Part shown: positions 1 through 64,000 of the stretch, in pieces
Numbering within the stretch: the first letter of the stretch is position 1
How the letters are laid out: each line of letters starts with the position of its first letter
Assembly: GCA_903813345.2 (NCBI GenBank)
Contig: CAIIXF020000005.1
Location: forward strand, 30,135,375-30,199,374
Length of the DNA: 64,000 bases
Reading direction: 5' to 3'
Origin: Owenia fusiformis
Lineage: Eukaryota; Annelida; Polychaeta; Sabellida; Oweniidae
Notes under the pieces: model-generated
The model's database searches: none
Told to the model about the DNA's origin: nothing
The model's input: the letters and a program-made list of their open reading frames with translations, nothing else
Made by a program: the position numbers and the translations under genes

Positions 1-948
1 GCTATTTGCGTCATGTGGGATCAAATAACTCTTTATAATTAAATGAGAATGATTTTGAATGATTTTGATTCATTTTATATTGACTTTATATAGAATTGGA
101 ACTATACTATGTCTTTAAAAAATGAATTCAATTTAGCCTGTTGTGTATAATGCTGTTATAATAACTTTGACTAAGAAACCTAATTAACAAATCTTGTATC
201 CTCTGATAAGCATTTAATTAGGGTGTTGAAGTAAACAAAATATAGAGGTATTACATTAATTCCAATATACAGTATAGGGAAATGTGTTAGCGCATTTGTG
301 TTTTAAACAATTTTATTTCCAATTTCATTTTCTAAACATGTGTGTAAAATTACTTTCTGTTTGTCGAAAATCCATGATTATTTCATATTTCAAAGCTTCA
401 AATGTGGAAATACAATGATTAAATAATTTGGTGACCTTAGTAAAATATTCAATGAGTAGGGAATTTGAAATATATTTTGATTTAATAAATCAAAGAATTG
501 CAAATACAAGTTACAAAATTATCAAATATGGTGTTATCGTTTGATTTGAAACTTTATCTTTTACTTTCATTATAAGAAATTCCTTAAAAATCATGGGCTT
601 TCAATTGTTTACAAACATGTTTACCCCTTTTAACTTGGTTTGAAGAATTGAGGTCAACAACATTTAATTCACCTTTGAATTTCTAATTTATTGTTACATA
701 CTATTTGTTTGGAAGACAAATTAACTGGTTTCATGTAAAATCAAAATCTTGGTTATTTAATATTTATTCCTACCAGTATATGATTTCACAATCAGGCTGA
801 ATGGTTTATGATTGACTCAAAAGTGTCAGAATTATTTTTCACCATTATCAACCATTGTTCTATCTAACAATTATATATGATTAATGTTGTTTTTATATAT
901 ACCTTATCATTTTAATGCTCAACTGAGGAAAAATATAAAAAATACATA

Positions 949-1044
949 GGTCCAAGTTGACTAGGGTCCGAGTTGACTAGGGTCCGAGTTAACTAGGGTC
1001 CAAGTTGACTAGGGTCCGAGTTAACTAGGGTCCGAGTTGACTAG
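949..1044. repeat. 16-bp minisatellite, six copies
   Basis: There are six head-to-tail copies of a 16-bp unit, GGTCCGAGTTGACTAG. They vary only at two positions (CAAG or CGAG, TTGAC or TTAAC). The array is exactly 96 bp and lies in a TIA1 intron. Confidence 0.95.
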
Positions 1045-2319
1045 GAACCGTTTCAACTGTTTTCAAGCCTAATTGTCTTAGTGCTGGCACGATCACTGAT
1101 CTGTCTTTGCTTTCATTTCACTCCATATTGCATATTTTTTGTTGACTCACTAAATGCTGATCCATAGGGACAAATAACAGTTTTATAGATCTTTATTTTT
1201 ACACAAGATTATGTTCTATTTTCTACAACGTGATGTGTCTAATTCTAAGAGTTCGCGCCTTGTTGGGTGTTTATCTCATCACTTGCTAATTCCACTCATT
1301 TCTAATATATTTGAGTTTTGAAACAAGACTCTAGATATCTACACTTTATTTAAGGGGAGATACAAGAGATAGTAGTTGGCAAAATGAGTGTATCAGAACT
1401 CAGTGGAAATGAGGATAAACTTATCAATGTATGCTTTGCATGCTGTGTTTAATCTTGTTAAAAGCATATCAGGCAATTAATCCAATGTTTTTTACATATT
1501 AGTAATACCATTATTTATTCATTATCTATACGGATAACGCTATTTTCCTCATCCTAATTGTTGATTATAGTTTGCCTGTTAATAGAATATCATGTTTTTC
1601 GCTCAAAATTAGATAACAAAAGAGGTATGAAAAGGAATCGATATTACGTGCGTGAATATTTTATTCAAAATCTTACAAAAAGGCCCAGTGTTGTATATTT
1701 AAGTTTTCAGGATAAAAGCATGAAATATGCATGCCCAAATTGCCAATACTTGCTCCTGTGATGCTGTTGCTATGGCAATGACTCTGCCCCATCACTTCAA
1801 TTGTGCATAAATCAATGGACGATTGCTTCCTCAGGTGTTGGTAGATTGTTGATGGAATAAATTCATTTGGATTATAATTCCAATATACCAGGCCGTTTCA
1901 AAAGGTTTATAACAAAAACAAATAATAGAGAAACGCACTGAACTATTATCAGAACTATAAACACGTTGATGACTGATAAATCTCTGTTAATCTCCTGCTT
2001 AAATGTTTGTCAAGGATATTATCAAATTAAATGCAATAAAATCTATTTTTCGAACACACCGAAATATGAATACTTTTTGCCCATCTGAGTTCTTTCTATT
2101 CTATTGACTTCCATGTTATCAGAATCTGTTGTCTGAGAAAGAGGAATGTTTTGTATGGGGATATTGAAGTGTTAATTAGCCTGGACAGACATAATTGATT
2201 CAGACTCTTATAGTGATTACAAATCTGCAATGAAGCAGCTTACTTCATTTAACTAATGAATAAAATGTACAATAAGATATTGGACAAGGCTCCTCTGTAT
2301 ATAAGGTAGTCTCCCGATG

Positions 2320-2369
2320 ATAAAATCTCTTAGTGCTATTTAGAATAAAATCTCTTAGTGCTATTTAGA
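2320..2369. repeat. 25-bp perfect tandem duplication
   Basis: A 25-bp unit beginning ATAAAATCTCTTAG occurs twice back to back without a mismatch. It is intronic and no function is inferred. Confidence 0.9.
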
Positions 2370-4464
2370 ATAATGGCAAAATGCATCTGAACTATCAAGT
2401 TTCATTCCTAGAATATTACTTCATTTTTAAAACTAAGTTTCATGATGAGAAACAGGATTTTCAATAAGAAAGTTTGAATTATAGGAATGACAAGGGAGAA
2501 TTGCAATATTCACCCTTGATATACAAAGCTTACAATTGTGGGCAAGTATGATACAGGAGCAGCACTGATGCATGTTGTAAGAGTTCATTTTGAAGTGAAA
2601 TTCGAGCGAAATTCCTTTAGATGGGCTTTTAATGAATACAAAGGTTATGATCCCATTTTATCAATCCTTTAAGAACAAGTATCGCTTTTGTTTATATTTG
2701 ATCATTAGGTAAAAAGGAAGTTATTGGCTTATATCTGGAACAATCGAACTGTTTAGTCACGAAATCTTTAAGGAAGCTATATCTTAATACGATAACTTAC
2801 ATTCCATGCCTATATCTGGAGGTTCTTTCAGACACCATTGTTTCGTATATATGTTTTACGGGCAGTGCAGGAAATTACTAGTGTTTTCTTTCTTACTGTA
2901 CAATTGATGTCATAAGCTCAATCAATGACAGGTATTTCAAGGGACAATAACTTGATGTGATTATAGCGTTTTGAGGTAGATATGTATTCAATCGTAGCTA
3001 ATATTGTATGCATGGTTAAGTGTATATACTGTATGTATATTTTTGGAAAAGATGAAATCGATATCGTTTATGATCTTCTTCATAACTTGTGGTTTCTGTA
3101 TAGTAAATCTAACGACTGAGTAGCGTAACCCAGAATATTGTCTAGGCTACAATTAAACTAATATAATACATTGACAATGACATTAGCATGCTCTATCTAG
3201 GTATGTACGTTAGATCATACCATATTGAATTTCATTAATAATGCAACACCCCAAGGCCAAGAGCGTTTAATCATTTTATTTTTTAATATATATTTTTTGT
3301 TCAAGTTATTAAATTGAGTATTGATTTGAATAGCCTGTGTACAAAATAAATCTCTGACTCATTGATATTTTTCATATTTCATATACAGGGTATAATATCA
3401 TGATGTACACACATATATGTGTATGTTGTATGTGTTTTGAATGCATTGTATCATCTTTGGCTTATTTTCAGTTTTTCACAATTTATTCAACCAGTTTTCT
3501 TTTTTTATATATTTATATTGAAATTACTTTCATCTGTTGCATCCTTTTGTTAATAAACTTGTTATCTCGGCTTATCTCTCTTTTATTAAAAATGTAAAAA
3601 ATGTGCTGGTCCTTTTTAGGTTATCTTTCTATTAGCCCATCAATATTACTCGATTTTTGTAAAAAAGTGTGATTTTTTTATTTGAGGGCATTTTATGATA
3701 AAACACAATTCTGATGTTGTCATTGATTATCTTACGTTTAATAACCTGTATGGATCAATTTATTACTAAAGTACATAGTCTATCAGGTATGGAAATGTCA
3801 CATGCTTCGTTTTCAATTATTATCTAATCTCTTTATTGTTTTTTTCTTATAAGAGTGACATATGTCACTTTATGCCTGCTCATTGGAGGTTGGCAGAGTG
3901 GAATGAACACGGTGTTAAATTGGCTAAAATGTGCTATGGGAGTTCATTGTCAGTGTTATTACGAACCAATTGTTAAATGTATTCAATGGAGTGTGGAATT
4001 AATTCAAGTATAACTGCTTCGGTGTTATGTCTGTTGTCTCAAATGAGGGGTGCCTCCTCAATAAGGCATGTTTTATTCCATTAATACAAATCCATTTCGT
4101 GTTTTGCCAGTGTGTCTCAAATGAGGGATATTACTTCAATAAATGAATGTACTTATGCACGTTTTATTCCATTAATAGAACATTGTCCTTGTTGCCAGTG
4201 CGGCCTAGTGAGCAATGTTCTCTACTATTTATTATTATGTAATATTAAATAAGATATCGCTGTTATTGCTTTTTATGCAAAGTAGAATTTCTGCAGTAAC
4301 TGCTGAAATGAAACACTGTTCAAATTGAGTAAACAAAGGGTTGAATACTTGCTATCAATGTCAGATGCAAAGTCAAAAAGTCTCGCTTAAAAAACTTGAA
4401 GTTATAATATAGAGTTATCATATTTGATATTATCTCACAATGTTTCTGATTTTGTGTGTTATAG

Positions 4465-7400
4465 GAAGCAGAAAATGCAATACAGGGCATGAGTGGTGCA
4501 TGGATCGGAACCAGACCTATTCGCACAAATTGGGCCACCCGGAAACCCCCTGCACCCACCACTAAAGAAAATACAAGTGAGTACCTGTTGAAATTATTGA
4601 TAATTCATTTTTTTTATCTTGAATTTCATGATCAATCTTTGAGTTTGAGACTATATGCAGGCCCGTAGCCAGGATTTGCCAAGGGGGGTTCACTTTTTGG
4701 AAAATTCGAGGGGGGGTTCACTTTTGACAATATGGGTCCAAAAAGGGCCAAAATCACTAAAAAAAGTGCTCAGAATGGTGAAAAACTGCATGATTTTGAA
4801 AGAATTTTTGGCCAGGGGGGGTTCGCCCGAACCATGCGAACCCCCCCTGGCTACGGGCCTGATATGTATATTCTATATGAGACTATATGTACATAGATTT
4901 ACAGTAGAACATGTTATTGCAAACACCTTTTTGAAGTGAAAAGTTATAGGTTTTCAATCGCACATCTTAGAAACTACATTTTAACACCTTTATCATTAAA
5001 ATTTAAAAAATTAAAATGAAAACCTCCTGATGTGAAAACTACTCTGGATTAAACTTTTAAAGTTTTACTGCACTTTCTAATTTGCCATTTGGTTTTGTTT
5101 TGATATTTGAATATGTTTTTGACGAGATACTTTTGACTGGAAATACTGCTAGCGAACAACCTTATCAAACAAACCCAAGCTTTGTAGCATTTTCTCAAAT
5201 GAAACAATACATCTAGAATAACGTTAATGTCATATATTTTGAAAATTTTCAAATAATATGTATGATTGTACTTTATATCTTGTTATACCAGCATTTTTTG
5301 TATTAATAATAATGTTTTTTTTGTTACAGATGGAAACGTCACTTCATCATTCATCGTGAATTAATTGTAGCTTTTTACACTGAATTATATATTTTATCAC
5401 CCAAAAGTATTGCAAAATGTTTATTTTTTACCATCATGATTAATTCAGTGCACTCAAATACTTCCATTTATTTTTAATATCACTTGCAAATTCAAACTTT
5501 TATCTACTTTAACAGATACCAAGCAATGAAGCTGTCACTTTCATGGAACAGTTCATCAATTGGTACTTCATATATTTATGATCCCGTTAAGTGTTCCTTT
5601 ATGTTACTAACTTTCTAGGGACCTGAAAAATTCACTATATCCTTTTGTAGTACTATGAAAATTCTCATGTGACCAATTTTCAACAAAAAGTTATCGACGC
5701 TGATTTTTGAAGAGCATTCCATTTTTCATTATCTTCAGTTTATTGTTACTACAATTTACTATTACATGAAATATTTATGTGGAAATTAACTTTCATTAAT
5801 GTCACAAATGTAATTTAGGTGGTGAAATGAGAGATTGGTTGTCATTAACAAGATATAATCGTCGCTTTTTCAAAATATTATAACAATCATAAATTTTTCT
5901 CAGAATGGCAAGTTTATAGAATAGTTTTCTACTTAGCACCGTTGAAAAAAATATGGATGGCTTTGAAATGTGACATTCCTAGACTTTTAGTTCTTACAGT
6001 TATACGGCAAAATCTATCAGTTCAAATGTGGCAGAATATCGTTAGATTTATGTCATGGAAGATTGGTAGACTTTTCACAATAATAAAGTTTAGAACTTGC
6101 TCTGAGAAAATATGACCACTCTAATTATAAGTACTGCAATCAATTCATTTATGCATGCTTGCTTCAATTTTAGGAATTTCAGGTGATTTGCAGTTCATTT
6201 ACCAGTGATGGCCAGACAGATTTGATGATTCCAGGGAATTCACCAATTTTATTTAATTTATTCCCTCCGTACTGAGATCAGAGAATGTCTAATGTACTTG
6301 TAGTAATGCTTTGTATGCCCATCCTTGTTTATTGTTTATGTTGACTATTTGAATCATATCAATAACCATATTTATTTCAGTTAACCCAAAGGTGAATATT
6401 TCAGCTATATGCTATGTTTCAGATACTAAACCTCTAACATATGATGAAGTGTATAGCCAAACTAGCCCCAGTAACCACACTGTGTATGTGGGGGGCATTA
6501 CAAATGGCCTAGAAGGTAGAACATGGACACTGAGTTGGCTCAGTCACCACCGTACTGTGTTGTGTCACATATAACCCAATACATTGAGCCTCATAGCATT
6601 TCTAGGGGATTTCTTTATTATTCTTTCTGGATCGTATTTTGGGATGTCCAATAAAATAGATATTTCATTATCTTGGGGTGGATATGTACGATTTTGCTAT
6701 AAAAGTTAGAATCCCTGTTGTTAAAATTCATTAAACATGCAACAACATGGGTTCTTTTTTTGAGGCCCATCTTGCTGTATGGACATAGTAGTTCTGTAAT
6801 ACGTTGAGACCCACTGGTTGTAAAAAATTTGAAAATATTCCCTTGAATATACAGGGTGTTCCATAATAAATCTTGATCATGAGATTAAAGAAGTGCTATG
6901 ATTAACAATGGCCGTAGGGTTGTATTGTCTATTTTTATATTTCTATAGCTATTATAGCTACATTTAGCAGACTGATGTCTTGTATCTTGCATATATTTGT
7001 GTATTATGTTACTTAATTATATTATCGATGTATTCTTTTGATTTTATATTTGCTAGTGGCTTGTTACGGTGGTTTTATAAATATAACCCAATTTGAAACG
7101 AGGTCATGTGGGGTTTATTTCATAAAGTTATCCATGGACAATGGATATCGATTTTTTAAGTTCTACATCTTTCACATTGTCACAGGAGCACAATCCTGAA
7201 AGATGACAGAATTTAACTGATTATATTTAAAGATTTTTTCCGACAAATGGCACCCCAGTATCTTGGGTATGGACAGTTCTAGTTCAGTTCATGTTGGGTT
7301 ATGTTTTAACCATAGTTATATGATTGCAGTCAAAGCCCTAGATTATCAAGAAGTATATGAGCAGACCAGTGAAAGCAACCATACAGTGTATGTAGGTGGC

Positions 7401-10400
7401 CTAGGAGCCGGCCTCTCAGGTGTGTACTCATACACAAGCCAAACCACAGCCTTAAAACAGCCATCCTTGTGTACAGAAAATAGTCCCTGGATTGCGTATA
7501 AGTGTTTTGAAATTATCAGGTCCCCCTCCCTCCTATTTGAGTGATGTGATTGGTGTGTATTAACGTCCACAGTATATGCACCATTTCTGGAGCCCGGAAT
7601 GCATCCTTGTTTGTGATTGGTTGTTTATATTAGTGTCTGAACCTTGCGTGAACTAACTGTAACTGGTTGCGATTTGCCATGCGTGGTATGAGCTCCCCAT
7701 TGGTCCGTGTATGTACTAACCCACACTTCAGACACGTCCCATCCATCATGGTTAGGTTATACACATCCTACACACATGTTAACCAAAGGTGTATGTTTAA
7801 ATGCTTTACAGACCAAAAACCATTAGAATTTGAAGAAGTTATGAAGCAAAGTAGTGCGAGTAATTGTACTGTCTATGTAGGGGGCATTATAAACGGCCTG
7901 ACAGGTACAGTGGTATAAGAGGCATCACTGCAAGAGTTCTCGATGGTCTCGTACAAACATGGCCACCCCGTTACATTAACTGCATGTTGTAGAATAGGGG
8001 TCTATATCATCATGGTGACAGATTTCATAACTCCAGGTGCCCATGTCTCCCATTAGTCCATACATATGTGTGGTTTTCAATCCTCATCTTGCTACAAATT
8101 TCTCATTCATTTTCTGCTTAAAAATATATTTCATATTTCATCATAATATTTGAATAGACAGAATATTAACAAAATAATACATACTAACCAGTTCCTAGAT
8201 TATTCTAAAACTTAGGATAGTAGCGTTCTCTTGTAGCAATATTAGAAAGTCTGTACATTAGTGCATTATTATCTCCTTTCAAATCTGACTAACCTATGCA
8301 TTAATATGCAAAACCGCACAAATATCTCATAAGGTCACATGATACTAATTACTACCAATAGGTGGCATGTCTGTGCGAGGAATCGAGAACTTTTGAAAAT
8401 AATGCCCATTGTTGTCGGCCATTTTAATTCTACATCGGGTCCCCTGGTGGCGGATTTCTGCACTTATCTACACTTTCTTCTAAGAGGCTTACTTGGGGGT
8501 TTTTGAATTCCCCTGAGGAGCCCATGAATTCTACTTTCATAGACATGTATAACAAGTTAATTGCTTGTCGTTAACCCTACAGTTTTAGACGTGGAAATGA
8601 ATTGAAGCTGGCTTCCATTTTGTCACAGTTGTGGCAATTTGCTGCATATTCTTCAAGATGTTATATACACACAAGGCATGTTTGCATGTACATGCTCGCT
8701 ACAAGAACACATACACACACAGAAGTTCATTCACTGCCACACATTGATGCTTTTAATGCATGTATGTGTAGCTTATTTATACAAAAAACGCAAAGAGATT
8801 TGTGAGAGGACAGAGATTACGCACTGGTGTCCTAAGACTCCTTGCTTATGAACTTGGAAATCAAATAGAAGGGTTTATCATTTTCTGTATTCAACCTACA
8901 TTTTGGCAGATTTAAACTTGTTTTGTTTATTTCAATGTAGATAGCGCTTAGTGTGATATATGTTGTAACTTTTTGGGATATCTGATTTTGAGAAAATACA
9001 AGACCACAATATAGCAATTTTTGTGTGCTATTAACTGCGTAATGTTTAACTGGGGTACAGTCTGTTGAACCTAAAATTCTCCTATTTTATTCAATATAGT
9101 CTACAGACCTATTTCCTGCTTCCATACTGGTATATTCTTCAGAAAAGGGCGTATAGTATTTCAAAAATGAATTTTCAAAAATACTAGCATGCTAATAATA
9201 GTGACAGTTCTTTTACCATGGGCCCATACTTGAACTCAGAGATAATTCATTTTTCATCCCAGGATAATGAACATTTTCAGAAAGTTTACCCAAGAGTAAC
9301 TCATTTTTTGCCTTCATTATTACTGGATGCTTGTTTATAATAGGATTGGATCTATAGGTCATAGAGGTCTTGATATAATTATTTAATAACAAGTCAACTT
9401 TTCTCTATAGAATTAAATTGGATTCTATGCATGCAAGAGGTCATGAGGAAAACATGATTAAAATTCCTGCTATAATGGATCATTGTTCTTCGTGAAGGAC
9501 AATGGGGATTGGATCATCGGGGAAATCACTACATTATAAATAAATTGCATCATATTGTCTCTTGGTAACTTTGAAACTTGCACTGAATTGATCCCGCTGC
9601 ATGCTATCAAACATTACACTCAAAGTGGTCGATCTTTCCTGAAATAATTCACGTGAAAATAACAAATACACAAGGAGAGTTTGATTTCAATATGGATATT
9701 TGATTGATGTTTGAAATTGTCCTAAAATACAAGAATATAATTCAATTCTCTTTAAATGTTTGAGAGGAACATAAAAAATGACCTGCATTTGTACAGTACA
9801 TTTCAGAATTTATTTTCCTTTTATGATTTATTATCACATAAATGTTTTATTTACCCTCCGATTAAATATCTTGCACCTAATACGGAATCACTCCAATAAA
9901 ATAATTATTTCCTCAAACATGATGGTCTGATTTCGTTTTCTTTATTCAACTTGAATTAATATACACCAGCACAGTAGTTTGTCAGACCGTCTTATAAATC
10001 AGGAATTTATATACCTTTTACTCAGCCCCAGGGAGATGAATTTATCAAGATTTAGCTTTTTTTATAATCACAAATTGCGTTTAAAGCTTAAGAATAAATG
10101 CATGTACGACTCCCAGAGCGGCCCACTCAGAGGTAATCTTCATTTTAATAAGTTGAAAGATTGCAATGAGCAACCCCGCTGACTCTGTGTCTCTGGAATC
10201 TCTCATGTATCCGCAGAAGAGCTGTAAACAACATATTCCCTCGCAATATCACACTCATGATCGATCAGCTGCTGAATGTTTTTTCAAAATGTTTGAACAT
10301 TTTCGATAAACTACTTTAACCAAATGCAAAATGTTGAGTTAAGATGCAAATAAACTTATGACACCCTGAATTACATGATTTAGTTGAGACATTTTTTATG

Positions 10401-13400
10401 AATTTGTTTTTGTTGTTGTCATAACTTAACATCATGAAAGTAAGTTATGATGCCTTAATTGCTTCTTCTAATGAAATATTCTAAGTAGAACCATAATACA
10501 TCTAAAACATGTCTATTAACTTAAAGTAAAAACAACTAGTCCCTTTTTGAAAATACTAATACATTACCCCTTTTCCATAGAAAGAGAAAAAAACAAAATG
10601 TATCATATAATTTTTTGAGAATAATTTTAATTATCATTATTATTTTTTTTATTGAGTGTCTAACTTCATAATGGGATTGATATGTTAATCACTCTGGGGG
10701 CCAGATAACTTGGAACAATTATTTGATTAATCCAACATATGTTTAGTATTCTACGAGCTTGATCTTAATGTGTTAAAATTCTATTCACTGGTACCTTTTC
10801 GGTCACAAGTGGCTGGCTAAACAATAAATTCATTAGTTTTTGAGCCCTGATGGAATTGTATTGACATTGTTCATTAATTTGGAGCATTATAACTGGATTA
10901 GTGGCCAACCCAGGTCCCACATGTTAAACACTGCATTGAATGTAATGTTCATCAATTCGATCAATTTAATCCATGACCAGTATTAACTATGGCTTATTTC
11001 TGTATGAAAACCCCGTCAATTCAACCACTCTCCCCTTTCTGTAAACCAGGAATCAAGAGCTGGATTTTCATGTATTTACGACACAGTGTAGAATGTAGAC
11101 TTTGTGTCTGCAAAATTTATTCCAAAATTGATTCCATTCATTTTTACTTTGAACCTAATACGTGCAATTAACAATGTGTGCATCGGCACTTTATAACGAG
11201 CATTGACCCCTGGGATACTATAACGACTCCATTGGAACTGATCACCAAGGACATATTAATACAGTTTTATAATCATATGACAAAAACTAATGAACAAACT
11301 GGTGAACACAATGGCATAATCATATTGAGGAAACAATACAAATACAAAATTAATATCCTCACTGGGAGTCATTTTTTAGTATGTTTTGTAAAGCTGACAT
11401 AATCTTGATGCCAAGTTTCCCATTGAAGTCAATGGAGATTTGGGCTTATTTTTGGAGGAAATGAAGTTATAAGTTGAAGTCAACTTTGCATCACTTGGTC
11501 AATAAGGGAGTTGCTATAGCTGATAAATAGATGTCACCTCTTGTTTTTTTTTGTTTTTGTTGGGGCGGACTGCCATAGGCTTCAGTGTTAAAAACTTGCA
11601 ATAGTTACTTAATTTTATGATCTATCAAAAAATGTTAGAAAAAATGGAGAATAAGTAAGATTTCAAAGTTATATAGAAACTCCTCTATTGAAAGACATGA
11701 CTTACACAACATATACAACAGATTTCTATACACACTTTTCTGGTTTTTGTACACCTTTTATATTATATTATATTTGAGAGGTTTTCTTTATACATATATA
11801 TGGCTTGGTGTGGTGTTTTTATTATATTTTTGATATTTCTATTTTATAACTTATTTTTATTATTTAATATATTATGTAACTTTTTAATGATTATGACCTC
11901 CCCAGTGTGTAATTAACTATAACGTTCTCATTAGTGTGACCATTTTGACTCTTGATAGTAATCAATTCTGATTAATGATCCTCATGATTAGTGGATTAAC
12001 AATATATATTTAATAACTACCTGGCAAAATCGTCACGATTTTCATGCTTTTATATAAAAGTAAAAATAGTAAAAGTCTCAAAATTGAGAATTCAGAAATA
12101 CTCAATGGATTATGCTCATATTTTTGATCTATAAAAAATGAATAAGTTAATAGGAAATTTTAGGTGGAATTGAGAACTTTTTTGAGTATCGTGATGATTT
12201 GTCAGGAAATGTTTTTAATAAGACCCAACAATGAATAAACAATGCATTATCACTAGCTTTATGAAGATCAAAGCAATAAGTAATGTGATCTTAATGAATT
12301 ATTGTGAAACCTTAATGTGTACTATTGTTTTATTAATGAAGTATCTTCTATCTTTGCAGAGGAATTAATTCAAAAAACATTTGGAGTATATGGAAATATA
12401 CAAGAGATTCGAGTATTCAAAGACAAGGGTTATGCATTTGTTAGGTATGTTGATCAAGTATTTCTCGAAGTATAGCTTTACTATTTGTATGTCTGACTAA
12501 TCAACTGAAGAGCACCATTGTATTTTAATTAGTCCTGCGTCATGCCCCTCGACCGATCCCCCTATTCTTTGTTGTGGTGGGGGAAGGGATGTTATAGAGT
12601 CTTGATACAAGGCTCATTTGAATTTGACAAATATTTTTCCATGTATCAATCTTACTTGGATATTACAGTCCAATGCACAGCATAAAGAAACCATGGCCTA
12701 TGGGAAATTCAGGGAATTTAAATTAATGGAGCATTAGCCATAGCTTCAGGCATTTCTTAAAGCTGTGTATAAAACTGATTATGAGTATTACAATGCAAAC
12801 CTAATTTTCTGTTCTTGATTATTCATCACAAATTACAGTTGATTGAGCCTAACACACACAACATTAAAAACAATGGTATATTCTTTTATGTACCACTTTT
12901 ATGTACCATACTAGCATTTCCCATAAACCACTCCCATTATTATAGCATTGGAACATATCCATGTCTGTTTTTTATTATCATCATTATTAATTCTTTGTGT
13001 AATGTAATGTTTGGATTACAAATGCATGTTCCCGATGCGAATGAATTTCTTATTTCAGGACAATCATTTGTTTTTTTTGTCTAGAAATATCTGAATTGTT
13101 GGATCTTTCATTTTAGGTTTTCCAATAAAGAATCAGCGTGCAATGCTATAGTAACAGTACATGGTACAGAGATCAAGGGCCAAGCGGTGAAATGCTCATG
13201 GGGGAAAGAGTCTAATGAAAGTAATGCACCAGGAGGTGGCGAGGTAAGGAAATATTGCTATCAAGCATTGTTGGCCAGGGCTCGCAAAAGATGGCGCTGA
13301 GATATTCTAATTATCTGCAATTGGTTAATTGACAATTATTCCATTTGAAAAAGATACATGGGGTTCAATATGAATCTTTTTGCAAAAATTGGTGTCTCTG

Positions 13401-16400
13401 ATATTCTACTTTGCAAGTATATCATGTTTCCCATTGACCCTCACGTTATAAGATCTATTCATTGAAAGCCTTTAGTGTATCCCAACAGTGTTTATGATTT
13501 AGTTGTACATGTGTAAATCCATATTACCTTCAGAACCAATTCCAACAAGCCCAGGGTCAAGCTTCATACTCAAGCGGGCCTGGCTTTGGTAATTACCAAA
13601 TGAGTGGTCAGATGGGATATCCATCATGGTACCAGCAACAAGGGGGCTACCAACAGGGAGGCTATGGAACTCAAATGGGAGCCGCACAAATGGGAGCGGC
13701 TGCAGGGCAGTATGGCCAATATGGCTATCCTTACAAGTGAGATATTTATTTTTTGATGTACTTGCATTAGCTTAGATTTACTTTGAAAAGTTTAAAGGCA
13801 TATTATTTCCAGATATTTTGTATCAATACACATGTATGTAATTTACTAATTTTGGGAAATTTTACTTTAAATGGCTTTTAGGCATGCTCTACTTGTCTCT
13901 TGGTCTTGGTATGTCTTTTTTATTTCAATAGATATCATTTGGAAATAAACATACCTATATGATTTATAGTATGGCTGGTATGCAAGGGGCAGGTCCCAAC
14001 TATGGGGGGCAGATGGCTATGCAGCAACAACAGGCACCACAACAGTATAATGGTCAGCAGCAGCAGCAAGGAATGATGGGATACCCAGTGCAGCAAGGTG
14101 CGTCATCACTCAAGTGTCATGGCAACGTCACATGATACAACACAACTCAAAGTTTGAATCTTAAATTTTGTCAAACGTGTGAAGGAATAAAATTATATCT
14201 GAAATTTTAAAAGTTAATTCGTAAATGAGAAAGATTCAAACTATTCTCTGAGATGTAACTGCCATGTGACGTTGCACTATTTTATTTATTTCTCCAGTAG
14301 CTTTCTGTCTAGCTTAGTTTGAGTCAGCGTTACCATGGTGACAGAACCATGGCGACGCCTTCTGATTTATCAGCTATCGTGTATAAGGCATCACTTTGGT
14401 TATGCTCAACCCTAGAAATAGAATCATGTAAATACATTGTTTACACTTAGATTATATGGAAATAAAAAATAGGAGGGAGTATTATTATTATTAAACATCT
14501 TCGAGGAAATCACAAGTTAAAAGGCATGACCAGAGTGAGGCTGTATACATGAGCTGTGCATGCTTGCTGTCACATTTTTTTTATTAGAATTTTGTCACAT
14601 TTCTTGTGTCACGTTTGTTTTAGACTTGAGAATGGATCACATAGATGAAAAATAATCTAAATCAGTGTTCAAGTTCAAGTTTTAATGTTTACGTAATTTT
14701 CGATAAATCTTCTATTTTTGAGGTTATTTTGAAGACTCTCGGAAAATCACTTATGGCCCTGACATATGGAACAACAGGTGATGCTATTTCATCAGATGGT
14801 TTACTCCTGTTACTTTTAATGCACTCTTAATCCATGGGATCCATTATACATAGGTTCTTCTATCAATGTTTTATCTATCAATTATTTACCACCTTTGTTT
14901 CATAGATATACTCTTTAATATGGCTGTGCGTGCTGGAATATCTTGTTTCATGAATTTTTGAAAGTATTTATACATGTACATTTTTACAAGTTATTTATTC
15001 AATCATGTACATTTTTACAAGTAATTTATTCAGTCATGTACATTTTTACAAGTAATTTATTCAATCATGTACATTTTTACAAGTAATTTATTCAGTCATG
15101 TACATTTTTGCAAGTAATTTATTCAGTCATATACATTTTTAAAATTATTTATTCAGTTGGTTTAATATCAAGAATAATGACGCAGGATGTTTCAAGCACG
15201 GAAAATCGAAATTTTCTTCCTGACATGAGTACTGTGGTAAAACACTATAGTAAGAACACTATAACAGTTCACAAATGTAATAGGTGTTGGTTTGCAGTTA
15301 TAACCAGACATATCATATTAACATGTTGAATATAGTATACCAAATTAGGCCATATTTTACACAGTTTCAAGAACTGCTCAGATCAATAGCCTGAAGTCTC
15401 ATTATATGCACAAAGTGATCTTGTTGATTTTCTGGGAAATTATTGTACTATTAAAGGGGGAGGGGGTGTTTCTAGGTTTCTGTTGTCTATTTTGAATAAC
15501 CTGTTTGAAAGAAATTATCAAACACCACAGTTTGAAGTGTAAGGTCTAGATCAACTATAGGTTTTTACATTATCCTGGGTGAAAACAAAAAAAATTATTT
15601 TGAATTCTTAACAAATTGAACATAATAATTACATGCAATTCAAATTGTTGCAAATATCTTAAAACTTACCAGAAAATCTTTTTACTTACTCTGTGTATAC
15701 AATGATATATCAAAGGCTGGAGCTGGGTCACAAGTAAGTAAAAAATAAACAGATCAACAGAAACACTCCTTTCAAAAACATCAAACGAAATGGTCATGTC
15801 ATGTACATGTACATGAATTGTTTTATCTTTTGAAATATTGGAAGAATGGCTTCAACTTTGTTTCTGGATGCTGAAGTGTTTTGAAAGCCTTGATCTTAAA
15901 TTCTATTCAAAATGACGTCTCTTTTGATGTTTATGAAAGGTTCATTTGAGACTCGTTACTTTCACCTATTTTCTGTAATGTTGTATTGTATACAGGTGAA
16001 AGGAATGGGTCAATACCAAGAGTCATAAAAGCGAAACAATATCAAACTCAAATCAAAGAATTCTCAAATTGAAAATCAATGAATAACATTATCAGGTGGT
16101 GTTTTACACACAAAAGCACATTAAAAAAACTGGGATATTGTAGCATACAAGCACTTCTAGGTCAGACAAACAAATTATGTACATATTAATATGTTACATG
16201 AAGACACACAAACATACCCCGCATGGTTCAGTTCTTATGCATTGTATTAAACATTACATAATAAATAATCAAGAAGATGTCTATATTTTCAGGCAAATAG
16301 GTAAACACTTCTTTATTCCAATTTCCTTTATTATTCGTCATTGATCCATATTTTAATCCATATTTTAGTATTTTCTAGTGCTAATAGAAAACCATCCTTT

Positions 16401-17936
16401 TGTAATGGGAAATATAATAGAATAATAAAGTAGCTTTGAATTGGCATATTTGTTAGAGATGTTTTTAATAAACCATTTGACACCATATTTCTCTTCGTAC
16501 TATTATAATTGCTTATGATCGTGGTCACATTTTGCTTGTAAAAATATTAACACTGTATTTCGTTTTTTTTTCGGTACAGGTCTGTATTCAGTACTCATAC
16601 CCATATAGGTATGTTGTTTTCTTAAACATCATTTTTATTATTACATTTTTATTCTACATTTTTACACATTTTTATTATCTTTTTCTCTTATTCACAGGCT
16701 GTAAGGTAAACGGCCCTAAGGTTTTGTTGTTATTCGTGGAGGACACAAATACTCAAACTTGTATGAGTAGGAATGAGAAGTACTCAACATTGAGTAGAAA
16801 GAACAAATTGCATATCCAGCTTTGTCTCGGTTGTTTATTAATGAACTTGAAAAACTGAAATATTCTGTGTCAAAAAATACTTTCCAAATAAATCATTGTT
16901 TTGAAGGCATTTTCCAAATATGAATACTTCTCCAAACTTCAAAACTTGAACTTATTCAGACACTTTAAACATAGTTCATGTGATGTATCAATTTACATGT
17001 ACTAAATACAACATGACATCATTTATATTTTCATATCTTTGAATTGAGTTGATTCTGTTGAATCTATATGAAATTAGAAGCTTGTTCGATTCCCAATAGA
17101 TGCTATATGAAAGTGAATTGTAAGTACTGAACAGTAGCGATTGGTGAGTAAGCGTGAAGTGTGAAACGACAAGTGATTATTACATGAAGGCGGGAGATCA
17201 TATGTTAATATAAGATACTGATAGCTTAGCTCTGTGTAATAACATCCACACTACAGGGCTACATATGTCAAGTCTAAGCGCAGATGCAGCCTATCACAGA
17301 GCCTTATGCATCAGTCACATTTGATCTACAGCAACCGAACAGCAGCCCTAGGTTCCCAAAATCAAGAGAAATATGCAGTATAAATATATAGGGATAAGCA
17401 GTACAATGTAGATTCTCTATATCGATTTTGTGAAGCTACGGCTGCTGTATGGCCGCCATAGAGCAAACGTGACTGAGGCTTTAGCAGCCTTCTTGTCCAG
17501 GACTCTTTGATATGGTGTAAAGAAGATGAGGGCAAGCTATGTAGCTCTGTGGTTGTAGGGTGTGTGAAGATATGACATATTGTAGATAGTAGAATAGACA
17601 GCTAACATTTAAGTCCTATTAGATATATCACTTAACATGATGTAGTTAATATTGAAAGCAGATATCTGAGAGAACAATAATGTGTTGCAATATAAAAGCA
17701 GAGATAAGAGTTTCTAAATCATCTGAAGGTTTTTTAATGAGAATCATTTCGACTCTTAATCCATCATTGCTTAGATATATATAATATAATGACGGTATAT
17801 TGTGTTAGTTCATCAGTAATCATTTATTTATACATGTAATAAGCTTAGGTAGTGTTCTGTGTTTGCAAAATACAAAAAATCATTTTTTTCATGTTTATTA
17901 ATGTTTGCTTTTTCATTTGCAGATGATTACCAATAA
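4465..17936 (+). CDS. TIA1: TIA1/TIAL1-type RNA-binding protein, 3' part of the gene
   Basis: Coding exons are 4465-4576, one of three alternatives (6423-6515, 7330-7419, 7812-7904), 12360-12444, 13117-13243, 13534-13736, 13970-14097 and 17923-17936 with TAA. All have AG/GT borders and matching phases. The first exon is the end of RRM2 with the TIA-family signature [13 protein letters not shown]. The alternatives start RRM3. The next two complete RRM3, with RNP1-like DKGYAFVRF and the VKCSWGKES end. Two further exons form a Q/G/Y/M-rich tail like the prion-like domain of TIA1, and the protein ends DDYQ. Family members bind U-rich RNA, promote use of weak 5' splice sites, repress translation and nucleate stress granules. 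Vertebrate TIA1 and TIAL1 cannot be separated here; one pre-duplication orthologue is likely. The join of the last two exons is the least certain step. Confidence 0.93.
4658..4861. mobile_element. MITE with CAGGCCCGTAGCCAGG termini
   Basis: This 204-bp element begins CAGGCCCGTAGCCAGG and ends CCTGGCTACGGGCCTG. It is flanked by a direct repeat ATATG (4653-4657 and 4862-4866), consistent with a 5-bp target-site duplication. It is G-rich inside (runs of GGGGGG) and non-coding. It lies in the TIA1 intron 80 bp after an exon. I do not assign a superfamily. Confidence 0.88.
6423..6515 (+). CDS. TIA1: TIA1 alternative exon A (linker + RRM3 strand 1)
   Basis: This 93-nt exon lies between ...ATGTTTCAG and GTAGAAC, in phase 1-1. 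After the shared first base it reads [20 protein letters not shown] and then [10 protein letters not shown], closely matching the [20 protein letters not shown] segment of vertebrate TIA1. HTVYVGGI is the RNP2 strand of RRM3. It joins in frame to 4576 upstream and 12360 downstream. It is the first of three paralogous exons. Confidence 0.9.
7330..7419 (+). CDS. TIA1: TIA1 alternative exon B (linker + RRM3 strand 1)
   Basis: This 90-nt exon lies between ...ATGATTGCAG and GTGTGTAC, again in phase 1-1. It encodes [19 protein letters not shown] and then [10 protein letters not shown]. It is one codon shorter than copies A and C. The RNP2 HTVYVGGL differs at its last residue, and the loop after it is GAG rather than TNG or ING. 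Of the three it is the most diverged from the canonical TIA1 sequence. The open frame and intact splice sites argue against a dead copy. Confidence 0.88.
7812..7904 (+). CDS. TIA1: TIA1 alternative exon C (linker + RRM3 strand 1)
   Basis: This 93-nt exon lies between ...ATGCTTTACAG and GTACAGTGG, in phase 1-1. It encodes [20 protein letters not shown] and then [10 protein letters not shown]. The SNCTVY and GLT residues match vertebrate TIA1 best, so this copy may be the ancestral or default form. It lies 392 nt downstream of exon B, too far for simple steric exclusion between splice sites. Confidence 0.9.
7905..12359 (+). other. Long TIA1 intron after the alternative exons
   Basis: This is about 4.5 kb of AT-rich intron between alternative exon C and the RRM3 core exon at 12360. 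I looked for a fourth copy of the alternative exon (motifs like YDEV and TVYVGG) and saw none. No coding sequence, structured RNA or clear transposon was recognised. Confidence 0.6.
12360..13243 (+). CDS. TIA1: TIA1 RRM3 core exons
   Basis: Two exons (12360-12444 and 13117-13243) encode the rest of RRM3. The first reads [20 protein letters not shown] followed by KDKGYAFV. The second starts with the shared Arg and reads [20 protein letters not shown], then [22 protein letters not shown] is the RNP1 strand and is split by the 672-nt intron. The acceptor base A at 12360 completes the Glu codon for all three alternative upstream exons. Vertebrate TIA1 has the same elements (EIRVF.DKGYSFVRF, VVKCYWGKE). 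Confidence 0.93.
13534..14097 (+). CDS. TIA1: TIA1 low-complexity (prion-like) tail exons
   Basis: Exons 13534-13736 and 13970-14097 encode a tail rich in Gln, Gly, Tyr, Met and Ala, such as [14 protein letters not shown] and [14 protein letters not shown]. Vertebrate TIA1 has a Q/N/Y/G-rich C-terminus that drives phase separation into stress granules, and this tail has the same position and composition. The second exon ends at a GTGCGTCA donor. If that donor is not used, translation runs 11 more codons to a TGA at about 14131, a possible alternative end. Confidence 0.85.
14098..17922 (+). other. Last TIA1 intron, with a 31-bp tandem repeat
   Basis: This intron of about 3.8 kb carries a tandem array of a 31-bp unit (TCATGTACATTTTTACAAGT followed by AATTTATTCAG) in about six copies at 14971-15156, and a perfect X-box palindrome at 14329-14342. 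Acceptor-like CAG sites at 16579 and 16697 do not open a convincing coding exon. Confidence 0.6.
14971..15156. repeat. 31-bp tandem repeat, about six copies
   Basis: The unit contains CATGTACATTTTTACAAGT. Inner copies differ by single bases; the outer copies are more diverged. The array is intronic. Confidence 0.9.
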
Positions 17937-18930
17937 CAGAGGGGCATCTAGGAGATTCATCAGATATAGCCATTCACACAGTAAACATCATGGCAGACAG
18001 GGACTGACCTATAATGTTATGGAAATTTCCACTGAGAATGAATGGAAAATTCCACTGGTTCAGATGGAATTTTCCACTGCAGTTTTATCACTCCTAGCAT
18101 GCAGAGCACTGGAAACTTCCATGGCTAGCCAGCAAGGCAGACTATCTATTTAAGAAAGGCTGTGGAAAGTCTTTAGAGCAAGATATAAATTTGTAAAATA
18201 GTCTTGACTGTACAATGAAGATTATAATAAGCTATTTTGCCACCGGGCTGGTGAAAAAAGGTGGAGGAATGTATCATACAGAGTAAAATAAAAACATTTG
18301 TAAATAGGGGTATACAATATGTCCTTGTTATGTAGTTATCTGTAGTGTTGTGTTGTACAACTTACTGTGCCCTATATTAATCGAAAAAAGCATATAATGT
18401 GTAAAGTAAAGCACCTAGTAAAATATTGTAAAGCAGTGTACAAAGTATCTGACTATTGCCATATTGATAATGTTAAACCATGGGCTCAGGGCAGTACATT
18501 CTCTGTTATAAAACTCCTGCTGAATCCAAAAGATATTTTAGTCCAGTTTTATTTCTTAATCTTTATGAACATTACTGTTAGAAGTACAATAGTGATGAAA
18601 ATGAAAATCACAATTTTTTGATTGACAATCTCAAAGTTTTGTGATGCGAACCTGGTCCAAATCTCGATTTAAGTCCAATTGCAAGACATTTTGATAATAT
18701 TTGTATGTGATTGTTATTTTTGATGAAAGTTAAGTATTTCATGAGAGACATATTGCAAATGTACAGGCAGAACATCCATTTTCATTTCCATTGACTTGTT
18801 TACTACCAGTTTTATACCTGAATTAGATACAATTGACATTTGTTATGTTTTAGAAAACTTGTGTAAAATATTTTGAGAAGTGACTGATCGTTCTACAAGT
18901 TCCAATTAATAAAGTAAAAGTTGTATATTT
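17937..18930 (+). other. TIA1 3' UTR
   Basis: This is sequence after the TAA at 17934-17936. AATAAA signals occur at 18287-18292 and 18908-18913, so the UTR is about 0.4 or 1.0 kb unless longer forms exist. It holds a self-complementary GGAAAATTCC...GGAATTTTCC motif at about 18043-18087, and a second copy lies at 19288-19331 downstream. The extent is inferred from the signals only. Confidence 0.5.
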
Positions 18931-21900
18931 TCATACATTTTAAATGTTACGATATGATTGGGAGTTGAAGCCTTCTAGATGGTACTCTAGAATACTCAAT
19001 ATAGGTTTCAAAAATAGGATCTTTTTGTTGTGTGATTTTTGCAAAATTGAAAAGGTGCTACCTTCTTTTATGCCTAGACTTGGTTGTTAACTAGAATGTG
19101 AAAATTGTTGTATTACCAACTTGAAGCAAAAATGACCCAATTACTGATCCGAGTGACCTGTGTAAATATTTAAAACAAAGTATAACTAAACCTGCCAGAG
19201 AAACTGCCTCTAAAGCTTCCCCTTATATCCCAAATACAAGACATATTCCAAAGATAGAACAGTGTATAGATAGTTGATTTAGCTAAATGGAAAATTCCAC
19301 TGGGTCAACGGAATTTTCCCCTACAGTTTTGTAACTGATGTATTTGATATATAAGGGGTTGACAAAAAATCTGGCTTGTATCAATAAAAGATGCTTGAAA
19401 TATCAGAATATATCACCAGTGTACTATAGGAATAACATAATCATGAGCAGGTTGCTGTAAATTATGAACTTGAACACTAAGTGTTGTAAGAGTTTAGAGA
19501 TGTTTAGAAGTAGGTGACCACCAGTGTATGCAGTTGCACCACCTTGCGGAAAGTCTCATGGAGGTCACGGAAATCACAACTCCATTGTATTTCCCAGTCT
19601 ATTGAACATACAGCAAAACCTGTCTAATGTGAACATAATTAGGACCAGCTCACATAATATGAAATAACTTGGGGGCTGTTATTAATAACATGAAGTGGAT
19701 CACATCCCTGTCGTCACATTCTAAGGGAGTTATCCAGTCATACATTTTCAGCAATGTTCACACATGTACAGGATTTGCTGTAAATATGTTATATGCTTTA
19801 TAGTTTAGGTGTTGAAATGCTTGTTTTGTATATGACAGTTAAATTCCTTGTTCTATGTGTATTTCCAATGCTTCACTATTCCACGATGACCCCCATGACA
19901 TTTTTTGCTAGTATGTTGATGTACAGTTATGTAATTTGTATAAAGAGATATAACCCATATAGTAACTATACGGTATAAAGTGCTATACTTTCCAAGTGAT
20001 GCTATAAATTGTTTAATGAGGAAACCTTATAAACTATGTATGTACCCCAAGGGGTGCACATATATCATGATGAAATACAAACATTAAACATGTTATATGT
20101 ACAAATTCTTCAGCGCAAAGTTAGCTCAACTTGCTGTGTATCTTTATTTATTTGAATTCCGAATATGCCAAATTTTTCATTTTATTCTTAACCTTTAATA
20201 TAAATAAGTATAGTAGGGAGAAAATAAATGGTATTAGTGGCTGGGGTCTGTTGATAGATTATGAATTAATGTATTGATGAGCTATCCAGTAATGCCTGCT
20301 TCATGTGGACACTTTTTTACTGGCTTAACGTATGTATATTTCTTTGTTTGAACAGTTAACTTTAGTTTCAATATGATGTAATGATTTGCCTCCCATATGA
20401 TGTCAAATAGAGGGCAGGGTGTTCACATGCTCAGGTTAAATTGTACATGTACATACAATCTTGACTTGATGAGGTTTCATGTACAATTATAAGTTTGTGA
20501 ATGCATTAAAGCAACAGCCACTCACTTTTGTATGGTAAAGACCTCATTACATGTTTGGACCTTAAAAATAGTGCCATGGTGTCATATGACATCAGTATTG
20601 TAAAACCTATTAGGCCTATTTATTCATTTAGATTTTATCGGAAATTATAATGAGAATGATATGCACATAAATGTTCAAGTTTAAAATGTAAGAAGGGGTA
20701 AATATCTGTCTGTCAACACCAACTGTGTACTACATAGCACCAGTGGTTCAATATTGCACCATGTACAGCCTGTCATAAGCAGTTAATCCTTGTTTCTTAA
20801 CCAACTCAAAATATCATTGTTTTAATCCATATTACAACTGATATTGTGATCTATATTACAACAAATATTGCGTTTGGTATTTGTATTATTATTAACTATT
20901 CTTGGAATACTCAGGTTACCAAGGTTACTGTGAGCAAAGTTTCTATTAAAGTGAAAAAGTCCACATCCTATTGGTTAATATCGTTTTCGCTCTTTGTAAA
21001 ACGGGTTGTACAGGGTGATCAGTGAGCACGCATCTAGATTACACAGATCACAAGCAGCAAACCTAGTTGAAGTTGTCCGCCATTTTGTGTTGCCATAGCA
21101 ACTAGTCATCTGCTGTGAATAAGCTAGGGTGAAGTAGAATGTAGTGCAAAAACCCACTGGGAAAAATAAAGAGAAACTATAATTTGTACATAAACTACTC
21201 ATGTTTACTGTCTTTTTATTATATTTTATTCACTGGACTCCTTAAAGAAAATATATCATATTGCTACACAAGTCTCAGTTGAAATGGATAGTACATGTAG
21301 CTAAGACTCTCTTTGAGGCTATTTTGGAAATTAGTATATCAAGTCAACCAAGTGACAGTCATCTCAACAGTCATCCTGTGAAATAGGTATCTTCATCAAA
21401 TGCAATATTTCTAGGTAAATGCACCTATGACATCAAATGTATGTGGGTTCAACACATCTCTGTCAACTTTTGGAGACTTGTATTTAGACAAAGATGAAAG
21501 AATATTTCTAACCATGGGTACATAGTTTATGTATGCCATACCTTTAAATTATCACCATACCAAGGTTGTATGAGTCACACCTAGTAATAAATGGAAATTG
21601 CTATATGGCTCCACTCCTTTTCCATAGACTCCAATCTCACAATGGCTGGTATTTAATACTTCCTAACAGTGACATGATAAATGGAACTTGGTCAAAGTCA
21701 TCTGAATACAATTGCAGTTTACTGTCTTGAGTTTCTTCCATGGTCACACAATTTGCCAACCAAATATTGCCCAACAGTTAAGATCAGTTAAAATAAACAT
21801 TTGGAATCCCATGTCGCTAGTTCCGACTTGATAAAAGCACTGGAAGAAGGGGACAGTTCTTTCATTTTCACCACTATTTAGTGTTGTTTTGACTTAAAAA

Positions 21901-23388
21901 CCTCACCTAAACCTTTCCTGTATTATTTGGGAACATCGGAATTCAACAAAAGCTTTAAACATGGATTTGCATGAAAGCAGTAAGAGCTGTCATTGATTTG
22001 GGTTTTCCCACTTTGGGAATATTTCTCAGGTTTCAAAGCCAAATGTTTGCTACATCAAATAATACTTTTTCAAGAGTATATACACACTACCCTACCACGT
22101 GACCACATTCAAAAATGATACAGGGTACAGTTAAGTTGCAAATGGAGCGGGTATTCTCTATCTTTGTCCATTGCACTTTTCTGCTAATAATACGTTGCAA
22201 ACTGCTTGATTGTATAGTAGAACACTTGGAATATATGCAAAATCTAGTATACCTTCAGAAATATGGAAATAAACAAACATCCTCCATTTGCAACTTCACT
22301 GTAACCTGTATCACTTATAAAGCAGTAAGGCCACATTATGGGCATTAGGTAGGTTGATAGTATAGTATAAGAGCCAGAGCAAGTACTATTCATATTCAAT
22401 GAGTTAACCATAAAATACCAATCAAACTGACAGCCGGCAGTTGATTCCAGTGAATGCTGGCTCAGTATTTTAAAGATTACGATTTCACTCAGTTTTGACC
22501 ATCTGCTTCAGTTACTTTTTGTCATCAGGAATGAACACAATTAAAAAATAACAAACAAAATGATCACATTTTCAATGTTAGTTATATTGCGTTAAATATT
22601 TTTTCTACATATATACAAGCAGGTAGGCTTGTGATTTAGCCTGTTGTACAGATGATTGATTTTTAAATGGTTTATGCTCCAATGATTTTCCACAAATTAT
22701 AATTAATATTACATGATTCCAAGAGACATTTCAATTCTTCACTGGCACCATTATTTACAGTGATACATATTATATTGAATGATTTTTTGACATTCATAGA
22801 AAATTGACAAAGTTGAGAAAGTATTATAAGTATTGGGGTGTATGAATGTATTATCTTTGAACTTGCACAATACATCACTTTCATCTCACACATTCTCTCA
22901 TACACACAACCGAACGCATTTTCCTTTAATCATCAATTCTCCCACTTTTTATAAAAAACATACTGTAATTACACTCTCACAAAATACTATTATGTGTTGT
23001 AACATGAAAGATGGATAATGGAATGACATTGGTAGACCCCATACATATGTTTTCTATATTAATTGTCACAAAGTCAATTCAATAATCTAATGACTTCAGA
23101 ACTACTACTCTCATATATTGATGCAATAAGGTCCAAAAAAGTAGCACTCCTACAAATGCTATGAAATATTATAGCGTATCTCCATCCCTCAAAAGAAAAT
23201 AATCCATGTGCAGCAACACCTTAACTTGAACACCTCAAGTTAAGCTCACGTAATGAACACTCCTCGGTAATCAATGCTAGTCAATGCACATGTACAGGAT
23301 AATACCAGCAACATGTACATTACTATGAGTGACTTTGAGCTGCATGTTCATGTCACCAACTATGTTAATTGGGGAGTATCTTGTGTAT
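18931..23388. other. Convergent intergenic region and KIF20B 3' UTR
   Basis: This is AT-rich sequence between the TIA1 and KIF20B 3' ends, which face each other. The right part should contain the KIF20B 3' UTR; its end is not resolved. An X-box palindrome GTTGCCATAGCAAC lies at 21089-21102. No exon or structured RNA was recognised. Confidence 0.55.
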
Positions 23389-26050
23389 TTATTGGCGTCT
23401 GCTCCTGAGCCTTCTGGTGACTATTTTATGTGGGTCTTCTGCTTCTGCCATTGATGACATTTCACTCTGCAAGAGCAAAACAAACATTAAAGAGATCCTA
23501 TACAAACACTCAATTAGTGCAGGAATATGATATGAAAATGCAATGAAGAGAGATGACTCAACAAAGTTTGATATTTCATACTTCTGTTTGGTACATATTC
23601 AAAACAAGGCATTAACATGCAAAATGTCACCACCTCCATTTGTTACATACGCCGAATGCCAGACATCAACTGCCGAACTATGTCCACAAAAAGGTTGGAG
23701 ACTATAACAATATGTCATGAGGCATGAACAGCACAAAATTTCACCACCGAGTAAGCAATTGCAAATGGCTACAAAGAGTAACAAGTTGTTACTGATTCCA
23801 ACACTGATCACCAACACCTAACTGAATGCTATTCACAAAAAATGGTGAGTGTAACAGAGAGTGACATAATAGAGGAAATTCCTCAACAAATATCCAATTA
23901 AGAATACAATAATCTCTACTCACATTAGGTGATTGATCAAAAGGTTTATTTAAATCTGTTGCCATTAAGCGGCGCCTTCGCTTCTTTTCTGTGGTATTGG
24001 GTGCCACTAGTGGTTGACTGCAAGCTGTGGGTGAGTGTTCGCCTGAAAGGTTGACCTGGACAAGCTCATCAACGTTACGTTTCTTCTGAGCTGAGGTAGG
24101 GGGAGTATCCAGATCTATCACATCAACTGATTCTTCCTGAAACATGTAGAGAAAGCTGAGAATAAACCCCTCGACAATTTAAAAAAAGTAATAGGGAGGG
24201 TCTATGGCTGTGTTACTATCTGGACTAATTTTTCATTACTTGGCTAGATGACTCTTTAGTATTTTACATAAGCAATACAAAAAATAACCATGTGGGACTA
24301 TTTTTACTTCATTCAGTTGGTTCCTCCTATGATGCTTTAACTAATTCAAAAAAGAAAATATCAAAAAAGTTGTGGAATATTCAATTAAGTACAATTCCAC
24401 CTTATAGGGCCAAATGATGAATTCAATCTAGTTATGGAACTTGTGCAAGTAGATTTTAGCTAATTACATTTTTTATGTTTTTTCAAGCTTTGATAATTTG
24501 CACTGATATACCCTCTTATGGGTATCTACTCTATTAGTCTACTCGTACCAATCCTGTAGATGTGCTACTAGATAATAAAAGTAAATAAATTAAACATAAT
24601 AATAGGAATAAACAAACCTGTATTGCAAAGAATGAATTTTCATCTGTTCTAGTTTTACGTCGTCGGTTTGTTGAAGGGCGACCTGCTCGAGTTGAGGCAC
24701 GAGTTGGTTTCTCGCTTGATACTGGTTGATTCTCTATGCCCTATAAATCAATACATAAAGTGTGAAAAACATCCTCTAGTTAAGTTTTTTAGCAGTTTGC
24801 TGCAACAAGTCACGATTCTGGAGATGCCACAAGTCCATAATCATCTCATGATTTTGAAGTAATTTGTATTTTATTGCACTATCTAACCAAACCCCTTTTA
24901 CAGAACAGCGAATGATTAGATATTTCTATCAATATGTATGAGCTCTTATCCCATGGTTACAAGGATATAGATCGAATATCAGGTGAAGATATATTTGATA
25001 TGTGGATCAAGATATCATATTTTAGCAAAAAATCCCCAAACCATTGAATATCACTTCTCAAACCATCAAATATCCCTTCTCAAAAAGTGATATTCGATGG
25101 TTTCAAAAGTGATATTCGATGGCTTAGATTTTTTCAATAATTTTTTGTCAAATTTTTTTTCAAGATTTTTCTTTCACATTTTTTTTTCAAACATTTTTTT
25201 CGCTGGGTTAAGATCTCCACGAGATAAACGGACAATCCTATGGTTTTTCAAAAATATAAATTATACTCACTCATGGATATCAATATCTTCACTCATTCGC
25301 TGCACTCACTTAAAACTATAGGATATTCCTATAGTATTAAAGTACATTGCAAAACCTTTAATTCTTCTTTTGTGGATTTTTGAAGTATAAGTCATACTGT
25401 ATGAAAAATCAAACCTGAGTGTCAGTATCACTAGATGTCTTCCTATTGCGTTTGGCCCTGGTGCCACCACGTTTCTTCTGGACAGGTACAACAGGCTGTT
25501 GGCTTGTCTGGACATCAATCTAAATCATTATTAATAAATATATATTTGATGTTTCCATGCAGGATGGAATAATAGTGGACGGAACATGAAAGAAATGAAC
25601 AGGCTTAGAGGTCAAGAATTCCAGATATGTATATGATAAGTATCAAGTTTTGGCCTGTAATAATGACTGTATAAAATCAATGACTCTAGATTCCAATGAC
25701 AGAATCAGAGGGGACACATTAACATTGAAAACTGAACACATGAATGTTAAAATCATTGAGTTTGAAGTTTTAAGGAATATAGCCATAACAAGGAACGATA
25801 CGACACAAAACAGAAACTGAAATCGACACTATTTTTGTAAAGTTATTCTTCAGTTATTCCAACTTGATACATTCAATTCATACTATTGGTTTATTTTTGC
25901 ACAAGTTTCAATCATTTTTACCTCTGGCACTGAAGTAATTTCATCCTGGAGTTTCTTGTTAGCTTCTTTTAAGTCAGAGATAACCTCATCTTTGGCAATT
26001 TGTGTCCTCTCTAGAAGTATCTTGCAATCCTTCAGTTCTTTACACTTATC
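23389..26050 (-). CDS. KIF20B: KIF20B basic C-terminal tail exons
   Basis: Five exons (25922-26050, 25415-25519, 24618-24740, 23924-24136, 23389-23466) leave the coiled coil and become basic and Ser/Thr-rich: [33 protein letters not shown] and [13 protein letters not shown]. They also hold an acidic [14 protein letters not shown] segment that could be a SUMO-interacting or Pro-directed kinase site (inference). The last exon ends RRLRSRRQ and then TAA. The conserved end supports orthology with the KIF20B tail, which carries nuclear-localisation and microtubule/PIN1-binding activities in vertebrates. Confidence 0.88.
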
Positions 26051-29000
26051 CTGAAGCTAATGTCATTAGCATATAAGTCCATGAAGCCCTTTACATTAAA
26101 GACTGCAAAATCTCTATAATTTACCAAATGCCTCAACTGATAGACATAAATTCTATGATTTATGGCCCAATATATGACCCAAATTTTTATTCTGTTCACT
26201 GTTAAAAGACCAAATACTCGATTATAGACCAGTAAATCAATTAGTAATTGGGACGTCACTTATCATATTAGAATTGAATATAAGGTCATTTCAAATCACT
26301 GATTTATGATATGTTGAAAATGTTTACAATAACGCAAGTTTAGGCAAAATTAAATCTTTCACAGCATCTGAAAAATATGGTAGAATACAGGTTCATTATG
26401 GTATCTACTTACTTGTTTGGCTAGAAGTTCCGTTTCTTCAGTCTCACTTACTGATGGCACATTGCGACGTGAACGTCCACGACGTGATGGGGCCTTCTCC
26501 AGCTCTGATTGGAGGGCTTGGATGATGTCATCCTTCTCACGTAACTGCTCCTAAGGTAACATATACAAGAGTTATTTGATGAAAAATGAGTTTCGAAACC
26601 TCCATAATATTCTTATTCAGTGAGACTTCCTATATCTCTTATTTGTCCTATGTTCCAACATAAGGCAAAGTTTGTTAGTTTCAATATTTCTTTTACAAAA
26701 GTTCAAGAGAGAGCATATGTTGTGTAAGTTTGACAAAGTAACATTCCAGTCACTTTAAAAACAAGCTCCGGGCTATATAACTTACTGCAAGACTAGATTC
26801 AGAGTCTGTATCTGCCGAGCCTGTTTGAGAGGCAGACTTTAGCTTTTCAATCTCTGCATCTTTCTTTTTCATGATCTGTTCCAAGCCCTGCACAAGTTTG
26901 TCTCTGTCATGGCGGAATGTGTTCAGATCGTCCTCTAACTTATTTATTTGGTCATCTTTTTCCTGAATACATAAAGATTTAACTAAGGCTTAATATGCCA
27001 CCTGTTTAGCATGTAACTGATGAGCATGATGAGAAAATTACCATTTCTCATATCAAAGCTTTATGAGATGAATAAACACAAAGAGATCACACGTCTCAAA
27101 CACATGACATCTGGTTATGACACAGCGACACAGTGTTTGAGTTTTTTCACAATAGTTTTAATTGACAGATTTCCAAAAAATGAATCATTTCAGTGAAGTA
27201 CAGTCTTTCAATTTAGTAATTTACAAAGTTTTATCTTATTTATTATATTTATTAGTTTTTTATTATCTAAAGTGTACCTTATTTTGGGTTATTAGAGATG
27301 TGATCTTCAATTTAATCGTGTCTTTCTCTTTGTTTTCTGATTGTAGTATCTGTTTGTGGTCCTCCTTGGTTTGCAGCTTGAGGTTTTCAATTTCCCTGCG
27401 GCTTTCTGATACACATCAACAATGAAAAGGTTAACAAGACACATAGTGATAAATAGTGCACTTTTAAGAGCAAAATAGCCACAATCTAATCAGATCTTAG
27501 TATTAGTTCACTCTAGCATCTGTACAACAAAATTCCAGTTAATCAGAAAAGTTGGTTTCCTAGAATATCGATTTACAAGATTTATGAGTCGCCCGTCAGT
27601 CTGCCCTAAAAGCTGCACAAGAAAATATCAATAAAGCACTTTTTGAAAGAGCGATAAAAATCTAATATGAGAAATGGGAGAAGTGAAAATTTAATAAAAG
27701 AATTCTACTATAAAGTCCCAAAGACAAAGGCACAGTATATAACCATTCTGCCATTACAGTATTTCCAGTAAGTTAAAACAATATACTCTACCAGATAATA
27801 ATTTTTCCAGTTCTTTAAGCTCATTATTGGTGTCCGTCATATCTCTGTGAAGGATGGACTTGTCGTGTTCCAACTTGGTGATGGTGCCTTGTAGAGTTTT
27901 CACTTGGGCCTCCAGCTGTGCTTGCACTGAACTCATCTGGAGGATAATAGTACATGTAGATGAAATATAGGAAAGGAGACACATGCCTTGGAGTTGTCAT
28001 ATGCTTTAAATACAATACATTTCCATGTATTTTTGTTAATGCAAATTTTACATTGAATTATGGTCAGAGAACAAGTGACTGAATATTTCAATCAAAGAAA
28101 CTCAGTCTAAAATTGTATGTTTTTTTTTATCTAAAGTTGTAGAATTTCAAATGCTTACATCAGTCTTGGAGACCTGAGCAGCTTTCAATTGAACCTCTGT
28201 CTCTTTGATTCGCTTGCTGGATTCCATAGTGTTCTGCTGCAGAGACATGTGCCTTTCATTCAATTCACCAAGCTCTATAGGTAATAAAGCAAAACGACAT
28301 CAAACATAAAACAGCAAAACCACATCATACGTATAAGAGTACAATGTTCATCATTCTTTTAAAAACTGTGACCAATGAACTAAAGATAGGAAATTGATGC
28401 AAAGGAGCCAATCTTATCATTATCATTTTTGTACAGCAATGTAAACATGTTAGCATGTAACAATGAAATAGCTACAGGAATTATACATATATTCAGTTTT
28501 TTTTATCCAAATCCAATGCATTGCATACCTTTTGTGATTTTTGATATCTCCTCATCCCTCTGATTGAGTACATCCTCCTGTAGCTGAGCAGTCTTCTCCA
28601 TCTCTTCCATTGCTCCTCTTAGCTGGTTGATCAGCATCTCATTAGACTTGTGATCTGCAAACACATTTGTGATCAACAGTCTTATTACCTATATAGTCTT
28701 ATTGTAGGATTTAAAGCCTGGGATAAAATATCCTTTGCTACCAAACCAATTTTATGAAGGGCTCCCTCCCCTTGTTAAACTGTAACAAATATTGAAGTTA
28801 GATTATCACTTCATTAGACTTGTGATCTACAAGCAGATGTGTGATCTACAGCCTTATAGGATTTAAAGGCTGGGACAAAATGTCTTCCCTGAAAACCAAT
28901 TTCATAAAGGCTTGGACGACCTTCCTCTTGTCTGTTAAACCATATCAAATACTGAAGTTAGATTATCACTAATCAACGTTTTTATGTAATCTCATTATGT

Positions 29001-32000
29001 ACATCTACATAAGATTTTACCTTTCAAAGCAAGCTCATATTTGCTGCATTCTCCATCTATCTTGGTCATGAGATCTGTAATTGTAGTATTCTTGGTCTTG
29101 ATTCGTTCTTCTTTCTTCGCTAGCAGTCTCTCCAGATCAGCTAGTTGTTTTTTGACAGAATTGTGCTCTTCTTCTAACTCTTTGTATTTGCCACTATTAC
29201 TCTCAGCCTCTAGCTGTTGAAATATAATACACATAAGTAAGTGATATGTCCCCTTTATAGAAGGAAGTCGTTAATATGGCCAACTGTTTCAAAGAAAGAA
29301 TTCAGATATTTGAAATAACAGTACATGTAGTTTCTTAATGTTCCATATCTAGAGTACAATTTTTACAGATTTGAGTACAATTGAATAGTGGTACTGGGTG
29401 TTACAGATTTGAGTATAATTGAAAAGTGGTACTGGGTGTGACAGATTTGAGTACAATTGAATAGTGGTACTGGGTGTGACAGATTTGAGTACGATTGAAT
29501 AGTGGTACTGGGTGTCACAGATTTGAGTATAATTGAAAAGTGGTACTGGGTGTGACAGATTTGAGTATAATTGAAAAGTGGTACTGGGTGTGACAGATTT
29601 GAGTACAATTGAATATAGTGGTACTGGCTGTGACAGATTTGAGTACGATTGAATAGTGGTACTGGGTGTCAGAGGTTTGAGTACAATTGAATAGTGGTAC
29701 TGGGTGTAGAATTCAGATATAGAATTCTACAATTTTTAGTTTGTGTCAGTATAAAAGAAGGCTCTAGAGAAGATCTCCTAAAAAACTTGTAAATACAGAA
29801 ACATCTACAATGTTCTATTTCACGGTTGTAAGCAGAAATCATGTGCATTTCTATATAAGTAGATTTAGGTGCCATCAATGCTTGAAATGACATAATGCAT
29901 GGTACAGACATGTACAGATAGCATCTCAATGATCTCCCCAGGATTTTATCTCAAGTGGGTGCAAATTCTAAATCTCACGATTTAAACCAAATTTGGTCAA
30001 AATATGGCTTATTTTCATGATTTTTCTAATTTTTAAGTGGGTCCAACCCTGTTTTTAAAATCACAGAAGGGTGCTGCGCTCACTTGCTTTAATGCTGGGG
30101 AGATCACTGCACCTACATATACCTTGGATGAGCTGATAGTCTCTTTGAGTTGTGTATTTCTCTCATCTAATGAGCGTTTAGCTTTCTCAGATTCACTTAA
30201 TTTATCTTCAAGTTCATTCAGCTGTTTGTGCTGCTCTTCTAGCTTCTGTGAGGCTTCCTGAAGCTGGCCTCTGAGGTTAGATTCTCTCTCTTGTGTCTAC
30301 ACAACAACACACAGCATTGGTTAGTTGTAATAACAAGCTATACGAGGGGTGATCAATAAGTAATGGACACTTTTTTACGCGGTCAGGTCTGATGCAAAAC
30401 ATTCATGTAAATAGGTGTCCATTAATTATTGATCACCCCTCATACGTTAGTTGTAAAGAGTATAAGGAACAACACAAAAAGAACCCTACTGATGGAACTG
30501 TCATGAAAATTCTCAAGTTTAAAGAAACAAAGTATGGAAAACTAGAATGGGTTGAAAGAAAGCGTGAAGTGACAAGACACTACGTATACTACTCTACCTT
30601 ATCAACTTGTTCCTGTAGTAAGGTGGTTTCATTTTTCAGCAGACTGATCTGTTTGTTATAGGCATCAATAGAGCTTTCTCTGGTGTCAAGGTCATGTGAC
30701 AGGTCATCAAGGTACTTCTGTTTCTCTGCTAGAGCACTGGACATTTCTTTGGTGCGGTTAGTTTCTTCAGCAATCTTTGACTCTAATTCTCTAACCTTCA
30801 CCTTTTAGGGAAATAAAGTGAATGTTGTGATTTACAAATACCACCTAGCAGCAGATTCAATCAATCAATTATACTGCTGTCCTACAATAACTTTCTGGAA
30901 ATCAGTGAATACTAAGATAGAATAAAAGATATAAGGAACTTTAAATTAGATACACATGCATTGATTTCATTCAGACACGGCACCCTATCACCCTGTATTT
31001 ATTACACATCATGTTGATAATTCTATATTTAAGAAAATGGAGATTAAACCTTTAGATTAATACCTGGTAATGACCACTTTAGCCCAAAATTGTGTTTTGT
31101 TTTATTAAGCAGTGAAATAATATACTATTGTGAATCAACACTTCTAGGATAGTTTACCTTAAGAGTCTCAATTTCATGGCTGCTGTCTTCAACTACAGCT
31201 TTCTCTGCATCTTGTTTGGTCTTCACAACTTCTTCAAGATCAACTATCTTTGCATCCCTTTTAGCCAAGACACTATCCTTGGACTTTAAGCCATCTTTAA
31301 GTTTCTGTATGGTCTCATCACGGTTTGTCAATTCTAGTTGTACGGATTTAATAGCAGATTCCAAGTCTGTAATCTTGACTTGTTTATCTTCTATAGTCGT
31401 CTGGAGTTCTTGTAGTTTATTGTTTTTAAGACTCAAGTCAGTTTCCAATGTATTCTCTAATTCAATCGCATTTGTTTCCTTTTTATTGAGTTCATCTTTA
31501 AGCGCTTTACATTTCACAACAAAGTCAGCAATTTGTTGATTAAGGGAGTTTTCAGATTCTTTTAATGTTGATATTTGGGATTCAAGATTGGCAAGACTTG
31601 TTTTGTAGTCTTCGGAGTTCTTCTCAATATTGTTCAAAGCTTCTAGTTTTAACTGAGACTGCATTTCAAGATCACTTTCTAGTTGATTTATTTTAGATTT
31701 AAGTTCTTTCTCTTTCACTTTACATTGTGAAAGTTCAGTAATGCGATTCTGTTCCGAATCCCTGGCATCATTTAGTTCATTTGTTAGACTGGTCAATTTT
31801 GCACTTTTGTCTTTAAGCTCATTAGTTTTCTGAGCATATTCCTCTAAAGTTGATTTTAATTGTTCATTAACGACTGCAATCTTTGATTCAAGTTCATTAA
31901 CTTTTTCTTTTGTATCATTCTCACTTGATGCCAGGTCTTTTTTTAATTCACTGTCAGCATCATTCAGTTTATTCAAGTCAGTTTCCAACTGTACATTTTG

Positions 32001-35000
32001 TTTCTCGAGTCTCCTACATTTATCACTTAGATTGTCAAGGATGTCTTCAAGTTGGGTGACCTTCTCTGCAGCAGTGTCAGCTTTCTCTTGGGCAGTTTTA
32101 AGTTCTGTTTGAAGAGACTTAACATTCACTTCAAATTTACTAGCTTTGTCCTCGACTTCTTCCTTATACTGAACCTCGGTATGAAGTTTATGTTCTAGGT
32201 CCCCAATTGTAACATTGAGCTCCTCAACCAGGGATAAGTTTTCATTCGCCATTTCTAGAGACATTTCTAGTCCATTTACTTTGGAATGAAGTTCATCGAT
32301 TGTATTACAATATCGGTGTTTCTCAATTTTTTCTTTTTCTAGTTCATCTCTGAGCTGATCTAGTTCATATTTCAGACTGTCATCAAGTTTATTTGATGTG
32401 GTACCATTGTTAGATAAATCCTCAAGCTGGGTAATCCTGTTCTCCAATCTCTTAACATTATTCCTACATTCTTTGTGGAGTTTCTGCTCATTCTGAAGCT
32501 CAGATTCAATATTCTGAAGCTTTGTTTCCATTTCCTCTGCAGCATTTGCAGCCTCTTCAGTAACACTAGATAGTTTCAATTCAAGTTCCTTCATTGTATC
32601 TGCATTATGTGTAGCAGTTTCAGACTGTTGGGTCTCTGCTTTGTTTGTTTCAGCCTCTAGTTCTTTGATCCTGGCCTGCAGTTCTTGGACTTGACTATCC
32701 CTGTCAACCATTAACTCCTGCACTCTGAATGCCTCAGTTTCCAAGACAGACATGTTGGACTTTGCATCACTATAAGCTGCCAGCTCTTGTTGATATTGCT
32801 GCTTCAGTTCAGCAAGTTGAGTCTCCAATGCAGCAATGGACTGCTCTTTCTTGCCTATCACAATTTCCAAATTGCTCTCACCGATTTTCTTCTTTGTGAT
32901 CTCTTCATTAGCTTCATCGAGGTCATGAGATAGGACTTTCACAGTTTGCTCAAGTGATTCAGTCTTTTCCTTCATGGCACTTAATTCATCTTTAAGATCT
33001 TGACTGGTATCAGTGTATCTCCTTGCTTTCTCCTCTGTATGTTTGAGCTTCTCCTGAGTTTGGTCCCTCTCCTTCTCTACCTCTCCAAGCTTTGCCTCCA
33101 ACTCCTCTTTGCCAGCCTTCATAGCTTCACATTTTTCTTCCAACTGCACATAGTCTTTATATTGATCCTGAAGGGAGGTTTCTGTTTGTTCCAGACTGTC
33201 TTTTAGTTCCTTAACAGATGTTTGCATCTCAGATAATTTCATTTCAAGTTCCTTTTGGGCTTTTTCTTTCATTGACAGTTCAGATTTCAGATCAGATATT
33301 TCTGAATTGTTTTTAACGAGAGTTTCTCCATTTTCACTAGCCATCTCGAGGGATGTTTCTAAACCAGCTATCTTGGCTGGAAAAAGAAAATATTTACATA
33401 CAGTTTCTCGGTAGATAGTTGGAAGAGAAATGTATCATTGGATTTGCCTTGAACATTAACTGCTCAATTAATGTCTCCAGCAGCACACTGATCAATGCCA
33501 ACATTTTTATTCAAATTCAACATCACCTATTTTGCCAAGCCTAAGCCAAAGTAATTAGGCAAGTTCATGTCACATGCTCACTTTTTCCAAGTCTCGTTTC
33601 AAAACTCTAACATTTTGATTTTTCATGGTTTAAACTGTATATGAACCACCAGATCATCACTTCTGTCTTAAATCAAAGATCGTTAAACAAGTTTCATTAA
33701 AGCTGTAGTTAACTATGAATCACTTTACTAAAGAAATATACCTTGAAGTTGTGAGATTGTTCCATCTCTGTCCTTTAGACTGGCTTTTAGGCTCTCAATG
33801 TCTGTGGTACCTAGCAACAAAGCAAAGAGTTTATACTTTATGTACTGTTTATAAAAAGAGAAATATTAGTATTTAGTACATTCAATGAAACAATTTCAGA
33901 TACTCGTGGTACATAAGTCAAAATTATTTAATTAGAGGAAAACAAGACTGACTTTAACTTGAAATAATTTGAACATCCTATGATTTTCACGGACTGCAAT
34001 TTTTGCTTTCTTATTCCAAAATTATGCTGAAAGTATAAGTACCTTGTGTAATCTGTTGTTCCAGCTGTGTACTATATGCCTTTGCCTCTAGAAGACTCGC
34101 TCTTTCCTTTACTAGTTCAGCCTCAACATTCTCAACTTCCTAAAATTCATATACATTTAAATTTTTCTAAATATAATTCAATTTCTCCATTTCCAGACAA
34201 TAAAAGGTTACAATACAAATTCAGTGTTCCTTTGCAGGTCATGGGCTTATAACGGAAAATGCTCTTATTCATTGTAGAACTAATTTTACCTGTTTCACAT
34301 CAGAATGTGTCATGAATTTACTGTTCTTCAAATCCATTATTAAGATCATAAAATTTCTAATTAAATGAGTCTGAATGATTTACAGTGAAAGAGATGTCCA
34401 AATGAAATATAAGATTACCTTATATTTTTGTTCTAAACTTGAGTCGAGTTCAGCGATCTTTGCATCTTTCTCCGTGACTTCCACTTGTAGATTTTCAAGT
34501 TTTTGGTTAGCTTGTGAAATAGTGCTGGTTAGGTCAGATAGATGGCTCTGTTGAACAGTGCCCTCTTTTGATAGTGCGTCTGTTAGAAAAGAAAAATAAA
34601 TAGATAAGTAATTATTCTAAACCATGCAGAAGCTTACAATAAATATAAATAAAATACACAAAGGCTCTTATTCTAATTCGAATCTTCTGTGCTTTATATA
34701 CCAGGTCGTTCAATAAGTTCTCATAATTTTGCTCTCATTTTAAGAGTTTTTTATATTTTTCCATGAAAATTTCACAGACGATGCAGAATGTATCTGTGTA
34801 ACAACTCTGCAAAGATTATGTATTAATTCTAATGGTTGTGGAAATGGCGGTTGCTATAGTAACGTCAAAAATCGGTAGGCGGGGCAACTTTATTTGATCG
34901 TAAAATCCATGGATGTAGTTAGATTTCATCTTGAAATGTCATATGTTTTATCTGAAAGATTTGCAACCATAGAAACAGGTTTTGACATCAGTGTGAAAGA

Positions 35001-38000
35001 TGCAACTTTTCTGAGTATAGTTATTACTGTGACATCACATAAAAAGGTATGACATCACAGAAAAGGTTTCAATAGAGAGACCCAAGATGGCAGCTGACTG
35101 TGGTCTTGTGAAAAGTCAAGATGAAATTCAAATTCAAATCCGTAGTGTGATAAGATTTTGTGTGTTATCCAAGAAATCAAGAGGAGAAACAATAAAAGCA
35201 GTTCAAGATATTTATGGAAAGGAGTTAATGAGCACACCTACCATATACCAATGGTATCAAAGGTTTGGTTCAGAGGGAAGAAAATCTGTGATGGATGAAA
35301 AACGGACTGGCAGACCGGTAAAAGTCACCAACCCAAAGGCTGTTGAAAGAGTTAAGACAGTTCTAGATGATGATCGCCGCATCTCTGTACGGGAACTTAG
35401 TGAGAATGTGAACATTAGTATAGGTAGAACACACTTCATTCTGAAAGAGAAGCTTAAAATGAACCTCATGTGTGCTAAATGGGTGCCAAAGGAGTTAACT
35501 AGTGACCAGAGAGCCCGCAGAGTTGAGGTTTCCCAAGAATTTCTAAGACGATACCAAGATGAAGGGGATAGTTTTCTTCAACGAATTATCACATGCGACG
35601 AGGTGTACGTCAGCTATTATGAGCCCCTTGGGAAGAGAGCATCAAGTGGTTGGAGAACTAAGAACTCACCTACTCCCATTTCAACCCTGGCAAAACTGAC
35701 CAAAAATGACGGCAAGGTGATGTTCATTGTGTTTTTGGATAGCTCTGGGGTGCTGCTTACGCATGCAATTCCTGATGGTCAGAGAATAAACAAGGACTAT
35801 TATGCAATGGTAAGCTTATTCATTATTAATAAATTAATCAATATAAGAGTAAAAACATTAAATCAAATCAAATTTAAAATCAGATTTGAACTATAAAAAT
35901 GGTTAAGTACAAATGTTAAAGGCATTAGTATCCTATCCTACTGACTATTTCAGGTTCTCAAGAGGCATCTCAAACGGGCCTTCTCAAAGAAACGCCCCCT
36001 CCTAGAGTTGGCGACAAGAATATTTCATCAGGATAATGCCCCGTGTCACCGGGCAGAACTTGTACTGAACACCATAGGAGAACTCGGAATGGAAGTTCTC
36101 CCACAGGCACCATATTCACCTGATGAAGCCCCTTGCGACTTTGGCGTGTTTGGCCGAATGAAAGATGAGCTGAGAGGTTTTCGATTTGCATCGACAGAAG
36201 ATTTGCAGAATGCAGTCCAAAATGCTCTCAGAGCTAGATTTCCTGATGGATTCCATAAAATCTTCCAGGATTGGGTAGAACGTCATCGAAAGTGTGTCGC
36301 ATCCAATGGACATTATTTTGAGCATTTAAAGTAGGAATAGAAACATTTACCCCATACTATTTCATGGGATAAATGGGACTACATGACATTAAAAGACTTG
36401 TTACTCTCCACAATGTTGAACTGAATTATATGCCACTATGACGTCAAATAATCTGCCCCGCCTACCCATTTTTCATGTTACTATAACAACCGCCATTTTC
36501 ACGACCATTAGAATTAAAACTTAATTTTTGCAGGGTTGTTACACAGATACATTCTGCATCGTCTGTGAAATTTTCATGGAAAAATATAAAAAACTCTTAA
36601 AATGAGAGCAAAATTATGAGAACTTATTGAACGACCTGGTATTATCACTACCTTCATGCAAAACAGAGAAAATATTTTTAATAAAAATATATATATTTCA
36701 ATCTTAAATATATATAAAATTCCAATAAATATTAATCTGCTTGGCAAAAAGTCCATAAAACGCATATAAAATCAGAAATAAAATCTTTAAAACTCCAAAT
36801 GGCTATCGTCAGTGTCTTTACTTAAAAGCTTTAGCAAGTGAACGACGTTTGATTCGTCCCCTAGTGTTATAAGGTCTACTTGATGTGCCAGTTTTAGGTT
36901 TTACATTTGAGTCGGGGCACTCCACTATTTTCCTTTTTTTAGTCGTTGTTACAATGGCTCTTCCTGGAGATTCAGGTGAAATTCTCCGTTGACGTTTTTG
37001 TCCATTAATTTTTACTTGTAAAGTCGATGCCTGGCTCATGCGTAACATGCTCGCTTTTGTTTGTCTGACGCCTGTTTCTTTAGAATGACTCTCAACCGGT
37101 CTTTTACCCAGGGGTTTACCCCTGTTCGAATTGATGTTTTTCTTCAGAGATATTATTCGCCTTTGTTGTGTATTGGAGAGGGACATGTTGCTAGGTTGCA
37201 ACACTTTGTTAGGGGTAGATTCTTTGTTTGGGGTAGAAGTAGATGGCAGGGTACTGACATTTACAGTGACATCACAAGTCAAGGAAGATACATCCTTTAA
37301 GTTATCATAATGTTTTTCAGTTTGTGGTATGATGGACGTTTCCAAACGGAATTTGAAGACATCTTTGGGGCTCAATAGGGGACTAGGCTTTGAGGTGCCA
37401 AAATTGAAGACAGGTTGTTTTGGGGTACCTGGTTGGGGAGAGTCACAAAACTGTAGACCCGGAATATTGAAGTCTTTAAGTAAAAGGCTCAATCTTGGTG
37501 GTGTCTTTATGCATTGATCTGCATATACTTGACCACTTGGCACCAGAGCATATTCTGGTAAATCATCCAGTATATTTGGTAAGTTATGTGCTCCACTTTG
37601 TAAGTTCTCTATATCAGTTTCCCTAACACTATCATTGTGTATCACATCAGGGCCACTTTGGAATACATCAGGGCTAGAGGTTGATAGGTTAAGCTGTACA
37701 ACTGGTGGAAGTGATATAACCGAGACCTGCTTTGATATTGACTGTTGTTTTAAACCAACTAGTTCTGGTGTCTGTTCTGAACTAGATAGCCTCGAGTAGA
37801 GAGCGGATGCCATTCCAGAATCACTAGACTGAGATATTGGCCTTGATTGTCCATCAGATGACTGAGATATTGGCCTTGATTCTCCATCAGATGATTGAGA
37901 TATTGGCCTTGATCGTCCATCAGATGATTGAGATATTACCTTTGATTGTCCATCAGGTGACTGAGATATTGGTCTTGATTGTCCTTCAGATGACAGATTT

Positions 38001-41000
38001 ATTGGCCTTGATTGTCCATCAGATGACTGAGATATTGAATTTGATTGTCCTTCAGATGACAGATTTATTGGCCTTGATTGTCCATCAGATGACTGAGATA
38101 TTGAATTTGATTGTCCATCAGGTGACAGACATATTTGTCCATCAGATGACTGAGATATTGGCCTTGATTGTCCATCAAATGCCAAAGACACTGGCTTTGA
38201 TTGTTCAGATGAATCAGATACCTCCCTTGATTGTCCAAATGATGAAGACACTGTTTTTGTCTGTCCACTACTTGAATGCTTTGAAACTTGAGAAACTATC
38301 TCACATTGTTCAGATGGTTTAGGAGTAGACTGAAATACAGAGCTAGTCTGTCTCATGGCGTCATTCTTAGTTTTTCGTGACTTAGATATACGATTAAACA
38401 GATCAATTGAATCCTTGACTGTAGATTTGTTTTCAATCTTATGTATGATCTGTTCTGTAGATGCCTGTTCTGCATCCTTGAGCTGGATAATTGGCCTACC
38501 TTTACTCTCAGCTAACTGTTGTTCTAGAGTTCCTATCTGAGTGTCCTTCTGGCTGATCTTCTCATGCGCCTCTTCAACTCCAGCTCTCAGTTCTTCTACT
38601 AACTTTTGGAGCTCAGTCAGTGCGCTAGCCTAAAGTACAAGACAGATAGGATATCTAATCAAATTCGAAGTTTTTTGATCAATAACTCTTAAAAACACAT
38701 AAATAACACTTATATCATTTATTTCTTTGTTTAACTTACTGATTAGAACCTAAAGAAAAACTATGTAATGGCTTTTGAGCCAGTAAACGGGAAAATATTG
38801 TGACAGATTCTGTCCACGCTCTGCAAACACGGAATCCTAGGGGCAGTGATATAGACATGTGTCTTAGCCATGATAACGCCCAGTGAGATCTGGTTAGTGC
38901 CCATGATAGTAAACAATATCACAACTTATGACAAATTATATACACAAATATGTTTGGAAAATGAAGTATTATTACATTATTATGAATATACACAAGTTTA
39001 ACTGGCTATCTTGCTTATTACACTAGTTTTTCCCAAAATTAATAAAGAACAATGACCCTCATGCATACTTCATGAGTAGTGAACTCACCTGTTCCTCTAT
39101 GGACTTCTCACCCTCAGCTATAACAGTTTGTAGTTTTGAGATCTCAGATTCCTTTTGTTGGAAGGTCTCCCCAGCTTCATTCAGAGTCTCCTGTAGTTCT
39201 GCATTCTCAGTAATCTATGGCGAAAGAAAACTTTATTGTAAATTCATAAGATTGAATGTAGGACTCACTAGATTAAATTTTGAGATAGTTGAACTATGGT
39301 GAAAATGTAGTGCTCATAACTGTATGTGGAAATAAGTACTAATAAATGGGACACTTAAATAGTTTGTTCCACGTGTTTTGCAAATGCATAAATAACAAGT
39401 CATTAACATGCAAAATGTCACCACCTGCCATTTGTGGCGTTGACATAAAAAACAATGGAAACGACAAGGCTAACAGACTGAGATGAGATGCAATAATATA
39501 TCTACTTACTTGAGCTTGAAGTTGTTCCTTGGCTTCAGTAAGTTCTCTAGTCAAGTTCTTTATCAGCTCATTGTTAGAGATCTGACTTTCATCTTCCTGT
39601 TGATTGCCTCTGCTCTGCTAAACACAAGGGATTTAAACAGTTTTAAAGCATTAACATGTCCACTTGGTAGGTTACTGCAAATGGTTACAAATATGGAACA
39701 ATTTATTTTAGACATCAAATGCCAGTAACAAACAAGGCATTAACATGCAAAAAGTCACCACCTGTCATTTGTTACAGATGCCATTTCTTAAAGACACTGA
39801 CCGCTTTATGCTTAACAGGGATTGAATTTAATAAGACAATATGAAAAAAATCAATATTATCAAAATTCAATTGCTATAGAGACTAACAATGTACAACAAA
39901 ACTGCCTATTTGAGTAGTTTACGTAAATGGCATCAACAATCGAGAAAACAGCTCACAAAATGATCATCTGGTCGTGTCATACTGTCCAAACAACGACAAT
40001 ACAAATTTCTACTTGGAAAAGCTATAACTGTTCTTGAGTATAAAAACATTAAAGTACAGGGTGACCGGAAAAAAAGGAGACCATTGAAATAGGCAATATC
40101 TCCTAAAATAGACTAGTGACATCAATGAAATTTTGCATACATCAGGACAGTTCTATGGAAATTTGTTCCTGAAAGTGTCAATACAAGCAGTCAACTGGTT
40201 CAGGAGCTATGATCATTTACATAACATGCTCCAAATAGGCGCAATTGAGACCAACGCAGAGCTGGATACATTTGGCAAATACCCTTACATATTCCGACCT
40301 TGTTATGGCATTACATTTAGCATTTATTGCCACCTTTAGGTCAGCAATTGTCTCAGGATTGTTTTGGTACACATTGTCTTTCAAATTGCCCCACAAAAAG
40401 AAATCAGGTGGATTCAAATTTGAGGTGTATGAAGACGAAGCTTATCTGACCTATGGCTTCTGACTCAGTGGTCCCACTCAGTTACAGTATCATCCTAAGG
40501 AGGTTTTGGGCAGCCCTTGGTTTCCATATGGGATTTAATTGTGCCATATAGTGGTTTTAGTAACATGGCACTATGCCCAATACCTAAAGTGACTCTTAAG
40601 ATTGGGTAAATCAGCACTTTGGCAACAGGATGATGAACCACATGTCAGATAACCCTTCATTGCCATTACAGCCTAGACTTGAATCCTGCTGATTTCTTTT
40701 TGTATGGATATTTGAAAGACAATCTATACCAAAACAATCCTCAGACTATTGTTGACCTAAAGAAGGCAATCACTGCTATATGTAATGCCATAATAATGCC
40801 ATAGAGGGCAGAACATGTAAGGGTAGTTTGCCATATGAATCCAACTCTGCGTTGGTCTCAATTGTGCCTATTTGGAGCATGTTATGTAAATGATCATAGC
40901 TCCTGAACCAGTTGAATGCTTGTATTGAAACCTTCAGTAACAAATTTCCATATAACTGTTCCAGTGTATGCAAAATTTCATTGATGGCACTTGTCTAGTT

Positions 41001-44000
41001 TAGGAGAAATTGATTACTTCAATGGTCTCCTTTTTTTCCGGTCACCCTGTATTATATTACATTAATAAGTACCTCTTTCAATGTCGCCTTGAGATCTTTA
41101 ATGGCTTCATAGGCAGCTGTCAGTTCCTTCGCCTGTCGTGCCTTGCCTGTTTCAAGCACCTCAATCTGATTCCGTACCTGAGTAACAGTGTTTTCCTGGA
41201 AATTGTTATTTTTCGTTATAGCATGTTTATTACACATATGGAGTGATCTACATAACTGAGTAACAGTGTTTTCCTGGAAATTGTTATTTTTCACTACAAA
41301 CAGCATGTTTGTTATACAGAGTGGTTTCAATTCATGTGGAACTGACTCATACAAAGAAAATGTTTTATCAAATATTAAAGGGAGAATCTGATCTAGAAGA
41401 TGGGCTTTACAAAAAATGTTTCAATCTTAGAATATTTTTGGCTTATATCATTCCCTGTCATGTCTATTTTCTTAAAAATCCCTGTGAATGTATACAAAGC
41501 GCTGTCTTTACCGAATCAGATGCAGATTGCGCATTGTCCAATTTTGACTGCAACTCTGCAACAAGGTCTTGGGCCTTCTTTCTTTCAGCCTCTGCTTGTT
41601 GAAGTTGTTCTCTGGTCTGTGAGAGATCGGCTCTAACACTAGACAGCTGAGTCTGCAGTTCGCTGTTATGCTTCTCAGCTTCCTAGAAATAAACATTAAC
41701 TTTTTTCAAGAATGAAATGATCTTCTTTTGATCAAACGATGAGGAAATGACGAAACAAAGAAGCAGATTTATTTTAGATTCACTGCAACTCTAGCTCAGT
41801 GTGATTTGAATCAAATTCAACTATGATCTTACTTTGGTTTGAACACCATGTTAAAGATCACATTTGGGTCTATTTTGCATAACTGTCTTTTCAATGTGGA
41901 CATTAGTTACTTTGTGAAAGGCAAATCCATTGCAGGAATCAATCCACATCTTTAAGAATAAGACTATCTAGAAGACTGACATACCTGTACTTTTACTTTC
42001 TCTGCATGTAAGTGAATACTGGACACATATTCATCCTCATCATCTTCAACAACCCTAGCTCTCTTCCTGGACTTCTTCACTGATTGTGTGTACATCTCAA
42101 TCCTCTTCTCTGCCTTCTCCTCTATCAACATCTGCTCTTCACGGAGGCGGTCACTACAACATGGTTCAATTTGCACACATTAAAACATAACATAATGCGA
42201 GTCTCCATCATCCATATTACACAAAATTACTATCTTATTTCAATGGGTATTTGATTAAACAAACATATAATTCATTTGATTTTGACAACCCCTCCTTCCC
42301 TGTCAATATGAAACCATTCCCATTGATTTATATTTGTTAATCTGACCGATAGAACAGAATAAAGAGTATGCTTGATATGAATTGCAGCTTGCAGGAATAC
42401 AAGAAATTGCTGTCTTTTGATGGAAGTAGATATTTGATGAAACTCTTTGGGAAGAAACATCAACCATTTCGGCCCAAAGCTTCTGTTCTTTTACTGCTGT
42501 CAATCCCCCTCTTCATTTGATAATACATGTTTTTGAAACAAATAATAAAGCAAAGTCATTGTTCAAAGAATAAATGTAATAAAATGCCATTGATTTCCCA
42601 TATCTAAATAAAGCCAATCTTCAAAACCTATAGAAATATAACCAATTTTTTTTATTCTTCAAAAATACTCAGTTGTAAACCACAATCCATTATTGTATTG
42701 AAGCAGCATATCAAATAATAAAACATGGCCTTCACCCAAATTTCCTATTCCTGATCTATACATACCTAACTGCTAATCATAGTACGTTAAAACCTAAAAT
42801 CCAAGACTGACAGTGACAAAAGTAGACAATATTGCATAATATGAATTAGAAAATTCATTCATTCATCTCCCCAGCATTAAAGCAAGTGGGCGCAGCACCC
42901 ACCTGAGATTGTGATAACAGGCTTCCAACCACCTGAAAATCCATTTCACCCACTAGAAATTGAGAAAAATCATGAAAAATTGGCATATTTTGACCAATTT
43001 TGGTCTGAATTATGAAAATGAGAATTTTGCACCCACTTGAAAATCACTCTGTGAAACTGTCATTCAAACAATAGAGGATTGTGAAAATAGACCTTCTTCA
43101 AAGTATGAGATATTTTGTTGATCAAATGTCCAATTATCATAAAATATAAAACTGTTATCACCCTGTGTATTAACTCACTATAAATATGCTCAAATTCTCA
43201 ACAAAGTATGACTTGACAACCCCCCTCACACCTCACCTGTAGCTATTCTCTATCTCTACCAATTGATCTGCCATCTCTTGACAGACCTCATTTCTAATCT
43301 CAACCTCTAGATTCATGTTCTTCCTCTTTTCTTCCACCAGTTGGTTCTTCAAAGACTGAAGGAGCTCTATCAGTTTCTGTGTGTGCAACAAAACAGAGTG
43401 AATGTTATATTAAAAACAAAACAGATATATTATTGATGAAGAAACAATATGAGCTCAGAGTTCACCATATCATGTTTAAAGAGAGAATCAGACCTAGTAA
43501 GCAAGCTAAACAAAGAGTTGAGATCATAAGAAATAGATTGGAATGCCAATTGTACATGTTTCTTGCAACTTTGTCACCCCCTATAGATCTGATTCTGCCT
43601 TTAACTTTTATACGGTTCATGGTTCTGAAAGGCTGTAAAGATAAAAATTAATTCAAAATAAAATGGAAAGTAAAGCAATCCCCTCTGAATAAAAATGTTT
43701 TGTTTGAGCATTAGTAAACAATTTGGATAGAGAAAAAAAATAAAGGATAGAAAAAAGGAAAGGCCATTTGTACAATAAAATGAACAAATTGATATTGCCA
43801 TACTTCACTAAGTTACCTACCTGATTGCCTTGAACATTGTCAGCATCTTCCTCTTCATCATCATCCAGGTCTTCGTCTTCATCTTCTTCAGGTAGAGGGA
43901 TGTTAGCAGCCTCTTCGGTGTACTGAGCCATGGTACCTGGTGTCGCCCAGGCTATAGAGGGCCGTACCCTGCTGGACTGATTCAGGGCCATGGTGATACC

Positions 44001-47000
44001 TTTAGCTCGGGGTTTGGGTCTCACCTTTTCAACCTCTTGCTCGACTTTAATCTAGAATATCCAACAATGACAATTCAACCAACTTTTATTTCCTGATGTA
44101 TTATGATCTTCTTTTGTATGATTGCTGTAGTGTGTGTGCATTGTAACCAATTTTTAAGTGTGAACCAATAATGCACTTATTTTCTTGAAATTTAAGAGGG
44201 ATGTCTGAATGAACGGACCATTTCTTTTAGGATCATTATTCCTTACCATTGATTTTCCCGTTAAGAAATTAACCCCAGTACAAGCATACACTAAATGGGT
44301 CTTAAAGCACTGTAATATACCATACATGTTTTAGTATGTACCTGTTTAGCTATTGCAGAGAACTTGCACACATGGAGGGTCTCATCAAACATGGTGGCAC
44401 ACTGGTTGATGTTGACTATCATAGATGCTTTGCCTTTACCACTGAAGTAACTCTGGAATAACCTGGTCAGTTTGCTATCTCTAAAGGGAATGATCTTTGT
44501 GTCCCTGCAATACAAAATTGTATTCTGGTTTAATCGTTGGCGCATGTAATTCACAGGGTGGTTCAATTATCATTGAAATATCTCAAGTACACTAGGGTTA
44601 GCACTTTTATCATATGCTATCAACACTGATTTCCTGTGTTTTTATTTAACATTTTAAAACAATGAATTAAAATTACATACTTTCGTTTCTTAATGAGCTA
44701 TCAATTAGTTTTCTTTCAAAGAGAAAAAAATGTACTTTATCAATTATGTAAAATAGGTTATTGTGTAGGGACAAGAACATCAAAAATAATCCTAGAAAGA
44801 GCAAGGCATTAACATGTCACCACCACCCATTTGTTACAGACACTGACTGCTGAACACCATCCACAGAAAGTTGGAGACTATAACAATATGCCCCGACTTG
44901 TGGTGGTGACCTATAAAATGGGAGTAAGGTGTGAGTATAAGCAGAACTTACTTGGGGTGAGCCTGATTGTGCCTCAAGACAGCCAGGCATCTACCAAGAG
45001 TGAGAAGGGAGGTATTGATGTTCCCAGCCTCCTTCAGTCTCTCACCATCAGCCTTTGTCTTTCCATACCTCTCACTACCAGCCAAGTCACAGAATGACAA
45101 TCTAAAAATATAATTGACAAAAATATTAATTTGGAGGCTATCTTGAAAACCTTACAAATATTAATAAATTGTGAAACTATCTTGAAAACCCTAATATAAA
45201 GGGACATAACAATCGCGTGGAAGGATCCCATAGTATGTTCTCTTGCTGCATACATTGAGATATTTGTTGGAACAATCATAATGCATTTATGGTACAAGGT
45301 CACTCGTTAATCTGGAATTCATATTAAGGGGGTTCACTAGAATTTCTCACAACGGGCTAAATAAATGAAAACGACAGGCAAAGATAATGGAAATCATAAA
45401 TTTAACATGGAAAAGTTGAAAAGTTCCAAAAAACAACAGGCGATTTTGTGAAAACAACCAGTGAAAATCGCCTGTTGCCTGCTGCAAATGAAACCCCTGC
45501 ATATGTGATGTGTATGTGCTAGATCATTGATCTGATGTTTATCTTTTAAATCAAGGTGTGGCAAGATTGCCTTGGGTTTGCTCACTTACTGGCTAATACG
45601 GGCAACATGAGGATCATCTTTGTCGACCACTCGTAGAAGTTTGATGTTGAATATGCAGTGACTTCTGCTGGAACTGTGGTTCAGTTTGGTACAAGCAACA
45701 CTTAGATTTTTCTGTCCAATTGTTAATACCTTGTAGGCCTCATCAGCTGATGTCACGTGGATATGCTTCAGACCTACAAAATGTATTATACGACAATATA
45801 TAAACATAAAATAAGAAAGAAAAGTAAAGAGTATTAAATTACCGAGATAAGGCTGATTATTCATACTTTCAGAAAAGATGTCGATTCTGCGGAAATTGAT
45901 CAAAATTAATGATTCTGAAATTCTAGGCCTGATGGCCAATTCAGTCCATGCTTTGTGAAAAAAGAATTCTAGGGGAAGTGATAACTTTCCTTTACAACGA
46001 ATAATATTGTAGTACATGTATTGATCTATTGATCCGAGATATGATACTGTAAACTATAAATAATACAACTTTTTTTTCAAATTGCAACTTCATTTCTTTG
46101 CATTCTCTGGTTTATTTATTTATGTACTAACCTTTTATATAGGGTGACCCATTTTTGTCCTCACTTAGCTTCAACGTAGTTCTACGGAAATTTTTCTCAT
46201 TTTTCTTACTGGGTATTGCTTCCAGCAGATCATAGATGTATTCATTGTAGACCTCGGCGAATGACACCCAGACTGAGAACTTGATTTGCCCCTGTGCTTC
46301 AACACTGATTGCTGCCTCCTCACGTTCCCTGTTCTCCGCCTCTTCAAATAGCTTAACAATATTCTCTTTGGCCTCATCTGGAACAACATTTAGCTATTCA
46401 TATCATATCTTATACAATGATCAGAGCAATATCAGGTTGATAACACCAAGTGATAAATCACATATTTCAAATCAGGACTGATATTGGGTTGATACTGGAA
46501 TGAGAAGGATGATATTGGGTTTGATATCAATATCTAATTTTGATATCATCCCTGGTAGGTGAGTTCTAGTCATCATTTTTTATGTTTTGACAGGTATATG
46601 AAATACATGTCACGTTTATTAAATATTTCCAAAATTAATTTATTGTTTTCTCATCCAACAGAACATTTTTGAGATATTTTTGAATATCCCTCGGATGATA
46701 CCAATTTCCAACTTTCCCCTCAGTCATCGCGTTCCCTCTGGAAATATCGATATCATCCTGATGTTCCCCATATCAAACCCCTCCCAGTGAATAATTACTT
46801 TATATCATATTAGTCACATCTGGAACAACATTCAACTATTCACACATCAAATTAATATAAGGGTAAGTAAAGTGATCAATTCCCATACTCAGATCCTTTC
46901 TGTCATATCATTGTTTTAATATATCACACAAACATTAAGAATTATGACTAAATTCTTGCACAAATTTAAAAAGAACATCAAAAGACAGGGCAATGGATAC

Positions 47001-48764
47001 TGTTTTACATGCATTTTAATTTCATTTATTTCAGAGAGACAAACCTTCATTTGTTATCATGGGCTGATCATCAGAACTGGCAGTAGCAGTGCTGACTGTC
47101 GATATGGTAGAGAGCCTAGATACATCAGAGGCTGCATCATCTCCCAATAGACTCGTCACATCAATGTCCTAAATAAATAAACAAACACAAGTCACATGTA
47201 TTTGCTAAATATAGAATCAACTAGTCTTAAAATATGGAAATTACAGTCAATTAGCACTGAGTATTTCAACATTTCTTACGTCATCAGTTGCGAGCTTCAT
47301 GACGGAGTCTTTCACTTTTTGTTCGGCAGCTTCCTGTCTTGTTGATAGTTTTACAATATCTGAGAACATACGGGGTTTAAGGGACATTCCCCCCCACTGG
47401 CGACCTTGGATACTGTTAAACAACACATCAAGCGTTCTTGGTAGAATTCCAGCATCTTTCGGGTTTCCTGTAAAATTTTGGAAATTCATGTAGCTGTTAA
47501 ACTAATAGGGTAGGGACTGAAGATTTAACTGCGCAATTTAAATAACAGTGCAGGTGGTTGGTTGGTTGGTTTTCACGCTCACAATGAAAAATTACACTCA
47601 TCACAGTGTTGCCACTGATGATAAATTATATGTATACTCACAGTTTTCTTGTGAATGAAAATCTTTTAAAAGAAAACAATATGTTTCTCAAAGTGATTAA
47701 AAATGACTTTGTTCTATAATAGTCAACAAAGGTGAATTTCATGTTTTCATGTTAGACAATGTGGCAAGGCACTTCAATTTCACACTCGACTCTAAATATT
47801 TAAATCCGCCTGGGGCTACTGTAGAGTGGATATGACCCACACTGATATACATTGTGCAATCGATAACAACAGGGCATTAACATGCCACATGTCATAACCT
47901 TCCAATTTTTAGATGCTGACTACCGAATACCAACTGCCAGACCACAAACAACAAACATAATAAATCATAGAACATATTGCTGCATCCACTCTTAATCGTG
48001 CGGACCTTAACAATGACTTCCAAAAAAAAATTCCAAGAAGCACCAAGAAATTTTAACTCCTAGATTTGCTTGTAACAAAGATTTTTCAGTTTACCTTGTA
48101 TTGTGTATGTTTTTCCGCTGTTTGTTACACCATATGTAAACAGAAGACAATTCTGGCCATCTACAAAGTCTTTCACCTTCCCTAGCATTGTAACATTAAA
48201 AAATTCTTTTTGACTCGTCATATCTGGAAATGTCTTGGAGAATGTAAATTTGTGAGCTACTTTGCCACATCCATGCATACTGTTTTTGTAGGTAACCGAG
48301 TCTTTGGGTGCATGCATTATAACCATATGTTCATTTTCTCTCTCCAAGCAATGCTGAAAATAAAGAATAAGTATAACTTATATGGATCAGAAATATCATA
48401 TTGCAGGGGCAAAGGATTATATTAGATTACGTTTGCTTATTATTTAAACTAAAGCTGACCCTGAATATTGCAGATAATCTATTCAAATTATATTTTACGC
48501 CACTGTTGTGGAGCTATTATGATGTTCCAAACTGGATTGATTGTTAACCTGGTTTTCCCCATCTTTGATTTCTTTGTCGGAGAACGGCCGAATTCTTAAG
48601 TATATTTTCATGTTCTCGCGTCCAAGGATACTGTGATCATCCTCGCTCTGTTGGGGCTTAGATGCAATGGCAAATGATTCCAGAAGATTATTTCTACAGT
48701 TTGTGAAGATTGTCTCATCATCATCATGATGTCCTGCATCTTCGATGTCCTCTAGATCAGCCAT
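23389..48764 (-). CDS. KIF20B: KIF20B (kinesin-6, MPP1), long isoform
   Basis: The exons, in order, are 48549-48764, 48095-48353, 47280-47467, 47045-47168, 46132-46377, 45590-45773, 44952-45101, 44342-44504, 43821-44051, 43237-43376, 41985-42153, 41512-41682, 41073-41195, 39510-39617, 39089-39214, 38500-38629, 34419-34579, 34043-34139, 33742-33810, 31158-33376, 30598-30801, 30123-30296, 29021-29213, 28529-28654, 28159-28274, 27792-27936, 27278-27405, 26786-26962, 26413-26550, 25922-26050, 25415-25519, 24618-24740, 23924-24136 and 23389-23466. Every phase agrees and the total is 7,323 nt, or 2,440 aa. The protein has an N-terminal kinesin motor, a very long coiled coil and a basic tail ending [13 protein letters not shown], like the IIKRRLRTK end of human KIF20B. 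Kinesin-6 motors move to microtubule plus ends and act in cytokinesis at the midzone. The start is MADLED, just after an acceptor that follows a non-coding exon. Human KIF20B is about 1,820 aa, so this stalk is longer. Confidence 0.93.
23605..23760. repeat. Dispersed repeat, deleted copy
   Basis: This copy starts CAAGGCATTAACATGCAAAA, continues TGTCACCACC and the TTTGTTACA/GCCGAA core, and then has GGTTGGAGACTATAACAATA. Related fragments lie at 39395-39450, 39733-39800, 44802-44935 and 47875-47960 in this orientation, and at 50855-50940 and 56040-56130 in the opposite one. They appear to derive from the element at 54795-56130. Confidence 0.75.
29363..29706. repeat. 38-bp minisatellite, nine copies
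   Basis: Nine tandem copies of a 38-bp unit (TGACAGATTTGAGTACAATT, then GAATAGTGGTACTGGGTG) run without gaps; copy 7 has a 2-bp insertion. Two sub-types alternate (TACAATTGAATAG and TATAATTGAAAAG). The array lies in the KIF20B intron between exons 30123-30296 and 29021-29213. Confidence 0.95.
29931..30106. mobile_element. MITE, GATCTCCCCAG termini (copy 1)
   Basis: This 176-bp sequence has GATCTCCCCAG at its left end and CTGGGGAGATC at its right. Inside the right end is AGGGTGCTGCGCTCACTTGC. It ends 16 bp from the splice donor of exon 30123-30296. A relative in the opposite orientation lies at about 42864-43050. Confidence 0.75.
30341..30444. mobile_element. Mariner-type MITE
   Basis: This 104-bp element is bounded by TA. 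Its inverted repeats of about 30 bp start CGAGGGGTGATCAATAAGTA and end with the complement ATTGATCACCCCTCA. The TA target and terminal sequence fit a Tc1/mariner-mobilised MITE. It is non-coding and intronic in KIF20B. Confidence 0.9.
31158..33376 (-). CDS. KIF20B: KIF20B giant coiled-coil exon
   Basis: This single 2,219-nt exon encodes about 740 residues with almost no Pro or Gly breaks and continuous Leu/Ile/Glu/Lys heptad character ([19 protein letters not shown] and similar). It forms the centre of the stalk. The acceptor CTTTTTCCAG and donor CTTAAG/GTAAAC are clear, and the phases (1 in, 0 out) fit its neighbours. Coiled coils retrieve myosin, golgin and CENP-E hits, so its place in KIF20B rests on phase and on flanking exons. 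Confidence 0.88.
34701..36639 (+). mobile_element. Mariner transposon with long TIRs
   Basis: This 1,939-bp element starts CCAGGTCGTTCAATAAGTTC and ends with its complement. It is flanked by TA on both sides (34699-34700 and 36640-36641). The terminal inverted repeats are about 185 bp with scattered mismatches. Each carries an X-box-like GTTGCTATAGTAAC. It encodes one transposase on the + strand, opposite to KIF20B, in the intron after the alternative terminal exon. The uninterrupted frame and near-identical ends suggest recent insertion. Confidence 0.95.
35087..36334 (+). CDS. Mariner transposase (D,D34D), two exons
   Basis: Exons 35087-35809 and 35954-36334 give 367 aa. The N-terminus has paired helix-turn-helix DNA-binding sequence ([26 protein letters not shown] between the halves). 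The linker motif is WVPKEL. The catalytic triad is [14 protein letters not shown] and [10 protein letters not shown], with 34 residues between the second and third Asp. The protein ends NGHYFEHLK. The 144-nt intron (GTAAGC...TTTCAG, phase 0) contains an in-frame stop. Removing it restores [14 protein letters not shown], where mariners normally read YYxxVLxxLR. Transposase binds the TIRs, cuts and pastes into TA. All three catalytic Asp are present, so it may be active. Confidence 0.92.
36818..38629 (-). CDS. KIF20B: KIF20B alternative terminal exon (short isoform)
   Basis: The exon that starts at 38629 is open without a stop for 1,812 nt to the codon at 36818-36820. With the 15 upstream coding exons it gives a 1,469-aa protein. 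Inside it, AGTAAAG/GTAGGC at 38500/38499 is a good donor in phase 1 and joins in frame to the phase-1 acceptor at 34579, giving the long form. The extra tail has Ser/Gln-rich 11-residue repeats ([11 protein letters not shown], about 37828-38190), many SP/TP sites, and basic clusters ([21 protein letters not shown]). An ATTAAA signal lies at 36677-36682 after the stop. Both forms share the motor and first coiled coil. The tail is not recognisable as another family. That 1.7 kb stays open and is followed by a poly(A) signal argues it is real coding sequence. Confidence 0.8.
   Translation of the reverse strand, partial: ASALTELQKLVEELRAGVEEAHEKISQKDTQIGTLEQQLAESKGRPIIQLKDAEQASTEQIIHKIENKSTVKDSIDLFNRISKSRKTKNDAMRQTSSVFQSTPKPSEQCEIVSQVSKHSSSGQTKTVSSSFGQSREVSDSSEQSKPVSLAFDGQSRPISQSSDGQICLSPDGQSNSISQSSDGQSRPINLSSEGQSNSISQSSDGQSRPINLSSEGQSRPISQSPDGQSKVISQSSDGRSRPISQSSDGESRPISQSSDGQSRPISQSSDSGMASALYSRLSSSEQTPELVGLKQQSISKQVSVISLPPVVQLNLSTSSPDVFQSGPDVIHNDSVRETDIENLQSGAHNLPNILDDLPEYALVPSGQVYADQCIKTPPRLSLLLKDFNIPGLQFCDSPQPGTPKQPVFNFGTSKPSPLLSPKDVFKFRLETSIIPQTEKHYDNLKDVSSLTCDVTVNVSTLPSTSTPNKESTPNKVLQPSNMSLSNTQQRRIISLKKNINSNRGKPLGKRPVESHSKETGVRQTKASMLRMSQASTLQVKINGQKRQRRISPESPGRAIVTTTKKRKIVECPDSNVKPKTGTSSRPYNTRGRIKRRSLAKAFK
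40057..41049. mobile_element. Foldback mariner-type element, two 3' halves
   Basis: This 993-bp element is bounded by TA and begins CAGGGTGACCGGAAAAAAAG, with the complement at the right end. Its arms of about 350-400 bp each contain decayed transposase C-terminus pointing outward. On the minus strand (40417 to 40217) it reads [20 protein letters not shown]; on the plus strand (about 40677-40800) it reads [20 protein letters not shown]. No N-terminal half is present. The right end sits 20 bp from the splice donor of KIF20B exon 41073-41195. Confidence 0.88.
41177..41317 (-). repeat. Tandem duplication of a KIF20B splice acceptor
   Basis: A segment of about 60 bp holding the intron end (AAAAATAACAATTTCCAG on the minus strand) and the first codons of exon 41073-41195 (GAAAACACTGTTACTCAG) is repeated about 77 bp upstream. 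Both copies keep a usable AG. The inner copy is followed by the real exon. The outer copy runs [15 protein letters not shown] and continues in frame toward the inner exon. Confidence 0.85.
42154..43236 (-). other. KIF20B intron with a MITE copy
   Basis: This intron of about 1.1 kb holds a relative of the GATCTCCCCAG MITE at about 42864-43050, in the opposite orientation to the 29931 copy (ATCTCCCCAGCATTAAAGCA at its left). The right terminal repeat is eroded. Nothing else was recognised. Confidence 0.65.
43475..43604. mobile_element. Short MITE with TTTAAAGAGAGAATC ends
   Basis: The imperfect inverted ends are TTTAAAGAGAGAATCAGACC and GATCTGATTCTGCCTTTAA, about 130 bp apart. Related ends occur at 41373-41396 (ATTAAAGGGAGAATCTGATC) and near 61622. 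Sequence shared between 41400-41485 and about 61295-61375 (TTCCCTGTCATGTCTATTTT type) supports one dispersed family. Confidence 0.6.
44342..48764 (-). CDS. KIF20B: KIF20B motor-domain exons
   Basis: These eight exons encode about residues 1-510. The start strand is [12 protein letters not shown]. The P-loop GVTNSGKT is at about residues 147-154, switch I NHSSSRSH at about 376-383, switch II DLAGSE at about 411-416, and the late motor motif [11 protein letters not shown] follows. A long insertion of acidic and Ser/Thr-rich sequence (exons 47280-47467 and 47045-47168) sits between the P-loop exon and the [18 protein letters not shown] strand. Large motor insertions at this place are typical of kinesin-6. 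All nucleotide-binding residues are present, so the motor should be active. Confidence 0.95.
44802..44935. repeat. Dispersed repeat, deleted copy
   Basis: This copy joins the right-end motif CAAGGCATTAACATG to a left-end block, AACAATATGCCCCGACTTGT then GGTGGTGAC, whose complement matches the start of the element at 54797 (GTCACCACCACAAG, then CATATTGTTAT). It looks like an internal-deletion derivative next to KIF20B exon 44952-45101. Confidence 0.7.
45434..45477. repeat. Short perfect hairpin
   Basis: CAACAGGCGATTTT and AAAATCGCCTGTTG form a perfect 14-bp stem with a 16-nt loop, in a KIF20B intron. It may be a very short MITE remnant. Confidence 0.7.
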
Positions 48765-49821
48765 TATGGAAACTGAAATCAACGCAGTAAGTTATAAATG
48801 ATTCCATAATGTCTTGTGACATTTTTTCAGAGTTTATGTCCCATATCTGATTAAAGAACTGTCAGATGGTCAGTTTGCGATGAGAACTCATTTTAAATAT
48901 CATTCAAAAATATTTTTGAGAATGGTCATGACATTATGTTGAAATTGAAACAGGATATTTCAGTGAGAAATTGCACTATTTTGTCTGGGATAAATATCGA
49001 CTAGATACGAGTAGAAATAATATTGATTTACGTCATAAAATATACCCCACAGACCCCATGTTAATTAATCACAAAAAATGAAATATATTTTCTTGTATTT
49101 GACAGATAATATTTTCTTTTACTAGACATACTTTAAATTACATAACTTTTAGATTCACAAGGGTGAACTAAAACTGATGAATATCAAGCTAAAGGGAACT
49201 TTCTTCTATGACTGTCATGCTACATTTATCTGACCTGAATGAGCCACTTGGTAGTGAAACTGGTAATTACCTACTCGCATCTGAGTGATTAAAACATGCA
49301 AAATATTGATATTTTTTTCTTGTCTTTTTTTCCGTTCCATGGAATTTGTGTTGCTGGCGAATGAAATCCCAGAGATAAGGAAACCTTACTCGAGTCTCTA
49401 GCCAATACTTGTGGCCTTAGAAGAAGGTAAAGGAAACCCAAAGCTTGGAAACCCTACATTTATTTTTACAATTCAGACTTTAGATTAGATCTGGGCCAGG
49501 CACATGATGTCTAAAGAGTCAATTCTGAAGTGAGGAACCTGAATCAACACCTGTGCATCTTGTAGGCCTAGATCTAGTCTAGATCTAGTATTGGTGAAAA
49601 AATCCTAGAAATAGCCTTAGTTCCTGTAGAAGTGCATTCTTCGGAATCAAATGGATTCCATATTTACTATATGGATTGTGGCTATAAAGTTAACACATTA
49701 CTTGAATTTTGAAATAAATAGTCATTGAAATTACTGAATTTGATTTGAAAAAAGAAAATTTTTACTGACATCGGATTTTTCGAAGTCATTTTTCGTAGAT
49801 TTATAAAAGTATTTCACTCAC

Positions 49822-50070
49822 CAAAAGTATGCCTCTTGAGTCCAGGTATGCGTATAACACTCTGTCGGTGATTTCAACTCTATATTTTAGATATTATTAT
49901 GTAGATCAGGTAAAGTTGACATCAACTTAGGAGAGCTTTTTCAGTTTCAAAAATGGCCCGCTTATTTAAAATTAACCAATCAAATCATTCGGTATAAAAT
50001 TGCAAACATGGTTCGAAATAATTTGATTGGCCCATTTAGATCACGTGGCAAAAGGAACAAGAAGTTGAAG
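49822..50070. promoter_or_regulatory. Bidirectional promoter, KIF20B (-) / PBDC1 (+)
   Basis: A likely non-coding first exon of KIF20B ends at 49822 with donor GTGAGTG on the minus strand. PBDC1 starts with ATG at 50071. Between them are two CCAAT boxes in opposite orientation (AACCAAT at 49973-49979 and ATTGG near 50026), a CACGTG E-box near 50043, and, on the KIF20B strand, GCGGG (49957-49961) followed 5 nt later by TTTGAA (49946-49951). NF-Y sites with a CDE/CHR pair are the known signature of G2/M genes bound by DREAM and MuvB, which suits a cytokinesis kinesin. There is no clear TATA box. Confidence 0.6.
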
Positions 50071-53000
50071 ATGGCTGCTTTAGGAAATCTGGTAATTTTT
50101 ATATCCTTTATAGAGTTTAAAGTAGTTTAACTCCCACTGTATATATTTTATTACATACAGCGAAGACGTATACATTAGAAGTTACATCTAGATCATTTCA
50201 ATTTTGTAATTTAATCAACAATTAAGCGATTGAGCCCTATGTTATCTGAACATGTGATTTATAAAACCCGGAAGTGATGGTGTAGATAGAGTCTTTATTA
50301 TGGTTTATTTTCAGGGAAGTGGGTCCACGGCCGCTGTTAAAGACATGTTTGAAGCACCAGATAGTAAGATCGGCAATGCTGTAAGTTAAAGGCTCCTGTC
50401 TATAATCACATGTTATTTTCTCATTCAAATAAAATATGAGATGTACACAATTATTGTTATCATGGGCTTTCAACTACATGTAGATTCACACTGTGTAGAT
50501 CTAATTGGAGAAAATCAATGTCCATCGTAAAAAGTCATCGTAGATTTACAACCAAAGACAATTGTACTTAGATACAAGACTCTTTATCCAATTCCAGTAC
50601 TTACGTAGTGGGGTCGTAGCATACGATAATAGTAGTTTCTGCTGCAGTCCGTCATTAATAAGCATCTTGGGGTTATATAGGCTTAGATGTAGAAATATTG
50701 AAAGATATATTGATAATGTTGGATCAACCATCTAAAACAATTGAAACAAAAATGTTGATAAAAATGATAAAGATGAAATATTGTGTAAAAAAGACAAAGT
50801 AAAAGGAAAGAAGCGGTGACATATTCTAAAAGTCTCTAACTCTTTGCTTGTGGATGGTATTCAGCGGTTGGAGTTCGGCGGTCGGCATTCAGGATCCATA
50901 ACAAATGGCAGGTTGTGACATTTTACATGTAAATGCCTTCTTTTAGATATGATGGTTAGAAATCATTTTGATGGTGATTATTGAATTGAAATATGTGATT
51001 AAATGTAGACAACACTACTGTTAATTGACACCTTGAAATATTCAAATGCTTGTAGCAAATCCTTCTGCCTACTTGAGTATCAATGGCAAGTAAATGTGGG
51101 TAATTCAAAATTTCTTCAGCAAATTGTCTTACACCCAGAACAATGCCATTCCACATCTTAAGTTCATTATTTGGGGAGAGATAATTTCTCAACTATAAAA
51201 GTAATTTGAGACAGCTAAGGCAAGTGATGTGGGACTATTGGACCAATATTGAAGGTGATATTAGGCACACAGAACATTTTTAAATTCATTAACATTTGAC
51301 TTGAGTCCAACATCACCTGCCATGTCTGATTACATCTGTACAAACCCTTACTAATTTAATCATTTATAATTAGAGTGAACATGGTACTAATGAAGCTGTT
51401 GGTGGTAAGCCAAAGCATGAGGGTGGCCACAGCATGAGGTTTTCCAATGTCTTTGTAACTTATATTATCAAACAGAGACCACTGTATGTAAATAAGTTTG
51501 ATAGGACATGATTCAAAACCTTTCGGATTCACATCCCTCTTTAAAGTAGTTAAAATTACAAGATATTTCTTTACTGGTATGCCATTTAGACTGCGTAAAC
51601 TCAACGATGTAGGAAAAGTGTACATGCCTCAAAGCAGAACATTTCTTCTTCAAATTTAGGATCTAGCATACAGTACCCAAATTAGAAATCCATTCAAAAA
51701 GTTGTTTGTGTGGCATGTATGAAATATATGCAAAACTGATTACATTAAATAAGTTCATAGTCTGGTAATATTAAATCCATTTATTAGAGTTCATTGTCAC
51801 AGACTTGGGCAACTTCAATCTAGATCGCTTGTGGGATGAAGTTATATTGCCATAGCAATTAATTATTTTTTGACGTTGTTAAGTTTTAATGACGTAATAG
51901 TAGATTTACCTGTATTCATTTCAACTCTTTTCAATTAAAATTAGTAATCATGGATGCAGTTTGCATTCGAAATGTCTAAAACAAAAAATTGTAATAAAGT
52001 CTGTGACAATGAACACTAATAAATGGACATGCAAAACTGGTTTGAATATCCCATATTTTGTGAATGAAATATTTGTTTTATGTTATAGCCCATGATGGAG
52101 GTCCAGTGGGCCCTGAAGTCATACAGCCATGCAGAAACATACTTTAATGTGAGTTGCATTCTTTTTTAAGATGGACCATCAATAACTTTGATCTTGTTAT
52201 ATGTAGCAGATACTATGGGAAGATTAAATGATATGAACAAATTGGAAATGTTTCAGTTTAGTCAATCGAGTTTATTATCAAAGAAAAAGGTGGAAATCTT
52301 TTTCACAAAAAGTGATTTATTTACTGTTACTGTACTACTGTTAGTTAAAATTAAGATATTGTCTCACTTATTATAAATTCATTATTACATCTGTTCTCTA
52401 TTTTCTATTTCCACTCTACAGCTGATCACATCTGTCGACCCAAAGCTGTTGAAACTTACAAAGAAGGATAATGAAATCTATGCACATTTTCGTGAAGACT
52501 TTAAAGATGTGGTCATAAATAAAATAGATGAAGACTCATTGAAATCACCAGATTCTAAAAAAGTAAGAATACCAATTTATTTATACTATTTTGTGCCATC
52601 AGGTAACTAATTTGCATTATATCTTGGAAAGGAGGGCGAGTTGTTTGTAGAATGAATCGGGGGATTTTTTTCATGAATTTCGCTTATGTTTTTCATCCAA
52701 AAAACATCAATACACTTTAAAACATTTTGTTTACTTAAAGATTACACCATGTAATCCAAAAATATATTTCTCGTTTTCAAAGATAATCCATGGATTAACA
52801 CCCAGGTATTTTTATTTTTCAAACTTCAGAGGGCTGGGAATCATTGATGCTCAACGCTTTTGAATATGATAAATGCTGTTTTAAATAGGTTTTACGTATG
52901 CCATTAATTTCTCAAATTATGTAAGCTGAATGCGCCCTAGAATATTCTCTTGGAGGAATCCAATGGTAATCCAATGGTAGTTCCAAGCAGATTTTTAGAT

Positions 53001-56000
53001 GGCAGGTAAGTAAATTCTTTAGTACTCGCCTTATTGGGTTGAGTTAGTTTATATTCAAAAATTATAAATGATTCTGTAAAGATGTCAGTGTGGATGCTAT
53101 ATAGATTGCACACGTATGGAAAGCTGTATAATCCTATATTATGTAACACGAGTACAGTTTTGGTTGACATGATTGTGACTGAGTGAGAGATTAAACTCTT
53201 TAACCCTTTCACGACGATGGGCTCCATATGGAGCCCTATTATGTAATACCTTTCAGGACGATAGGCTCCTTTTGGCACCATAATTTTTATTTATATACAT
53301 CAATGAAATGATAATATCTCCAGTTCTATTCAGTATTTTTACACCAAATTTTGACAAGTTGTTCTAATACGATAGTCCTTACTAAAAATGTATTTCAGTG
53401 ATAAAATTCAAGGTATAGGTCCCTGGGCATAGGTAATTTTCAGTTTTCCCCTAAAAACTGCTCTTACTTATCCGTCACCAGGGCCAACATTTTCCTCTTA
53501 TATTCACGTCGGGAAAGGGTTAAGGTAGTTCTGCATGTTGATAATTTTTACTAATTTTGGTGATGAATAAATTATCTGATATTTATAAATTGGGCAAAAT
53601 TTTTTACATTTTAAGTGGATATAAAGAATTATGGTAACATACACATGGACCATGCATACACATACAATTACAAATGTGAAAATATTGTCCCTTTCATTGA
53701 TTATCGGTATTTATAATCATGAAAATTATTGAAAAATATCGAGACATGTCTACCTTAAAATCAAATTGGCTTACAAGTACCCTAAGCTATTTTTACATTT
53801 TTATTGCAAGAAAATCTTTTTGCAAGGGTTACAAAGGTTGAAATATTGTGGTGGCTCTATTTGGCTGGAGTTTAATATTCAGACCTAGCTATAGGTATTA
53901 TTACATTTATATGTACACTAGTATCTTGTTGACCTATATTCAGCACTGTATTGATGAATGGGCCACTTATTAGGGCCAATATTCAATCATAAAGTGTACA
54001 GGGGTAGAGATGCCAAACCAAGAAGTCTTTTTGTGTCTGTCAAAATCCATTTGCATCCTACACATCCCAACATATTATCCAAATATGTTATTAATTAATG
54101 AAACATAACAGTATAATCTTTGGATTTAGAAAGTTGTATGGGATTTCATTAGTATAAAAGTTGCTTTTGAAGCATTTTTCTATAGCCATTTTGTAGGAAA
54201 AAATGATGGAAAAAATGTATAATCTTTTAATTTGAAGTATGACCTGAATCGATTGCAAACTTTATATTTGCACATCTGATGTGATATACCATTTGTGTCA
54301 TACTGTGAAATTATTTAATTTGCAATCGATTCAGGTCATAGTGTATTTTAGGTATTTTTGTGAAATTAATAGAAACCAATGGCTTCTATTGGAATTGATG
54401 ATATCCACATGTTAAGTCAATGGGCCCATTCAATGGCAAGTCAATACACCCTTGCTGAACTAAATGACCTCAACCTCAGCCCATGTGGGTCCAAACGCCC
54501 AAATATTTTCCACAGTATTATGTGACATTGAATTCTTTATGTTACACCTAAAAATGATTCATTTTGTTCATGGGGATATCATAATGGAAAGTGCACTAGA
54601 CCCTTATTGTAATTGTATGATATCGTATTTGTGATTTGAATATACACTGTGATATTTGAGAAAAAGAATGTTTTGTTTTAGTTTCATTGCAATTTATAAC
54701 CCTAATATCCTTCCCAGAATCCTTCCTTGTCTTCCAATTTTCTAATAACCTCAGAAGTTCCTACTTTTTAAAAAAATACAATTTTCCATGATCATTTTTA
54801 TGTCACCACCACAAGTGGTGACATATTGTTATCCCATCGAACGAAGTTTGGAGGGATATAGGGAACGCCTCCGTCCGTCCGTACGTCCGTCCGTACGTAC
54901 GTCCGTCCGTCCGTCTGTCCGTCCGGGCAATAACTCAAATACCGTTGGCCCGATTTTGTTCATATTTTGTACACATATACCCTATGGGGGTAGAAGTTCT
55001 GCTCGAAAGCCGGTTTTCAAAATGGCCGCTCATTTCAAAATGGTGGCCATTTTAGTGCCGATTTTACAGTAATTTAGGTGTAATATGTAAAACTGTAATA
55101 GCAATATGTTTTAAATGTAAAAAAATTATAAAGGACATTAACAATGCTACAAATGTAGATATTAAAGAAGCACATGGCAGCCATCTTGAAAAATGGCGGC
55201 CTTTACTCGTCATTTTACAATTTTTGCTATAACTCAAAAAATAGTGGAGCGATTTTGTTCATATTTGGTATGTGAATACTATAAGCATTGCACACTGTCT
55301 AAAGACACTTTTGGTAGAAGGTGGCCATTTTGAAAAAAATTTTGAAAAATGGCCGCCATTTTAATGTATTTTACTATAACTCGAAAAGTAGTGTAGCGAT
55401 TTTGTTCATATTTGGTATGTGAATACTATAAGCATGGCACACTGTCCTATGACACTTTTGGTAGAAGGCGGCCATTTTGAAATTTTTTTTGAAAAATGGC
55501 CGCCATTTTAATGTATTTTACTATAACTCGAAAAGTAGTGGAGTGATTTTGTTCATATTTGGTATGTGAATACTATAAGCATGGCACACTGTCTATTTCT
55601 AATGACACTTTTGGTAGACAGTGGCCATTTTGAAAAATGGCCGCCATTTTAACGTATTTTACTATAACTCGAAAAGTAGTGGAGCGATTTTGTTCATATT
55701 TGATATGTGAATACTTTAAGCATGACACATTGTCTAATAAAACTTTGGGGAGTAGTCGGCCATTTTGAAAAATGGCCACCATTTTTATGTGTGTTATTTT
55801 ACAAGTACGTCTGCGATTTTTCCAAAATTTTAGAGGTGGCTACTTAAAAGCACATTATTTCTTCTGATGACAACTTGGCTAGTGAGCAACCATTTTGAAA
55901 ATGGTGGCCTTTCTGGTGTGTTGTTTTATGATATTTGCTATTCGTTTGTAAAAATGCCAGCCATTTCTGTTCGATGGGATTCGCTACGCTTTGGCGTTGC

Positions 56001-57852
56001 CGTTGTTCTGGTTATGGTCTCAAACTTTTTTGTGGACGGTGTTTATCATTTGGCAGTTGGTGTTTGGCAGTTGGTGTCTGTAACAAATGGCAGGTGTTGA
56101 CATTTTGCATGTGAATGCCTTGTCTTATAATGTAGCCAACTGCAATGGATGTAAAACGGATACAGTTAACTAATACATTTCTTGGCATCAATTCAAATCA
56201 TATGCTAATTTTAAATGAAAATGCTTTTTTTCATGTTTTACCACTCATAAATGCCATAATATCTCGATGTCACATTTAGGAAAATATGGCTATCAACAAG
56301 TTTTGAATTCTTACAATCCTGGAAGTTGTACATGTAAGCGTGCACATCTGTCAGTTCAGTTTATGTGTAAAAGTTAATCCCCTAAGCCTTAATACCTGAT
56401 GCATGAAATGTTATGAATGAGTTACATAATATGTACTCATGCTATTTAGGTAAATGTTGTGCTGTTTCACCAGATTTGACTGACATCTTTAAATAACAAC
56501 AATTTGATTTGATGATCAGACAGCAACAAAACATATTAAGTGGCCAAGACAAAAGAATGTTATTATGATAGGCATTCTAGGGATTAAGGAATGCATTCAG
56601 CTTACATAATTTGAGAAATTATTGGCATACGTAAAACCTATTTAAAACAGCATTTATCGTATTCAAAAGCGTTGAGCATCATTGATTCCCAGCCCTCTGA
56701 AGATTGAAAAATAAAAATACATGGGTGTTAATCCATGGATTATCTTTGAAAATGAGAAATATATTTTTGGATTACATGGTGTAATCTTAAAGTAAACAAA
56801 ATGTTTTAAAGTGTATTGATGTTTTTTGGATGAAAAACATAAGCGAAATTCATGAAAAAAATCCCCCGATTCATTCTACAAACAACTCGCCCTCCTTTTT
56901 CTTAAGTTTTCTCTGCCACATATTACCGCATTGAGAAATATCAAAATGTAAACTTCTACTCATCGGAACTCTCGATCAGCCCCCGTGGCTTTTGGACTTG
57001 ATTGTTTTTCTGTATATAATTCCCTCAAAAAGAAATACACATGTAATATTTATGATATTCTCAAAAGTCTTATGAATATTAAAAATTCATTTGAAGTTGA
57101 ACATTATTTTACTACATTTAAATTATTACGAGGGTTGTCCCAGAAGTGATGCACTATTATGAGGGTTATATCCTGAATATTTAAATTCATTTGAAGTTGA
57201 ACATTTAAATAGAAATGTTATCAGAAAAAAAGTACACTATTATTACTATATTATTTTTTGTTGTAGAAATGGCGTAAGTTCTGTGAGGAGTATCGGGGGG
57301 AGGTAGAAGACTACAACTTTGGCACCCTTCTAAGAATTGACTCAACTGAAGATATATCTGATAAAAATACTTGTATTGGTAAGCACTATATTTTTATTTA
57401 TTATTTATTTTGAAACTTTTTTCAAAGATTTTTTATTACACAATTTTATTCTTCAATGTTAAGTGTAAAAATACACTACACTATACACTCTGCACTATTC
57501 TGTACTTTTCTGCATAATTTTCTATTTTGAAAGGATTTGCACCATTGTCATAGGTCAAACTTCTGTTTACTAAAAGGGTGCTATATTGTGATCAGTTTGT
57601 CGGGTAAGTGGGTGAATGTTTTCAAGTTTTATCTCATATTTACGTTTTTGTTTTCCAGTACCAAGAGTGCAGTTCCTTGCTATTGAGATAGCCAGGAACA
57701 GAGAGGGTTACAATGATAGCCTCAGGCAGAAATATAAAAATACAAACAAAAATAAAACTAAGGACAGTAATGGTATTAGTGATTCTGATATAACTATAGC
57801 TGACTCTGAAAATACAATCAAGCAGGCTTTGGAAAATGGATTTAAATTATAG
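50071..57852 (+). CDS. PBDC1: PBDC1 (DUF757 family), complete
   Basis: The exons are 50071-50091, 50315-50380, 52089-52148, 52422-52562, 57267-57378 and 57659-57852 (TAG). Phases agree and the protein is 197 aa. Core sequence: MMEVQWALKSYSHAETYFNL, ITSVDPKLLKLTKKDNEIYA, KKWRKFCEEYRGEVEDYNFG and PRVQFLAIEIARNREGYND. All four blocks match human PBDC1 (MAWAMRAMQHAEVYYKLISSVDP; KWRPFCLKFNGIVEDFNYGTLLR; PRIQFFAIEIARNREGYN). The C-terminus is a variable Asn/Lys/Asp-rich tail. The yeast homologue (YPL225W, Chp1) acts co-translationally as a chaperone for nascent eEF1A; the same role here is inference. The gene shares its promoter with KIF20B, and intron 4 (4.7 kb) holds the large inverted-repeat element. 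Confidence 0.95.
51777..52026. mobile_element. MITE in PBDC1 intron 2
   Basis: Inverted ends of about 30 bp start CCATTTATTAGAGTTCATTG and end with TGACAATGAACACTAATAAA then TGG. The element is 250 bp and non-coding, with an internal palindrome ATTGCCATAGCAAT (51846-51859). It lies 62 bp upstream of exon 3. Its right end resembles sequence at 39340-39350. Confidence 0.8.
53200..53523. mobile_element. piggyBac-like MITE (TTAA)
   Basis: This 324-bp sequence is bounded by TTAA on both sides, with ends CCCTTTCACGACG and CGTCGGGAAAGGG. TTAA targets with CCC-starting TIRs are typical of piggyBac elements. It is nested in the large inverted-repeat element, near its left arm. Confidence 0.75.
54238..54340. 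mobile_element. Small palindromic MITE
   Basis: TATGACCTGAATCGATTGCA and its exact complement bound 103 bp; the paired ends are at least 22 bp each. It may have TA ends. It is nested in the large inverted-repeat element. Confidence 0.8.
54795..55850 (+). repeat. GTCC-rich start and ~145-bp tandem repeats
   Basis: The block opens GTCACCACCACAAGTGGTGA, then has a CCGTCCGTCCGT-rich tract (about 54868-54925), followed by about five tandem units of 141-147 bp. Each unit holds TATAACTCGAAAAGTAGTG, GATTTTGTTCATATTTGGTA and the palindrome AAAATGGCCGCCATTTT. The short open frame across the start is only a by-product of the repeat. The right flank to 56130 ends in the dispersed CATGTGAATGCCTTG motif. 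Confidence 0.88.
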
Positions 57853-59278
57853 CAGGTTGATCGGTGTGTGTAAAATGCCACAGTGGTTAGGTTCTCCCAT
57901 GTAAAACAGTGCGGAAGGAGTGAAAGAAACAATGAAAAATTAATAAGCATAAAGTTAATGTTTTTTACAGTGAAGAGAAAATGTAGGGGAAGAACAACAA
58001 GTGTGGCGTTTTTCACAACACATGCTAGATTGCAAAGAGAAATGAGTGTTTCAAATACTGTTTTGAGATGTATTTATTAATTGAAAATACTGAAGTGAAC
58101 ATTTCTGAGCATGTTTCTTCAGGTTGGTTATTAATTTTTATATCCATAACTGTTACTGTTTGACGCAACCTTAAATTTATTTATCGAAACGTCAATAAAC
58201 AATAAATTTAAGGTTGCATCGAACAGTGACAGTTATGGATATAAAAACTGAAGTGAACAGCTGTAATGCTTCCTGTAAATGGGACATTGTTTATTGTAAA
58301 CTATATCAATTTATTCTTTGAGAACACTTCTGCTCCATTGAGATAGGACTGAAAGCTTGCATTTTAACCATACTTTCAAACTAAAGGCCAGAATAAAAAC
58401 ACATGTTTGGCTTCTTCTTTTACTTTTTTATCCCTCAAAAGTCTTAGCAATTTTTCTTTTTCTCAGTCTTGATTTATTAAGATTAATATTAGTTGAATAT
58501 TCAAGTTTTTATGTTTAATTTGTTAATGATTTATAGAAAGATGTCTCTTTATCACCATGGTTTTGTCTGACAAAGCATTTGCAAGATTTACATGTAAATT
58601 GCAAGTTTCACAATTTCTTAACACTTAAATAATGAGAAACAAGTAAGTTATGTCATCCGTTCTTCAGCCATCTCAATCCTATGAACAAAAAGAATATATT
58701 TCTATTTCTGTCATACGTGTGTTCATTTTTTAGGTTTGTTCAATGTATACTATCAGACATATTTTTTTTTTTTACAATTGAGGCAATAATTTTTCTGGTG
58801 GAGGTGCAGAAAATAGAATATCAATTTGAGATGATAGGGCTTTCCACGTAAATATCAGTTGTACTTTGGACAGTTCTTAACCATTTAGAGTGCTTTATGG
58901 GTTTTGTAAAAGGATTAACACCACATGCACACCAAATAAGAAATAAAATATATGATTTTATAGAAATAATTTATTATTGCATTAAGGTACGTTTTTATTA
59001 TTCATTCATCTGTATTTTATTCAAGAAATCCATTCAATGCAATTCTAAAAAGTGTTATATTACAGTATGGTAGTATTTTATTCAAAATGTAGTCATATCA
59101 GCTTTGAGACCTTCTGGATTTATTGTCTTTTTTAAAGCAACTCAAAAATGTATTCCATGATCCAGTACACTTAGTACAATACACATCATCAGAATGTTCA
59201 TTGATTTTAACTTGCAATCTTCTACTCCCAGGTCTTTTTAAGTCCTACAGGTTTTGGGGTGTATTTAGTTTGGCTGGT
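57853..59278. other. Convergent intergenic region PBDC1-LTA4H
   Basis: This holds the 3' UTRs of PBDC1 (+) and LTA4H (-). It carries a strong hairpin at 58135-58247 and several AATAAA signals (for example near 58392). No further gene was recognised. Confidence 0.6.
58135..58247. repeat. Long hairpin flanked by direct repeats
   Basis: Arms of about 46 bp (TTTTTATATCCATAACTGTT to AACCTTAAATTTAT and the complement) surround a loop of about 20 nt. ACTGAAGTGAACA occurs just outside on both sides (about 58090 and 58247), like a 12-13 bp target duplication. It lies after the PBDC1 stop and may be in its 3' UTR. Confidence 0.8.
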
Positions 59279-61150
59279 CTATGACTCCAGGTGCATATCT
59301 TTGGCTAAAAGTTGTGCTGTTGTAGTGTGCATCTCATTACGGTGTTTCTGGAAATTCTCTATCGCTATAGGACGAGCCTTTTCCCATGCGTAGAGATCCC
59401 TGCAAAAAAACGGGATATTTTTTTGATATTTGAGCTAATCATAACCTATAAGCATTGTAGGATAAAATCTTGAACTTACCAAAGCACAGCGTGTTAATTC
59501 AAAGTCAAATCATCAATTTGAACAATTTAATAGTATGAGATCATAACTAGATTCAATTTATTATTCCAAAATAATATAAAAACATTTTTGTTCTATTAAC
59601 AATCATACCATTATTTTGTTTCATACAAATTTCATACTACATGTATGTTACCTGTGTACTGGTCGAACAAATTTCATTCTGCCCTGTGCATTCATAAAAT
59701 CAATAGCCAATGGAATGGCAGCATCAAATTCAGCCCTGAGGCCAAGTCTTATCCACCTGAAAATAGTAATAAAATGACAAAAACTTCATCAATAGAGCTC
59801 ACGTGTCTTGTCCTTTCCTTGATGTTGGCTACCCTGAAAACCAACCGGTTGGAAAGGAGTCACACAAACCTCAAACTTTTGTGAATTATTTTACAGTTTT
59901 GATAATGAACAGATTGCATGTAATGACTTCAAATGTATATTAGTTATGTCTCAATCAATTCATTAGATATAAATTAAGCTGGTGAATATGTTACCTGAAT
60001 CTTATCTCAGAATTTTTTACATCATCAAACTTGTACAGTTTCTGCATCATTTCAACCTTAGCCTTTGATAATGGTGGCTGAAATCATAAAAACAACAGTA
60101 TTATACCTTCAAAAATTATAGTGTTAAAGTTTGGTGACAAATTGTAGTATAAACTCAAAAACAGACAAAGTCAACTTCAATACTGATATATTAATCAATA
60201 CTGATATATTAAACAAATACTGGATGACCATGAGGTGAATATGCCAGAATACTTATCCTTGAAAAAAAATACTAGGCGAGGCGAAGCATTATTTTCTTTC
60301 GAGGATAGGTATTCTGGCATATCCACCTCATGGTCATCCAGTATTTATTTTATTATGCACCTCCCTTGGTCAATATCATATTCCTACCATTAATTTACTG
60401 GAGATAAATAAAAGATGGTGTTAAATTGTCAAGAAACACTTTATTTTAAAGAATGTAAGGACCTACTAGCATGATGAGCTGTGCTAGGAATTCTACTCTC
60501 TGTGGAGATGACAGACTTTCAAGATCTGAAGCTGGGAAACTGGAAACATCTTCATCCGATGCATCACTCCATTTCTTAGCCAAGGCTGTACAAGCATCGG
60601 CTAGAGATGTGTCAAACCTAAATAAATACATAAACTTTTATGGCATTTTCACATATAAATGTACTTCCACATGAGGGATGTTTTAAGCACTGTATGTGAG
60701 TTTCCTTCATTAGTATATTCCTGGGACTATTCTAATTATCATCTCACTGCATGGTTCTCATTTCAAAATTGGTTGAACATGCATCTCATGTCAAAAAATA
60801 TCCTATTATATTTCCCTGTGATGTTAACTGTTCATTGGTAGCTAAGCTGAAATTTAAAAAGAGAATATTTTTAGTATCCCTCTTCCAGAAAGAGGTCCTT
60901 TAATATATATGTACACTGTATTTACATGAAGAGCGAATATAAAAATAAAATAAAACAAATACTTCATGCTACTTTCTGGGAATACCTGTGTCACTTATGG
61001 GCATCAGGAATATGACTCACTATTGAAAAGTAACTTTGGTCACGCTAGATAACTTCTTAAGATTGATGGTTTCACTTACTCATTCTTCACAGGAGGCAGC
61101 CCAGGTGTGTTAAACCAGGCATCCCAGTCTACAGAATCAAGGATCTCTTT
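59279..61150 (-). CDS. LTA4H: Leukotriene A4 hydrolase, C-terminal exons
   Basis: The exons are 61080-61150, 60467-60617, 59995-60077, 59652-59756 and 59279-59399 (TAG at 59281-59279). Phases agree and 176 aa are encoded. Sequence includes SVDWDAWFNTPGLPPVKNEF, ADACTALAKKW, FPASDLESLSSPQRVEFLAQ, KNSEIRFRWIRLGL and NAQGRMKFVRPV, ending TAQLLAKDMHLES. These match the helical C-terminal domain of LTA4H (VDWNAWLYSPGLPP, NNSEIRFRWLRL, EQGRMKFTRP, TAMLVGKDL). The Arg and Lys of GRMKF correspond to the substrate-carboxylate residues R563 and K565 of the human enzyme. LTA4H is a bifunctional zinc aminopeptidase and epoxide hydrolase; related aminopeptidase B is less similar here. The zinc site and N-terminus are not in the window. 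Confidence 0.93.
60216..60346. mobile_element. Palindromic MITE in an LTA4H intron
   Basis: Inverted arms of about 45 bp start AAATACTGGATGACCATGAG and close with the complement ending CATCCAGTATTT, around a loop of about 40 nt. The element is 131 bp and non-coding. Confidence 0.85.
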
Positions 61151-62281
61151 CTGTAAAAAAAATATGAAATTATGTCTTACTGTTACATGTACATATATTT
61201 TCATTAATTGAATATATTCATTTAGAATATTTTCCAAATATATAATAACACTAGTTTCATAGCTCCCTAAAGATTCTTTCAGATCTAGTGAGCAACTTTA
61301 ACATAAAATGTCTCAACTTTAGACTATTTTGGGCATATTTCATTCCTTGTCATGGCTATTTTCTAAAAATCCCCATAGTGCATACTTTAAAAACCTAAAG
61401 ATTTTTACATTTACCAGTATGTGTTCCTTTCTCTATACATGTGGTTACCATATTAAGATTTTATTACTTGCAAGATTCTACATATTTGTGCACTTTAAAT
61501 CTTCACCAATATTATTGATAACATACCAAAGATCTTATTTCAGAAGATATTATACTGGAGGTGGTATAACATACATTGGTATGTCAATTGTGTACACGTT
61601 GCTTGCCATTTGGCATCCCATTAGCTCTGATTCTGCATTACAGACAATTGGAGATTTTTAAAATACATATAGCAAACATTTTCTTAGAAAAAACACATGT
61701 TGGGTTTCAATTATGACTTTTCTGTAAGATATAAGAATTTCATCTGGTTGATATTGTGGTCAAAACTTTGTTAATTAATCTGAAAAATATCTTAAGAATC
61801 CAAATTAAAATGAGTGATTATCATGGAATCTTGGCTCACATGGTAATGTATTTCTAAAAGTTACGGCCAATTTCATCTCTTTCAAGAAGTATTTATAAGA
61901 ATTTTAGGTTCATAGCCAAAATGTGATATTTCTAAAATCTGATGTAACTTAACAGCCGTTTTGAAATTTGGGGAATATTTTTCAAAAACTTCTGGGCATT
62001 AAAGGTATAACTGAAATTATGTATAATTTCAGGCGAATCAATGCAACACTTTTGGACAGATGACCAAAAAAGTGATTATCAACAGCAATTTTGAATTTCT
62101 ACATCATTTTTACCAAATTTTAATAAAAACTAAAATGGGCAAAAACAAGACTTTTTTAACACTAAAAGCGTTGGTCCTTTGAATTGATTTTAAGAGACAT
62201 TTTGTATAATTTCAAGTGAATTGAAAAAGATAAACTATGAAAGTTTTTGATCTGGGAGTCATAAGAGACTTTTTATATCAA

Positions 62282-63126
62282 TAGAGAGATTTCGCACGGC
62301 GTGAAAGTACAACTTATAACGTATACTTATACTTATAATCAAAAGTACAAGGTGTTTCATAATGTGGGCTTTTCGTCAGGAAAGATCTTCTCGGACTGTA
62401 ATAAATAAAGGTCAAAGGGCTGCCATTTGTACTTTCTTGAATTGTAGCATGTTTAATTGATCCAAATGTGTTTGTCTAGAATAAAATAGGCTCATATATA
62501 GTACATGTTATAGACCCATCTCTTCTCAAATTGACTCTTTGGAGATCCTCATTATGAAACACCCTGTATGTCATTTTGTTGAGCTACTGAATGGGTCGTT
62601 TCCAGGAATTGCTAGAACCTACTGCTTTGATTGGTGTTTCAAATTGATGGTTAAGGTATTTGATTGGATTCTGTTCCTACTCAGCCAATTAATTTTGCGG
62701 TCAATTGTTCCACACACATGTAGGTAAAGCTTTATACGGAGATCCAACTGTATACGTTTATCATCTTCGTATATATACCGTTTTGTAAGTTCATTGAACT
62801 TATACTGATCATGAAAACTTTGAAATAATCAACTTGTTTATGTAATGACTCACTTTAAAGGATCATGACTCACTTTAAAGGATCGTGTTTATAATACACT
62901 ACAACTACTAGGACACGGAAGCAAGCATTTAATTATAATGTGCATAATCTACACGTGCGGATGACAGTGCATTCACAGTCTTTAGTTGATGGAGCTTTTC
63001 TATATCGGGAATAGTTATGTTCCATTGAGTACAATTTAAAATTGATTTTAGTAAATATAATAGTTCGACATGACCCTTTACGTATACGTATAAGTTGTAC
63101 TTTCACTTATGTGCGAAATCTCTCTA
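62282..63126. mobile_element. TIR element, TAGAGAGATTTCGCAC ends
   Basis: The left end TAGAGAGATTTCGCAC and right end GTGCGAAATCTCTCTA are inverted. Homology continues inward about 45 bp (GTGAAAGTACAACTTAT). The element is 845 bp with no coding potential, so it is non-autonomous. It was interrupted by the MITE at 62346. Confidence 0.82.
62346..62568. mobile_element. Nested mariner-type MITE
   Basis: It is bounded by TA. Its ends are CAAGGTGTTTCATAATG and CATTATGAAACACCCTG, 223 bp in total including TA. A related end (CAGGGTGTTCCATAATAAA) stands alone near 6853. It inserted into the 62282 element, so it is younger. Confidence 0.88.
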
Positions 63127-63419
63127 TTAATAAACAAAAATTACTTAAAACTGCAATCAAATCAACAGAAGTTATAAACTTGCCACTTTTGTTGACAAAT
63201 AAACAGAAATACAGACAGACAGATGAACAGACAGACAGATATAATACAAGTCGGTGATTATAAGAGCCCACCCTGTAGAATAGGAATGACGTTTAAGAAA
63301 ATAATTTTCATTTTAATCTAACTTTAATTTGAAATGAAAACTACTGATACATATCTGTTCCCAAAAACAAGTAATTAATTGTCATTAATACCTCTTAGTT
63401 AATGAAAATATTTTTAATT

Positions 63420-63482
63420 AATCATTGTATCAATGACAATCAAAACTTATTAATCATTGTATCAATGTCAATCAAAACTTAC
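63420..63482. repeat. 33-bp tandem duplication
   Basis: A unit including AATCATTGTATCAATG and CAATCAAAACTTA occurs twice in tandem with one mismatch (GACAAT or GTCAAT). It is intronic. Confidence 0.8.
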
Positions 63483-64000
63483 AAAGACTGGTGTTAAACT
63501 TACTAGCAACCCCCATAAAAATATCATGTTACACCCATATTCTTTTATTTTCAGAAAGTCAGGAATTGAATGGCAAATCATTTTATAAAGTCATATCTTA
63601 AACCATATGTATTTTCTCACCATAATTTCATCATGTCTCCTCAAATTAACCAATTACTCAAATTGAGGTTCCCAGAATAATAAAATTATCAATTAAAAAA
63701 AGATGGGTTAGGACCATAGCTCAACATATTTTTCGAAATATCTGACCTATTTTCTAAAAATAATCTTGTTTTTCTCATTTTCATTGCATTTAAAGAGATG
63801 GTAAGCAAAGAGATTATACAAGAATATTTCTATAATTCTATTATCCTGATTTCTAGTTGACTAGCAACACCTAAATCAATCAAACTTGAAATTATTTACT
63901 CAAATTGTCTCCCGCTTCAATTCAAGAAATGCTCCGTGAATATGAACTTGTGTTGCATATTCATTACTGTCTGGCAATACCGCTTATAATAATTAAAACA

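Follow-up and report, generated by a model that had tools for sequence, protein, structure and literature searches.

A gene of the TIA1/TIAR family in Owenia fusiformis carries three tandem duplicated exons, A, B and C, which are likely to form an alternatively used cluster with one of the three present in each mature mRNA. Both TIA1 and TIAR have central roles in splicing and in stress granules. The cluster was analyzed in a 64-kb stretch of DNA, hereafter the window, and the coordinates, lengths (93, 90 and 93 nt), phases and splice dinucleotides given for the three exons in an earlier sequence-only reading were correct, with GT-AG borders throughout (Table 1). The anatomy of these exons, their paralogy, their common frame and the long-term constraint on the protein that they encode are established. 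As that reading had also stated, any one copy joins the same neighbors in frame, each single-copy join producing an open TIA1 protein. Comparison with human TIA1 RRM2-3 (PDB 2mjn) yielded TIA1/TIAR family matches with E values of 3e-56, 5.6e-52 and 7e-56 for the A, B and C versions, and the RRM_1 domain scores of the three joins were 64.4, 64.6 and 63.6 bits, respectively.

Only the end portion of RRM2 was detected in the window (4465-4557, E 1.6e-13; next match E 0.26); RRM1 and the start of RRM2 are probably located outside it, past the left edge. The exons flanking the cluster (4465-4576 and 12360-12444) were taken as constitutive. The sequence SWGKES, encoded after RRM3 in exon 13117-13243, corresponds to the W-G-[RK] motif described as the TRRM hallmark (excerpt of PMC3169606), and exons 13534-13736 and 13970-14097 encode a C-terminal domain that was judged by eye to be rich in Q, G and Y, in line with the Q/N-rich C terminus of the TIA1/TIAR family.

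Table 1. Features of the TIA1/TIAR-family gene and its exon cluster (window positions).
Feature	Positions	Strand	Remarks
Upstream exon, end of RRM2 and start of RRM2-RRM3 linker	4465-4576	+	AG/GT borders; matches human TIA1 RRM2 end; ends in phase 1
Open stretch 5' of exon A; contains two additional acceptors in frame	6381-6422	+	Putative starts at 6381 (+14 aa) or 6405 (+6 aa)
TTAACC, branch-point-like word 5' of exon A	6381-6386	+	Extends to TTAACCCAAAGGTG; putative function
Alternative exon A	6423-6515	+	93 nt; phase 1-1; HTVYVGGI; alpha0 helix, linker, beta1/RNP2, beta1-alpha1 loop
Predicted 14-pair stem, 5' arm	7079-7092	+	Pairs with 7293-7306
Predicted 14-pair stem, 3' arm	7293-7306	+	Touches branch-like word of exon B
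TTAACC, branch-point-like word 5' of exon B	7306-7311	+	Putative function
Alternative exon B	7330-7419	+	90 nt; phase 1-1; HTVYVGGL; one codon less, gap set near exon start
TTAACC, branch-point-like word 5' of exon C	7779-7784	+	Extends to TTAACCAAAGGTG; putative function
Alternative exon C	7812-7904	+	93 nt; phase 1-1; CTVYVGGI
Downstream exon, after beta1 to RNP1	12360-12444	+	DKGYAFVR
Exon with RRM3 end and TRRM hallmark	13117-13243	+	WGK
Exon, Q/G/Y-rich C-terminal domain	13534-13736	+	Retention of next intron gives an immediate TGA stop
Exon, Q-rich C-terminal domain	13970-14097	+	
Final coding piece as modeled	17923-17935	+	Ends DDYQ and stop; modeled from splice signals only

The proposal that A, B and C are paralogs encoding the same segment was borne out by both identities and profile scores, and tandem copies for one RRM3 slot are well supported. 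Amino-acid identity among the copies was 20/30 (A/B), 20/31 (A/C) and 16/30 (B/C), and identity to the human proteins was 21/31 for A, 16/30 for B and 19/31 for C with TIA1, and 20/31 for C with TIAR. A profile derived from exons A, B and C together with human TIA1 and TIAR was searched against all six frames of the 64 kb; because of the way it was built, this search is a test for further copies and not of A, B and C themselves. Strong scores were found at three places (A 74.3, C 72.4 and B 65.3 bits). No fourth copy was detected in the 64-kb window, the next-best score being 7.9 bits compared to 5.0-8.6 bits for the best of each of 20 hexamer-block shuffles.

Tandem placement, and nothing beyond it, would fit an assembly artefact or collapsed haplotypes giving a false duplication; the divergence of the copies, which show 31 to 34 differences over 90-93 aligned nt and whose surrounding introns share best local matches of only 14-40 nt, in effect refutes this explanation, and we give it virtually no weight. 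Pairwise dN was 0.31-0.34 and dS was 1.34-2.88. As synonymous sites are near saturation with dN at about 0.3, we conclude that all three exons are old and have been kept as protein. In neutral simulations with an equal number of changes, the observed identity was reached in 0/20000 (A/B), 1/20000 (A/C) and 166/20000 (B/C) runs, and 12126 to 13900 of every 20000 runs contained stop codons, compared to none in the actual exons. Constraint was weakest for the B/C pair. This last result, together with unequal donors, would fit an explanation in which one exon did nearly all of the work and the other copies were rarely spliced remnants. By matches to the U1 consensus and by matrix score, the donor of A was weak (5/9, 5.0 bits), that of C middling (6/9, 6.4 bits) and that of B better (7/9, 10.2 bits). 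However, all three exons are open with GT-AG borders, and their dN lies far below dS at near-saturated divergence, making the remnant explanation improbable.

Judged by its homology with RRM3 of yeast Pub1, the alternative exon encodes the family-specific N-terminal helix alpha0, a linker, beta1 with RNP2 and the beta1-alpha1 loop. Helix alpha0 of Pub1 comprises residues 326-333 (excerpt of PMC3169606), which correspond to query residues 41-48 when the ungapped offset to PDB 2la4 is applied, assuming a chain end at residue 414. With the same mapping, Pub1 core positions 329, 332 and 333 correspond to Y/Y/F, V/V/V and Y/Y/M in A/B/C. The earlier suggestion that the exons swap strand 1 of RRM3 is true as far as it goes, but it missed that the RNP2 core is nearly constant (VYVGGI, VYVGGL and VYVGGI, i.e. 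VYVGG[I/L]) and that most of the variation lies in the N-terminal helix, the linker and the beta1-alpha1 loop. All three versions retain the tyrosine of RNP2 and have hydrophobic residues at the helix positions mapped as buried; they differ elsewhere in the helix and in the beta1-alpha1 loop.

Mutually exclusive tandem exons are commonly guarded by the reading frame, although such a guard is not required. When all eight combinations of A, B and C were tried, including none and all three, each kept an open, in-frame reading across the exons of RRM3, which rules out exclusion by frame or NMD. Steric blocking by short introns was ruled out as well, since the introns of 814 nt (A-B) and 392 nt (B-C) are far above the limit of about 50 nt between 5' splice site and branch point (excerpt of PMC7969005). 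The copies could instead be loosely regulated cassette exons, alternative without being exclusive, with double inclusion and skipping frequent and tolerated because every copy has a length divisible by three and the same phase. The eight open combinations and the lack of an enforcing feature in the sequence fit this explanation. On the other hand, skipping all copies removed the start of the RRM (55.5 bits compared to about 64, with the profile matched over 9-69 instead of 1-69), and the A+B protein, while still containing one RRM, had a duplicated piece ahead of it. The expectation that two copies together would keep the frame and duplicate a beta-strand was correct, with both helix and strand doubled. 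Long conservation of three near-equivalent copies would also fit one-of-three use better, and we regard the cassette explanation as unlikely. As helix and strand are doubled by double inclusion and the RRM start is lost on skipping, mutual exclusion, as expected in the earlier reading, is plausible even though no feature enforcing it was found in the sequence; judged from the sequence, exclusive use is the best interpretation.

Exclusion cannot be enforced by the reading frame or by close spacing, so it would probably be set at the level of 3' splice-site choice, with similar weak branch and pyrimidine units competing under the influence of regulatory proteins. The word TTAACC precedes each of A, B and C at the distance of a branch point and is absent from the -50 to -13 flanks of the gene's six other acceptors. 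Among random intron triples, 937/50000 had any 6-mer in common and 126/14035 had a common 6-mer containing a branch-like word; none of the 20 triples of the gene's other acceptors had a common 6-mer. TTAACC may, however, be no more than a branch point that is common or has been retained. The upstream flanks of A and C have 22 aligned nt in common, equalled by 8 of 3907 control pairs (163/3907 for A/B and 249/3907 for B/C), and no similarity was found among the downstream flanks of the three exons, where at least 798 of the 3907 control pairs were as good. An AG is located 16-25 nt upstream of each of the three acceptors, making a distant branch point of the OGDH type unlikely.

There is no convincing support for control of exon choice by RNA pairing. 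Six docking-site tests on the one sequence were not significant, the observed score being reached by 1, 4, 5, 20, 34 and 55 of 60 shuffles. Hairpins at the A, B and C donors were not unusual (z -0.43, -0.02 and 0.38), although A and B have neat-looking stems of 6 pairs; the donor at 12444 had a hairpin with z -2.29. The predicted stem upstream of exon B, which was picked after looking, had z -3.48 (200 shuffles) or -4.55 (40 shuffles); 1/107 background windows was at or below -4.55 and 4/107 were at or below -3.5. Helices of at least 14 pairs are not rare in the window (9/211 windows), and a pattern of a 9-mer occurring twice plus its complement was found in 43/308 other, overlapping windows. 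A further stem after exon C (7919-7967/8361-8407; z -4.21 and -4.07) was rejected, as 6/58 background windows were as extreme. No Rfam family matched anywhere in the window.

TIA proteins are already known to regulate splicing of their own mRNAs (excerpt of PMC2964331). The sequence-only reading had proposed that they could act on the choice among A, B and C; this proposal was not supported at these exons. A TIA self-regulated exon would be expected to have a weak donor followed directly by U-rich sequence, and no U-rich stretch follows any of the three donors. The T fraction from +7 to +46 was 0.28, 0.12 and 0.28 at A, B and C compared to an intron median of 0.35, and the longest T runs within +100 were 3, 4 and 2. 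Donors elsewhere in the gene are T-richer, at 4576 (0.53; the exon before the cluster), 12444 (0.45) and 13736 (0.55).

We infer that all three exons are spliced, that only one is chosen at a time and that cell type or stage governs the choice. If the exons are used one at a time, the animal could make three forms of the third RNA-binding domain of TIA1, in proteins that vary over a stretch of about 31 residues where RRM3 begins. Because the RNP2 tyrosine and the hydrophobic character of the buried helix positions are kept while the rest of the helix and the loop change, these isoforms would be expected to retain the RRM3 fold and RNA contact, and the differences among them to concern domain packing, protein partners or stability instead of basic RNA sequence preference. 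The role of the family-specific N-terminal helix in TIA-type RRM3 has been described as unclear (excerpt of PMC3169606), and three natural versions of it in one gene constitute a ready variant set for probing that role. A more specific model, which we consider doubtful, is a regulated three-way alpha0 switch in which the same RNA-contact core is combined with helix surfaces and beta1-alpha1 loops that differ between the forms, so that RRM2-RRM3 coupling, nuclear export or stress-granule behavior is tuned by tissue or stress. Under that model the predicted stem 7079-7092/7293-7306, which touches the branch site of exon B, could restrain that exon, and sequence around 6571-6579, immediately past exon A, could act as a second, competing partner.

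In insect multi-exon clusters such as Dscam, one of several tandem paralogous exons is chosen via pairing of docking and selector RNA; among mutually exclusive tandem exons in general, only some clusters have such pairing. The TIA1 cluster resembles Dscam in its tandem paralogous exons, of which probably one is chosen, and differs in having no significant docking/selector arrangement in the single-sequence search; insect selector and docking sites are also mentioned in PMC5224494 (excerpt). OGDH exons 4a and 4b are mutually exclusive via distant branch points, with TIA-1/TIAR acting on the pair (excerpt of PMC7969005), and share with the present case an ancient exon duplication and exclusive use, the latter probable here. 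In human TIA1, which has two major isoforms, RRM3 is encoded by exons 9-11 of 13, and alternative exon 5 adds 11 aa where RRM2 begins (excerpt of PMC8836218). Splice variation in an RRM region would be common to both members of this gene family, but human exon 5 is a single cassette in RRM2 whereas the exons described here form a tandem set in RRM3.

The nearest precedent is vertebrate U2AF1 (U2AF35) exons Ab/3, an old duplication retained through vertebrate evolution, in which tandem duplicated exons of a splicing factor gene exchange part of its own RRM-like domain (the UHM), RNP2 included (excerpt of PMC5224494). U2AF1 has two 67-nt exons, and inclusion of both or neither leads to stop codons and NMD, whereas the TIA1 gene has three exons of 90-93 nt with an unguarded frame; the two cases also belong to different protein families and concern different regions, the one in TIA1 being helix alpha0 and beta1 of RRM3. 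A splicing regulator that diversifies its own RNA-binding domain, put forward earlier as notable, has a precedent in U2AF1. Among the matches listed from titles and abstract openings of open-licence PMC papers, none reports tandem exons for the RRM3 of any TIA gene; the arrangement is of a known kind in a gene for which these matches gave no earlier report of it. The TIA1 cluster would be a further case, beside U2AF1, of a splicing factor with its own RRM-type domain varied by tandem exons.

A TIA1/TIAR-family gene is represented on the window's + strand by its 3' part. Within the window the last piece of TIA1 RRM2 was the only part of that domain detected, and RRM1 and the start of RRM2 probably lie beyond the left edge. 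Products containing a single copy of the tandem exons A, B or C matched human TIA1 RRM2-3 with E values of 3e-56, 5.6e-52 and 7e-56, respectively, each with an RRM_1 domain of ~64 bits. The intron following 13534-13736 is 233 nt long; its retention would place an immediate stop at 13737-13739 and end the Q-rich domain in YPYK, a possible shorter C-terminus.

Pieces of the TIA1/TIAR gene in the window
Feature	Position	Strand
End of RRM2	4465-4576	+
Alternative exon A	6423-6515	+
Alternative exon B	7330-7419	+
Alternative exon C	7812-7904	+
Remainder of RRM3	12360-12444, 13117-13243	+
Q/G/Y-rich C-terminus	13534-13736, 13970-14097, final piece at 17923	+

The sequence-only reading had taken A, B and C to be paralogous with a common phase, and this was borne out: sequence, phase and length are alike (B is one codon shorter), a likeness beyond chance. 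A profile search found no further copy, the rest of the 64 kb scoring at most 7.9 bits, which is the level of shuffled sequence (best scores 5.0-8.6 bits in 20 shuffles). With base 1 of the first codon supplied by the upstream exon, nucleotide differences by codon position were 9/7/18 (A/B), 7/9/15 (A/C) and 10/8/14 (B/C). Pairwise dN was 0.31-0.34 and dS 1.34-2.88, the latter being rough as there are only ~20 synonymous sites. In neutral simulations matched to the observed number of changes, the observed protein identity was reached in 0, 1 and 166 of 20000 runs (A/B, A/C and B/C), and a stop codon was present in 12126 to 13900 of 20000. From the dN/dS values and these simulations we conclude that A, B and C have all long been maintained as protein, the constraint being least marked for the B/C pair.

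The alternative exon encodes, in order, alpha0 (the family-specific N-terminal helix of RRM3 described for yeast Pub1, PMC3169606), a linker, beta1 with the RNA-contact motif RNP2, and the first part of the beta1-alpha1 loop. The PDB 2la4 alignment offset places alpha0 at query residues 41-48, assuming residue 414 to be the last of the chain; the helix segment of exon C reads PLEFEEVM. RNP2 is VYVGGI in A and C and VYVGGL in B, and the loop reads TNGLE (A), GAGLS (B) and INGLT (C). As RNP2 is nearly constant while the helix and loop segments differ, the variable part is mainly helix, linker and loop. The proposed swap of strand 1 was thus correctly located, but little of the change falls in the RNP2 core. 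The three versions may be functionally different. Exon A also has three in-frame acceptors (starts 6381, 6405 and 6423), with the frame open across 6381-6422, which could give an A isoform with 14 or 6 additional linker residues.

Skipping all copies removes the first eight RRM profile positions (55.5 versus ~64 bits), and the A+B protein has a single RRM preceded by a duplicated piece. Both outcomes look harmful, so use of one of the three is the natural reading. Two copies do keep the frame, as previously claimed; none of eight combinations tried disrupted it through the RRM3 exons. The introns between copies are 814 nt (A-B) and 392 nt (B-C), enforcement of exclusion by a distant branch point was judged unlikely, and a search at the cluster found no outstanding docking site. 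Exclusion, if real, would have to depend on competition between splice sites and on regulatory proteins. The strongest duplex in a 34-nt scan of 4577-12359 came from a short element at 4658-4861, apparently a small transposon, with perfect 16-nt terminal inverted repeats (CAGGCCCGTAGCCAGG) in the intron 5' of exon A.

The branch-point-compatible word TTAACC starts 42, 24 and 33 nt upstream of A, B and C, respectively, and is absent from the gene's other six acceptor flanks tested (-50 to -13). Random intron triples shared any 6-mer in 937 of 50000 cases and a 6-mer with a branch-like word in 126 of 14035. The likeness is longer between A and C, TTAACC(C)AAAGGTG being unique to these two sites on both strands of the window. 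The shared word lends modest support to a retained or constrained 3' splice-site architecture, modest because the word was noticed first and its statistics computed afterwards. If TTAACC is the branch site, its copy at 6381 would make the acceptor for that start unusable. A predicted stem (7079-7092/7293-7306) terminates at exon B's TTAACC; in the folded A-B intron the mean pairing probability of 7292-7305 was 0.91 for 7070-7105 and 0.00 for the alternative partner 6560-6590. We give this predicted stem little weight, since helices of its length occurred in 9 of 211 windows of this AT-rich stretch. No U-rich TIA-type sites were found 3' of the A, B and C donors.

Elsewhere in the window, a minus-strand kinesin gene spans about 23789-48791 (inferred extent), with matches to the Pfam kinesin motor in four of the ORFs tested; the best PDB match of ORF 48060-48377 is KIF20A (E 4.1e-25). 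Long ORFs of this region, e.g. 31125-33434, are coiled-coil-like, with matches below Pfam cut-offs, and the 603-aa minus-strand ORF 36818-38629 includes a coding minisatellite (37827-38237, 12.8 copies of a 33-bp unit). An apparently broken Mariner/Tc1-like transposase (35033-36334, +), probably intronic, sits amid the kinesin ORFs; its first ORF (35033-35896) contains HTH_48 and Transposase_1, and its second (35945-36334), with no Pfam match, resembles a continuation. PBDC1 gene pieces (PF04669, +) lie at 52377-52610 (E 6.4e-13) and 57616-57852 (E 4e-07). The presence of introns and the set of genes (TIA1, a KIF20-like kinesin, PBDC1) point to animal DNA. Tandem arrays occupy 949-1045 (16-bp unit), 14973-15157 (31 bp), 29365-29707 (38 bp) and 55222-55770 (about 147 bp).

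Human TIA1 is described as a gene of 13 exons in which exons 9-11 encode RRM3; its two major isoforms are distinguished by exon 5, in RRM2 (PMC8836218). Control by TIA proteins of the splicing of their own mRNA is already known (PMC2964331). Among the matches listed from the open-licence literature there was no report of a TIA gene with tandem exons for RRM3. Tandem mutually exclusive exons are well known as a kind, and a close functional precedent exists in U2AF1, although there inclusion of both exons or neither leads to stop codons and NMD (PMC5224494), a guard that A, B and C lack.
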